Shown: positions 1-64,000 of the stretch, piece by piece
How the letters are laid out: the number at the start of each line of letters is the position of its first letter
How positions within the stretch are numbered: the first letter of the stretch is position 1
Source: Sinohyriopsis cumingii
Taxonomy: Eukaryota > Mollusca > Bivalvia > Unionida > Unionidae
NCBI GenBank assembly: GCA_028554795.2
Contig: CM068835.1
Coordinates: 31,808,311-31,872,310, forward strand
Direction of reading: 5' to 3'
DNA length: 64,000 bases
Position numbers and translations under genes: made by a program
Notes under the pieces: generated by a model
Told to the model about the DNA's origin: nothing
Seen by the model: the letters and a program-made list of their open reading frames with translations, nothing else
The model's database searches: none

Positions 1-34
1 AATGTACAACGTCTATGTGTCATTTTGCATATTT

Positions 35-853
<819 letters not shown>

Positions 854-962
854 GTAAGAGCAAACATTACTTGTAAGAATTGGATAAATATGGTAATCTA
901 TGACGAATGAAAACTATTTAAGTTTGGTCTGACTTCAACCTGCCGTCTCTTCTGAGCAATAA

Positions 963-1899
963 ATGCCAACGAAGATTAACGTCTCCATATTGATATTGCA
1001 AATATTTTTTGGTAGTTTAGAAACTTATAACGGAATGCGCACAATTGAAGAGGAGTCAATGGTGCTCAAAGCATGCAAATTATGGTATCGTGGCTTCTTA
1101 AATTGTCACAGTAAATCCATCACGTCATTCACTTATATTTCAAGGATGGCTTTTACGATAACGATTTTAGACGTTAAGTTTAAAACGCAAACAATCCAAT
1201 GTGAACACTAAACTTGAAATACAACAGCGGACCCGCGTTGATTCGATGGACAAAGTGGAGCCCATATCATCTGGTCCTAACTTGACATGCTAACCATTGC
1301 ACTACCCCGATTCCAAGAAAGAAATAAACCCAACTGTTTTAAAATTAAGTAAATTATCAAATTTACGCGAAATCTAGTTGACATTTTCTTATAAAGAAAA
1401 CAAGATTTTGAATGACGCCATTGTATGAACCGTTCCCTATATTACATACAGACTTGGCTCTCATATCGAGGATACTTATCTATTGAGAGTAGAATGTGTG
1501 GTCCATTGAATGTATTTTAAGCTCCGTTTCATTGCACTTAGTTTCATTTGCCTTCCAAACAAATCCATGAGATTTCAATCTACAAATTTTTGCTGTCGTG
1601 CATCATTAGTTGCAAAACCAGCAAGTAAATTAACCCTTACATGGGAATCCCAGCGGTACAGTAGTGATTGGTTGAAGGGCGGGGTTCTCAACCAGAAGAT
1701 TGGAATCCTGCCATCGTGATATGTGTCTTGACAATAAATCTTTGGCGGGAACTCGGTAGCGTTGTTTTTGTTTGCAGATGTCGATTGAGTTCCGAATTAA
1801 GCATCTTCCGAACTCGAGTTGAATATCATGTAATTTTTAATGAAATCTATAGTAAAACTCTTTGTCTTTCAAGTCAATCCAATCTTGGGAAAAGCGGTA

Positions 1900-1937
<38 letters not shown>

Positions 1938-4900
1938 ATATATACTTGCGAGGACTTGAGTTTGAATGTACACCAACATCTTGAGGACTGGACTACATTG
2001 TGAGGACTTACATACCAGTCCTCGAAATGTTTATTCGGCAAATGGTTCAGAATCTCATCGTAAGAGATGAATTACGCGTTATTGTGAAAGTCCTCACAAA
2101 GTCGGTAATGTTTGACAGTAATTTATAACCTTATAAATAATTTTGGACTTCTGAAAACATAGCTAAAATAAGAAAAGGAGATCTAACTCGAGGCAGGAGA
2201 AATACAATTTTAATAAAGAAGTGTGGACCTTGAATCGAGCACAGCCTACCTATTGTTATGTCTAGTTTTTAATGCGAGGAACGACACATATTACCACTCA
2301 TTTAAAAAAATAGGTTTGTTTCTTCCAAAACAACAATGTAGCACAACGTTCCGCTCGCCTAAATTATAAATTGAAAAAGCAAACCATTCAAAATATCATA
2401 AACATTATGTTAATTGATAGAAAATCCAATTAAATGAAATAAGACAACTGGGATAACTTTGATATAATCTTGCTGTCTCAAACATACAGAGAATATAGCA
2501 ATAGACACAATATAGCACTAACACACATAGCAAACACTGAGACCTAGGAGGCCTCTAGCAAAGGTCACAAACATTTTCAGTGGAAGGGACTTCGAGCGAG
2601 GTGAATAAAACCTGGCTCGGACGAACAACCCTAAAGATAACACTAAGGAGAAAATAAATACCCCGTCAAAAATTAAATAAAAAATTTGTAATACAAAACT
2701 TCTTTTTGAAATAGAACAAACAACACATCTGAGGGGGAAACACACAAACATAGAAACACTTTAATTATTTTGGAAAGGGGGCATCTGTCTGGTGCCCCCC
2801 CCAAAAAAAAATAAATAAATAAATAAATAATTACTAGTATTATTAGTTGTTTTAAAAAGAAATAATTTTGTTAAATGGTAAACTGGTGATGTCAGCAGAA
2901 AGTGCGTTATTTTAAGCCCGGTGTGGCTGATATAGTGCGGTATTTGTGGCGCGTGATTTGGTGTGTACATGGATTTGACCGCTTCAAGACTTAATGCCCC
3001 TAACTCTCGGAAGACGGCAAGACGTACTGGATTAAACTGGTAAGAAACAAATAGATTCTTTATAAAAATTGTTTATTATATTCGTCCAAAATAGCTGTTC
3101 GTTCTTTCATTAGTTATCATCTGTGACAACTTGCTTGATTCCGGTTCCATCAAAGATGCGCAGGTCCTCATATCATTGCATCATTGCTTATATTTAACTT
3201 TGAGTCATGCACATAGGATAAATAAAATATTATGACTGACAGCGAAGTTGTAAGCAACGATACAAACCCCTGTGCGATGGTCTTGATTATTGTATTCCCA
3301 TGTCAAAACAGTTGACATTGATGTCATAATAATTGGTAAACGATGAACCGGCTCTCTCTCTCTCTCTCTCTCTCTCCTTTTCAACTTGATTGTCAAGAGA
3401 GAAGCAGAGTAGAGCTAAATGAACTTTATAGTACAAGAAGAACATTGTGCTTTTTCTTGTTTGTTTATTTTTTTTTAAATCCGAAAAAGAAAAAGAAACT
3501 TTTCAAAACAAATTCAGATAGATAAGGAAAGGAAAATGGAATATCCCTGTGTCAGTACCTGATACCTTTGTAAAGTAAATGGTTGCTCCCTTTCAAACTA
3601 GTACAGTTCTCACTCATGATGAAGCAGTTATCTCCACACAGATAACAAGGCTCTGTACATGACAGACTCGTTGATTATTATATAAACAAACTTGGTTACT
3701 ATAGTCTGAATCCTGACTTGGTATCTCACAAGCAGGAGTGTTCCAAAATCACGTTCTAATGAACTAGTCAACTACAAGTAAGACTTAGTGATTCTCAGGA
3801 CTATACCGGTTGGAGGTCGCTGCTATTCTAGCCAAATTGGTCTGAGTATTATGGGACAAAGACATACTCTGACACTCTTTTACTTATTTCTGCCATTCCT
3901 ATCATTACTCTTCTGACTGTCCTATCCTTTCCGTCGTTACTTTATCTTTGACCACACACCATCCGTTGCTTAATAGCTAAGCATGACTGTGTCGGCATAT
4001 TTATAGATAGATAGATATAGCTCCCCGTTTGTTTGTACACAGTCAATAGCAAATCTTTAATGTGATAAAAGGTGCACAGAACTTAGTCATTTCATTCATT
4101 GAATTTCTTACCTGACTGTGACCCCGAGTGGCAATAACACTAGCATCCTCCACACCGTTCAAGCTTAACGGTCTGTCCATACTATCACGGCAGCATATTG
4201 TATGCACTACGGGTGAGTCTCTTTTCCTCAGACAGCGTTGTGATGTAGTTCATCTTCTTCAGAAACTGCCGGATAATTCCTTAAAGTACCATAGTGTTGA
4301 GAGTTTAGTTTTATATCTATTTCCACTCATGAATATAAAAATGACACCGCTTGTTAAATCCACGGGAAAGGCAAATTTGTATTTGTCATTTTGTTTTGTG
4401 TGCTTGATTTGACATTGTAAATATCGGAAGCAGACAGCATATTATTTTCCTTCTATGTACATACATGTTTAGTCCTGCACATACCACTTCACTGAAAATG
4501 GACTTGTCCAGGAACCAGAAATGACTGACGAGCATGGTCATCTTTTAAACTGAAAACATCGTTTGAAGTGAAATGCTCAAATGATAACTGTGTTAGGGCC
4601 AACCTGGGCATAATCAGGTTTGAAATTATAAATCAATAAATGAACTGATTAAGTTCTAAGCATCTCTGATCTCATTTGTGCCTTTTGTTTTTTAAATTGG
4701 GGAAGTATATTTAGACTATAGTTTAAGCTCGATTTAGTGGAACTTGCTGTTGGTATTGAATGGGATGGCCATGTCAGCATGTGATATGTGAGAGCACTTT
4801 CACATCCTGCAGAAAATTAATTCTCAGACTTGGAAAACTCTGCATATGGTTATTTATAGTTCTACACTTCCACACTAAACCCTAACGAACTTTATTCGAC

Positions 4901-5929
4901 TTAGGCCTATCCCATACATATATACGGTAGTCAGCAGCATTGCCATTGCTATGCGTCAGCTGTGAGACTGCAACTATAATTAATGGCCATCATATTGCTT
5001 AGATCAACACACGGTGTTAACAACAGCTTTCTTGGGCAAATAAGTCTTGTAATTTTTGTTTCACTGATGTTCTGTTACAGTGATACAGAGTTATGGACTA
5101 TTACATATGCTATCTCCCTGCTATTATTAGCACATGATTAATAGTTGGCCTAGACTGGACATCAGAAGACATCACTGTCCTGTGCCATAAACATATGCAC
5201 GTATTATCCATACACTGAGCTAGGTAATATTTGACCATAAATATATAGTTCCCACATACATATCTTGGTGATGTCATCCATAAATATATGGCTCCCAAAC
5301 TACCCTAGTTAATATTTGTCAGAATTCGCACCTTCACACAAGTCTGCTACTCCTTGTGCCACCATTGTAATATATGCTCCAGTAGAAAACAGTGTTTTAA
5401 AGTAACAACAGTAGTACATAAAAAACTCAAATTTACCAGAAAATGAGACAAAAGACTCACTTTAATATTCCTAAAGGTTTCTTATATCTATTATAATTTT
5501 GATTGGGGAGAGATTTTGTATCTAAAGCAAAACAAAATCAAAAAGTGGGGAAAATCATGATGGAATTATAATTAAATTACTTACTTGTTAGTAAAAAAAA
5601 TAGTCTATCAGATTTAGCTTGTGACCCGTTTTTATAAAAAAAAATGGGCAATGTGCATATGCATCCATCATAACTCATTCCTCGATAAGTGCAGATAATC
5701 ATAGACAAAAGACAAATTTACAGGAGAAGATTTTGAATTCAATTTATTATCATTCTTACCATTATCTTGATTATCTTCAAAGGAACTAAAATATATATGT
5801 CAGATTGAGTTAAATATCAACATTCTATTAAAGGATTGTTGGAAATTGACTTTTAAAGTTAAATTGCTTTTATCATCAGATTTAAGATCATAGTACTTTC
5901 ATACATAACAGATGTTTTCTTAAGGATTT
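963..5929. other. Intergenic stretch, no gene recognised
   Basis: I see no protein family, tRNA or convincing exon here. It contains a (GT)n tract at about 1902-1935, a (CT)n tract at about 3349-3376 and short poly-A and poly-T runs. The short open frames have no recognisable composition or motif. A 'gaggactt' repeat around 1945-2035 recurs weakly near 36495-36535, suggesting a dispersed repeat. Confidence 0.6.
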
Positions 5930-6150
5930 AATGCCATTTTAACACAATATAGGCTATACATGGCGGCCAGTATAACTGGCGGAGGAAGTACTCTGGAAAA
6001 CCTTAGGAAGAACCATCCACCCACGAGAAGCTGCTGGCAAGCTTTGTCAAGTAACCACGTTAGCCGAGCCTGAGACTCAAACCCACGCAGACAGAGGTGA
6101 GATGGCAGAGATCAGGAACGGTGAGTGCTTTAGATACTGGCCGCTCGGGG
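5930..6150 (-). mobile_element. tRNA-derived SINE (type 2), minus strand, diverged
   Basis: This matches the stretch at 15610-15845 over its length, through the shared 'aggctatacatggcggccagtat' core, 'gctggcaagctttgtc' and the 'cacgcagacagaggtgagatggca' block. Read on the minus strand, the 3' part carries degraded pol III box A and box B elements, as in SINEs with a tRNA head. A similar core is, to my knowledge, widespread in mollusc genomes. It is more diverged than the second copy. Confidence 0.65.
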
Positions 6151-7083
6151 ACCCTAAAACAAATATAAAGGACACTGATACAGCTATGAAATGTATTTTA
6201 AAAGCATCTACAGTAACAACGAACCACCCAAGAAAATCGGTTACAACAGCTCCTCATGGAACTTGAGATTTCATTACAGCTACTGATGTAGGTGTCCACT
6301 GTCTGTCACATTGCCAACACATGTTTAGTAGCTGACTGTTTTAGGCAGAGGTTGGTTTGCCTCATCGAAATAGTTACTAAGGATTTTGATGAGAACTTTA
6401 CTGATTCAAAACAGGATAATTAGTGTAATAGATTTTGCATGGCAAGTAACATTTTGTCATTGAGAGATTCATTCTCCTGAGAACTGGAAGTTCGTGAATT
6501 TGAGTCAAAAACAGTGCCTCATCAAAATGTGTTAGGATGAAACAGTTATTTTATCTGCTGTTTTTAGACCATGATTTCTTGTGTATAAAGCACATTAATA
6601 TAGCTAGAATATCAAAACTTATACAGCATAGTGTTAGGAACGCTTTCAATTACAACTTTGAGAAGACATAAAATAAAATGCCCTTGAGATTTTGGAATTA
6701 ATTGTCAAATGACTCTTTAGTTTGGAAATCTGTTGAGAACCCTGCCTCTGTGTGTAAGGAGGGTATACCTTGTCAAAACAGTAGCATGATTGTTTCTATC
6801 TTGAGATTCCTTATCAAAGCTTTCTACAGAATCAAATGAATAGTGCACAGTTTTTATTACATATGCAGTATTTAATGTGTTTTTATGACTAGCTTTATTT
6901 GAATCTTAAAAGGTGTTTATGAATTAAGTAGATGTCCCATTGAAGGCCCCGTTAAGTGGTTAGTAAAGAACTGAGTTTTAGAAGGACTGGCTGCATTACT
7001 GTTTCCACAATTAGAAATTAATGCTTGAATGATGGACTACTATAGTATTAAGGTTGGTAAGTGAGCAACATAACACTTGTACC
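6151..7083. other. Intergenic stretch, nothing recognised
   Basis: AT-rich sequence with no recognisable gene, RNA or repeat family. It separates the SINE from the minisatellite. Confidence 0.5.
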
Positions 7084-7632
7084 CCAGACTTACCGATTTT
7101 AACACTGTTACCCTAGTCTTACCGATTTTAACACTGTTACTCTAGTCTTACCGATTTTAACACTGTTACCCTGTCTTACCGATTTTAACACTGTTACTCT
7201 AGTCTTACCGATTTTAACACTCTTACCCAGTCTTACCGATTTTAACACTGTTACCCAGTCTTACCGATTTTAACACTCTTACCCAGTCTTACCGATTTTA
7301 ACACTCTTACCCAGTCTTACCGATTTTAACACTCTTACCCAGTCTTACCGATTTTAACACTGTTACTCTAGTCTTACCGATTTTAACACTCTTACCCAGT
7401 CTTACCGATTTTAACACTCTTACCCAGTCTTACCGATTTTAACACTCTTACCCAGTCTTACCGATTTTAACACTGTTACTCTAGTCTTACCGATTTTAAC
7501 ACTGTTACCCTGTCTTACCGATTTTAACACTGTTACTCTAGTCTTACCGATTTTAACACTCTTACCCAGTCTTACCGATTTTAACACTGTTACCCTAGTC
7601 TTACCGATTTTAACACTGTTACCCTGTCTTAC
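7084..7632. repeat. 27-30 bp minisatellite (about 20 units)
   Basis: Tandem units carry the core 'agtcttaccgattttaacac' followed by a variable 'tgttaccc', 'tgttactct' or 'cttaccc' tail, which makes the unit alternate between about 27 and 30 bp. Unit variants are interspersed in blocks, which suggests growth by unequal exchange of multi-unit segments. No open frame runs through it. Confidence 0.9.
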
Positions 7633-7703
7633 TGTGTAAGCTTTCGCCCCTGATATGTATAGTGGGATTAGGGCTGGTAATTGTCTTACTTCCTGAACAA
7701 ACC

Positions 7704-8095
7704 GTGCCAGTGGCCTAGTACTTAGAGTATCTGCCTTGGATGAGGGAGATTGTGGGTTCGAACCCCGGCCGAGTCATATGAAAGACTTACAAAAATATCA
7801 CTGAGCATTAAGAGGTAAGTTCAACATCATATCAAACTTGTTTTAAAGTTTATTTTAAATACCTTGTTCACAAGGGGTCGCGTGCATAAATCCAGGGGAC
7901 CCCACCAAAATGATCTGAATCAGGCCCCACATTTGAGAAGGTCGGTGCTTTGTGACTGGATGGGACAAGATGCTACATGTCTGTAGCATGATGCCTATTG
8001 ATAGACATCACTATAAACTTTCTAACTGCAGACATCATTGCGATATGACTGAAAATATTTTAAAGCTACATTAAAAACTCAAATCACACACACAT
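7704..8095 (+). mobile_element. tRNA-derived SINE (type 1), plus strand
   Basis: It begins with a degraded box A ('agtggcctagtacttagag') and a box B ('gggttcgaacccc') spaced as in a tRNA head. It ends with the family tail 'gatatgactgaaaatatttta...aagctac'. Compared with the copy at 14039 it has about 100 extra bases in the middle (about 7820-7930). Other copies lie at 14039, 17423 (minus), 36587 (minus) and 38477. It is not a functional tRNA gene because no cloverleaf closes beyond the boxes. Confidence 0.8.
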
Positions 8096-11000
8096 TTCCT
8101 AAATAATGTCTGCTGCATACAAGTTCCGTTATCTAATTCCTTTGGTGATACTGAAATTACCATTACGCCTTTTTACTTCTGGAAGTATATCCAGATAGAA
8201 TCAAGTAGTTTAGTTTTTTTTTTATTTTTGCACCACTAAGAGTTATTAACCACTTTGTTAAAAGAAAATTTACACTTAGTTCACACATATTAGGCATATA
8301 TCTGCTTACATATCTCTTCAATCTACTGAAATGATGATCAACACATTTTGAAGGAAATAAATACCTGATTATATCTGTATATACTTCTGTAAGGAGAAAG
8401 GCGACAGAGTAAATTTTGTATGATTAACACAGATAGAATCAAATCTGAGCAGTTTTATCAATATGGACTGTATGGGAGAGATTCTTGAAAACTAGATTAT
8501 TGAAAACGTGTCCTTGTTGTTGACTGCCGATAGGTTATACTATAGATCAGTAATTGTTCAGGCAGTACATGGACCCTCCACCAGTATGTATCAGGGGTGA
8601 TGCCCTACATGGTATGACAGACTAACAGCTTCTTATAATGCTTCTAACTGATGTGTTTTATGTATCCTTATATATAGTTTTCTTAGCTTCAGGAAATATG
8701 ATGATGAAACTACATGCAAATATACATTATATCTCACCATTTTCACATATTTGATAGGTTCCAATTTTAAAGGTCAGATCATAGCAAGATATAAGACACA
8801 TGCCAGATTTGTTTACTTTGTTATAGCATTTTTGATAATGAAAACAGTTGGAAAGTATTCAGGTCTTACAGTGTATTTAATATAAAATATATTTGAAGAT
8901 TTTTTCTGACAGAGGTTATTGAAGACCTTCCAGATGATGGTGCAGACTAGGGAGAAGAAGAAAAAAGAGCTCTGTTACATTGTGTGTATGCTCTGAAGAT
9001 AAGTAACAGAAAGAGTGAAAAGCAATAAGTTTTGTAAAATTCAACAAATACTTTATTTCCCTAGAATGCAAAGTAAAAATGTAATTAAAAGGAACTTATG
9101 GTATTATGAATTAAATCCCAAATAATCCTAGAATTACAGACACAAGTCCTAATCATTTAAAGGCCTGAATAAGTTAAATCCAAAACTGAGGGCGTTGCTG
9201 TGTATGTAGTAGCTTGTAGAGTGTTAACGTTCCAACAGTCGTTTGTTGAATCACAGTAGTATAATTCCAGGTTTGAATTCACTATGTATTTCAGTGACTG
9301 TCTCTATCCAAGATTTTTGTCAGAGCGCTTTTGTATTTCCAGAGAAAATAATAACTTGAATTCAATAATTTGAAGAAAAAGATCCCAGCCTGAAATAAAA
9401 TACTGAACACAACTTATAATTCAACTTGAAAGTGCTAGATCTTAAAGCATGACTGAAAATTCCACTCAATTTCAAGATTACATACTATTCTACTTGACCT
9501 CAGGTCACAATTAGCATTTTTTAAGATATACCTAATTGACAATAACCTTCTAGAATGATCCTGATGCTTGCAAAATAAAATTGTTAGTTATTATTAGAAA
9601 GCAGAACCTGGACTACGTGAATTAAACTAAGGGAATTTCAAAACCTAGACCCAGACCCAAACAAACATATTTACTTCTTCTTAATAATGATCCTGATATT
9701 AATCCTATACACATAGAGAATATTTTAGCTATGTATTATTTGTTTACAAAATAAAATTTAAAAAATGTCAGTTCAGGTCAAGCAGAAGATGAACTCAATT
9801 TTGGACACGGTCAAGCCCAACATACAATGTTACATTATAATAGCATGTAATGAAATACAAAATTTAAAGAAAAAAAATAACAAGCGTTGCAAATTAAATT
9901 TACATAAAAGGAGAATTTTGTGAAGATAATATCGAGTTTAGCACTTGAAATAAATTGATATGCATAGCTTTATAATAAAAACAAGATGTGACCAGAAAAA
10001 CCACAAAGGTTGTGAATTTCTTACTTGATGGTTACCACAAACAACTAATTGCATGAACCCGTGATAATCTGTATTGGAAGACGAGCTCATTTATTAAGGA
10101 TATCCACTTAGTAATATCTCTACGTTGAAATTACATGTTTATAACGTTATTTAAATGTATCATACTAGATTGATTGGACCTTTTGTTATATCAAAATAAT
10201 TATATTTCAGAACAGTATAGGACCATCAGAAATATGTGTATTACAAACTACAAACTTTCACATGAAAATAAAGAAATCGCTGTTAATGCTAACATCTGTA
10301 CTTTCAAGATTGTTCAGCAAAAATTGGTGATAACTATATCTCACAATATTAAACTGAGTTCAGCTTATGTCAAAACTAATTGTTCCAGTATATCTAAATC
10401 ATATTTAGTTAAGGGCGCATTATTCCGTTTTGATTGCTAGAGATGTTAACAATTAAACTCGTTTACTTTCTTTTTCTGGCTTCAACTCATAAACGTTATG
10501 GCTGTGATACTGAAGTTAAAACTTTTACATTTGCTATGCTTGTAGATGATATTCATTTGTAGCTTTTGCTGTTAAAACAAATTAATAGTATGTTACAATA
10601 ACATATTTGTCAGTGTGCACTCAAGACCCTAATGTTAATATTCATATTATCAGTATTGGTTTCTTTACATTGCTTAGAGTTGTTCCATTTAAACATACCT
10701 GGTACCCAGGGTAGGCAGTGTTATAAAACTATATGCCACGGTACTTTGATTTCACAGAGTTCATATTGAAATGATGAGAAAATTCTAAATTGGATCTTTG
10801 GGTGAGTAACCACTATAAAAATGCCTTCCCTGTGTTCCAGGTATGTTTTAATGGAACAGCCCTTACATGGTAAACAGTTGAACAATTACTGCTTCAAATG
10901 GTATCAATATTTGGGGAATGTAAGATCTGAAAGTAAAAGGGAATATTTTGTTTTAGGTAAAAACTGCAAGTCAGGCGTGAAAGCAAAAAGGAAGAAAATG

Positions 11001-12190
11001 ACAAGAATACCATGGTCTATGGAGGAGAAGGCACTGTAGAAAGACAACTGGGACAATTTATAAGAACTGGTTCACTACCAGGAAAAGCAACATGTGAAGA
11101 GGTAAAGAGGAAGGAACCTATTATGGCAAGGTGTCCATGGAGCCAGATTAAAGTCTATTAAAAATTCAAAATCTAAAGCTATATTAAAGATAAATAAATT
11201 AAAACCTTTACCTGAAAAATTCAAACAGATGATAAATATTTGATATCCTATAAATTGGTACTTTTGGAATAGAAAGTCTCGGCTTTGTTTTATACTGCAA
11301 ATCAACATATATGTGGATTATGTAATTCAAAACGTGTTATCGTTCATCGTGTAATTCTTTGTTACTCCAACCTAAGTCTGTCTGAATATTGTGAAGGCAA
11401 AACTTATTAAACATCTTTCAGATGAATCTGTTTATGCAACTGTTCTGTTTGTCAGATGTTTAAAATGTTAATCGACGAGATTATGTCACATTCATATTCT
11501 TGACTTGTATTATGCACCTATTTTAAGTGTGTTCAAAGGTCTGCTGCCCATGTTTCATTTTTATCATTTTTTTTTTGGACTTAGGGAAAAAATTCTAATT
11601 GGAATTATAGCGCAGATAACTTAAACTTTGTTTGCTTTTTTTCCGAATATGTAATGGTGAAATTATTTGAATTACTCAAATACATTTATACTTTACAAAG
11701 GAAATTGTCTTGCTTCTTGATGTTTCTTCCAAACACATATTGACAGTGTGACGTTTCATCAAGTTTGGAAGGAACTACCTTATCTGATTATAATAGAGAT
11801 TGTCCATGCAGACAGTAATGATAAATAAGATGATGTTTTCACGTAACAATGCAGCAGTATTGCATATGACTTCTGTGATGCCATTTTTGTCATGACTCCT
11901 CCACCTTAGATGGAAGTTGATGTCCTTTCGTTCATCTGTCAACGCCCTCAATGGTACAGTATTTTTTTACTTTCTTTCACTTTAATACCATTGTAACCAA
12001 CATTTCGAATGTTGTTTATGAGTGGGCTCAATATGCATGGCCAGCTTCTTGTATTTATTCAATAATGACATACATATTGACTGAAATGACTTTGTTTGGG
12101 TTGCATCTTTTATATTAAACATTTTTGCGGAGATGAACATTTACAGAATGCAGTGAAATATGTAAAACAACAGTGAAGCAACACAAAGAC
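8096..12190. other. Long AT-rich stretch, no confirmed gene
   Basis: No transposon domain or RNA gene is recognised. The one weak gene-like signal is at 8901-8950: a pyrimidine-rich tract ending in an acceptor-like 'ctgacag', followed by a short acidic open segment that ends at a TAG. It could be a terminal exon, but nothing else supports this. Confidence 0.5.
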
Positions 12191-12199
12191 TTTCTCATT

Positions 12200-13049
12200 C
12201 GCATTCTTTACCTCAAACAATAAATATCAGCAACACCAATATTAAATTCACACAATCAGTACGAAACCAAGGTGTTACTCTGGACAGTACTCTCACATTG
12301 CACAAATATGTGATGAACATATACAAGGCTGCATATCTTGAGCTGAGACGCATCAGCTCAGTTCGCAAATATCTTTCAGTTGATGCCACTAAAACACTTG
12401 TGTGTTCATTAGTACTTTCAAGACTCGACTATTGTAACTCAATTCTGTCTGGTTCATCTCAATATCTGCTCCAGAAACATTAAAAAGTTCAAAACACAGC
12501 TGCTCGGATCATACTTAGAGTATCACGATCAGAACACACCTCCCCGCTGCTCTGTACCCAACACTGGCTATCCATTCGATCCAGAATCAAACACAAAATT
12601 TGTTCTCTGTGCTACGTTTCACTGTCGGACTGTAGTCCAACATACCTATCCGACCTCACCCACGTGTACACACCAGCAAGATACTTACGCTCCTCTTCTG
12701 ACAATCGTATGCTCATTATTCCCACTATGAAAACAAAGTCATATGGACAGCGTTCTTTTGCATATCAGGGCCCAGCAGCGTGGAATGAATTGCCCACGGA
12801 ACTTAGACACAAAGACATAGTGATCACATTCAAGATGGCTCTCAAAACTGACTTATTTCGACTGCAAGAACAAACTTAAAGACCTAATAATGTTTCCTAC
12901 CTTAAATATTCTCAGCATGTTTTTTTTTAATGTTTTCTAATTTCATGGTGTTTGTTTTTGTAATAATATTATATGTTTTTTATCTTATAGGTGTTGTCTA
13001 ACGTTGTAAAGCGCTTAGAGCTTCTAAGGATTAGGCGCTATACAAAGTC

Positions 13050-13092
<43 letters not shown>
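12200..13092 (+). pseudogene. 3' end of a CR1/L2-type non-LTR retrotransposon
   Basis: Translation of 12230-12880 gives the C-terminal part of a LINE reverse transcriptase. It includes 'VRNQGVTLDSTLTLHK', 'SRLDYCNSIL', a degraded 'LCTQHWLSIRSRIKHKI' block and 'GQRSFAYQGPAAWNELP', all typical of the CR1/L2/Rex group. The frame is broken by a TAA just after 12480. The 3' untranslated tail has the group's 'gtaaagcgcttagagc...gcgctatacaaag' block and ends in an (ATT)n run at about 13050-13092, the usual terminal microsatellite. The polymerase active site is absent, so this is a dead, 5'-truncated copy. Confidence 0.85.
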
Positions 13093-13095
<3 letters not shown>

Positions 13096-13204
13096 GTGTC
13101 ATATTTATACATGCTTATCTGACTCAATTAAATTATAATGCAATTAAACCATTTAATGTTTTTCTTCTCAACTTCTTACTGTTATTTATTTTTAATTCTT
13201 TGGT

Positions 13205-13690
13205 TTCAAACAGTATTGGGTAGGTGGCCATATCAGCTCGGTAGGCGGATCACGGCGTTTTGTAATCCAATGGTCATTAGTTCACTACACTGGAGAGGAA
13301 AAACAAAGCCTGACCTTAGATCCTGAATAAGAACACTCTGACCAGATTTTGGCAATGCACCTGATAACAAAAGACTCTGAGAAGCTCCTGTGTCCCTTAA
13401 TATTTTAATTGGGATAGGTTTGGTAGAATTGCCCACAGGTGATATAGAACCTTTCAACGTAAACGGCTTATTATTCTCAATAATAAAATCAGTCTGATTT
13501 GTTTGATATAACTATTTATTGCTTTCAGTACAGGACTGTGACCTTGGTCTCTTAAAATAGGAGCCTTTGGAAAGTCTGCCTTTATTTTGGTGCTTATTTT
13601 TCAATCTTTAACAATCAGAAATAGCATGCACTTTCTTGTTGCAATATAGGTTCATCCAGTTTCCATTTTTAAATTCCTAACCTGTGTTGA
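13205..13690 (-). pseudogene. Ty3/gypsy gag-protease fragment
   Basis: On the minus strand, 13233-13457 reads through an aspartic protease core with 'ILRDTGASQSLLL' (the retropepsin DTG triad) and a downstream 'VLIQDLRSGFVFPL'. Upstream on the same strand (about 13460-13680) is a degraded zinc-knuckle-like 'CNKKVHAISDC' followed by a stop. The order gag knuckle, then protease, matches a gypsy-type element. Neither LTR nor reverse transcriptase is seen nearby, so it is a fragment. It may belong to the same broad family as the element at 47530-60320, whose remaining fragment starts just after the protease core. Confidence 0.7.
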
Positions 13691-14038
13691 AATATATCAG
13701 GTACCAACTCATCACCCCTCAAGATACATTCCTTAACCATATCATAATTAACACTTTGTTGCAATGACAATGAAGTGTAGATTTTATTAGGTTTGCCAAT
13801 AAGTACACTTTGTACAAATATATTTCAATGCTCTCTTGGTCGTATTGATATACTTCCTCTTCTCTAACAATTGATACTAACCCTTTATTTATGACAGCAT
13901 CAAAACACAAACATGCATGTAAAGGGAGGGCCGCTTTTCACTTTTCAGTTCTATCTTTTAAAATCTAAATTGCATTTCCCCTTTTTCCTTTGCTCCCTGT
14001 ATTTTCATCTCTTCTTTTTTATTTCCATTTGCCTATAG

Positions 14039-14342
14039 ACCACTCCGGTGGCCTAGTGGCTAGATCGTCAGCCCTGGATAGGGGAGGTTGCTGGTTCGAA
14101 CCCTGGCCGAGTCATACCAAAGACATAAAAATGGTACAACTTCCGCGCTGGGTGCTCAGCATTAAAAGTTTCATGTTGGCACTTGTTATCCTGGTGTTAG
14201 GATAATGTGTCTTGGTAGGACAGTAGCATGATACGCCACTACTAGACATCACTATATATCACTACACCACGCCGCAGACATTGTAGTGATATGACTGAAA
14301 CATTTTTAAAGCTATGATAAATATTAAAATCGCACACACACA
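14039..14342 (+). mobile_element. tRNA-derived SINE (type 1), plus strand
   Basis: The head carries 'ccggtggcctagtggctaga' (box A) and 'ctggttcgaaccctg' (box B). The body shares 'gagtcataccaaagac', 'gctcagcattaa', 'atcctggtgttaggataatg', 'agcatgat' and the tail 'gtagtgatatgactgaaa' with the other copies. It runs into a CA-rich tail and then a (TC)n tract. Confidence 0.85.
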
Positions 14343-14360
14343 CATTCCATTTGCATATCT

Positions 14361-14407
<47 letters not shown>

Positions 14408-15609
14408 TCTTTCTGAAATTGCGGTTGTCTTTCTTTTCTTCAAATGAATTCCAGTAGTCATGCAAACAAATTCCAATATTGAACTTGATATGTCAATATT
14501 CTCGAATGTGCTAATGTGCCAACAGTCTTCATATATCGGGGTGATATAATCCAAAACGTCTTAAATCAATTCAGTACAATTCCCAAATAGTGATTTAGTC
14601 TAAGAAGTAAGAATGAGTACCTTGAAATTCAAGTGAATAATTTAAAGAAATGAATCCTCTGAAATATTACCTGAAAAGCAACCTAAATTGAGTCCTCAAA
14701 AACTGATGTTAAGACATGCAATAAAGAAGTTCTGTTACTTCTCCCATTGTAAACAATCCCAAAATTTAATAACAGAACCAGGTTGAAGGTTATTTTGAGA
14801 ATATTTTAAGATTTAAACAATGTCAGGTCCCTTACTAAAATTTCAGTTAATAACATCTAATGCAGCAAGTACACTTGGAATTCCCAAGAGGAACACCAGT
14901 GTCCTAAATTCAAACTCAAGTAAAAGTTTATCTCACGTAATATTGATCTTAATATATAATCTAAAATCATAGATAAATATTAGTTATGTATTATACTGTT
15001 TACACAAAAATAAGAGTTTTTTCAGGTATGCATTAGACTCAATTACTGACCAAGGTTAGTATCACAATTTAGAGATACGTAACAAATAATCATAAAGGCC
15101 AACAAATACAAATTAAATATACATCACAAGCGTTGTTACATGGTTTTAAAGTTGCGTTTTTATATGTCTGCGGTATCTAGAGTCTTGGCTACTTCCCACA
15201 TTTATAATGAGAGAAACAATCCTTGCATTGTACCACCTGTATTATACGTACAAGGACAAACCGCCACCAGTTTTGCTTTTCTTGGAATATTGACGCTGTA
15301 ACAATGGATCTTTTGAGAACAGTGAAAAGGAACCTGAAGTTTACAGCATTACGGGGTTCCTCTACTAACATTGGTCTAAAAATGTATTTCAAACTGAAAT
15401 AGAGTATGTCTTTAATCAAGGAGAACTGAGAAAGTGAATGAAAATTTACAACTGTACAGAACTTCGCTCCCATCCTTAGTCCAAAAATGATTGTCGCATA
15501 ATTTAGAGCAATGAGGAGGGGAATACCTAGCACTTTTCATATTCTTCTCAGGTAATGCCTTGTTTCTGCGGTGGTATTTTACAATAAAATCCAATGATAT
15601 TGTTCAGAT
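14343..15609. other. Intergenic stretch with a (TC)n tract
   Basis: A (TC)n microsatellite lies at about 14360-14404. The rest is AT-rich and I recognise no gene in it. Confidence 0.6.
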
Positions 15610-15845
15610 ATTGTTGTTGTTGTAGGGTTTAACGTCATTTTTCAGCACACGATAGGCTATACATGGCGGCCAGTATTAATGGTGGAGGAAGAACCCGGGA
15701 AAACCCCGGAAAGAACCACCGACCCACAAGAAGCTACTGGCAAGCTTTCTCACATACCCATGTTGGCTGAATCCGAGACTCGAACCTACGCAGACAGAGG
15801 TGAGATGGCAGTGATCCGTAACGGAGAGCGCTTTAGACCACTCGA
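15610..15845 (-). mobile_element. tRNA-derived SINE (type 2), minus strand
   Basis: On the minus strand it starts with a tRNA-like head (box A near 15826-15843, box B near 15774-15787, 'aggttcgagtctc') and continues through 'ccggggttttcccggg' and 'atggcggccagtatta'. It ends at a 'gttgttgttgt' run at 15613-15625. It is the better preserved of the two copies of this family. The plus-strand frame across it is not a gene. Confidence 0.75.
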
Positions 15846-16933
15846 TATTCACATCACTTTAAGTGAACTATGCTCAGTGGATTTATCATACAAAATTGTG
15901 AAGATAACACGTTGTAAAGAAGCATTGTCTGCTAGTACGACTCGACCTTGCCATGAAAGTTTACCACACGTAGTCTAATTGGTTCTAAATGAAAATGATG
16001 CCACTCAAACATTCAACATGGCCAACACAGCATCCATCTTGACAATATTGTTCTCGCTACTCCTGAGTGGATAGTCGCACCAATATGGGGTTCTCACCAA
16101 CAGACTTCTTGTAATGTCTTCGTCCTAAATTAGAATGGTGCCGATCTGATGTTAAGTATGGCCACCATGGTAGGCATCTTGAAAAATGTTTTGCTACCCC
16201 ATAATAGAAAGTTATATAGCCATCGGGTCTTCACGGAAAAACGTATGATGTCTAGTCTGTTCTAAACAAAACTGTTGCTGATCTGGTGTCTAATATGGAC
16301 ACAGCAGTTTTGCTTTGGTCCTATTAGTTTGATATTCTTGGATGAGAGGTCATGAACTTGTTACGATATGTGATCTGAAACTGTTTCAGTGCAATATATT
16401 ACAGGTAAACAATGAATGCTGATAATGTCAGATGTTCAAAAAGTAGTAATAAAAAATAACTGAATTTGATTTTATGCTCTCCCCTCACCTATCTCGTACA
16501 ATTGTTATAGTTGTAAATCTCGTCATCAGTAACTAGCACAAGTCTTCAATTTCATGCAGAATATAATAAACACTCTTATTATTGTTATTAGGACTTTCAG
16601 AATATACTTGCCTGATTCCAGGAAGAAGTTCACATTAGTCACAGGCATTACCCCGTGCGAAAGGCAACACAATTAAGAGAGGTCGTGTACAGTTAGTAAT
16701 TCTGTATGATTTGCAATTTTCATACTTTGCGATCTCCCCAAACTACATATATCATCCCCTTTGTGTATGATTACATATATAGCAATCTTCTTTTCATAAT
16801 GGTCCACAGTTTCTATAATCAGTCTATCCCTTTTAAAGTGTATAGTTTCCATTTTGTAATCCGTCACATAACATCAATATTTGAAGCAAGTTTTGACAAC
16901 AGGTGCTATATATTTATATTTTATATTGTCAGT

Positions 16934-16998
<65 letters not shown>

Positions 16999-17422
16999 TG
17001 ACATGGCTTTTATAGTGTTGGTATAAAGCAATTTGATAGACCAATACTGTTGGTATATCAATTTGTGATCCAACCATGAAGCAATAATAAGCATATATAA
17101 ACATTCTTGCAACGGCGCCTTTGCTACTGTGTTCTGTCCACTTATTAATCACTAGTGACGTATGAAAATAACGATAATAGTAATAATAATCCCCGTTTTC
17201 TAAATGAATACGCAATTTCATTGCTATCCTTTCTGCCTGGAGTGAGGGAGATAAGAATTTGGGATGCATGAAAACCTTGAAATTGAATTTAAACCAAGTA
17301 ACATGCAACGGTATGTGTGCACTTGCCTTGGGATTTATATAATCAAAGATAGAAAGTTATAAACCCTGTCAACATTATACGGTAAATTTCTTGGTTACTT
17401 GGTACTCGTACATGTACTATGA
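15846..17422. other. Intergenic stretch with a (TA)n microsatellite
   Basis: A long (TA)n tract lies at about 16937-16991 and creates artificial Tyr-Ile open frames on both strands. No gene is recognised in the rest. Confidence 0.6.
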
Positions 17423-17741
17423 TGTGTGTTTGTGATCTGAATTTTTAACGTAGCCTTAGCAAGTTTTCAGTCATCTTCCTACGATATCTGCAGTGTGACA
17501 GTTTCTAGTGATGTCATGCACTGGGGAACCAAGCCGCAGACATGTAGCACGATGCCCCCGCTAGTCATATTATCCTGACACCAGAATGACCAGTCCTAAC
17601 ACTAATCTCTTAATGATGGGCGCCTAGCGAGGCAGCAGTACCATTTTTATAAGTCTTTGGTATGATTCGGCCGGGGTTCGAACCCGCGACCTCTCGCATC
17701 CGACGCGGACGCACTAACCACTAGTCCACCTTAGCGGTCCA
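17423..17741 (-). mobile_element. tRNA-derived SINE (type 1), minus strand
   Basis: The reverse complement starts with a 'cgctaaggtggactagtgg' head and a box B ('gggttcgaaccccgg' at 17672-17687) and ends with the family tail near 17460-17500. It shares the 'aatgaccagtcctaacacta' body block with the copy at 36587. Confidence 0.8.
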
Positions 17742-18473
17742 TACTATTGTGTATATAATGTTTAGTTGTTGTTTCTTAAACCTATTATAATGTTCTAACA
17801 TCGATTATTATTAATTAAATATAAAAATGTCCACCACCACCACCTCTCTCTCTCTCTCTCTCTCTCTCTCTGGACCATAGTAGCAAGATACGGGCGAAAA
17901 TCTATGAAAAGACGAGCTAACAGGAGAATTTTCGTTTGTGTCATCCCAAGATGCCTCTGGACTTATGAATGATGGTAATTCAAACCGACCAAAGGGAGAC
18001 AGACAGACAGACAGAGACAGAGAGTTTATGGTTGTTAGTACTGTTATTAAAGCAAAATAATGATATAGATCAACTGTAAATATGTTAAAATATTTTAATT
18101 ACCTCTTTGTTTGTTCATCATTTTGCTTGGTTTCTATTCCACACTAACTTCCATACGCTGGTCCGTGAAGGGCTGAGCGTTCATTTAATGATTGCGCTAA
18201 GCATGTGTTTGTAGTGCTCCACTTTCTTTATTAATACCATCTTTCAATTTTAAATCATAAATGTGTCTTATATTGATTTTATCAATGTAAAATGTAAAAC
18301 CTCAAAAAGAAAACAATCAACTTATCAAACAGCAAAGGTGATTTTAAATAGCAACAAAAGGCACATACTGCATTTTGTAGTGGATACACTCGGTAGGGAT
18401 GTGAGTAGTTCATTCACTCTGTCAATACACTGTTGCCTGTAGTCAATCTTAAACTCCATTCAAAGTGCAAACA
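17742..18473. other. Left flank of element A, no gene
   Basis: Contains a (CT)n tract at about 17843-17872 and a short GACA repeat near 18001-18020. No gene is recognised. It ends at the target duplication of element A. Confidence 0.6.
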
Positions 18474-18479
18474 CATGTA
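18474..18479. repeat. Left target site duplication of element A
   Basis: The hexamer CATGTA abuts the left terminal inverted repeat. The same hexamer follows the right terminal repeat at 34818-34823. A 6 bp duplication is the length made by Maverick/Polinton integrases, so both ends of element A are fixed to the base. Confidence 0.9.
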
Positions 18480-18728
18480 AGCAGCAGGGAGGGCGAACAG
18501 ACCTAGGGGTTCCGACAAAAAATAATCCCTCCACAGAAATCTAATCCGGAGAAAGATTCTATTTACCGAATAAAGGCTTCCTGTAGGAGTTACATCGCTA
18601 TTGACCCTCAATCCGAAAATAAACATTTAGTTCGAAGATCTAGCTGCAGAATAATATGTTCATGATTTTTATTTTATTTTTGATTACATTTTGACGACCG
18701 ACTGTTGGTAGGCGCCCTCCCTGCTGCT
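18480..18728. repeat. Left terminal inverted repeat of element A
   Basis: Starts with AGCAGCAGGGAGGGCGAACA and is near-identical to the reverse complement of 34569-34817. The repeat is itself bounded by an inverted copy of its own tip: 'cgccctccctgctgct' at 18713-18728 mirrors the first 16 bases. The same arrangement occurs in element B. Confidence 0.92.
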
Positions 18729-18837
18729 GTCGTATTTAAACGGATTTTTAGAATTCGGATTGCATTAAAATAGATATAATATCGAATTAAAAATATTTTA
18801 ATTTTCAATTTCAAGATACAAATAAAAATAAAATAAT
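18729..18837 (+). promoter_or_regulatory. AT-rich leader upstream of the virion block
   Basis: About 110 bp of AT-rich sequence between the terminal repeat and the first gene. It contains a TATTTAAA-like box near 18733-18740 and an 'aaataaaataat' run just before the ATG at 18838. A promoter role is inferred from position and composition only. Confidence 0.35.
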
Positions 18838-20229
18838 ATGAATGTAGGAGAGTCACTTAGATCTAGAATAGCACGAGAGCGACTAGAAGCAATAAAGAAA
18901 TATATACCAACAAAAGAATCAGTAAGGACAAAAATAAAGGCCGTTAAAGACGCAAAGGAAGGATTTGCTTAAGCAACTAAGGAACTATTTAAGCCAATAA
19001 CCGAAACAACAGAAAAGGTTCTTCTAGGTGATGTAAAAGATCTCGAGGTGAGAAAACACGGCATCCTTCCTGTGTTGAAAAGAATTGAAGAACAAACTCG
19101 ACCGCAGCCTGCTGCTGCACCTGGAGTTGTACCTCCACCTAGAGCCGGAAAACCTGCAGTTGGTAAACCTAAAGTGGAATTAAAACCCAAATCCAAAGTC
19201 GCTGGGTATCAGGAGGCAGGTGATGGAACGATAGTACTCAACCCAAAACAGCAACAACAGGTAGAACTTTTACTGGCCAGATTTAATGATGAGGGTAAGC
19301 AGATGATAAAAGAACTACCTTGGGGAAGTGAGAGAAAAGTAACTGAGGCTGGTATTTTTGTGCATAATTCTTTTGATGACAGATTCGATTATCTAGGATC
19401 TGAAGGAGGAAAAGTTAGAGATCGAAAGGATTGGGCATCATTGATATATAAGATAAAATGAAATATTCCACGTCATTACGCCGATGATCCCGTTTATCCG
19501 CATTTTATGCGTGGTGTATCAGGTGAAGTGCGTATTATGGAGAAACGGCAAATAGAAGAAGAAGAACTAGAGAGAGAACAAAGACAACGGGAAAAAGAAC
19601 AAAAAGAATCAGAAAGAGAGCAGAAAAAACAAAGACGACTGGAGAAAGAAAAAAAAATAAAAAGAAGTAAGGAGATACTACTGGACCCACAATCAGCCCA
19701 GCAAATGTTTACTCCTCCTACTGTTTTAGACAGATATAAGGATTTAATTACTGATGAAACCATTCAGAAAATCCAGGATGAAAAGTACGCACCTTCAGTT
19801 GCATCTCTTTATGCCTCTAGAGATTTATATCTCAAACCGGAACATCGTGATAAAATGATAAGCAAAGAAGCCTGGCCACTAATAATATATTCTGTGCATA
19901 AGAACAAAGAAACTGATCCTTCTGATCCAGAAAATAAAAAATTTTATGAGAGAGTAACAGAAATAAAAAAATCCCCACTCGGTTATATTAAATCGCTTTT
20001 TGGTAGTCCAAAAACAGGTAGCGGATACACCATCTGTCCTGATAGCGTCGTTAATGATGTATCCCGATTAGAGGTTCTCATTGGGGGAAAACGAGCTGGA
20101 AATAATTCACATGACATAGTTAACGAAGCAACCGATATCTGTCGGAGATTATTTCAGGGAAAAATCATCGACGTATCTATTTATCGCGATCTTATTGATG
20201 AGCTCATAGATGATCATCACAGCGATTAA
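18838..20229 (+). pseudogene. Virion-module ORF1, two in-frame stops (homologue of 60613-61986)
   Basis: One continuous reading frame of 463 codons is interrupted by TAA at 18970 and TGA at 19459, with no frameshift. Its counterpart in element C is open and 457 residues long. The last 65 or so residues are the most conserved part ('GSGYTICPDSVVNDVSRLEV', then 'GGKRAGNNS'). The N-terminus shares a basic helix ending 'IPTK'. The middle is a long charged helix rich in Glu, Lys and Gln (19540-19680) followed by a globular repeat. A C-terminal domain of this kind recurs in metazoan Maverick elements, as I recall; its function is unknown to me. It is first in the virion block, and the small ORF2 starts 20 bp downstream. 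Confidence 0.75.
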
Positions 20230-20249
20230 ATAATTAGATTATAAATAAA

Positions 20250-20693
20250 ATGATTATTCATAAAAGTCATCAGAGACCGATACAGGCTCGTATCGTGAAC
20301 TCGAGATTACCTGTATACAAATTTAAATACGGATTAGGGATAGGCGATTCGATTATCAAATTTTTCACTCGAGTGGCTCCTAAGGTTGGTCCGTTAGCTA
20401 AGCAGCTATCGTCGAAAGCCATAGGGGTTATTCGCGATAAGGTCATAGGTACCGTTGGCGATGCTACTAGCAAAGCATACGACGCTATTAAAGATAGAAT
20501 ACTGAGATTAGTGAGAAAAAAACCAAAACCAGCTGATAAATTAAATATTACCGCTGAGATGCCTAGCGATGTCAGTAAAATTATAAATAACGCAGCCAAT
20601 GAAAAACTAGCATCATTGGTGTTAGAGCAGGTACCACAGCAGGAAATAATCAGCACCTCTGCATTTGGAGGGCGTCTTCGTTTTAGACGATAA
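20250..20693 (+). CDS. Virion-module ORF2, small basic protein
   Basis: 147 residues, open. It starts 'MIIHKSHQRPIQARIVNSRL' and has a glycine-rich turn followed by an amphipathic, moderately hydrophobic central region (residues about 30-90), a basic 'RLVRKKPKP' stretch and the end 'GGRLRFRR'. It is clearly homologous to 62007-62477 of element C, with the same start, middle and 'LRFRR' end. Adenovirus-like elements encode small basic or membrane-active capsid-associated proteins in this neighbourhood, so a minor virion role is plausible but inferred. The start is supported by the 'attataaataaa' run directly before the ATG and by conservation in element C. Confidence 0.75.
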   Translation: MIIHKSHQRPIQARIVNSRLPVYKFKYGLGIGDSIIKFFTRVAPKVGPLAKQLSSKAIGVIRDKVIGTVGDATSKAYDAIKDRILRLVRKKPKPADKLNITAEMPSDVSKIINNAANEKLASLVLEQVPQQEIISTSAFGGRLRFRR

Positions 20694-20712
20694 AAATATT
20701 TTATTAATAAAT

Positions 20713-22086
20713 ATGTTCTCGCGGACATCTAATGAAGCTTTTAGATTGGACGAACCAGCAGAGAGAGACGATTCAGCGCGAGATTATCAGTATTACTCAT
20801 ACGACGCGATAACACCAAACAGTCCCAGTAGAATTGAATTACAGGTGCAGGATAGCACGAGATATTTTCTACCATGTGAGGCATTCATTGAGGTGGTTGG
20901 TAAGATTGTGAGAAACGATAATACCAATTACGGAGAAGCTGTCAAGGTTGGATTAGTTATCAACGGCATTATGGCGCTATTCAAGAGCGCCGCATACATG
21001 ATCGATGGCAGAGAAATCGAATCAATCAATGATAACGTCGATGTAGCAACCACGATGATAGGCTTAGCGAGATACTCAGATGACTTCACTAGATCAGCTG
21101 GTCCCAGCATGATGTTCACTAAGGATAATTCAGACTTTGCTGAATCTGATCAATTTATCGTGAGACAACCAAATAATCGTGCTGATCCACCTGTTGCTGT
21201 TGCTAATTTTGAGGATGTAATGATTAGAACTGTTAATAATTATAATCTCGGATTTAAAGCGCGTAGGGATATGTTATCAGGCGACAGTAGAAGATTTTCA
21301 TGTGCTATCCCGCTGTCACATATATTTGGATTCTGCAGAGATTTTAGAAAAGTTATATTTGGAGCCAAACACACCGTTGTCTTCTATCGAAAAGGTGACA
21401 GCAACGACGCTATCTGGAGGTCTGGACTTGCAGATGATAATGGTAAGGTTGTATTAGAAAAACTGACTCTGTGGATACCATCAATGACGCCATCGATAGA
21501 CGAGGAGAGAAATCTGTTATCGTTTATGAATCAGGGTGGCAAATTTGTCATGTCATGGTTAACGACGTTTACAGATAGCATTCAAAGTAACATCAACGGT
21601 AATTTTACCTGGCATATAGCATCTCAGCAGGGTGTGTCTGCACCGAGACACATTTTCGTTGCTATTCAACGGGCTGCCAGATTAAATGATCAGCGTCAAA
21701 CCCATATAATTTTTGATAATTTCAATGCTAGTGATGTATCACTGAGGGTAAATGGACATCAGGAGCCAGTTGAAGAGATTCACAGAAGGATCAGTAGCAC
21801 GTGGTTATCATAGATTGTGGAGCTACATGGGTAGAGATCAAAATATAGATACCGGATTGCAAATATCACAGATTTCAGGAATTTCTATCCGATCTATTAC
21901 TTTTCACTGGAACACATTAATTTGATAAAACAGTCCGTAGTTGATATACATTTTAAAGCCAGAATAAATAATGCAGGTGCTGCTGCATTTAGGGCTGTTG
22001 CTGTTATACTCAGCGATAGAACCATGATCCTCGAGGGTATTGAAGGCAGAATGAGAATTATTGATGCCCCTGTAGAAAAAATGTGA
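20713..22086 (+). pseudogene. Major capsid protein (hexon-like), frameshifted
   Basis: Homologous along its length to the open 462-residue protein at 62484-63872. The start at 20713 (MFSRTSNEAF) aligns with the element C start. It follows an 'aataaat' run, and the open extension upstream of it is not conserved. Conserved blocks include 'DSTRYFLPCEAFIEVVGKI', 'NGIMALFKSA' and 'GLARYSDDFTRSAGP', which I recognise from capsid genes of cnidarian and mollusc Maverick-like elements. A double jelly-roll fold is inferred from that kinship. The frame breaks near 21790 and again near 21870, after which the C-terminal part (21900-22086) continues in other frames to a TGA. This copy cannot make a full-length protein. 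Confidence 0.78.
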
Positions 22087-22112
22087 TTTAGATTCAATCA
22101 TAAATTTATAAA

Positions 22113-22598
22113 ATGCCGTATGATCACGTTAGTGTGACTCTGACTCAGGGTCAGATAAAAAAGCTACAGTCAGAATTAACAAAAAAATGTGGTACGAAAT
22201 TGACGTTAAAACACGATCAGATTCAGGGTGGTCCAAATAAACTATCTTTGACAAAAACACAACAAAAACATTTCAATAAAGCTAAATCATCCAATACCGG
22301 AATACAAATTACACTATCTCCTGCAGCTATAAAAGATATGGTTAAGGTAGGTGGTATTTTCCCGCTATTAGCTGCGATACCAGCATTATTAGCTGCTGCT
22401 GCGCCGGTTGTGGCAAAGGCAGCTGCGTTAGGTGCAGCTGGTTTAGCCGCTAAGGAAGGAGCTAAGTGGGTTGCGAAAAAAGTCACCGGCGGCAGATACA
22501 GTAAAAAAAAAGGACGAGGATTCTATCTGCCAGGAACACAATACGGTCGAGGTCAGAGGCGTATTTATGCGAGATCAATTACCGCCTCGTCCAGATAA
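22113..22598 (+). CDS. pX/pVI-like minor capsid or membrane-active protein
   Basis: 161 residues, open. An N-terminal domain begins 'MPYDHVSVTLTQGQIKKLQS', with a second 'ITLSPAAIKDM' motif. A long Ala/Leu/Gly hydrophobic segment (residues about 85-120) follows, and then a strongly basic tail. This layout matches the pX-like proteins of adintoviruses and Mavericks, which are thought to be membrane-lytic or DNA-condensing virion components. It lies directly after the capsid gene and overlaps the protease gene. Element C has the same gene beginning at 63906. The start is fixed by that conservation and by the 'tttataaa' run before the ATG. Confidence 0.75.
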   Translation: MPYDHVSVTLTQGQIKKLQSELTKKCGTKLTLKHDQIQGGPNKLSLTKTQQKHFNKAKSSNTGIQITLSPAAIKDMVKVGGIFPLLAAIPALLAAAAPVVAKAAALGAAGLAAKEGAKWVAKKVTGGRYSKKKGRGFYLPGTQYGRGQRRIYARSITASSR

Positions 22599-22866
22599 AT
22601 ACGAGACAGGAATTATAAATCTCGATAACAGTACCGGACCTGGTACTCACTGGGTAGCGTACGCGATAAATCCACGTGAAATTATTTATGCTGACTCATA
22701 CGGATTAGCCCCACCTAGAGAAATTTTAGATTATGTAGATCAGCTAAATGTTCCAACGTGGTATTCTACGCTACCAACACAAACATTAACTGATCCTCCG
22801 ATATGTGGCGACGAAGCAATAAATATTTTATCAGCGATATCCAGATCAAAAAAAAAACTACCATAA
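22567..22866 (+). CDS. Adenain-like cysteine protease (short)
   Basis: The frame is open from 22471, but the first ATG is at 22567, giving 99 residues. Catalytic landmarks of adenovirus-type (C5/C48, ULP1-fold) proteases are visible: 'GTHWVAY' (His), 'YADSYG' (Asp) and 'TLTDPPICGD' with the Gln before it (Cys). In relatives the enzyme matures capsid proteins. Conserved-looking residues 'GVFMRD' begin just before the ATG, so the native start may lie upstream inside the pX-like gene, or an ATG was lost. The part after the Cys is short and lacks the usual aromatic residues, so the C-terminus may be truncated. It is in the expected position after the pX-like gene. Confidence 0.75.
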   Translation: MRDQLPPRPDKYETGIINLDNSTGPGTHWVAYAINPREIIYADSYGLAPPREILDYVDQLNVPTWYSTLPTQTLTDPPICGDEAINILSAISRSKKKLP

Positions 22867-22918
22867 AACAGTACACGAGTACACGTCAGATAAATTAAAT
22901 TAGGTAAATAAATTATAA

Positions 22919-23836
22919 ATGGTTGACATTTACGGTAGGTCTGGCTCGTTACCTGACATCGATGTGGATTTATCTAAATATGCAACAAAAGACGACATCA
23001 ACGATCTTTTATCACTGACTGGAGTAGATCCTGATGAGGTTGTTGTTTTTCAGGATCAACACGGTAAACTAAAGACGAGTAACGTAAAGATAGGTGATAT
23101 AATTAAACGAGATGAACACAGTACTCACGTAGATAATCTCAATACCGCCAAAGAAGATATCAATTTTAAATAATTTTGTAGAGAATATAGGTAATCTAGT
23201 GCGTCAGAAAATAGACATATCAGTATATGACGGAGAGATTCGCGATATTAACGTAAAAATCAATAATCGCATGAAAATCACCGGTGATACAATGTTGGGA
23301 GAAATTAATATGACTAAAAATAAAATATCTTCACTGGGAGATCCAACTACTGGTGAAGATGCTACACACAAAAATTACGTCGATGATGTAAAAAATAAAT
23401 TACTGACTCTGCGCGAAGAATATAATTTTCATGTAATTACTTTTACGAGATTCAGGGAAAATAGCTTGAAAATACACAAAATACTTTAAGATTTTTGGGG
23501 AAACCACCTGTAATCAACATAAAACTTGCAGATATTAAAAATTTACTTGATAATACAGTTCGTGTGGTAGCATCGTCTGTATCTGCAATGTGGTCAAAAA
23601 CAGAGTTCGCAATAAGATTTACTCCAGCTGTTACTGGTATCTACAGATTAACAATAACTAGTCCAGTAAAATTTAATAACATGACCAACTACATAGAAAC
23701 AAATACATTTCAAACGTCGAGTATGCATATATTACAAAAAAATATCACAAATTTTCTTTCATTAAATCCTGAGGATAAAAATTTAACTGAAGCAACTTAC
23801 TCGTACGTGATTGAACTTTTAGTTGAAACGTCCTAA
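22919..23836 (+). pseudogene. Fibre-like protein, two frameshifts
   Basis: Three consecutive open segments (22919-23173, 23199-23489, 23495-23836) lie in frames 2, 0 and 2, as if one gene took two compensating shifts. The middle segment has the tail-fibre-type repeat 'MKITGDTMLGEINMTKNKI' followed by 'LGDPTTGEDATHKNYVDD', a trimeric-fibre signature seen in phages and in large or adenovirus-like eukaryotic viruses. The N-terminus (IYGRSGSLPDIDVDLSKYAT) could be a virion anchor. The C-terminal segment has beta-rich composition, as a head domain would. A receptor-binding fibre role is inferred. Confidence 0.65.
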
Positions 23837-23844
23837 TTATAAAT

Positions 23845-24336
23845 TTGGAATACAGATATAGTCAGGCTCGTGCATGGCAGATGTCGTTGAAGAGTATCAT
23901 CGACGTCTATCAGGTAAAAATGAAGAAATATCAACGCAGATTGGTTATTATTGATGTTGCTGTTTATTCTGTCTCAGCGGTTATTACCGGTGTTGGAATA
24001 ATCCTATCCGCGTTAACTATGACCGCCCCACTGGTTATCACGGTTATCGTTTCGACAACCACCACGTTAGCTGGTATATTCGGTATCATAACGAAAAAGA
24101 TCTCCTCGTGTACTAACACGAAATTAATCGCGTATAAAGATAAACTAAATACAGCAACAGCAGCGTATTCTAAATTATTTTTGTTGCTGTCAGAGAGTCT
24201 CAACGACGGTGTTATATCCGACGCAGAATTCGCGCTGATATCTAGGATTTACAATCAAGCGATTAAAGACATCAATATAAATAATGACCGAATTGCTGCA
24301 ACAGATGCGACGAACACGATGGTGACAAGAACGACC
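23845..24336 (+). CDS. Membrane-hairpin virion protein, start codon degraded
   Basis: About 164 residues. The frame begins at TTG, where the local pattern ('aattataaa' then ATG) predicts an ATG, so the start appears mutated. A basic N-terminal helix precedes two long hydrophobic segments (residues about 34-60 and 62-85, including 'AVITGVGIILSAL'). A polar helix with 'SLNDGVISDAEFALISRIYN' follows. This layout resembles a conserved membrane or virion protein that I recall from cnidarian and mollusc Mavericks; its function is unknown to me. There is no stop between this gene and the next, so the two are fused in frame here. Confidence 0.55.
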
Positions 24337-25623
24337 ATGACCTCAGCTAGTTCAACTAAACCTGAATTTAGCATAATTTTTCCTATTCCTATCTCTATCG
24401 ACGAGATAGCATTAGCTCAGTTGCGCATATATTACAGTTGGCCAAATATCAGATCAAAAATCATTTGGTGGACTGCAATCAAATAATTCCTTCGTTTTTG
24501 CCTATAAAAATAAACCTGATGGTACTCCAGACTGGAATGTGGTTGGAATACCATCAGGTAGTTACAGTATTGTTAGCATTAGTGATGAATTCACACGAAG
24601 AATAAAAAATATAACCGGGAAAGATCCTGGAATAAAAATAACTGCAAATGAACCAACACTAACCTCAATAATTGAGATTAACTCTGATTATCAGGTAGAT
24701 ATTTATGCGAGTTCGATAAGAACAGTGTTAGGTTGGCCCGAGGTTAGACCACCGCCACCACTAATACCACCAGAACCTAAGAGAGAAGATTTTACCACAG
24801 ATAGGAGATCCTATCATGGAAACGAAGATATTTCAAGAATTATAAGAACTAAAACAATAAGAACAAATTTACATTTGGTAATGTAGGTACCATGAGGTGG
24901 GAGTTTGTTTTCAGAGAATTCGGGGGTGGTAGAGTGGATGAGTTATTATCCTTTGGATTCGCTGATTTAATCTTAAAATTTAGAGAAATTAATGGATACG
25001 CTGTGGCATCTTTAAACAAACTAAAAAAGTTTCTTCAGGAATGCATAAATAATATATCGAGCTCATGTGATGAAATCATTAAACATGTAGAATTAATAAA
25101 TCAGTATATCTCAGATATCGAATATTATAATACAAGGGTAATTCAGGTGATAATGGATGATAATACAGGAAATAAAGAAAGATTTATGACGGCGTATTCG
25201 CTAACTGAAGCGACGCTACCAAATTATAAATTCCTGGAGTATAAAGCAGATGAATTAAAAAAATCTCTCAAATATACCGTTGATGAAAAGTTTCCTAAAT
25301 TACACGATGTATGGAGAAAAAAATTACCACCAGCAATCACTTTAACGCGTAACAACGCCGAGGATGGTACCGGACGGCATGTTTCACCAGGGGTAGTCAA
25401 TATAACCACCACCATCACGGTTAATCTCAATTGTGATATCATCGAAAACAGCTATAATGCTGATGCAGCAGTGTCAGATCAAGCGAAACAAGGGTTCGTT
25501 TTGTATTCGTTTTCACCAAATGTGCCACCGGGACATTTGATTGTGCAAGAGCCAATCAACCCCGTTTATCTTCGATGTCATAATAGGATGTCACAGCAGG
25601 TGAATTTTTCCCTGACTGATTAA
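24337..25623 (+). pseudogene. Probable minor capsid/penton-type protein, frameshifted
   Basis: An in-frame ATG at 24337 precedes 'KPEFSIIFPIPISIDEIA' and 'LRIYYSWPNI'. After a frameshift near 24480 comes 'GIPSGSYSIVSISDEF' and 'YQVDIYASSIRTVLGW'. A proline-rich linker ends at a TAG (24884-24886). The third segment (24892-25623) holds a helical insert and then 'TVNLNCDIIENSYNAD', 'NVPPGHLIVQEPINPVYL' and an 'SLTD' end. These blocks match, in order, a protein family common in metazoan Maverick-like elements that is presumed to be structural. I treat the three segments as one broken gene. Penton or minor capsid is an inference from position and conservation, not from fold evidence. Confidence 0.6.
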
Positions 25624-27927
25624 TCTGGACATCTGCTAGATACACGCGGAGAAACACTAAGTATAAATTTATTAATAAAATCATAAAAAAATAAATTCAT
25701 AAAAAATAAAATAAATAAAATCATAAAAAAATAAAATAAATAAAATCATAAAAAATAAAATATAATTTAGTGATTTTTGGCCATTTTGGTCGTTTTTTTC
25801 ACCTATTTTGCCTATTAGATAGATTGGGTAAGATACCCGTTTCTTTAATTGATTTCAATTAGAGATGATATAAAAGTCAGTAAAAAACGGTAAAAATCAG
25901 ATAAAATCTACCAAAAATCAGATAAAATCAGCAAAATCAACTCAGAAAACAACCAAAATAGTTAAAAATCAGTGGTTTTTACTGACTTTTATATCATCTC
26001 TAATTGAAATCAATTAAAGAAACGGGTATCTTACCCGATTATCCAATGAATAAAAACGACCAAAAGCAATTAAAAATCACCCAAAACAGTCGATTTTTCG
26101 CCCAAAACAGTCAAAATTCACTAAAATTCACTTAAATAAAATAAAATTCACTAAAATAAAATAATTCAGAATAAATAAAATAATAATAATTCAGAATAAA
26201 TATAATAATTCAGAATAAATAATAATTCTGAGTACCAACTAACCCATCAAAATTGATCATTTCACATAAATCTGAGTACCATCTAACCCATCAAAATTAC
26301 GAATTTGATTGATTTGCATGATTCTGAGTACCAACTAACCCATCAAAATTATGAATTTGATCATTTTACATAAATCTGAGTACCAACTAACCCATCAAAA
26401 TTATGAATTTGATCATTTTACATAAATCTGAGTACCAACTAACCCATCAAAATTATGAATTTCATTGATTTGCATGATTCTGAGTACCAACTAACCCATC
26501 AAATTCAGAATAAATATAATAATTCAGAATAAATAAAATAAATAATAATTTTGAGTACCAACTAACCCATCAAATTCAGAATAAATAAATAATAATTCAG
26601 AATAGATATAATAATTCAGAATAAATAAAATAAATAATAATTCTGAGTACCAACTAGCCCATCAAAATTACAAAATTGATCATTTTACATAAATCTGAGT
26701 ACCAACTAACCCATCAAAATTATGAATTTCATTGATTTGCATGATTCTGAGTACCAAATAACCCATCAAAATTATGAATTTGATTGATTTGTATGATTGT
26801 GAGTACCAACTAACCCATCAAATTCAGAATAAATAAATAATAATTCAGAATAAATATAATAATTCAGAATAAATAAATAAATAATAATTCTGAGTACCAA
26901 CTAACCCATCAAATTCAGAATAAATAAATAATAATTCAGAATAAATGTAATAATTCAGAATAAATAAAATAAATAATAATTCTGAGTACCAACTAACCCA
27001 TCAAATTCAGAATAAATAAATAATAATTCAGAATAAATATAATAATTCAGAAAAAATAAAATAAATAATAATTCTGAGTATCAACTAGCCCATCAAAATT
27101 ATGAATTTGATTGATTTGTATGATTCTGAGTACCAACTAACCCATCAAATTCAGAATAAATAAATAATAATTCAGAATAAATATAATAATTCAGAAAAAA
27201 ATAAAATAAATAATAATTCTGAGTACCAACTTACCCATCAAATTCAGAATAAATAAATAATAATTCAGAATAAATATAATAATTCAGAAAAAATAAAATA
27301 AATAATAATTCTGAGTATCAACTAGCCCATCAAAATTACAAAATCGATCATTTCGCACGATTCTGAGTACCAACTAACCCATCAAAATTACAAAATTGAT
27401 CATTTCGCACGATTCTGAGTACCAACTAACCCATCAAAATTATGAATTTGATTGATTTGCATGATTCTGAGTACCAACTAACCCATCAAATTCAGAATAA
27501 ATAAATAATAATTCAGAATAAATATAACAATTCAGAATGAATAAATAATAATTCAGAATAAATATAATAATTCAGAATAAATAAAATAAATAATAATTCT
27601 GAGTACCAACTAACCCATCAAAATTACGAATTTGATCGGTTTGTATGATTCTGAGTACCAACTAACCCATCAAAATTACGAAATTGATCATTTCACATAA
27701 TTCTGAGTACCAACTAACCCATCAAAATTACGAAATTGATCATTTCACATAATTCTGAGTACCAACTAACCCATCAAAAGTGATCATTTCACATAATTCT
27801 AGTACCAACTAACCCATCAAAACTGATCATTTCACATAATTCATGTAAAATTAACTTAAATTTATATAAAATAAAATAAAATAACAGAATAAAATAAAAT
27901 AACAGAAACTAAAATAAAGTATTTTTT
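25624..27927. repeat. Non-coding repeat region of element A
   Basis: A 2.3 kb AT-rich region without genes, between the rightward virion block and the leftward genes, so transcription converges on it. The left third holds a long inverted repeat (25825-26037). From about 26220 onward it holds about 30 copies of a short motif containing 'AGTACCAACTAACCCATC', separated by 30-60 bp of recurring spacers. Two spacer types alternate: one built on 'aattatgaatttgat(t/c)', the other on 'ttcagaataaataaa'. Such a region could be a replication origin, an enhancer or a shared terminator. The sequence does not decide among these. Confidence 0.85.
25825..26037. repeat. 60 bp perfect inverted repeat with 86 bp loop
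   Basis: The left arm (25825-25887) and right arm (25974-26037) are reverse complements over about 60 bases. They begin at a small internal palindrome 'GGGTAAGATACCC' and end at 'AAAAGTCAGTAAAAA'. Outside them a shorter inverted pair ('ttttggtcgttttt' at about 25783 and 'aaaaacgaccaaaa' at about 26050) extends the symmetry. The loop contains repeats of 'aaaaatcagataaaatc'. It could extrude as a long cruciform. Confidence 0.9.
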
Positions 27928-28287
27928 TTACTGACTTTCACTATCTATTAGTCTCCGTAATTGCCGTGCACGTGTATCTATCATTTTTTTGGATTCGTAT
28001 TCATCAGACAGCGATGATCTAATCCTTTCAACGACACGCGCTAACGGAGTAAAATCTATTATGTTAGCCTCATCGATGTTAATGAGCGATTTATACATCG
28101 CAGATTGTATCTTTTTTATGAGTCTGTATTCAGACGACAGTGTGTATCTGCCCTCCTGCTTACTCTGCACTATGGTATCGAAATCAGCGGTAATCTTATC
28201 AGAATCCAGATCGTCTGATAACGATATCTCTTTTATTTTTAGCGTCTCAATTGATTTTATTATTTCATCAATATTTTTCTGATCCAT
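27928..28287 (-). CDS. Unknown small helical protein
   Basis: 119 residues, open, starting 'MDQKNIDEIIKSIETLKIKE' and ending 'RARQLRRLIDSESQ'. It is predicted to be largely helical and highly charged, with no cysteines or membrane segments. I do not recognise it. It is the last gene of the leftward block, 13 bp downstream of the HNH gene, and it faces the repeat region. The ATG follows a 'taaattatttacaaat' run like other starts in this element. Confidence 0.5.
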   Translation of the reverse strand: MDQKNIDEIIKSIETLKIKEISLSDDLDSDKITADFDTIVQSKQEGRYTLSSEYRLIKKIQSAMYKSLINIDEANIIDFTPLARVVERIRSSLSDEYESKKMIDTRARQLRRLIDSESQ

Positions 28288-28300
28288 ATTTGTAAATAAT

Positions 28301-28822
28301 TTATTTATCTAATATGAGTGGATAATAACTAAATTTGATCCACGATCCAAATTTGTATGAGAAGGTTGATTTATGTTTCCCCTCTGCAACAAACCGCACT
28401 GAAGCTGAATCAATACCAAAATATTTTGCAGCTAAATTCATGGATTGAAAATATAATTCCTCGTTGGTTTCTGTGTTAATTGATTTAACAGCCTTAGAAA
28501 CTTTTCTTCCATCACCTGCATTTCCCTTTGCAGTATTTTCGCTTTGTGTTATTGCCTGAAGGTTATCTATGGAATTATTTAATTTATTTCCATCGATATG
28601 ATCAATCACTAATCCGTGTTCGATTGGTCCATAAAAATATTCAAACACAAATCTGTGATTGCTGTAACATATTCTTCTTCTTCTCTTACCAAAAGTAAAA
28701 CGAAGATAACCAACATTATTAACGCTACCAACCTTATTTTTCGTTTTGCAATTTCTGACTGAACCATCAGTAGATGCCTCGTAATTATCAATGATTGGAT
28801 GTTTCACGAATATGACATTCAT
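28301..28822 (-). CDS. NUMOD4-HNH homing-type endonuclease
   Basis: 173 residues, open. The N-terminal part has the NUMOD4-type 'IDNYEASTDGSVRN' motif. It is followed by the HNH_3 core 'YSNHRFVFEYFYG', 'VIDHIDGNKLNNSIDNLQAI' and 'TQSENTAKGN', and then a NUMOD1-like helix 'SMNLAAKYFGIDSASVRFV'. Such free-standing enzymes cut DNA at specific sites and spread by homing. They are common in phages and large DNA viruses. It sits between the zinc-ribbon gene and the unknown gene, as an apparent passenger. The conserved His and Asn residues are present, and the gene has no lesion in an otherwise decayed element. Confidence 0.85.
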   Translation of the reverse strand: MNVIFVKHPIIDNYEASTDGSVRNCKTKNKVGSVNNVGYLRFTFGKRRRRICYSNHRFVFEYFYGPIEHGLVIDHIDGNKLNNSIDNLQAITQSENTAKGNAGDGRKVSKAVKSINTETNEELYFQSMNLAAKYFGIDSASVRFVAEGKHKSTFSYKFGSWIKFSYYPLILDK

Positions 28823-28869
28823 TATATAATATTCTATTTATCTAAATGGAAGTTTGTCCGAGAATCTAC

Positions 28870-29136
28870 TTAAATAATCTTCCTCACACCTGATGGCGAT
28901 ATCACTATTGGGTGATTTTTTTTATCGTAATGTCGTTTTAATTCTCTGTAATTTTTACCGCCACATTCTAAGCATATTCTAGTCTTTCCCCGAATTCCAA
29001 TGTTGCATCTGATGCATCTCGTAGGACCGACTCCACCTCGCTTTATATAAGCTAAATGTATTCCACAGTACTCTTTTCTGCACAATCTATCACAGCAAGT
29101 AAACGAACCAACCATGAGCCATTTGCAATTATTCAT
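28870..29136 (-). CDS. Zinc-ribbon protein (shared with element B)
   Basis: 88 residues, open. Two clusters of metal ligands are visible: C4, C14 or C15, C19, C24 and H27, and then C41-x2-C44 with C55-x2-C58. The order 'CKW...GSF...YCG.H...GP..C..C...RGK.RIC..CGG' is shared with the 97-residue genes at 48098-48391 and 56701-56994 in element B. In both elements the gene diverges from the large replication gene across a very short gap (37 bp here). I do not know its function. Its fixed position suggests a replication or early regulatory factor. Confidence 0.7.
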   Translation of the reverse strand: MNNCKWLMVGSFTCCDRLCRKEYCGIHLAYIKRGGVGPTRCIRCNIGIRGKTRICLECGGKNYRELKRHYDKKNHPIVISPSGVRKII

Positions 29137-29173
29137 ATTTATTTAAAGATATATTTGTTTAAAATATAATAAA
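29137..29173. promoter_or_regulatory. 37 bp divergent intergenic region
   Basis: Only 37 AT-rich bases separate the divergent zinc-ribbon and polymerase-helicase start codons. Both ATGs directly follow A/T runs ('taaataaat' and 'atataataaa'). A shared bidirectional promoter is inferred. Confidence 0.45.
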
Positions 29174-32100
29174 ATGGTATTTGATCTCGATGAAGCAGAA
29201 TATATCATTCCTGAGGTAGATCAGGCTAAGAAGGAATTTTACGATGATGGAGCAGCTCATGTATGGTCGACGTGGAAAGCAGCTGATATTGATAATACGA
29301 TGAACGATACACGAGCCAAAAAAATAATTAACTCACTCGGTAGTGATAAATATATATTCAGAATAAAATTTATTGTGAATAACGAGAACGATGTTTGGAT
29401 TACTCGTGATAAACGTGATCCTGTAATTAATGGTAAAAAATCTGTAACGGTGAGTAATAATTCTAAGCCAGGATTACTAACAGGCATAGATAAACCATAC
29501 TATGTACGAGCATATCCTGTAGCGGCTGTTGTTTATGGTATTTACAGACTGAATAAACCTGTTGCTGAGGATCTCGCTAAGATGAAAATGTCAGTGAAGA
29601 TAAACTGTGTAGCTGAACGGGTGATAGAACATTTTACCAACATAAAACGCGGAAACGGCCTAACAAATTTAAGAAAAGAAAAAATAAATGATTGGGCGGA
29701 GTCTGTTGCTGATGGTGCATCGATAAGCGACGTTGCTGTGTTATCAGCGAAATTGAAATTCCCGATCACGGTAAAAACGATATCAGGTGAGATATTGTAT
29801 TCTTCTGCGTATAAATCCAAAGGATCTCCTATCGAGATAATTGATCATAATTCACATGCTTGGAGTAGCGCAGTAACTGTTTTTCCTCGGAATCGTGTTA
29901 TCAAATTCTATTCTGTAGATGCAGGAAATATGTTTGATTTTATTTATAAAATAAGCAAATCAGATCAAGTATCTGTTTGGTTATTTTCTAGTGATGATCG
30001 ATATGATCAGTTCGTCAGGCCCAACGGAGATATGTATCGAAGTGAATCTCTGCATGATTCGATGACATCGATAGCGGAGAAGTACTCAGTGAATAAGGAA
30101 TTATTGGTTAACTGCTTCACGATCCCGTCTGTTGTTGCTCATGCAGCAAGAGAGAAAAATTCGTGGAAACCAACCAGAAAAGATTTTCTTAAAGATGTTC
30201 AAGATAGTTGCGTCGAATACGGTCATGGTGGATTATGGAATACAAAATATAATTTTTATTGACATGATTTCGTTTGACATGATAGCGTGTTATCCGGGCA
30301 GTTTCTTAGGAATGGGAGAATGTAGCAAATATTTTACTCAGTTTGGTCATCCGTGTGACGAAATGACGAGGATATCAATTAACGGTCCGTTGCCAGATTT
30401 CCCCCTAACAGGATTCGCTAAGGTTACATCGTTCAAATTCGATAAAGGATTACATAAAATATGCTGTGTTTGGTTTGGAAGACACCTATCAGAACAGAGA
30501 TGGGTTCCAATAGTATTATTGAGATATATGCTAGATTCTGCTATGTTAACATCGTTGATGGTCAGCGAAGCTATTATTTTGTATCAGAAGCAATTTAACG
30601 TCTGGCTACCAACCGAACACGATGACGCAAAGGATTTAGGCAGAAAAATAATCAGTAAATTCACTCAGGGTGGTGCTTATGATCATCAGAGATGTAATTG
30701 CAGATTAATTATGGATGAGGCTGAGTTAGATTTTATAATCGCTGATACCGCTGAGAGAGGTATATTTTGTAGCAGAGAGGATGTTTATGTCGCTGATGGA
30801 ACGAAATTAGGTACCGTGGTTAATTATCTCGAGGGAGAATCACCTCAGTATGTTCATCTAAGATCATCAATGTTAGCGTACGCGAGTATAAATCTTTTAT
30901 CGATGATAAATAAATTTCCTGATACCGCGGTTAGAGTAGTTACAGGTTCATTTTATATTGATAAAAAATACCTACCGGAGTTAAAAAAAACTAACCGGAG
31001 ATGGATCATGGGGTACATGGCGAGTAAAGGACGAGTATAATTTACATTACTGTGAAGACGCTGATGTGGCTGATGAGGAAAAATACCACTCAGATAGCGC
31101 ATCAGAAACATCAACAGCACCATCTGTGTATGATCCTGCCGCAAGATATAAAATGATATACATAAATGGACCGGGCTGATCGGGTAAAACAACCAGAATG
31201 ATAGAATTATTTAAAAACTCCGATATCCATTAGCACGAGAAATGAAACAACGAGGAGTAAATTCGTGTACGTATCAAAGTTTTTTCAAGTACAACGGTGG
31301 TACGTGGAGTGCGTCTAGGATGGGAGAAAAACATATAAATAAAAAAATTATATGGGACGAAATTTGTACAGTATTTGCTGGTACATTGAAAATGTTTCTG
31401 GAATGGTTATTAACGAAAAATACCGCCGTAATTATGTGCGGAGATCACGGTCAACCTATTCCTATTGATGGTGAATCGCCTCACGAGTGGCTGAAGGATT
31501 TTGTTGATTATTACGAGGAGGTCGATACTGATTATAGATCACTTGATGGTAGATTGAGTGAATTTAAGAAATTAATTAAAATCAAATAAAATTCAGTGTG
31601 ATGTAATGAGAGAGGTAATCCAAGAAACATCAATGAATGATTTTTTATCAATATGGACACCAAACGATCTGATAGTAGCTAGCAGAAAAGTAATCAGAGA
31701 CGTACTTCAACAAAAACTATTTAAGTTACATCAGGAAAAATTTCCTCTGATGCCTGTTCCGCTGTGTTATAGACCAATCGATACCAGACTACAAAATATC
31801 GACGTCGATATACCAGGACGAGGCAAGCAGAATTTAGTGTTAAATGATATCGTCGTCGTTGATATCTGTTTCGTTAATGATATGCTAGGTGCGGAAAAAT
31901 CACCGTGGACGTTGGGATATGCTATGACTATTCATTCCTCACAGGGATTAACTATCTCAGATTGTCGGGTTTGGATTGTGGACGATAATGTGGAGTGGTC
32001 CAATCTGGTATATTTAGCTGTATCCAGAGTGAGAAAAATATCTCAGTTGGGCAGAATCACCTTAGATAGATCGGTTATCAACGACGAAACCAGCGAATAC

Positions 32101-32372
32101 GTGATTAAAAAAAATTATTCAGCTATAAACAAACTGATAAGAAAAATAATCACGAATTCGATCTGGATGTAGATTTCATTTTATCGTTGAAAGAAAAACA
32201 AAATAACCACTGTTCCGGTTGTAATTGTATTATGACTTGGACATATCAAAAGAATGATTCAAGACAATTTACCGTGGACAGAATAAATAATAATCTAGGA
32301 CATAACAGAAAAAATGTTACTCTAGCGTGTTTAGAGTGTAATAGACGCGGAATAGATTATTTGAGTGACTGA
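29174..32372 (+). pseudogene. DNA polymerase-SF1 helicase-HNH fusion, heavily frameshifted
   Basis: Successive open segments make one ancestral gene of about 1,060 codons. 29174-30262 is an N-terminal region without motifs I can name. 30250-31040 has a family-B-like motif A ('SFDMIACYPGSF') and a motif C position reading 'VRVVTGSFYI', where the usual catalytic Asp is Gly. 31048-31240 carries a helicase Walker A broken by TGA at 31177 (ING-PG, stop, SGKTT). 31242-31589 has motif II 'IIWDE' and 'CGDHGQP'. 31606-32172 has 'GYAMTIHSSQGLT' and 'YLAVSRVRK' (SF1 motifs V and VI). 32187-32372 has an HNH/zinc end ('FTVDRINNN', 'LACLECNRR'). Frameshifts fall near 30250, 31040, 31235, 31590 and 32165. 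The fusion resembles polymerase-helicase ORFs I recall from mycorrhizal fungal genomes (unverified). Confidence 0.75.
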
Positions 32373-33310
32373 GGAGGGAACTGAGTATCAGCCGGTACTA
32401 CCTGTAATTCTTCTCGTGTAAAGCCGCGTTGAGGAGCAAAAACATCAAGCATATAAATTGCTGGTCTACCTGATGATTTTGTTACAGATACTATTTTGTG
32501 TGTCGTCACACTCCAGATAGGATCCGTCGCTCTTTTTCTGCCTCCCTCAGCCTCGCCATGTTTATATAAATATCTAACGATAACATCGCCGAGTACTGGT
32601 CGAATTGAAAAATCTTTTCTAATGATCGATATAAATTTTTTTTGTATAGCTATTGCTGGTTTCATATTTATCGTTCTTGTTACCTCGTTATTTATTGCTG
32701 AGATAACATTAGGTAGCCTGACGACCCAGTCGCTAGATCGTTTATCCTGAATGAATTCTCTCGCGTATTGATATCCAAATAATTTTTCGGCCAGTGTTCT
32801 GTTAAATCGTTCAGCAATATCCTGGTCGTTGTGAATGTTGACCTTGCCGCGTCTTATTGCAACATTCTTCTTGTTCATCAAATGAGTAACAGCGCCGAGG
32901 AATTCTCGTCCAGGATCAACCTGTAGTAACCTTGGCCATGTTAATGGACCTCGTTGATATATTCTTTCAAATGCATTAGCTACATCAGTTGTTGTTTTAG
33001 TTATAAGCGGCTCAGCTTCTTTGTATCTACTAGCGATATCTACCACAGTTAATACGTATTTGTATGTTTTATCGTTAACGGTATCGTGTGGTAGAAACAT
33101 TATATCAGCCTGATGAACCTCATTTGGAACACTGACATCGAAATGTGCGTATTCTATTCGTTTGGGTGGTGGTAGATAAATCTGCCATATAGCCTGTTTA
33201 GATAACCACATAGCAGCTACTGATGGTTTTACCTTAGCAGCCTTCGCTAGTTTTTTGATAGCGGATTTACCTCTCCAGAATCCAGCAGGAGAATAATAAA
33301 TTTCTTCCAT
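32357..33310 (-). CDS. Retroviral-type integrase (rve, D,D35E), intact
   Basis: 317 residues, open. The catalytic triad is visible: D69 in 'HQADIMFLP', D132 in 'LLQVDPGREF' and E167 in 'DIAERFNRTL', giving a 35-residue D-E spacing. No HHCC zinc domain is obvious at the N-terminus; instead there is a helical 'KKLAKAAKVKPSVAAMWL' region. The C-terminus ends in a chromo-like 'RGFTREELQVVP'. This is the Maverick/Polinton integrase, which joins element ends to host DNA with a 6 bp stagger, consistent with the duplication flanking element A. Its 3' end overlaps that of the polymerase-helicase gene by 16 bp, tail to tail. It is the only large enzyme gene in element A without a lesion. Confidence 0.9.
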   Translation of the reverse strand: MEEIYYSPAGFWRGKSAIKKLAKAAKVKPSVAAMWLSKQAIWQIYLPPPKRIEYAHFDVSVPNEVHQADIMFLPHDTVNDKTYKYVLTVVDIASRYKEAEPLITKTTTDVANAFERIYQRGPLTWPRLLQVDPGREFLGAVTHLMNKKNVAIRRGKVNIHNDQDIAERFNRTLAEKLFGYQYAREFIQDKRSSDWVVRLPNVISAINNEVTRTINMKPAIAIQKKFISIIRKDFSIRPVLGDVIVRYLYKHGEAEGGRKRATDPIWSVTTHKIVSVTKSSGRPAIYMLDVFAPQRGFTREELQVVPADTQFPPQSLK

Positions 33311-33316
33311 ATAATA

Positions 33317-33863
33317 CTAACCAGCACCTAGAACTAATTTACTTTTCATAGCAGCATTAATTATCCAGCTGGCCAATCTTTCTCTGAGAGTCTTATTTTT
33401 TATGGAATTTAATGCGTGAATTAATTTAATGTCAGCTAGATGTCGTTGTTGCAGATCCTTACTTCGATATGCGATATCATGAATACGACAGGCTTGATCA
33501 ATTGTACTTACAGGATCCTCACCAGGATTCGGTTGATCCTGATCGTTTAATCTGATATCGAGTCTGGTTCCTGGTCCGCAGTAATTGTATCCTGGTAGAT
33601 GCTTTTCTCCGGGGTATTTGGACCAAAAGAATCCAGGTAACGATGATAATCCTGAGGTAATATCACCTCCGTATTTTCTCTTTTTTTTTAATCGTTTTTA
33701 CTTTAACCGATTTTTCGACCGATGAAGAGAATCTAAATTTTTTCGTGCCACATATCTCACATTTACCGGTAACAGCCGATCTATTATTTTTTGTAACGAC
33801 AGTTGATACATCTACAGTTGGAGTTCGTGTTCTACACCGCACACAATATAAATCATAATATAA
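33317..33863 (-). pseudogene. DUF5679 zinc domain-phospholipase A2 protein, frameshifted
   Basis: On the minus strand the first half (33720-33860) reads 'LYCVRCRTRTPTVD' and 'GKCEICGTKKFRF', a DUF5679-type zinc ribbon, followed by a lysine-rich stretch. At a run of nine A residues the frame shifts. The second half has 'KYGGDI', 'LPGYNYCGPGTRLD' (calcium loop), 'ACRIHDIAY' (catalytic His-Asp) and 'HLADIKLI'. It ends 'LVLGAG' at the TAG whose complement is 33317-33319. That is a parvovirus-type phospholipase A2 domain, which in viruses helps particles cross endosomal membranes. No in-frame ATG is left at the 5' end. The frameshift at the A-run could be a real lesion or a sequencing error. Confidence 0.8.
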
Positions 33864-33870
33864 TTATACC

Positions 33871-34533
33871 ATGAATGTAATTGATTTTTCAGCTACTTAG
33901 AAATCTGTTCCGGTAAAGCACCATGCTGCTTTACCTAATTCGATTAGAATGATTATAATAGGACCATCAGGGTCAGGTAAAACACAATTATTGCTGAATC
34001 TGATTATGAGATGGCTGAAATGGGATAAGCTGTATTCAGTTGCACCATCCGTAGATGATCAACGATGATATCAGGTACTTAAAGAGTTTAATGAAAATGC
34101 GGCATTGTTGAATAACGGTGAGAATATAATTGATTTTATCACTGATGTAGAAGAGGCTCCTTCGGTTGATGCTCTAGATGGTTCAATAAATAATCTGGTG
34201 GTCTACGATGATGTCATGCTAGATAAACAATCGAATCCTGCCAGAATATTTTCACGTGGACGACATAAAAACACTGACGTCATTTATGTAACTCAGAGAT
34301 ATACTCAGATTCCAAAGGTAATCAGAGATAATTGTAACATGCTAGCGATCTTCAACGGTGTAGATACACATACGCTGAGAAACATTCATCAGACTTGGTG
34401 TAGCGGCGACATGGATATAAATAAATTTAAAAATTTTTTTGGACGAGCTCAGTCTACGCCGTATGGATTCGTGACAGTAAATTTATGTGATCCACGAACC
34501 AGATATCGAGTCGGCCTAGATAGAATCTTTTGA
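33871..34533 (+). pseudogene. FtsK/HerA-type packaging ATPase, two stops
   Basis: A single frame of 220 sense and stop codons is interrupted by TAG at 33898 and TGA at 34066, with no frameshift. Walker A is 'GPSGSGKT' (codons 31-38) and Walker B is 'LVVYDDVM' (Asp-Asp near codons 113-114). Downstream, 'DVIYVTQRYTQIPKVIRDNC' matches the sensor region of A32/Maverick genome-packaging ATPases. The length is normal for the family. It is the rightmost gene, starting just beyond the divergent DUF5679-PLA2 gene and ending 35 bp before the right terminal repeat. It would have pumped viral DNA into capsids. Confidence 0.88.
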
Positions 34534-34568
34534 TACATCTGATTATTAAAAATTCATTTAAAGACGAC

Positions 34569-34817
34569 AGCAGCAGGGAGGGCGTCCACCTCAGGTCGGT
34601 CGTCAAAATGTAATCAAAAATAAAATAAAAATCATGAACATATTATTCTGCAGCTAGATCTTCGAACTAAATGTTTATTTTCGGATTGAGGGTCAATAGC
34701 GATGTAACTCCTACAGGAAGCCTCTATTCGGTAAATAGAATCTTTCTCCGGATTAGATTTCTGTGGAGGGATTATTTTTTGTCGGAACCCTTAGGTCTGT
34801 TCGCCCTCCCTGCTGCT
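34569..34817. repeat. Right terminal inverted repeat of element A
   Basis: Reverse complement of 18480-18728 with few differences. Its inner edge (34569-34584, 'agcagcagggagggcg') repeats the terminal sequence in inverted orientation, so each 249 bp repeat is itself palindrome-bounded. Confidence 0.92.
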
Positions 34818-34823
34818 CATGTA
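34818..34823. repeat. Right target site duplication of element A
   Basis: CATGTA, identical to 18474-18479. Confidence 0.9.
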
Positions 34824-34879
34824 TTTGCATGTGATATAAATATAATATATGTACAGTATGTACGCTGTATCAATTATAA

Positions 34880-34960
34880 ACCACTCGTATACATTTTTCA
34901 TTAATAGAATGTTCGACAAGCCTCTTTTTCTATTAATGAGAAATGTATACATCTCGTGGT
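34880..34960. repeat. Short hairpin (about 30 bp arms) beside element A
   Basis: 'accactcgtatacattt...tcattaatagaa' (34880-34909) is mirrored by 'ttctattaatgagaaatg...cgtggt' (about 34928-34960) around an 18 bp loop. It lies 60 bp outside the right target duplication, so it belongs to the flank. It may be a tiny MITE remnant. Confidence 0.7.
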
Positions 34961-36546
34961 ACGCGGACTTCAAGCCCTAACACAAGCGTGGAAAGATTGC
35001 GGTCTGCATTATATGCCGAGATTCCAAAGATTATTTTGATGGATGTCGCCTATTTTATAGTAATAAGGTAATACTTGTACATGATAATAATGTAACTCGT
35101 GTGAGATTTATTTTACAGGCATGCTTAATAAAGCACGTATCAATAATTATTATAGCCATTTCTATTTCTTTAAAAGCCTAATCAGTCAACCTTAACACTA
35201 GCAACCCAATCGGTGTTTATCATCTACTGTATGATTATTTACATGAACATTACATAAGGCTTATAACTCTTTGTTGTTTGAAAAATTAGTAAACGAATTA
35301 AAATAAGTATACTTAACTCCATCTCAAAAGTCAGCTCGTCAGAGAGAGTTTAATGCATGTCGCCGACTTCATGGTGATTAGATGATTATTGTTAAGCAAA
35401 TGGATAAGTCAGTGTTCTCAATCATTTAGTTTTAAGAACAAAATATTATTCCATAAAGTCTAGCTTTCATTACTGTACATGTTGATCTGGTAACATATCT
35501 AGGCGTAGTAAAGTGAATTTAATAACGGTTCCAAAAGCAGATCAGATGAACCCTTTAGAAGAAAAATATTTAATGTTCCAGTTCAATGTATTTTACCTAC
35601 TCCCAACCCTTTCTAACTATACTCTCATATATATATGCATTCTAAACCTTCCTTTCCTTCTCGCGTACATATTTATCTTCATTTATTATTTACACACATC
35701 TTTTTGATAACTGTAATTATGGGCATATGATTTTAAGGCATAAACAAAATAAAAATTAACTGTAAAACGAATGGAACGCAATTTCCTTCACTTCCCGTTT
35801 TATTCTGCCTTATATTTAAACTTTAGTTGTGATATATTGTCATATAATGAGTCAAGCGCAGATTTCCCAAAGGCAACTTTAGTTCCAGTGAATTTGCATT
35901 GGGCAAACTGACTTATGATATTTGTGTTGCTTTGGTGTCAACCTACATTTTTTGAAATCACATTTTTTTTAAATAGACGAATTGACAGTTTAGATATGTT
36001 TGATATTCTTATTTTTTTTTTTGTACTATCTAGACTTGATGCATATATTTGCTATAATGCTATTTCACAGTTCCCAACTGGATGGTAATTTTTGATTGTG
36101 TCAATAAAAGAGGTTACAAAGTTGCAAAACAGTGCCTGAGGTTTTGTTTTTGGCAAAATAACTTAAAATTATATTTTAATAAGATTTGAACATTTAAGTT
36201 CGTGTAACAATCTGTCTATAGTTTCAATTGCAGATAAATTAGTTCCTAAGCTTTTAAATAAATATCTTCTCATGTTTTTGCAAGACAAGCACAATAAGAA
36301 AAAAATATTCAGGTTCTCAGTGTGTAATTAGTCATCACAATGACGTCATCACAATGACGTCATCACAATGATGGTAAAGAGTACTCCTCATAATGTTTAA
36401 AGAAGTCTACGGCAAAAATGAAGTGATACAGATATTGCCTGGCTTACATTTAAGCTTGCTTTCAAATTTCTAACATATACTTTCATTCCTTCTTATGGTC
36501 CTCGAAATGTAGTCATATGTCAAGGACCTCACAAGTATATGAATAC

Positions 36547-36586
<40 letters not shown>
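34961..36586. other. Intergenic stretch, no gene
   Basis: AT-rich sequence with no gene recognised. It contains three tandem copies of 'tcatcacaatgacg' at about 36332-36374 and a (GT)n tract at about 36551-36585. Confidence 0.6.
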
Positions 36587-36893
36587 TATGGATATTTAAC
36601 GTTACTTTACCAGTTTTCAGTCATGTTGCTGCGACATCTGCAGTGTGGCGGTTTATAGTGACGTCTAGCACTGGGGCATCATACCGCAGACATGTAGCAT
36701 GATGTCTCACCCAGTTACATTATCCTGACACCATGCCGACCGGTCCTACAACTAACCTCTTAATGCTTAGCGCCAATCGAGGCAGCTGTTAGAACCATTT
36801 TTATAAGTCTTTGGTATGACTCGGTCGGGGAACGAACCCACGACCTCCCACATCTGAGGCGGACGATCTAACTACTAGGCCACCGGAGCGGTG
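36587..36893 (-). mobile_element. tRNA-derived SINE (type 1), minus strand
   Basis: The reverse complement begins 'accgctccggtggcctagta' (box A) and has a mutated box B near 36828-36842 ('gggaacgaaccc' on the plus strand). It ends with the family tail near 36618-36660. It shares body blocks with the other type 1 copies. Confidence 0.8.
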
Positions 36894-37595
36894 ATGTAAA
36901 TTGAAACACGTTTCTACATGTATCGCACATGAAGCATAATATTTTGTTTACCCACAAGTCTTTTAGACATGGGAAGCTTGAAATGATTCGGATAGAATAT
37001 GAATCAATAACAACCTCCCATGTTCCGAATTTTGATTCTGGATACAATTGTAACACTATCGGTCAATTGACTGTACTCTTTTTTTTTTCCTTCACAATAT
37101 AATCTTTCAAATATTATCGTGACTTTAAAACACCATTTAATTCAATTATATGAGTATCAACATACTTTCATGCTAGTTTATTCTTTGCACTGAGATTTAA
37201 ATTCAGTCATGAGCATGAAAAAAGAGAAAATGTGTGATTTGGTTTGAATTTATGTCACATGTTATATTTCGCTATAGTCCTCAATGGCTTGTTTCAACAG
37301 CGCACATTATATTACGGTTGTTTTGTGTATTTTTTTGTCGTAATGTAAGGGTATACATATTTCCTTTTGCTGTCTGTTAGTTGCAGTTAAATTTTTATTC
37401 CCAAAAGAACGTTTCACACATGTTTTTGTTACTCCACATTTAGTGTAATTCCCATCCCTGTACATATTAATCGAGCTATTTTGCCCGTTTCAACTGTATG
37501 TAGCCGACGATCCAAACTTTTAGCATAGCCAGTTTGGCAAGACACGTAGCATTTAAACCTCAATTTACTTTTTATCGGTGGTAGCGTTCAAAATG

Positions 37596-37670
<75 letters not shown>

Positions 37671-38339
37671 CTGCATGACCACAATGCAACACTGTCTTGA
37701 CAACTGAACTACAAGATCTATAGTCTAGCGTACATGGCGAAATGGGTTATGATTGCCGTACATATTGAACTATATATAATACGTGACAAAATGGCGGACG
37801 GGTGGAGATATAACGTTAAAGCGCAAACGTTCAGTTGATAACACGCTGAATGATTGGCACGATAAGAATTCACATAACAAGTGATTTCCTTTATCTATTG
37901 GTCTAAAGATTAGCTTAAAACTGCTTTAGAAGATACATTACTGTGTATTAAAACTATGTAATTCTATGGGTTACAGCAGTATATAAAAAAAACTCTTCAT
38001 TACTACAAAATTGACAAGAGAGCATCTTGAGATCGACTTGTCATTTATAAGTATCATTTTGTGATTTTAACATGTCCTTAAATTATGAGATTAAACGGTA
38101 TTATTGCCTATTAAATACCAGCTAATGTACATAACAGCCATTGTACAGAAGCAGTTGCCGCATGATGCATTTTCATCTTTGTGTACAAGTGGTAAATATT
38201 ATACACACGAGTTATTCACAAGCCAAGAAAATGCAGTTCATTTAAGTGATCAAGTGCTGACATTATTTGACACTATTATAATTTAATAGCTTTTGAAGAT
38301 CGACAGCAGTTGAACAGTTAGTAAAAAACATGAAAATCA
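36894..38339. other. Intergenic stretch with a (TA)n tract
   Basis: A (TA)n microsatellite occupies about 37597-37665. No gene or known repeat is recognised in the remainder. Confidence 0.6.
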
Positions 38340-38870
38340 ATATGTAAATATTTGCAACAAGTGATGTAAATATTGGTCAATGATTGCATCAAGCGATTTA
38401 TCTATTGGCCAATGATTGCGTCAAGTGATATACCTATAGCTCAATGATTGCATCCAGTGATATACCAAGTTGTCAGAGCGCTCCGGTGGCCTAGTGGTTA
38501 GAGCCTTGGAAGCTGGAGGTAATGGGTTCGAACCACGGCCAAGTCGTGCCAAAGACTTACAAAAATGGCACTAACAGCTGCCTCGCTAGGTGCTCAGCAT
38601 TAAGAGGTTAATGTTACGACTGGTCGGCCTGGTGTCAGGATAATGTGACTGGGTTGGACATCATGCTACATGACTGCGGCATGACGTCCCAGTGCTATAC
38701 ATCGCTGCCACACTGCAAACATCGTAGTGATATCACTGAAAAATTGTTAAAGCTACGTGAAAAATCATAATCACACACACTGCTCAATGATTACATCCAG
38801 TGATATACCAACTGGTTAATGATTGCATCACATAATATTCCTGATAATCATACCAACTGCCCATTGAGTT
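38340..38870. repeat. About 40 bp tandem repeats split by a SINE
   Basis: Diverged units around 'caatgattgcatcaagtgat' lie at 38380-38470 and resume at about 38783-38840. The array is interrupted by the SINE at 38477-38776, so the SINE inserted into a pre-existing array. Confidence 0.7.
38477..38776 (+). mobile_element. tRNA-derived SINE (type 1), best preserved copy
   Basis: It begins 'cgctccggtggcctagtgg' (box A), has 'gggttcgaaccacgg' (box B) and carries the complete family body with 'ggtcggcctggtgtcaggat' and the tail 'gtagtgatatcactgaaaaa'. It ends in a CA-rich tail. Confidence 0.85.
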
Positions 38871-40589
38871 CATGTTGAAAGCATGGACAATATTTCTGCT
38901 GGTGGCTCGGATGGGAGGGGAGCAGATACCACATGCGCTCTGGTACATTATGCACGCATATCAAATGAAAGATATAAACCAAAAACGTCTTATGTATCCT
39001 TACTAATGATTACTTTTCTTTTCTTATACGTTCTTTAAGTACTTGGTAATGTACAGTGAGTGGTTCTGAAGTTTAACATTTCTAAAATTCACATCTCCGA
39101 GTTTGAATAAGAACACAAAGGACGCAGCCTTGAAATTCTATCAAATGAGCAAGAAAATGTTCGAATCATTTCTACTGTTTTACCTTAGACATAATTTGCT
39201 GGCATTAACCAATCTAAAATGCTTGCCTCTACACCATACAAGTGACTCATTAACTATAAACAAAAATAAATGAATACAAATATGACAAGGTCATTTTCAG
39301 TCAAAACTGCAAGCTGTTACTGCTTCCACTTGAAAATAAAGGTCTAATGTGTTTATGAAAACTAAGTTCTTTATAACCCATGCATACATGAGTAAATACA
39401 AACTTACTTGTATCATACGATATAAGGTCTATCATTTTTGCATGGTTCCCTGAGCGGTTGGTGTGAAATAAGTATGCAATCATCACAAAATTATTATTAA
39501 AGATCTACTATGTTAAGGAATACTTCGTTATAACACCTCAATAAGTACTCCAAAATACAGTACCATCGTACAAAGTGTAGTTTCACTTAATATTTGCTAG
39601 GTATATGTACATTAAAGGGATTTAATTATGCGGTGTTTACATAATTAGCACAATAACTGTTTTCATGGCACATGGGTGCTCAGCCACGGTGCTTAATATT
39701 CAAGAAAGAGTTGTTTTACTGTTTTATGTTACCACAGTGTAACGGAGAGAACAAAATCTATGAATTTATTTGGATGAAAGACGTAGCATATGAACACAAA
39801 GGCGAAACAATATTGATATTATCCCTGCCAAATTCATGAATTAAGAAAAAACTTTCAATTGTAAAGTTTCAACCAGAAAATGCAATCTTTACTTCGCATG
39901 AATCTAATCGTTATATCTTTGAAGGAATAAAATTACGTTTTGGTTTAACTTTGTTTGTCTCAATTTTGTCATCTAAATGAGAAAACGGTCATTATTGATA
40001 AATCGGCTAGGACAGCCAAAAGTCATTAGGTCAATCATACAAGATAAATTATAAAATCCATTTTACGAAGCCAAGTTTACGTTAGGCATGCCATTGGACT
40101 ATATGTATCTAAATCTGGGCCATGAGTTGTATTCTCCTTGAAAGGCAGCACAATAATACCTATCATACCTATATTTTGAAAGTGGACTTACCTCAGCTTC
40201 ATTGGCAGCCGACTAATAATTCTCTGTAGATCACTATTGCTATGTTACCAGTTGGAAAGTTTTTAACCCTATGAGCCCAAGACGGCAAGCAGACGACAAT
40301 AAATGCGCATCTTTTTTATGTTGCGTATATATTTGTTGTCTAAAATGAAATAAGAATTATAAGGTTACATTCTTGAGAGACGAACGTTCAAATACTATAA
40401 GGCTATAAACTTGCCATGTACCGAAATAAAGTGATCAAGATTAAAAGGTTCCATTTAACTATTCAAATATTGATGCGAGATTGTTAATTCCAGGTAATAT
40501 TTTTCCAAGCACGACTGAAACACATTTCGGGTCAATAAAAACAAGTGTGTTTCAGATTAAAGGTACTCTAAAATATTTCACTGATGTCA
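38871..40589. other. Intergenic stretch, nothing recognised
   Basis: AT-rich sequence without recognisable genes, RNAs or mobile-element domains. Confidence 0.5.
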
Positions 40590-40772
40590 CAAAATGGCAG
40601 ATATACGATACAAAAGTAAAGAATAACGAAAATTCACACACATATACGATACAAAAGTAAAGAATAACGAAAATTCACACACATACAGGATACAAAAGTA
40701 AAGAATAACGAAAAATTCACACACATACACGATACAAAAGTAAAGAATAACGAAAATTCACACACATACAGT
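40590..40772. repeat. About 42 bp tandem repeat (4 units)
   Basis: Four near-identical units of 'gatacaaaagtaaagaataa' followed by 'cgaaaattcacacacata' lie in direct tandem. The high identity suggests recent growth. Confidence 0.9.
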
Positions 40773-41084
40773 GTCAAGAACGTGCATGGCACTATACGAT
40801 GCAAGGTTCATTCTACACTAACAGGCGTAATTTAGTGTCGGAATGACGCCATAAGTAACTAAACTTGTATGAAAAACCATTGTCAATCGTAAAATCAGAA
40901 TTTTTTTTCCAAAATTGAGATACGTATCTCTTTACTTAAATAAGTTAAAAAGTCCCCAAAATCTGTGCAGGTCAACGAAAATTTAATGATTGCTACATTG
41001 TAGTTCATTGCAATAAGCTGAATTTTTATTCTACAGAGTTTACGAAATTCAATTGTAATGAGCAAAATCGTGAATTAAAGCATA

Positions 41085-41420
41085 CTATTTTACCGATGCC
41101 ACTGAGTCAAAGTAATTAAAATATAGCACACTTTGACTCTTTACACATGTCACTGAGTAAAATGAATTGAAAATATAACACACTTCAGACCCTTTACATA
41201 TGACACTGAATGAAAGTAAATTAAAACGTGCCACACTTTGACTCTTTGCATATGTCACTGAGTGAGAGGATTTAAAATAAAGCACGCTTAGACACTTTAC
41301 ACGTTACTCAGTGAAAGTAATTAAAACGTGCCCCACTTTGACTCTTTGCATACGTCACTGAGCAAGAGGAATTAAAATATAGCACGCTTTGACTCTTTAC
41401 ACATGCCACGAAGTGAGAGG
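41085..41420. repeat. About 60 bp diverged tandem repeat (5-6 units)
   Basis: Units share 'cactttgactctttgcatatg', 'cactgagtgaaag' and 'attaaaa' blocks at about 60 bp spacing. They are more diverged than the arrays on either side. The minus-strand frame across it is an artefact of the periodicity. Confidence 0.8.
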
Positions 41421-41579
41421 AGTGATTTGTAGGAATATGCGACTTACTAAACAGATATATTACCACACTTTGTGGACACAATTAGTGGACACAATTTCGT
41501 GTACATTATGGTGATTCCAAAAATATGAAAGGAGACTGAAAAGCTCTTTGTATCCTCAAAATGATAAATATAGTATGCA

Positions 41580-41892
41580 ACCATATCTTATATACTTTAT
41601 ATACATACGTGTATGCAACCACATCTTATATACTTCTTTTATACATACGTGTATGCAACCACATCTTATATACTTTTTCTTACACATGCTTGTATGAAAC
41701 CACATCTTGTATACTTCTTCTTATACATACGTGTATGTAACCACAAATTATATACTTTTTCTTACACATGCTTGTATGAAACCACATCTTGTATACTTCT
41801 TCTGATACATACTTGTATGCAACCACATCTTATATACTTCTTTTATAAATACGTGCATGCAACCACATCTTATGTACTTCTTTTATACATAT
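41580..41892. repeat. First block of the 39-42 bp minisatellite
   Basis: Units with 'catacgtgtatgcaaccaca' followed by 'tcttatatacttcttttata'. The same unit fills 43100-43735 and 44906-47232. Apparent open frames with repeated Tyr, His and Cys come from unit lengths near a multiple of three. Confidence 0.9.
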
Positions 41893-43099
41893 ATTAGGAC
41901 AGAACGTTTAAGCAAAAGTATTAAGAATGAAATTTTCTCTAAATTGTATAAAAAGCAATTTTTCATTAAATTATATTGAAAGTAATTTTCCATTAAATTA
42001 TATTGAAAGTAATTTTCCACTAAAATATATTGAGATAAATGTTATATATTTGTGTGATATAACTGTATGCTATTTTATAAACATCGTGCTTTACGAGCAG
42101 GTGCAGAAATCCATAAAATACATTTCGCTCGTAACTAAATGTCAGCAATTTAGATTTGGGGGGAAGCTGTTAAACAGAAAAATTATTATGTCAATAATGG
42201 ATGAGACGTAGATGGTTCACACGATGGCCATGGGAAAGTGCAAGAGTCTTGTTCTGGCTGAAATGAACGAAACCAAAAACTATAAATACAGAAGCGGGCT
42301 TACGAAGGGTTAGTTCTTTCCTCGAGTCAGAACAGCCCTGTCTTTTCCTTACAGGTAAGAATCGTCTGTGTTCGCAATCTTCTTTAAAGAATGGGCACTT
42401 TTTAATATTTGAGACTTTAACGGAAAAGTTCATATTTTTCCAACATTTTTGTGACTTCTTTATATTTTATATTATAATATAATGGAATGTTTAATTGTAT
42501 TTATGGTATGTATTATTGGAAAAGATGAATTCGCTATCAACTTCATGTTAAGATTTAATTTGGAAATAAATATCCTTAAGTAATATCGAATAATGTTTAG
42601 TAACCTATTCCAAATTAGTATTCTATTTTAAATTTAGTAAAATACATTTCTTTAAAATGATTGTTGTATTAATCGCAACTATTGAATTTTATACTCATTG
42701 GCTAACATGTAGTTAATCGAGATTTAACTATCTGTATTACATTCTAAAAGGCAGTAATTATACAAATGTATGAAGTTGGTAAGCTCGATGGGAAATTGTA
42801 ATTTTATATGTATTTCATGTATTCTTAATATAAAGGCTTTATAAATGTATCTTTAGAATTTAGCGTTATATATATCAATAAAAAGTTCGTTCCTCGTGTC
42901 AGAACAGTTTCGTCTTTTCCTTACAGCGATTCCGTACCACATTCCCCAAGATGTAGCCGTATCAACGCGATTATTGGTGACACGCTTCTTAGAGAGCCTG
43001 AACTCCTTCTTCTCTCTTTCTCTCCAGCCATGGGCAAAGACATTTCGTAACTTATGAGTATGATACAAAACATATGATAACAAGACTCTTGAACGTGTA
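41893..43099 (+). repeat. 1.2 kb segment, copy 1 of a 1.8 kb tandem duplication
   Basis: Near-identical to 43736-44905. It contains a TATA-like box ('ctataaatacagaagcggg' near 42280), a 'cttttccttacaggtaagaa' block that joins acceptor-like and donor-like sequence (near 42341-42360), and a later acceptor-like 'ttttccttacag' near 42915. Together with the flanking minisatellite it forms a unit of about 1.8 kb present twice. A transcribed non-coding unit or an unknown repeat is possible. No protein is recognised. Confidence 0.75.
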
Positions 43100-43735
43100 A
43101 TGCAACGACATATTGTATACTTCGTTTATACATACGTGAATGCAACCACATCTTATATATTTCTTTTATATATACGTGGATGCAACCACATCTTATATAC
43201 TTATTTTATACATACGTGGATGCAACCATATCTTATATACCTATTTTATACATATGTATATGCAATCACATCTTATACTTCTTCCTATACATACGTGAAT
43301 GCAACCACATCTTATATACCTATTTTATACATACGTGGATGCAACCACATCTTATATGCTTATTTCATACATACGTGGATGCAACCACATCTTATATACC
43401 TATTTTATACATACGTGTATGCAATCACATCTTATACTTCTTCCTATACATACGTGAATGCAACCACATCTTATACATTTCTTTTATATATACGTGGATG
43501 CAACCACATGTTATATACTTATTTTATACATACGTGGATGCAACCACATCTTAGATACTTTTTCTTACACATGCTTGTATGCAACCACATTTGATATACT
43601 TCTTCTGATACATACGTGTATTTAACCATATCTTATATACTTCTTCATATACATATGTGTATGCAACAACATCTTACATACTTCTTTTATACATACGTGC
43701 ATGTAACCACATCTTATATACATCTTTTATACATA
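43100..43735. repeat. Second block of the 39-42 bp minisatellite
   Basis: Same unit as 41580-41892, here with more 'gtggatgcaaccac' variants. It separates the two 1.2 kb copies. Confidence 0.9.
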
Positions 43736-44905
43736 TATTAGGAGAGAACGTTTAAGTAAAAGTATTAAGATTGAAATTTTCTCTAAATTATATTGAAAGT
43801 AATTTTCCACTAAAATATATTGAGATAAATGTTATATATTTGTGTGATATAACTGTATGCTATTTTTTTTATAAAGATCGTGCTTGACGAGCAGGTGCAG
43901 AAATCCATAAAATACATTTCGCTCGTTTCCAAATGTCAGCAATTTAGATTGAGTGGGTGGGGGGAGCTGCTAAACAGAAAAATTATTATGTCAATAATTG
44001 ATGAGTTACGCAGATGGTTCACACGATGGTAATGGGAAAGTGCAAGAGTCTTGTTCGGGCTGAACTGAACGAAACCAAAAACTGTATAAATACAGAAGCG
44101 GGCTTACGAAGGGTTAGTTCGTTCCTCGAGTCAGAACAGCCCTGTCTTTTCCTTACAGGTAAGAATCGTCTGTGTTCGCAATCTTCTTTAAAGAATGGGC
44201 ACTTTTTAATATTTGAGATAATAACGGAAAAGTTCATATTTTTCCAACATTTTTGTGACTTCTTTATATTTTATACTATAATATAATGGAATGTTTAATT
44301 GTATTTGTGGTATGTATTATTAGAAAAGATGAATGCGCTATCAACTTCATGTTAAGATTTAATTTGGAAATAAATATCCTTAAGTAATATCGAGTAATAT
44401 TTAGCAACCTATTGCAAATTAGTATTCTATTTTAAATTTAGTAAAACATATTTCTTTAAAATGATTGTTGCATTAATAGCAACTATTAAATTTTATACTC
44501 ATTGGCTAACATGAAGTTAATGGAGATTTAACTATCTGTATTACATTCTAAAAGGCAGAAATTATACAAATGTATGAAGTTGGTAAGCTCGATGGGAAAT
44601 TGTAATTTTATATGTATTTCGTGTATTCTTAATATAAAGGCTTTATAAATGTATCTTTAGAATTTAGCGTTATATATATTAATAAAAAGTTCGTTCCTCG
44701 AGTCAGAACAGCTCTGTCCTTTCCTTACAGCGATTCCGTACCTCATTCCCCAAGATGTAGCCGTATCAACGCGATTATTGGTGACACGCTTCTTAGAGAG
44801 CCTGAACTCCGTCTTCTCTATTTCTCTCCAACCATGGCCAAGACATTTCGTAACTTATGAGTATGATGCAAAACATATCATAACAAGACTCTTGAACGTG
44901 TAATT
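43736..44905 (+). repeat. 1.2 kb segment, copy 2 of the 1.8 kb tandem duplication
   Basis: Aligns with 41893-43099 with an offset of 1.80-1.85 kb. It keeps the TATA-like box (near 44085), the 'ccttacaggtaag' block and the downstream acceptor-like 'ttccttacag'. One internal stretch of copy 1 (repeated 'aaattatattgaaagtaatt') is shortened here. Confidence 0.8.
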
Positions 44906-47232
44906 CAAGGACATCTTATATACTTCGTTTATACATACGTGTATGCAACCATATTTTATATACTTAGTTTATACATACGTGAATGCAACGACATTTTATA
45001 TACTTCGTTTATACATACGTGAATGTAACGACATTTTATATACTTATTTTATACATACGTGTATGCAATCACATCTTATATAATTCTTCTTATACATACG
45101 TGTATGCAACCATATATTATATACCTCTTATACATACGTGTATGCAACCATATCTTAGATACCTTTTCTTATGCATACGTGTATGCAACCACATCTTGTA
45201 CACTTCTTATCCATACGTGTATGCAACGATATCTTATATACTTCTTTTATACATACGTGGATGCAACCACGTCTTATATACCTATTTTATACATACGTGC
45301 ATGCAGCGACATCTTACATACTTCTTTTATACATACGTGGATGCAATCACATCTTATATACTTATTTTATACATACGTGTTTGCAATCACATCTCATATG
45401 CATCTTCATATACATACGTGTATGAAACCACATCTTATCTACTTCTTGTACATACGTGTATGTAACCACTTCTTGTATACTTCTTGTTATGCACACGTGT
45501 ATGCAACCACATCGTATATACTTCATATACATACGTGTATGCAACCACAGCTTGTATAATTCTTCATATACATACGCGTATACAACCACATCTTGTACAC
45601 TTCTGCGTATCCATACGTGTATGCAACCCCATCTTATATACATCTTCTTATACATACGTGTATGCAACCACATCTTATATACTTATTCTTTTACATACGT
45701 GTAGGTAACCACATCTTATATACCTCTTCATATACATACGTGTATGAAACCACATCTTATATACTTATGCGTATGCATACGTGTATTCAGCCACATCTTA
45801 TATACTTCTTCATATACATACGTGTATGCAATCACATCTTGTATACTTCTTATGCACACGTGTATGCAACCACATCTTGTATACTTCTTATACATACGTG
45901 TATGCAACCACATATTGTATACTTCTTCATATGCATACGTGTATGCATCCACATTTTATATACTTCTTCTTATACATACGTGTATGCAACCACATCTTAT
46001 ATACTTCTTCATATACATACGTGTATGCAATCACATCTTGTATACTTCTTCTTATGCACACGTGTATGCAACCACATCTTGTATACTTCTTATACATACG
46101 TGTATGCAACCACATATTGTATACTTCTTCATATGCATACGTCTATACAGCCACATTTTAAATACTTCTTCTTATACATACGTGTATGCAACCACATCTT
46201 ATATACTTCTTCATATACATACGTGTATGCAACCACATCTTGTATACTTCTTATGCACACGTGTATGCAACCACATCCTATATACTTCTTCTTGTGCATA
46301 AGTGTATGCAACCACATCCTATATACTTCTTCTTATACATACGTGTATGCAATGACATCTTATATACTTCTTATACATACGTGTATGCAACCCCACATTT
46401 TATATACTTCTTCATATACATACGTGTATGCAACCACATCTTGTATACTTCTTATGCACACGTGTATGCAACCACATCCTATATACTTCTTCTTGTGCAT
46501 AAGTGTATGCAACCACATCCTATATACTTCTTCTTATACATACGTGTATGCAATGACATCTTATATACTTCTTATACATACGTGTATGCAACCCCACATT
46601 TTATATACTTCTTCATATACATACGTGTATGCAACTACATCTTGTATACTTCATAGGCATACGTGTATGCAACCACATTTTATATTCTTCTTCTTCTGCA
46701 TACGTATATGCAATCACATCTTGTATACTTCTTATGCATACGTGTATGCAACCACATCTTTTTACTTATTCTTATACATACGAGTATGCAACCACATATT
46801 ATATACTTCTTCATATGCATACGTGTATGCAGCCACATCTTGTATACTTCTGCTTATGTATACGTGTGTACAACCACATCTTATATACTTCTTCTTGTGC
46901 ATACGTGTATGCAACCACATCTTATATCGTTCTTCTTGTGCATACGTGTATGCAACCACACCTTATATACTTCTTCTTATACATACGTGTATGCAAACAC
47001 ATCTTATATACTTCTTCTTGTGCATACGTGTATGCAACCACACCTTATATACTTCTTCTTATACATACGTGTATGCAAAAACATCTTATATACTTCTTGT
47101 GCATACGTGTATGTAACCACATCTTATATACCTCTTCTTGTGTATACGTGTATGCAACCACATCTTATATACTTCTTCTTAGACATACGTGTATGCAAAA
47201 ACATCCTATATACTTCTTGTGCATACGTACGT
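44906..47232. repeat. 2.3 kb minisatellite of about 40 bp units
   Basis: More than 55 units of 'catacgtgtatgcaaccaca' plus 'tcttatatacttcttcttat' run uninterrupted. Variants such as 'ttcttatgcacacg' recur at multi-unit intervals, which indicates higher-order amplification. The long open frame across it (over 500 codons on the plus strand) has no start context or domain and is not a gene. Confidence 0.95.
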
Positions 47233-47529
47233 AAATCTCTTTACAATGCGGATAGTCTTGTCAGCCAGCAGTCTGCTTTAAGCTGTAGAGGTATGTAAGT
47301 TTATTAGTTTCTAGTCTATAAATTATAATTACTGTATTACCACGTTTATTTTTGTATGTTTGCTACGTAGTTTTTGTTTACGCAGTATAATGCACATATT
47401 TATATTCATGTTTTCGACTTAGCAAGGGATTTATATTAATAAAATAAAGCTACATTTTATTAGAACTGTTTAATATAGTAGGATTCTTATCGAGCAGGGT
47501 TAGGTTTATTTTTAAACTTCCTGTCGCAA
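47233..47529. other. Junction between minisatellite and retrotransposon remnant
   Basis: About 300 bp with no gene recognised. A donor-like 'gtagaggtatgtaagttt' occurs at about 47284-47301. Confidence 0.5.
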
Positions 47530-47779
47530 GGATAGTTATCGAAACACCTTTTCTTCACCGGAACCGTGGAAGCGTTGTGCATAGCCAACCCGATCTATGC
47601 ACTTACGATTGGCAATGTACAAGGATCTAGACTCCCGACCATGTCAGACTTCCGATTCCCGATCATCCAAGCAGTGCAAACTAGGGCTCAGGTAAAGGAA
47701 GATAACAAACATTTACGTAAATTAAAAGTACCGGAAGCCATTACTGAAATCTCCCGCGAAGAATTTCAGAATGAGCAAA
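47530..47779 (+). pseudogene. Gypsy retrotransposon, protease-end/linker fragment
   Basis: The open segment 'GTVEALCIANPIYALTIGNV' and 'FPIIQAVQTRAQVKEDNKHL' matches the stretch between the protease core and the integrase zinc domain in gypsy elements. It is cut at 47780 by element B, and the same retrotransposon resumes at 57309. Upstream gag and protease core sequences are missing. Confidence 0.75.
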
Positions 47780-47874
47780 AGCAGCAGAGGGGGTGAACAG
47801 ACCACTTGTCTGAAACCTAATTTGCTTAAAGCCCTATTTTTGCTTTATTGAGGTCCCTCACCCCCTCTGCTGCT
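47780..47874. repeat. Left terminal inverted repeat of element B
   Basis: 95 bp, starting AGCAGCAGAGGGGGTGAACA and ending with the inverted tip 'tcaccccctctgctgct'. It matches the reverse complement of 57214-57308. The motif after the tip ('gaacagacc') is shared with element A. Confidence 0.9.
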
Positions 47875-48097
47875 CTCAGAGGGATTTGATTGTTTGTACA
47901 TCATCATAACTGTGACGATGACTCATCAGCAATTAAAGGAGGTTTTTTAAATTTATACAATATATATAATGAATAATCCCCGGGGGCAGTAGTAGTATGT
48001 GTAAAGGGGGTTATGAGCACAACTTCATACTAGTTAAATATTAATTGAAGGACGTTCCATGATCTACATGATCGTGTGAAGCCCTCGATTAAGAGGG
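47875..48097. other. Leader of the left arm of element B
   Basis: About 220 bp without a gene. It includes a 'ccccgggggcagtagtagta' stretch and the downstream end of the zinc-ribbon gene. The right arm has a 4 bp deletion and a few substitutions in the equivalent stretch, evidence that the arms have begun to diverge. Confidence 0.6.
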
Positions 48098-48391
48098 TTA
48101 TGATTTTTTTTGCATCAAAAATTCATCAACGGTCGGAAAAGTTTTGTTTGTTCTGATACAATATTCAACGAGACTTCGGTATCTTGATCCGCCACAATCT
48201 GTACAGATTCTGTATTTTCCTCTGACAGCCTTACCACATACAGTACATGGCCGCGGCCCAGTTGAGCTGCTTCTTCGTGCTAATACCATGTGCCGCCCAC
48301 AAAATTCACCGTAACTTCGCCTGCCACACTCGAAAAATGATCCCTGTGGAAGCCATTTACATACGTGCACGGCTAATGCTGGATTTGGCAT
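48098..48391 (-). CDS. Zinc-ribbon protein, left arm copy
   Basis: 97 residues, open. Ligand candidates are C11, C22, C31 and H34, then C49-x2-C52 and C63-x2-C66. It shares 'CKW', 'CG.H', 'GP..C..C' and 'RGK.RIC.DCGG.RYRSL' style blocks with the 88-residue gene of element A (28870-29136). It diverges from the primase-helicase gene across 64 bp. The right arm copy differs at two residues (Tyr to His and Val to Phe near the C-terminus). Function unknown; DNA or RNA binding is likely from the zinc ribbon. Confidence 0.7.
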   Translation of the reverse strand: MPNPALAVHVCKWLPQGSFFECGRRSYGEFCGRHMVLARRSSSTGPRPCTVCGKAVRGKYRICTDCGGSRYRSLVEYCIRTNKTFPTVDEFLMQKKS

Positions 48392-48455
48392 TATATATAC
48401 TGTTTATTATATTTAAATATAAAACACAATTAGATATATAAATATATTAAATATA
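48392..48455. promoter_or_regulatory. 64 bp divergent intergenic region (left arm)
   Basis: Extremely AT-rich gap between the zinc-ribbon and primase-helicase start codons, with 'tatatata', 'atttaaatataa' and 'attaaatata' runs abutting each ATG. A bidirectional promoter is inferred. Its mirror is at 56637-56700. Confidence 0.45.
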
Positions 48456-51400
48456 ATGAATAATCTTATATGTATCGAGAACGATCCAGAATTTAATCTG
48501 GATAGTCCGTTCGAGACGAATACCGATGAAGAACTTCAAGACATTTCAGCGATTAATTATTTCGTTTTCAGAGATTACTACGCCGCGTTTAATATATCAT
48601 CGTTGGAGAAATATGTTTGTGTTTCATCCAAGAGCGATGCAATACGAGCATTACGCAGCTGCAATAATTATGATTATTACCTCAGAGGAATAATTATACA
48701 GCATTTCGATAAATTCTACTTATTTGCGTCTGATGATTTTGAACAACTTGCCGATAAATTCATCGGTAAATCATCTGTGACAGAAATAATACCAAAATTC
48801 CGATTGAGATACCCAATCTTCGACATTGATTCATTTTACAAGCACAGGATGATTCACGAGAATAAATTCGATAAGTTGGGTACATACACGCAGACAGATG
48901 AAAAAATTACTCACGATGAGATTATCGATTATTTCGCTCAATTATGCAATTGTACACACGATCGAGTTTATTTATTCGAAACAACCCGTGGCTATCATGT
49001 TCTTGTTAAATCAACACCTGTGTCATTTCAGACACAGATAGAACTAATTGAAAAAGCATCAAATGACAATCGAGATTGGTGTATTGATAAACAAGCTGGA
49101 TTACACAGTATAAAGCTGCATAATACTAAATCACACAAACCGGGTATAACAACAACGTGTAAAAGATTAATTTCACACGCTCATGAGACCATTCGACAAA
49201 GTGATTTATTAGTTTGTCCAACATCAATCCAACCCAAGGAGGTATTATACATCAAGGAAGAAAAACACCAACAATATTATTCTAATGAAATCACCGATCA
49301 AGATCTCGAAAAAATATCTACGGAATTGACAGGGGAACCGGATCAACTAATGTACGTAATTAGTACATGTGAAAACAGACTGACTATCCAGCGACGACCA
49401 GGAACTTTTGTAATATCTGTCAACGGCGACACGGATACAATTATATTAATGATCACGCCGAGGACAAATGTGATAATTATCTCGTATACGTGCACAGCGA
49501 TTGTTTTGTTGTGGTTTGTCCGCGAGGAACCAGTAAAATAATAATTCAGCACGATTACGATAAACAAATTGATGATTATCTAAGCGAAGCATCAATCAAT
49601 GGTGTCATTGGCGCTGTCGTAGAACCATTACCAATGTGTCAAAGAAATCCTGATTACATTAAATACCTAATGATGGCGAAATACCGTAGTGATAATTATC
49701 CTGGAGTGACCATTAGCAGCGTCGCAGATCATAATTACACTGCTGCTCCCGTGCACGAATCCGGTCCTGGTTGTAAAATCATCGACGGGGATTACATTGA
49801 TGGATCATCTTGTGGAATGGGAAAATCTTTCGCGGCAATAGCGTCAATGAAGCCACATCAATCAGCGCTGTACTTATCATACCGAAAAACATTTACCGAA
49901 AAAATTAAATCAGATTGTAATTTTGAATCCTACACAGATATTCCTGGAGATATTGTTATGCGCGGCAACATAAGAGTAATTGTACAATGGGAATCATTAC
50001 ATCGTGTTCGAGGGATTTCAGATGTTGTTATCGTTGATGAGTGGCATGGTCTTCGCAGACAGTGTTTCTCATCGACCGCACGTAGCCGCGCACAATGGGA
50101 TAAATTCGCTGACATTATTACAACGGCGCCACGAGTAATAGTTGCTGATGCTGATGCTGACAATGACGATCTGATATTATTTCGGGGTCAATTGGCGCGA
50201 TCCGATATGAAATTCATCATCAATGATTACAGGGTAGATCATGATAAAACGTTTATCGTTGAACAATCACACCGGGATAATCTTGTCAGTTTGTTAAATT
50301 GTGTTAAAAACAACAGCGTTGCAGTGTTTACACATAACAAATCTAGCGGCGCTTATTCAGTCGAGAGTTTAGCTCGACAATTGCAGCATCAAGGATATCG
50401 CGTAAAATATTATCATGCTGATACTGATTCCACGCACAATAACAAAGATTTCTCTGATACCGACAACGCGTATAACAACACCGACGTGGTGATTTTTAAT
50501 CATACGTTAGAAGCAGGAGTCAGCATCATTACACAGCGATTTCGACATTTGTGTTTTCGGAAGAATTAGGATCTGTTGAAGCAACTAAACAAGCACTACA
50601 TAGATTTATATGTGTCGCTGAGATTCATTATTCAGCGACATCACGACGCAGCAAAAATCTTCCTTTGACTCGCAGTGATATCATCGCGACAATCATTGAC
50701 AACGAAAGAAATCTCAATGAAGCTGAAAAATCATTTCGGACTCCAAATCTCGGAGAAATTAACATCGCGTTCTGATTCGCATTTATCAGTAATATCATCG
50801 ATGAGAATAATTCCAGATCGTATTTTACTCCTCGATTAATCGCGGCCATGCGCAATACCGTCTATGAAATCATACAGACAATCCCGGACGAGTATGAAAT
50901 ATGGTTGTCGCGATTATGCATAAAAAAACCATCTGCGACAGAAATTAATAATAATCCCGCCGTCGATGAATTTCTTAAAACAACAATTGGCGCGCGGATA
51001 AAAAAATACTCGTATGAGAAATCAAACAACAGCACGTTAAAATACCATTCATGGAATCCTGATGAGCAATTGGAACCATATCAGAAGAAACTAAAATATC
51101 TCGACTATATATTTCAGACCGACATTGGAAAACTCGACGCGGATAAAATCGGGCATCTTTACAAGAAGTCCACGGCGATGATACGAGCCCAACATGTCAT
51201 CGTTGACAAGTTCAATGATGGCCATTCCACAACAACAGTATTCAGATCTGATAAAATATCCCCACGGGAAAAACTAGCGACGGTCCGAGATGTCCTTGAT
51301 GTGTTAAAATTACTCGATATTGTCCCGGACAACTTATCAACGATGACGATAACGATAATCCGAGATGAGCTCATGGCAAACATCGAAGCAATGTTACAGA

Positions 51401-51777
51401 ATCCGCATCACATGGAAAAGTACACCGGGTTTATAAAACATTTCTCGGCGATATTTTCCGAGGCGCGATTACAAGCAAAATCACTGAAAACAAAAAATAT
51501 CATTGAAAAAATTAAATTGATTTATAAAGGATTCGGCGCGGAAGTAAAACCAAATGACAATAATCACGCTAACAGGAACAATTATACACTGTATTATCCA
51601 CAATGGCCTGAATCGGATTTTATCGTCGATGTATCATGGCAAAATACTATCATAGATGATCCAGGATATTTAGCCGGTAATGATATTTCGATCATAGATG
51701 AACATGCCAAATGGTTGAAATTTCACATTTGGAGTATTAATAAATGGTTTAGTCGATACGATATCCCGGATCAGTAA
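48456..51777 (+). pseudogene. UL52-like primase/UL9-like origin-binding helicase fusion, left arm
   Basis: One ancestral gene of about 1,106 codons, now broken by two frameshifts (about 49440 and 50555) and a TGA at 50773. The N-terminal third is an archaeo-eukaryotic primase: 'RYPIFDIDSFY' holds the catalytic Asp pair (D123, D125), 'WCIDKQAGLHSIKLHN' the later catalytic strand, and a Cys/His stretch near 49450-49530 resembles the UL52 C-terminal zinc site. The middle is an SF2 helicase: 'GSSCGMGKS' (Walker A), 'VVIVDEWHGL' (DE box) and 'VVIFNHTLEAGVSI' (motif V-like), as in herpesvirus origin-binding proteins. The last 310 residues (50848-51777) are unrecognised. Such a fusion would prime and unwind at an origin. 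The first ATG follows 'attaaatata'. Confidence 0.75.
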
Positions 51778-52800
51778 TCAAACCACTTGAAATTGTTTGG
51801 CGAAACTATCATATTTCCTATATAATATATGATTATGATAGTTTCGCCATCATTCAGATAAATATCATTGTCAATCTGACGCTGGCGAAACTATCATATT
51901 TCCTATATAATATATGATTATGATAGTTTCGCCATCATTCAAATAAATATCATTGTCAATCTGACGCTGGCGAAACTATCATATTTCCTATATAATATAT
52001 GATTATGATAGTTTCGCCATCATTCAGACAAATATCTTTGTCAATCTGACGCTGACGAAACTATCTTATTTCCTATATAATATATGATTATGATAGTTTC
52101 GCCATCATTCAAATAAATATCATTGTCAATCTGACGCTGGCGAAACTATCATATTTCTTATATAATATATGATTATGATAGTTTCGCCATCATTCAGATA
52201 CATATCATTGTCATTCTGACTGAAATGATGGCGAAACTATCATATTTCCTATATAATATATGATTATGATAGTTTCGCCATTATTCAAATAAATATCATT
52301 GTCAATCTGACGCTGGCAAAACTATCATATTTCCTATATAATATATGATTATGATAGTTTCGCCATCATTCAGATAAATATCATTGTCAATCTGACGCTG
52401 GCGAAACTATCATATTTCTTATATAATATATGATTATGATAGTTTCGCCATCATTCAGATACATATCATTGTCATTCTGACTGAAATGATGGCGAAACTA
52501 TCATATTTCCTATATAATATATGATTATGATAGTTTCGCCATTATTCAAATAAATATCATTGTCAATCTGACGCTGGAAAAACTATCATATTTCCTATAC
52601 AATATATGATTATGATAGTTTCGCCATCATTCAGATAAATATCATTGTCAATCTGACGCTGGCGAAACTATCATATTTCTTATATAATATATGATTATGA
52701 TAGTTTCGCCATCATTCAGATAAATATCATTGTCAATCTGACTGAAATGATGGCGAAACTATCATATTTCCTATATAATATATGATTATGGTAGTTTCTT
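51778..52800. repeat. About 12 hairpin-forming 85 bp repeats (left of centre)
   Basis: Units start at 51799, 51884, 51969 and so on. Each contains GCGAAACTATCAT and its exact reverse complement ATGATAGTTTCGC, separated by about 22 AT-rich bases (including 'tatataatatat'). A 35 bp linker follows with 'cattgtcaatctgacgct'. Some linkers carry a 'gactgaaatgatgg' variant. Substitutions in one stem arm are rarely matched in the other. The array begins 22 bp after the stop of the primase-helicase gene. A replication origin or iteron role is inferred from the neighbouring origin-binding-type helicase. Confidence 0.9.
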
Positions 52801-53054
52801 CATCATTCAGAAAAATATCATTGCTTGTTGAAAGTGGCAAAAATATTACATAGTAATATGGCACTTTCCACAGTATCATCGCATGGTTATTATTTAATAT
52901 TCATCGATAAATTCCACACTGGTGAATATTATTATGATATTTTACTCATCCCCGATTTGTCTGTCTGAATAATTAAATCAGTGATTATATATAATGTCTG
53001 AATACATCAGCATGATGATCTTAGAAAAACCCGTTGCAGGATGTAAAATTACCA
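52801..53054. other. Unpaired centre of the element B palindrome
   Basis: About 250 bp found only once, between the two hairpin arrays. It includes a small palindrome-like 'aatattacatagtaatat' and an AT-rich stretch, and no gene. It is the spacer of the giant inverted repeat. Confidence 0.75.
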
Positions 53055-53297
53055 TGATATTTATCTGAATGATGGCGAAACTATCATAATCATATATTAT
53101 ATAGGAAATATGATAGTTTCGCCAGCGTCAGATTGACAATGATATTTATTTGAATGATGGCGAAACTATCATAATCATATATTATATAGGAAATATGATA
53201 GTTTCGCCAGCGTCAGATTGACAATGATATTTATCTGAATGATGGCGAAACTATCATAATCATATGTTATATAGGAAATATGATAATTTTGCCAAAC
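53055..53297. repeat. Three hairpin-forming 85 bp repeats (right of centre)
   Basis: Three units in the opposite orientation to the left array, next to the mirrored helicase gene. The unit next to the gene has 'gataattttgcc', where the others have an intact stem, so one hairpin arm is mutated. Confidence 0.9.
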
Positions 53298-53314
53298 AAT
53301 TTCAAGTGGTTTGA

Positions 53315-56300
53315 TTACTGATCCGGGATATCGTATCGACTAAACCATTTATTAATACTCCAAATGTGAAATTTCAACCATTTGGCGTGTTCATCTATGA
53401 TCGGAATATCATTACCGGCTAAATATCCTGGATCATCTATGATAGTATTTTGCCATGATACATCGACGATAAAATCCGATTCAGGCCATTGTGGATAATA
53501 CAGTGTATAATTGTTCCTGTTAGCGTGATTATTGTCATTTGGTTTTACTTCCGCGCCGAATCCTTTATAAATCAATTTAATTTTTTCAATGATATTTTTT
53601 GTTTTCAGTGATTTTGCTTGTAATCGCGCCTCGGAAAATATCGCCGAGAAATGTTTTATAAACCCGGTGTACTTTTCCATGTGATGCGGATTCTGTAACA
53701 TTGCTTCGATGTTTGCCATGAGCTCATCTCGGATTATCGTTATCGTCATCGTTGATAAGTTGTCCGGGACAATATCGAGTAATTTTAACACATCAAGGAC
53801 ATCTCGGACCGTCGCTAGTTTTTCCCGTGGGGATATTTTATCAGATCTGAATACTGTTGTTGTGGAATGGCCATCATTGAACTTGTCAACGATGACATGT
53901 TGGGCTCGTATCATCGCCGTGGACTTCTTGTAAAGATGCCCGATTTTATCCGCGTCGAGTTTTCCAATGTCGGTCTGAAATATATAGTCGAGATATTTTA
54001 GTTTCTTCTGATATGGTTCCAATTGCTCATCAGGATTCCATGAATGGTATTTTAACGTGCTGTTGTTTGATTTCTCATACGAGTATTTTTTTATCCGCGC
54101 GCCAATTGTTGTTTTAAGAAATTCATCGACGGCGGGATTATTATTAATTTCTGTCGCAGATGGTTTTTTTATGCATAATCGCGACAACCATATTTCATAC
54201 TCGTCCGGGATTGTCTGTATGATTTCATAGACGGTATTGCGCATGGCCGCGATTAATCGAGGAGTAAAATACGATCTGGAATTATTCTCATCGATGATAT
54301 TACTGATAAATGCGAATCAGAACGCGATGTTAATTTCTCCGAGATTTGGAGTCCGAAATGATTTTTCAGCTTCATTGAGATTTCTTTCGTTGTCAATGAT
54401 TGTCGCGATGATATCACTGCGAGTCAAAGGAAGATTTTTGCTGCGTCGTGATGTCGCTGAATAATGAATCTCAGCGACACATATAAATCTATGTAGTGCT
54501 TGTTTAGTTGCTTCAACAGATCCTAATTCTTCCGAAAACACAAATGTCGAAATCGCTGTGTAATGATGCTGACTCCTGCTTCTAACGTATGATTAAAAAT
54601 CACCACGTCGGTGTTGTTATACGCGTTGTCGGTATCAGAGAAATCTTTGTTATTGTGCGTGGAATCAGTATCAGCATGATAATATTTTACGCGATATCCT
54701 TGATGCTGCAATTGTCGAGCTAAACTCTCGACTGAATAAGCGCCGCTAGATTTGTTATGTGTAAACACTGCAACGCTGTTGTTTTTAACACAATTTAACA
54801 AACTGACAAGATTATCCCGGTGTGATTGTTCAACGATAAACGTTTTATCATGATCTACCCTGTAATCATTGATGATGAATTTCATATCGGATCGCGCCAA
54901 TTGACCCCGAAATAATATCAGATCGTCATTGTCAGCATCAGCATCAGCAACTATTACTCGTGGCGCCGTTGTAATAATGTCAGCGAATTTATCCCATTGT
55001 GCGCGGCTACGTGCGGTCGATGAGAAACACTGTCTGCGAAGACCATGCCACTCATCAACGATAACAACATCTGAAATCCCTCGAACACGATGTAATGATT
55101 CCCATTGTACAATTACTCTTATGTTGCCGCGCATAACAATATCTCCAGGAATATCTGTGTAGGATTCAAAATTACAATCTGATTTAATTTTTTCGGTAAA
55201 TGTTTTTCGGTATGATAAGTACAGCGCTGATTGATGTGGCTTCATTGACGCTATTGCCGCGAAAGATTTTCCCATTCCACAAGATGATCCATCAATGTAA
55301 TCCCCGTCGATGATTTTACAACCAGGACCGGATTCGTGCACGGGAGCAGCAGTGTAATTATGATCTGCGACGCTGCTAATGGTCACTCCAGGATAATTAT
55401 CACTACGGTATTTCGCCATCATTAGGTATTTAATGTAATCAGGATTTCTTTGACACATTGGTAATGGTTCTACGACAGCGCCAATGACACCATTGATTGA
55501 TGCTTCGCTTAGATAATCATCAATTTGTTTATCGTAATCGTGCTGAATTATTATTTTACTGGTTCCTCGCGGACAAACCACAACAAAACAATCGCTGTGC
55601 ACGTATACGAGATAATTATCACATTTGTCCTCGGCGTGATCATTAATATAATTGTATCCGTGTCGCCGTTGACAGATATTACAAAAGTTCCTGGTCGTCG
55701 CTGGATAGTCAGTCTGTTTTCACATGTACTAATTACGTACATTAGTTGATCCGGTTCCCCTGTCAATTCCGTAGATATTTTTTCGAGATCTTGATCGGTG
55801 ATTTCATTAGAATAATATTGTTGGTGTTTTTCTTCCTTGATGTATAATACCTCCTTGGGTTGGATTGATGTTGGACAAACTAATAAATCACTTTGTCGAA
55901 TGGTCTCATGAGCGTGTGAAATTAATCTTTTACACGTTGTTGTTATACCCGGTTTGTGTGATTTAGTATTATGCAGCTTTATACTGTGTAATCCAGCTTG
56001 TTTATCAATACACCAATCTCGATTGTCATTTGATGCTTTTTCAATTAGTTCTATCTGTGTCTGAAATGACACAGGTGTTGATTTAACAAGAACATGATAG
56101 CCACGGGTTGTTTCGAATAAATAAACTCGATCGTGTGTACAATTGCATAATTGAGCGAAATAATCGATAATCTCATCGTGAGTAATTTTTTCATCTGTCT
56201 GCGTGTATGTACCCAACTTATCGAATTTATTCTCGTGAATCATCCTGTGCTTGTAAAATGAATCAATGTCGAAGATTGGGTATCTCAATCGGAATTTTGG

Positions 56301-56636
56301 TATTATTTCTGTCACAGATGATTTACCGATGAATTTATCGGCAAGTTGTTCAAAATCATCAGACGCAAATAAGTAGAATTTATCGAAATGCTGTATAATT
56401 ATTCCTCTGAGGTAATAATCATAATTATTGCAGCTGCGTAATGCTCGTATTGCATCGCTCTTGGATGAAACACAAACATATTTCTCCAACGATGATATAT
56501 TAAACGCGGCGTAGTAATCTCTGAAAACGAAATAATTAATCGCTGAAATGTCTTGAAGTTCTTCATCGGTATTCGTCTCGAACGGACTATCCAGATTAAA
56601 TTCTGGATCGTTCTCGATACATATAAGATTATTCAT
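53315..56636 (-). pseudogene. UL52-like primase/UL9-like helicase fusion, right arm
   Basis: Mirror copy of 48456-51777. All open segments are the same length and in the same order, with the same two frameshifts and the same stop. Between the two copies I see only one residue difference in the translated segments (Ser to Pro near the C-terminus, 'NDISII' against 'NDIPII'). Domains are as described for the left copy: primase at 56636-55600, SF2 origin-binding-type helicase at about 55600-54500, and an unknown C-terminal region at 54244-53315. Sharing the same lesions means the duplication or homogenisation happened after the gene was broken, unless the lesions are recoding sites. Confidence 0.75.
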
Positions 56637-56700
56637 TATATTTAATATATTTATATATCTAATTGTGTTTTATATTTAAATATAATAAACAGTATATATA
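56637..56700. promoter_or_regulatory. 64 bp divergent intergenic region (right arm)
   Basis: Exact mirror of 48392-48455, between the right-arm primase-helicase and zinc-ribbon start codons. Confidence 0.45.
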
Positions 56701-56994
56701 ATGCCAAATCCAGCATTAGCCGTGCACGTATGTAAATGGCTTCCACAGGGATCATTTTTCGAGTGTGGCAGGCGAAGTTACGGTGAATTTTGTGGGCGGC
56801 ACATGGTATTAGCACGAAGAAGCAGCTCAACTGGGCCGCGGCCATGTACTGTATGTGGTAAGGCTGTCAGAGGAAAATACAGAATCTGTACAGATTGTGG
56901 CGGATCAAGATACCGAAGTCTCGTTGAACATTGTATCAGAACAAACAAAACGTTTCCGACGTTTGATGAATTTTTGATGCAAAAAAAATCATAA
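56701..56994 (+). CDS. Zinc-ribbon protein, right arm copy
   Basis: 97 residues, open, with the same Cys/His pattern as the left copy. Two amino-acid differences lie in the last 30 residues ('SLVEHC' and 'FPTFDEF', where the left copy has 'SLVEYC' and 'FPTVDEF'). Confidence 0.7.
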   Translation: MPNPALAVHVCKWLPQGSFFECGRRSYGEFCGRHMVLARRSSSTGPRPCTVCGKAVRGKYRICTDCGGSRYRSLVEHCIRTNKTFPTFDEFLMQKKS

Positions 56995-57213
56995 TCCTCT
57001 TTATCGAGGGCTTCACACGATCATGTAGATCATGGAACGTCCTTCAATTAATATTTAACTAGTATGAAGTTGTGCTCATAACCCCCTTTACACATACTAC
57101 TACTGCCCCCGGGGATTATTCATTATATATATTGTATAAACTTAAAAAACCTCCTTTAATTGCTGATGAGTCATCGTCACAGTTATGATACTGTACAAAC
57201 AAATCCCTCTGAG

Positions 57214-57308
57214 AGCAGCAGAGGGGGTGAGGGACCTCAATAAAGCAAAAATAGGGCTTTAAGCAAATTAGGTTTCAGACAAGTGGTCTGTTCACCTCCT
57301 CTGCTGCT
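57214..57308. repeat. Right terminal inverted repeat of element B
   Basis: 95 bp reverse complement of 47780-47874 with a near-identical tip ('ttcacctcctctgctgct' at the outer edge has one G-to-A-type difference from the left). It joins gypsy integrase-domain sequence at 57309. Confidence 0.9.
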
Positions 57309-58626
57309 GAAAAACGTGACGCGTCTCTACGTGCAACCGCGGAGAGGGCATTATCGGGTACCGTGAGGAAGTGTAAGAACGGGGGTTCTTCTAAATTCCT
57401 TACTCGAAAAGGTTTAATGTATAGGGAATACTGTACACTTGCGAGGAAGTTCTTGCAACTAGTGGTTGCCCAGAAATTCAGGTCGCATGTACTCATGGTC
57501 GCGCGCGAGTCGAGTAGGCATGAAGAAAACAACAGATAGGGTATTAAGAGAATTCTATTGGCCTGGTGTCAATAGCGACGTAGCGCGGTTCTGTCGCTCG
57601 TGCGATGTTTGCCAGAAGACTGTCTCTAAGGGCATGTAATTAGAGTACCGTTAGGTCAGATGCCCTTGATACTCCGTTTAAAAGAGAGGCCGTTGACATT
57701 GTAGGACCTATATTTCCACATACAGATTGGAAAAACCGATACATCTTGACGCTGATAGATTACGCTAATAGATACCCCGAAACCATAGCTTTGCCATCCA
57801 TTGAAACCGAACGTGTAGCCAAAGCGCTCGTAGACCTGTTCAGCAGGATCGGAGTGCCCGAAGAGGTTCTTACGGATTGTGGAGCGTAATTCACCTCAGA
57901 TCTCATGGCATAAATTAGTAGGTTGTTGTCCCTTAAACAGTTGTGCACGACACCCTACCACCATATGTGCAATGGGTTCGTCGAGAAATTCAACGGGACG
58001 TTGAAGCAAATGTTTTGACGGATGTGGGCGGAGAGACCTAAGGATTGGGATAGGTATCTGAACGCAATTCTATTCGTGTGTCGCGAGGTTCCTCATGAAA
58101 GTTTAGGATTCTCCCCGTTTGAACTATTGTACGGTTGGACAGTTCGTGGTCCTATGCGCATTCTACGCGAACTGTGGTCAGACGAAGTCGCGGACGAAGA
58201 AGTTAAGACCACTTACCAATACGTGGTAGATTTGCGCGAAAGATTAGAGAGTATATGTCGAATGGTGGAAGACGAACTCGCGAAATTTAGCGTAGGTACG
58301 CGAAGTACTACAACCGAGGAACGCGGAGTAAAAAGTTCGATGTAAGTAATCAAGTGTTGGTACTTCTCCCAACGAATAAAAACAACCATCTAGTCCAATC
58401 GAAAGGGCCATATAAAGTCAGACAGGCGAAATGCGAAATGGACTATATCATAGACGTGGAGGGTAAGTCCAAGATATTTCACGCCAATATGCTTAAACTC
58501 TACGTAGAAAGACCTAGACAAACAATTGATAAAGAGGTCGTGAATGTAATATGCGTAGCGGTGATAGAGGATAGTTCGTGTGACGAATCGGAATTCGTCT
58601 CCAGTACAGAAATGCCCCTTGAATAA
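57309..58626 (+). pseudogene. Gypsy integrase (upstream of RT), degraded
   Basis: After the element B junction the frame reads a linker with 'GGSSKFLTRKGLMY' and 'LQLVVAQKFRSHV', then the zinc domain ('FYWPGVNSDVARFCRSCDVC' in a shifted frame, 57550-57620). The core follows with 'AVDIVGPIF', 'YILTLIDYANRYPETIAL', 'EEVLTDCGA' followed by a stop, and 'GFVEKFNGTLKQ'. Next come 'SLGFSPFELLYGWTVRGPM' and a GPY/F-type end 'GPYKV...MDYIIDVEGKSK'. Stops and shifts show it is dead. The domain lies 5' of the reverse transcriptase, which is unusual for Ty3/gypsy and recalls Gmr1-type elements. Confidence 0.85.
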
Positions 58627-58639
58627 CACATTGACGTAG

Positions 58640-59410
58640 GGAAAGAAGGTATTGCCCGGATTTATCAATGAGTCAGCGTACACAGATCTTGGGGTTTTTG
58701 TCCCAATACCCTGGCGTTTTTACTCACAAACTGGGCCGTACTGGATTGATCACGAGATCAAGTTGAAAACATCTGAGCCGATCAGGATTAAAGGATATCC
58801 AATACCCTTTAATGCGCGGAAGACAATCAACGAAGAAATGGGGAAAATGGTAGACCAGGAAGTGATCGAACCTTCCAGCTCCCCGCACTCGTCGCCCGTT
58901 TTGTTAGTGAGAAACAAAGACGGGACAAACCGTTTTTGCATTGACTTTCGGCACTTGAACAAAATCACAGTGTTCGACGCAGAACCAATGCCAGACATGG
59001 AAAGTTTATTTTCAAAGTTGGCAGGTCATAAATACATTTCCAAATTAGACCTTACCAAGGGATATTGGCAGATACCAATCGCTGATAATGTCTACGAGTT
59101 AACGGTATTCGCAACTCCCAAATGTCTTTGTCAATTTAAAGTTATGCCTTTCGGTTTAGTCAACGCCGGTGCGTCATGCGTTCGTCTCATGCGCAAACTG
59201 TTCAACGGTATGGAAAACGTCGACAGTTTCGTAGATGATATCTTTGTTTATACACATACATGGGATGAACATGTTAAGGATCTGTTTAATAGACTTCACA
59301 CTGCAAATCTTACAGCTAAGCCCACCAAATGTAGTATAGGGTATTTTCGCATAGAATGTTTGGGACATTTCGTTAGGTGGACTAGGTCATTTGAAACCTG
59401 ACCCAGATAA
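58640..59410 (+). pseudogene. Gypsy reverse transcriptase
   Basis: An open segment of about 249 residues holds the RT fingers and palm: 'EVIEPSSSPHSSPVLLVRNK', 'RFCIDFRHLNKIT', 'KLDLTKGYWQIP', 'VMPFGLVNAGAS' and the active site 'FVDD' (residues 193-196, the YxDD box with Phe). It follows the integrase GPY/F end by only tens of bases. The N-terminal 'LPGFINESAYTDLGVF' region is a linker, so no gag or protease intervenes. A shift near 59395 separates it from the connection and RNase H part. Confidence 0.9.
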
Positions 59411-60022
59411 AATATGAGCAATCAGTGATGCATTTAGACCAGAAACTAAAAAACAAGTAAGAACTTTCCTAGGTTTGATTGGATTTTACATGAAATTTGT
59501 CCCCAATTTTGCGGCTATTGCCAGCCCATGAACAGACTTGACTAGGAATGGGCAACCGAATAAAATTCCCTGGGGTGTATGCCAGAAATAAGCATTTAAC
59601 GCTTTAAAACATAAACTGGTAAGTGCGCCAATCTTAAAGTTGCCAGAATTGAACAACACTTTTGTGCTGAGGACTGATGCGTCCGATACGGGTCTTGGGG
59701 CTATTTGCTACAGGAGCAAGAGGGAACGAAATTGCCCATTGCTTATGCAAGTAGGAAATTGCTCCCTAGGGAGCAAAAGTACTCCGTGATTGAGAAGGAG
59801 TGCCAAGTCTTAGTATGGGGGATAGGAATATTCAGTACTTACCTTTTCGGGAGGGAGTTTACCTTACAAACGGGCCATCAGCCGCTCCTGTAATTGAACA
59901 AAGCGAAGGTCGCCAATGCAAGATTGATGCGTTGGGCGTTGTATTTGCAATCATATAGTTTCCGGATCGAGGCGATTCGAGGATTGGAAAATGTGGGTGC
60001 TGATTTTTTAAGTAGGGTGTGA
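59402..60022 (+). pseudogene. Gypsy RT connection and RNase H domain
   Basis: In several frames: 'FLGLIGFYMKFVPNFAAIAS' (connection), 'LRTDASDTGLGA' (RNase H first Asp), 'PIAYASRKLLPREQKYSVIE' (Glu and Asp region), 'TGHQPLL' where TDHxPL is usual, and the end 'GADFLSRV' before a TGA at 60020. It is the last coding domain before the polypurine tract, as expected when the integrase has moved upstream. Confidence 0.85.
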
Positions 60023-60116
60023 TTGTCAGATCATTTTCGTTCAGTGTTCAAGTTGGAAGTTTTAACAATTGTTTATGTTCACATTCCGTGATTTTTCTCA
60101 AAGTGGTAACACTTTA

Positions 60117-60320
60117 TTTTTTTTTGGGGGGGGAAGTATTGTCACGGAATTAAACTCTTTTATTTATTGAATACATGTGGTCGGGTTTCGTTTTTGTATG
60201 CAACGATACCCGAAGGTGATTTATGTATATTGTGTCGTATTTAGAAATAGTGAGTTCGGTTCATCCCATGCCACACGTGCGAAGTGCTCTTGGTTGGACG
60301 AACCTAATACATACAATGCA
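60117..60320 (+). mobile_element. Polypurine tract and 3' LTR start of the gypsy element
   Basis: A T-run and a 'gggggggggaagtat' polypurine tract precede 'TGTCACGGAATTAAAC' at 60140, a typical TG start of a 3' LTR. The LTR runs to 60320, where element C begins. Its remaining part should lie beyond element C, outside the window. Confidence 0.75.
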
Positions 60321-60612
60321 AGCAGCAGGGAAGTTCTACAGACCAGACCGTTCCAATAAAAAAAAACCTTCTATGAGAACATTTTCTGCAGAAACCTCAG
60401 AAAACAGAAATAAACCTTTCCAGAAAAACTAATTTGCATAAATTCGACCCCTAATGCAATTTTTGTGTGCGAATTATGTCATTCTGGACAATGAAAAAAA
60501 TATGATTTTTCGGGGGGGGGTGGGAAAATGATTGGGTGTCGATGAAGTTTGCAAGAAAAAAGCTGCAAATGCTAATTTTACTTCACAATAAAACAATATC
60601 ATTGAAAATAAG

Positions 60613-61986
60613 ATGAGTCGAAAAACTAGCACAGTTGGAGAGCCTCATTCTGCAAGATTAACACGAGAAGAATTAGCGGCAGTAAGGAAACTCATTCCGA
60701 CAAAAAAATTATTTAAGAAAAAAGTTCGTGAGTATGATGATTCACAATATCATATTGGTGAGGTATCGTCAAAATGGTTGAGTCCAGTCACTGGAGTTAT
60801 CGAACAAGTCGCATATGGCAAACAACAAAAGGATAAGGAACTTAAAGATCTTGGGCTTATTCCCATGACGAGAGATATTGAGCAACATACCCAAGTGGTT
60901 CCGGGTCAACTTGAGCAAATTCGACAAGCACAAGAGCAAGCACAAGCGCAAGCACAAGCACAAGCACAAGCACAAGCGCAAGCACAAGCACAAGCGCAAG
61001 CACAAGCGCAAGCACAAGCGCAAGCGCAAGCACAAGCGCAAGCACAAGCACAAGCACAATTGCCGCAAAAACAACCTCAAAGTGGAAAAATAAAAATTTT
61101 GGGCTCCGATAAATTTACCGATGAGACTATCGCAAGAATAAAATCAATGAATCAGAAAGAGGTTGTAATATTTATTGTGGAAAATTTTGAGAAAAACAGA
61201 CGAAAAAAACTGATGAAACCGGGTCAATCCGAGAAAGTAACATTCGTAAATTGGACAAAGTGGGTATATTATGTATACAAGGATGTCAAAATAGTTAAAT
61301 ATAAAGATCCAGAATATAATAAATTTACTCTTTTGGTAAATAATTATGAAAAGATATACAAATCTAAACCATTATCGCTATCTTTGTCTTCATCTCACGA
61401 AGTTGAAACTGAACCAGAAGAATTTGAAACCGAATTTCCAAAAATTAAACAAAAAAGACTTATGCCATCAAGATATTTTACCAGTGATACTCTTGAAAAA
61501 ATTAGAGACCAAGATGAATTAATTCGAATCGCAAGGTTTGGTTTTACAGAACCAGAAAAATATTTGAAAACAAAATATCATGATTTAAATATGACAAAGG
61601 GACAATGGATACCTACTGTGTATTTTGCTTCTGTGGAAAAACCTGTTGATATCGAAGATCCTGATTACAAAATTTTTACAAGAGAAATAAGACAATTAGA
61701 TCAGGAAGAAATATCAAAATCGCCCGAAGAACTTGAAGATGAACCTGAAGATGAACCTGAAGATGAACCTGAAGATGAACCCAAAACAGGAAGTGGATAT
61801 ACCATCTGTCCTGACAGTGTTGTCAACGACGTATCTCGCCTCGAAGTATTAATCGGAGGAAAACGAGCTGGAAATAACTCTCGTGAAATAATCAACGAAG
61901 CCTCAGATATTTGTCAGCGATTATTTCGTGGTGGTATCATTGATTCTCACATTTACAAGGAACTCGTCGATGAGCTTATCGATTAA
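60613..61986 (+). CDS. Virion-module ORF1 of element C, with Gln-Ala repeat
   Basis: 457 residues, open. A basic N-terminal region ends in 'IPTKKLFKKKVREYD'. It is followed by a perfect (Gln-Ala)n stretch of about 20 dipeptides (60930-61060). Two related globular repeats follow: one with 'KFTDETIARIKSMNQ' and 'YKDPEYNKFTLLVNNY', the other with 'YFTSDTLEKIRDQDE' and 'IEDPDYKIFTREIRQL'. An acidic 'EDEPEDEPEDEP' repeat (61735-61782) precedes the conserved C-terminal domain 'YTICPDSVVNDVSRLEV...KRAGNN'. The C-terminal domain is strongly conserved with element A ORF1. Function unknown; a virion role is suggested by its neighbours. Confidence 0.75.
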   Translation: MSRKTSTVGEPHSARLTREELAAVRKLIPTKKLFKKKVREYDDSQYHIGEVSSKWLSPVTGVIEQVAYGKQQKDKELKDLGLIPMTRDIEQHTQVVPGQLEQIRQAQEQAQAQAQAQAQAQAQAQAQAQAQAQAQAQAQAQAQAQAQAQLPQKQPQSGKIKILGSDKFTDETIARIKSMNQKEVVIFIVENFEKNRRKKLMKPGQSEKVTFVNWTKWVYYVYKDVKIVKYKDPEYNKFTLLVNNYEKIYKSKPLSLSLSSSHEVETEPEEFETEFPKIKQKRLMPSRYFTSDTLEKIRDQDELIRIARFGFTEPEKYLKTKYHDLNMTKGQWIPTVYFASVEKPVDIEDPDYKIFTREIRQLDQEEISKSPEELEDEPEDEPEDEPEDEPKTGSGYTICPDSVVNDVSRLEVLIGGKRAGNNSREIINEASDICQRLFRGGIIDSHIYKELVDELID

Positions 61987-62006
61987 AATAACACAATTGA
62001 AATAAC

Positions 62007-62477
62007 ATGATTGTTCACAAACATCAGCGCAGACCAAGACAGGTCCGCGTAGTTAACTCTCGATTGCCCGTGTACAAATATATCCACGGTAATGGATTCG
62101 GTGATATCATTGGAAGTCTTGTCACGCGAGTAATACCTAAAATTGGACCCGTGATTAAGCAATTTGGGTTGAAAGCAATAGGAAAGATCGGCGAGACTGC
62201 CATTTCTGGTATCGGTAATTTAGCTAGTAAAGGCTTCAACGCTATCAAAGATAAAATATTAAGTTTAGTACGTAAAAAACAACCCGTCAAATTACCCATT
62301 ACCAGCGAAATGCCACCTGAAGTCAGTAAGGCCATAAATGATGCGGCAAATAAAAAAATAAATGATCTAGCACAGGAAGCTGCTATAACAAATCTAGCGC
62401 AGGAAGTTGCTAATACAAATCCAGCAAATACAAGTTTTGTTTCAGGTGATGGTCTTCGTTTTAGACGATATTATTAA
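62007..62477 (+). CDS. Virion-module ORF2 of element C
   Basis: 156 residues, open and homologous to 20250-20693. It shares the start (Met-Ile, then a His/Arg-rich stretch), the 'RVVNSRLPVYKY' block, a Gly-rich turn, an amphipathic central region ('IGPVIKQFGLKAIGKIG') and a 'GLRFRRYY' end. It is likely a small basic or membrane-active virion protein. It lies 20 bp after ORF1 and 6 bp before the capsid gene. Confidence 0.75.
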   Translation: MIVHKHQRRPRQVRVVNSRLPVYKYIHGNGFGDIIGSLVTRVIPKIGPVIKQFGLKAIGKIGETAISGIGNLASKGFNAIKDKILSLVRKKQPVKLPITSEMPPEVSKAINDAANKKINDLAQEAAITNLAQEVANTNPANTSFVSGDGLRFRRYY

Positions 62478-62483
62478 TAATAA

Positions 62484-63872
62484 ATGTTCGCACAAGTGTC
62501 AAATGAAGTATTTGATATGGACGAGCCAGTAGGTAGGGATACATCAGTGCGAGATTTTCAGTATTTCTCGTACGATACAGTTGAGCCAGATTCAAGAAAT
62601 CGGAAGGAAATTCAAGTTCACGATACAACAAGATATTTTCTTCCATCTGAGGCATATATCGAATTTGTTGGAAAACTTGTTAGGACTGATGGTACTGACT
62701 TTGGAGCGGATTTTAAAGTTGGTTTTGTTAATAATGGAATTATGGCATTATTCAACAGCGCCACTTACATGATCGATGGAAAGGAGATTGAATCAATTAC
62801 GAATAACGTTGATGTAGCAACGACGATTATAGGATTAGCAAGATATTCGGATGATTTTACCAGATCAGCCGGTCCTGGTATGATGTTTGTGAAGGATAAT
62901 ACTGATGACCCCGATCATTTTCCGCATGTTATCAGACAACCCAATGATCGCGCCCCTAATCCTGCCCCCGTTGCTAATATCGAAAATATGATAATTAGCG
63001 TTAATGACCGTTATAACCTTGGATTTCATGTGCGAAAAAAAATGTTACTGGGAAATAGTCGAAGATTCTCTTGTGCAATTCCATTATCTCATATTTTTGG
63101 ATTTTGTAGACATTTTAGAAAAGTTATTTACGGAGCGAAGCATACGATAACTTTCGTTCGGGATGCCAATGATAATAGAGCCATCTGGCGAGCAGGTGGC
63201 GCAGCAGCTGATATCGGTAGAGTTGTCCTTGAAAAATTTACTTTGTGGATGCCAGCGATAACACCATCGATGATCATAGAAGAAAAATTATTATCATTTA
63301 TGAATCAGGGGGGAAAATCTATTATGTCCTGGTTGACAACAATGACTGATTCTATCGAAAATGTTAATATTAACGGAATTTTTACTTGGCGAATTGCGTC
63401 ACAACAGGGATCATCCGCACCAAGACACATCTTTGTTATTATGCAAAATATGGTTAGATACAATCAAGAACACAGTCACATGATATTCGATAGATTTCTA
63501 GCAACAAATGTATCGTTGAGAATAAATGGCCAACAGGAGCCAACCGAAGAAATAGCTATCAATTTTGAAAATTACTCCACGGCACGTGCATATCATCGAT
63601 TACTAAGTTTTATGGGCCGTGATCAAAATATTGATACGGGATTGCAAATATCACAATTGGATTTTAATACTCTCTATCCCATCTATTACTTTTCCCTGGA
63701 ACATCTCGATTTGGTAAAACAGTCGGTTGTCGATATTCACTTCAAGGCCAGAATTAACACACTTGGACAAAACGCAAAAGCCATTGCGGTTATTCTCAGC
63801 GATAGAACAATGTTTCTGGAAGGCATCAGCGGTAGAATGAGAGTCATCGACGCGCCCGTAGAAAACATGTAA
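62484..63872 (+). CDS. Major capsid protein (hexon-like), intact
   Basis: 462 residues, open. It aligns with the broken element A gene from the first Met to the last residues ('RVIDAPVENM'). The central blocks 'DTTRYFLPSEAYIEFVGKLV', 'NNGIMALFNSATYMIDG', 'GLARYSDDFTRSAGPGMMF' and 'RRFSCAIPLSHIFGFCRHF' are the most conserved. I recognise the family from metazoan Maverick-like elements and infer a double jelly-roll major capsid protein. The length is typical of that group. The start at 62484 follows 'ttattaataata', like other starts in these elements. Confidence 0.8.
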   Translation: MFAQVSNEVFDMDEPVGRDTSVRDFQYFSYDTVEPDSRNRKEIQVHDTTRYFLPSEAYIEFVGKLVRTDGTDFGADFKVGFVNNGIMALFNSATYMIDGKEIESITNNVDVATTIIGLARYSDDFTRSAGPGMMFVKDNTDDPDHFPHVIRQPNDRAPNPAPVANIENMIISVNDRYNLGFHVRKKMLLGNSRRFSCAIPLSHIFGFCRHFRKVIYGAKHTITFVRDANDNRAIWRAGGAAADIGRVVLEKFTLWMPAITPSMIIEEKLLSFMNQGGKSIMSWLTTMTDSIENVNINGIFTWRIASQQGSSAPRHIFVIMQNMVRYNQEHSHMIFDRFLATNVSLRINGQQEPTEEIAINFENYSTARAYHRLLSFMGRDQNIDTGLQISQLDFNTLYPIYYFSLEHLDLVKQSVVDIHFKARINTLGQNAKAIAVILSDRTMFLEGISGRMRVIDAPVENM

Positions 63873-63905
63873 CAAATTCCAAATTTAGATTAATCGGTTA
63901 TTAAT

Positions 63906-64000
63906 ATGCCATACGATCACGTCAGCGTAACTCTGACTCCCGGTCAGATAAAAAAGCTTCAATCGGCAACAACAGCGCGACGAGGTTTAAGTTTAACCTT
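63906..64000 (+). CDS. pX/pVI-like protein of element C, cut by window end
   Basis: The first 31 codons read 'MPYDHVSVTLTPGQIKKLQS', nearly identical to the start of 22113-22598. The remainder lies outside the window. Confidence 0.75.
   Translation, partial: MPYDHVSVTLTPGQIKKLQSATTARRGLSLT

Follow-up and report, generated by a model that had tools for sequence, protein, structure and literature searches.

A 64,000-nucleotide stretch of Sinohyriopsis cumingii DNA (hereafter the window) contains a near-perfectly mirrored element, B, that has Maverick-like ends, a zinc-ribbon gene related to one in a local Maverick (A), a helicase of the Herpes_ori_bp family and a central repeat array laid out like a herpesvirus origin. 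The explanation that we favor, tentatively and at a little under an even chance, is that B is a transpoviron-like, Maverick-derived satellite replicon which was integrated in trans and had been dimerised head to head by fold-back. The features to which the text refers are as follows.

47536..47779 (+): left flank; open frame reaching the junction
47780..57308: whole mirrored element B, 9,529 bp; the mirroring reaches both ends and does not go past them
47780..52036 (+): left arm, 4,257 bp
47780..47874 (+): left terminal repeat of 95 bp, whose outer 24 nt are Maverick-like
48098..48391 (-): zinc-ribbon-like gene with an uninterrupted frame of 97 aa; its relative is Maverick A ORF 28870-29136 (-)
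48456..51777 (+): replication gene; ORF1 48456-49541, ORF2 49490-50569, ORF3 50848-51777
51798..52823 (+): left array, about 12 copies of an 85-bp repeat; proposed origin
52824..53053 (no strand): single-copy spacer, 230 bp; putative loop at which the fold-back turned
53054..53294 (-): right array, 2.8 copies of the 85-bp repeat, inverted
53056..57308 (-): right arm, 4,253 bp; inverted copy
53315..56636 (-): replication gene, mirror copy; same two interruptions
56701..56994 (+): zinc-ribbon-like gene, mirror copy; differs by two amino acids
57214..57308 (-): right terminal repeat, mirror copy; one mismatch in the terminal stem
57309..57536 (+): right flank; open frame, interpreted as continuing a gypsy frame

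Architecture and insertion site

A preliminary description of this DNA had reported a palindrome of about 9.5 kb with inverted, near-identical arms ending at 47780 and 57308. That outline is borne out and both end coordinates are exact, whereas the arm length of about 5.2 kb given there becomes 4.25 kb on alignment. Inverted-repeat detection returned the arm pairs 47890-52041/53051-57202 and 47780-47893/57195-57308, and a gapped alignment of 47780-52036 with 57308-53056 contains 16 mismatches and one 4-bp gap. The mismatches are clustered, ten in the outermost 384 bp and the other six from 51688 to 52029; the 3,524 bp separating the two clusters have none, and a run of this kind arose in 0 of 200,000 random placements. 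The center is asymmetric, both in the unequal numbers of left and right repeats and in the spacer, which elsewhere in the window has just 12-13-nt matches (E 0.17 or worse).

The left and right flanks are unrelated to each other (local score 12, vs. 11-17 in 10 shuffles). By their motifs, we take the frames at both junctions to be gypsy, and the flanks appear to be one gypsy frame split in two, a reading with which the sequence to the right of B, comprising an integrase-like match at 57713-58090 (27% to the Maverick A integrase, E 3.5e-4) and RVT_1 at 58640-59401 (E 9e-23), would be consistent. Neither the flank peptides nor the 58019 ORF matched a Pfam family at E up to 10, the right flank peptide had no match in PDB, and a Ty3 polyprotein was only the fifth of six matches to the 58019 ORF (E 0.49). 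Between two open flank frames, some in-frame join is always possible. The target-site duplication of Mavericks/Polintons is 6 bp, and Maverick A is flanked by such a duplication (CATGTA/CATGTA); the flanks of B show no clean 6-bp duplication (AGCAAA vs. GAAAAA).

Genes, ends and central array

The frame of the replication gene has two breaks, whose positions are shared by the arms. ORF2 matches the Pfam family Herpes_ori_bp (PF02399; E 3e-12, 45.9 bits, above the cut-off of 20), the helicase is similar to the NCBIfam CyRepA1 profile at E 1e-20 (74.3 bits, below the cut-off of 200), and in PDB ORF2 has a weak match to a replication origin-binding protein (E 6e-4). ORF3 is the C-terminal part of the gene, as judged from alignment to mussel proteins. 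ORF1 contains the motifs FDID, GYH and CIDK, which are AEP-like and may point to a primase; it matched no Pfam family at E up to 10, no relatives of it were found among proteins of similar length, and neither ORF1 nor the mussel alignment A2 had a match in PDB. The earlier claim of a zinc ribbon and a primase-helicase in each arm is thus upheld for the helicase by PF02399 and for the zinc ribbon by a weak Pfam match and the Maverick A relative, while the primase is putative, assigned from motifs, and the frame is interrupted twice per arm. Since neither arm carries an intact helicase gene, the copy at hand, which looks dead, cannot show the life cycle of the element.

Relatives of the helicase were found in mussel proteins, with Sinanodonta woodiana gene models ACJMK2_012314, ACJMK2_037268, ACJMK2_042799 and ACJMK2_004613 among them, and in one short metagenome protein; in the protein searches, ORF2 had four matches, and P0004 had four including itself among the 8,000 candidates scored. 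In IMG/VR, searched with short peptide patterns and then by tblastn, there was no match for ORF1, ORF2, the mussel alignment A2, the zinc ribbon, the Maverick A integrase or the capsid of a second local Maverick (C). ORF2 had no match in phage records (E 0.001) or plasmid records (E 0.01), and at E up to 10 it retrieved seven Klebsiella phage records with E of 6-8; P0005 likewise matched nothing in the phage records, nor did ORF1 at E up to 1, and none was found in the prokaryote genomes searched with the mussel alignment A2.

The zinc-ribbon gene is the gene that B shares with Maverick A. Its product matches DZR_2 (E 9e-4, 19.5 bits, below the cut-off of 27) and is 40% identical over 83 aa to the product of the Maverick A ORF listed above (58.5 bits, vs. 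a best of 25.4 bits in 200 shuffled queries). In both elements, this gene is divergent from and adjoins the replication gene, which in Maverick A we take to be the polymerase gene. A second zinc-ribbon-like ORF of Maverick A (33666-33863) was considered as the relative and rejected, having no meaningful similarity.

The outer 24 nt of B are identical at 20-21 of 24 positions to the end of Maverick A and at 18-19 of 24 to that of Maverick C, as had been anticipated when the terminal repeats were called Maverick-like. A pattern built from the ends of A, B and C has five occurrences in the window, one at each visible end of these three elements. In IMG/VR the same pattern matched four viral contigs, which we took as chance matches and not as relatives; two of the four (L002 and L003) look phage-like by eye from their ORFs. 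Past nucleotide 24, the terminal sequences of A and B have no similarity above that of shuffles. The fold predicted for the left terminal repeat of B as a single strand has a 17-bp stem at the terminus and two arms further in. The full 249-nt terminal repeat of Maverick A also folds better than shuffles, but a 149-nt piece without the inner copy does not (z 0.36). An inner inverted copy of the end is present in A and B and absent in C.

Each 85-bp repeat of the central array consists of 15-nt inverted boxes flanking a 22-nt core, 86% A+T. There are 15 such box/AT-rich/box units in B and none elsewhere in the window, the one unit tested folds as a hairpin (z -5.95), and the left array lies immediately 3' of ORF3. 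Inverted boxes around an AT-rich core are also the layout of HSV oriS, as described in an excerpt of PMC12543377, and by this analogy the array of B may be an origin of replication.

Comparison with known elements

The gene set of Mavericks/Polintons includes a protein-primed polymerase, an rve integrase and a packaging ATPase (PMC4028283, in excerpt). Maverick A is integrated and has a DJR capsid gene and an rve integrase ORF (31.2 bits, cut-off 32.6). B resembles Mavericks A and C in its outer 24 nt, and Maverick A further in its self-folding terminal repeat and in the divergent placement of its zinc-ribbon gene beside a replication gene. It differs from both in being palindromic, in its imperfect target duplication, in having another replication gene and in that their core ORFs are unmatched in it: the four left-arm ORFs contain no polymerase, integrase, ATPase or capsid Pfam family, and tblastn into B gave no match for the Maverick A integrase, for the capsids of A and C, or for the Maverick A ORFs 29147, 30093, 31576 and 34069, queries that include polymerase-like, helicase-like and ATPase-like ORFs.

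Transpovirons are linear satellites of giant viruses, about 7 kb long, that also encode a small transmembrane protein. In the excerpted descriptions they are bounded by TIRs and encode a zinc-finger protein and a helicase, 3' of which lies a central tandem repeat (PMC7031253; PMC11788076), the helicase being of superfamily 1 and fused to an inactivated polymerase (cited in PMC7031253). B is similarly small and TIR-bounded, with a helicase and, 3' of it, a central tandem repeat, here in integrated form; its zinc ribbon could be the counterpart of the transpoviron zinc finger, the DZR_2 match being below its cut-off. Unlike transpovirons, B is a mirrored double copy, its helicase is of the Herpes_ori_bp/CyRepA1 type rather than superfamily 1, and it resides in an animal genome amid Mavericks whose ends and zinc-ribbon gene it shares.

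By profile, the helicase domain of B is like those of the herpesvirus origin-binding protein UL9/OBP, a superfamily 2 helicase (PMC12543377), and of CyRepA1, a cyanobacterial plasmid initiator that combines primase and helicase domains (PMC9978351), both as stated in excerpts; however, the similarity is low, the box sequence is different and the N-terminal part is putatively primase-like. With its predicted stem and two inner arms, the terminal repeat of B recalls the ITRs of AAV, double hairpins that prime replication (PMC11575299, in excerpt). Parvovirus intermediates include head-to-head or tail-to-tail concatemers (PMC3087758, in excerpt), but in B the dimer joint lies at the inner array rather than at a terminal hairpin, and Pfam identified no parvovirus genes in the four B ORFs scanned. 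Origin-dependent inverted-repeat amplification (ODIRA) is a further process close to what is seen in B; it has been described for yeast chromosomes, whereas B is a mobile element. Among the matches listed, as excerpted, in literature searches on palindromic Polintons, bivalve non-autonomous Mavericks and transpovirons, and on origin-binding proteins in Mavericks or adintoviruses, none describes an element like B, and the excerpts of PMC10294476, PMC2836005 and PMC6431247 contain nothing on it.

Origin of the mirrored form

The preferred explanation would account for B as what is left of a small satellite replicon that descended from mollusc Maverick/Polinton viruses and lived off them. Such a replicon would have kept the Maverick ends and zinc-ribbon gene and brought its own initiator, consisting of a primase-like part and the Herpes_ori_bp/CyRepA1-type helicase, with the box/AT-rich/box array just 3' of the gene as the cognate origin. 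A growing or displaced strand may have folded back at this self-complementary array and then used its own arm as a template as far as the terminal repeat, giving a head-to-head dimer with central origins and an integrase-ready end on each side. Maverick integrase would then have inserted the dimer in trans, as one unit, into a gypsy retrotransposon. Subsequently, gene conversion between the arms may have homogenised them over most of their length, or the assembler could not separate them.

Both proposals of the preliminary description, a fold-back product turned integrable unit and a satellite using the integrase of its relatives, fit the sequence: the ends are shared with A and C, the integrase, capsid, ATPase-like and polymerase-like ORFs of A that were compared by tblastn are unmatched in B, a self-complementary array lies at the turn-round point, and the mirror stops exactly at both ends inside what looks like a single gypsy frame. 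Because of the unequal arrays and the single-copy spacer, folding back needs a loop or later changes. The lack of a clean target duplication, the putative status of the primase and the flank peptides without a Pfam match are points against this explanation.

The mirrored form could have arisen in other ways. First, and possible if less probable, B could be a defective-interfering-type derivative of a full-size Maverick, whose zinc-ribbon/helicase end was duplicated head to head while the rest was lost. Palindromic defective adenovirus genomes are a precedent for head-to-head duplication of an end, and SYREC was not named among the matches listed in a search of the adenovirus literature for it. 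The Maverick-like ends of B agree with such a derivation, which was strengthened by the finding that the zinc ribbon is a Maverick gene in the same divergent place in A; in addition, 18 nt within the terminal repeat of B resemble a stretch of C (9 of 2,000 shuffles scored as high, uncorrected for three comparisons). However, tblastn of ORF1, ORF2 and ORF3 against A and the 3.7 kb of C that are visible identified nothing related to the helicase gene, and no full-size parent was found in the viral and prokaryote collections, where a pattern search came first. The remaining tblastn matches of these ORFs lie inside B on the opposite strand (E 0.003).

Second, the mirrored form might itself be the normal genome of an undescribed class of animal satellites that multiply with, and are inserted by, mollusc Mavericks, which we consider unlikely without being implausible. 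Members of such a class would be palindromic linear replicons with hairpin-forming ends and two initiator copies facing a central origin array, as the animal analogue of transpovirons.

Third, an element with one arm and two terminal repeats may have inserted first, its left arm being copied later over the right half, starting at the terminal repeat and proceeding inwards, by repair or gene conversion. The differences cluster in the outermost 384 bp and close to the center and are absent between, as would be expected had the middle been copied recently; however, the inner part differs too, so that both arms seem to have reached the center before homogenisation, and the ends of the mirror coincide with the insertion boundaries. 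We consider this course of events rather unlikely.

Fourth, the second arm, or at least the identical middle, might have been made by the assembler. None of the 16 differences is more than about 0.4 kb from the outer ends or the array, as short-range repeat resolution would give, and the arms have identical frame interruptions. A read fold-back, however, would mirror the flanks as well, and those of B differ; the arrays are of unequal length, the spacer is single-copy and the outer ends are not identical to each other. The differing flanks and asymmetric center thus make the fold-back artefact feared in the preliminary description unlikely for the whole structure, while the identical middle of the arms is still compatible with one, and overall we view an assembly origin as improbable. 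Finally, the insertion of two separate elements head to head, suggested by the two full gene sets in opposite orientation, was rejected as very improbable, given that the end pattern is absent from the center of B, unless inner terminal repeats were lost.

In summary, we tentatively view B as a Maverick-derived satellite replicon in dimeric form. Giant viruses of protists are known to have satellites built like transpovirons. The presence in an animal genome of a Maverick-ended element that has its own initiator and origin would suggest that satellites also accompany animal Mavericks, and the mirrored form of the element would make it possible to test from genome sequence how linear elements of this kind form head-to-head dimers and whether foreign cargo flanked by two matching ends is accepted by their integrases.

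Structure and surroundings of the palindrome

The arms of element B, a mirrored unit between open frames that look gypsy-like, differ in a gapped alignment (47780-52036 against 57308-53056) by 16 mismatches and one 4-bp gap, and the longest ungapped inverted pair spans 4,152 bp. The inversion and near-identity proposed in the preliminary description are thus confirmed, while its arm length of about 5.2 kb exceeds that of the aligned arms.

Features referred to in the text
18480-34817: Maverick A, integrated; 281-bp terminal repeats 95% identical, CATGTA duplication, DJR capsid ORF
18480-18728 and 34569-34817: 249-bp repeats at the two ends of Maverick A
47780-57308: element B, palindrome of 9,529 bp
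57309-60100: gypsy-like element, integrase-like sequence 5' of reverse transcriptase
60321-64000: Maverick C, left part of a second Maverick that continues past the window

Ten of the arm mismatches lie in the outer 384 bp and six in 51688-52029, with none across the intervening 3,524 bp, a clustering that none of 200,000 random placements reproduced. Such an uneven distribution points to a palindrome that predates the homogeneity of its arm middle, and the identical middle may be a product of the assembler. The centre is asymmetric: the left array has about 12 units of 85 bp and the right array 2.8, and a single-copy spacer of 230 bp separates them. Since units 5 and 8 of the left array are identical, as are units 6 and 9, this array seems to have been enlarged in blocks of three units. 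Three long tandem arrays with a 40-41-bp unit (ATGCAACCACATCTTATATACTTCT...) lie close to B, at 41573-41891, 43093-43735 and 44896-47218.

A folded-back read would mirror its surroundings too. The symmetry of B ends at both termini, and the kilobases on either side resemble each other no more than shuffled sequence does (local score 12; ten shuffles gave 11-17), which makes a plain read fold-back artefact unlikely. The left flank is an 81-codon open frame ending in ...VPEAITEISREEFQNEQ, and the frame of the right flank, likewise open, reads ...EQKRDASLRATAERAL... or EQKKRDASL... after 4 or 1 nt is dropped at the joint. Such an in-frame join is no proof by itself, because two open frames always join in frame somehow. 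From its motifs, we take the joint to be the linker preceding the integrase of a gypsy element, a reading supported by an integrase-like match at 57713-58090 (27% to the Maverick A integrase, E = 3.5e-4) and a reverse transcriptase domain from 58640 (RVT_1, E = 9e-23); integrase before reverse transcriptase is the order of Gmr1-like elements. Against it counts that both flank peptides gave zero Pfam matches at E up to 10.

Terminal repeats of B and the neighbouring Mavericks

The Maverick-like termini previously ascribed to B were borne out, its outer 24 nt being identical to the ends of Maverick A at 20-21 positions and to the left end of Maverick C (60321-) at 18-19. A pattern built from these termini has five occurrences in the window, one at each end of A and of B and one at the single end of C that the window includes. 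Inward of the outer 24 nt, the A and B repeats had nothing in common above shuffles; an 18-nt stretch with two mismatches is common to the B and C repeats (equalled in 9 of 2,000 shuffles; one of three comparisons). Maverick A has a 6-bp target duplication, and at B the corresponding sequences, AGCAAA and GAAAAA, allow none to be claimed.

The left 95-bp repeat of B carries inverted copies of one 17-nt sequence at both its ends, and its predicted fold, with an energy z of -7.9, has a stem and two inner arms; the right repeat has one mismatch in this inversion. Each A repeat has 16-nt inverted copies at its two ends, making fold-back possible, and the predicted folding energies of the 249-bp repeats correspond to z = -5.0 and -6.6. 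The C repeat contains no terminal inversion of this kind.

The rve integrase ORF of Maverick A scores 31.2 bits, just under the 32.6 cut-off, and the overlapping polymerase-like ORFs of this element have zero Pfam matches. Maverick A also holds an HNH_3 homing-endonuclease-like ORF (28301-28837, minus strand, E = 9e-18) and an AT-rich large tandem-repeat block (26174-27843). The DJR capsid ORF of C (62484-63872) is uninterrupted; across 358 aa it has 65% identity with its A counterpart.

Replication gene and central array

Each arm of B carries a 97-aa zinc-ribbon-like gene divergent from one long replication gene, whose frame is broken twice, at identical places in both arms; this copy is therefore probably inactive. 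For the middle ORF, the matching profiles were Herpes_ori_bp (E = 3e-12), phrog_4913, a phage replication family (E = 3e-11), and, under its cut-off, CyRepA1, a plasmid initiator (E = 1e-20). A weak match (E = 6e-4) was to a replication origin-binding protein of solved structure, presumably that of HSV. The third ORF aligns to the C-terminal part of mussel homologues. The first has zero profile or database matches and contains FDID (residue 122), GYH (179) and CIDK (209), which resemble primase motifs. The primase-helicase gene proposed earlier thus has a helicase with a profile match and a putative primase part. Sinanodonta woodiana supplied four of the protein matches, and one of these is a six-member cluster retrieved only with a mussel query; the other match is a short metagenome protein. 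A bivalve is therefore the probable host.

Inverted 15-nt boxes flank a 22-nt core (86% A+T) in the 85-bp unit. All fifteen units in the window lie at the centre of B; with three mismatches allowed, the rest of the window contains no further box. In HSV oriS, as described in PMC12543377, inverted boxes bound by the origin-binding helicase flank an AT-rich spacer, and the unwound origin is a hairpin. Because a gene for a helicase of origin-binding type adjoins the array, a putative replication origin is its most economical reading.

Origin and affinities of element B

We tentatively favour, at somewhat less than an even chance, a satellite replicon bearing both the ends and the zinc-ribbon gene of a Maverick and dimerised head to head by fold-back. 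The ancestor would have combined these ends and this gene with an initiator and an origin. During replication, a strand would have folded back at the self-complementary array and copied its own arm; the product would be a head-to-head dimer in which both ends are integrase substrates. Fold-back probably preceded insertion, as the mirrored unit exactly fills the insertion. The account in PMC11575299 describes AAV ITRs as double hairpins that prime replication.

According to PMC7031253 and PMC11788076, transpovirons carry TIRs, a helicase, a zinc-finger protein and a central tandem repeat 3' of the helicase. Element B has TIRs, a helicase, a zinc-ribbon-like gene and a similarly placed repeat, but differs in helicase type, kind of host and mirrored layout; it may work like a transpoviron, a likeness of overall plan that need not mean class membership.

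The strongest rival, a defective derivative of a Maverick bearing zinc-ribbon and helicase genes, draws on the zinc-ribbon-like gene of B, which matches an 88-aa Maverick A ORF (28870-29136, minus strand) at 40% across 83 aa; this match scores 58.5 bits and the best of 200 shuffled queries 25.4. It made the rival, which stays the less likely of the two, slightly more likely and slightly lowered our confidence in the satellite replicon. The A ORF is also divergent from a replication gene (29174-), taken by eye to be polymerase-like, with zero Pfam matches. B and a Maverick therefore have common ends, a common gene and the same gene setting, with the replication gene exchanged. Since B has none of the Maverick core genes tested for, it lies outside the usual Maverick gene set and by that measure is no Maverick, yet it is Maverick kin.
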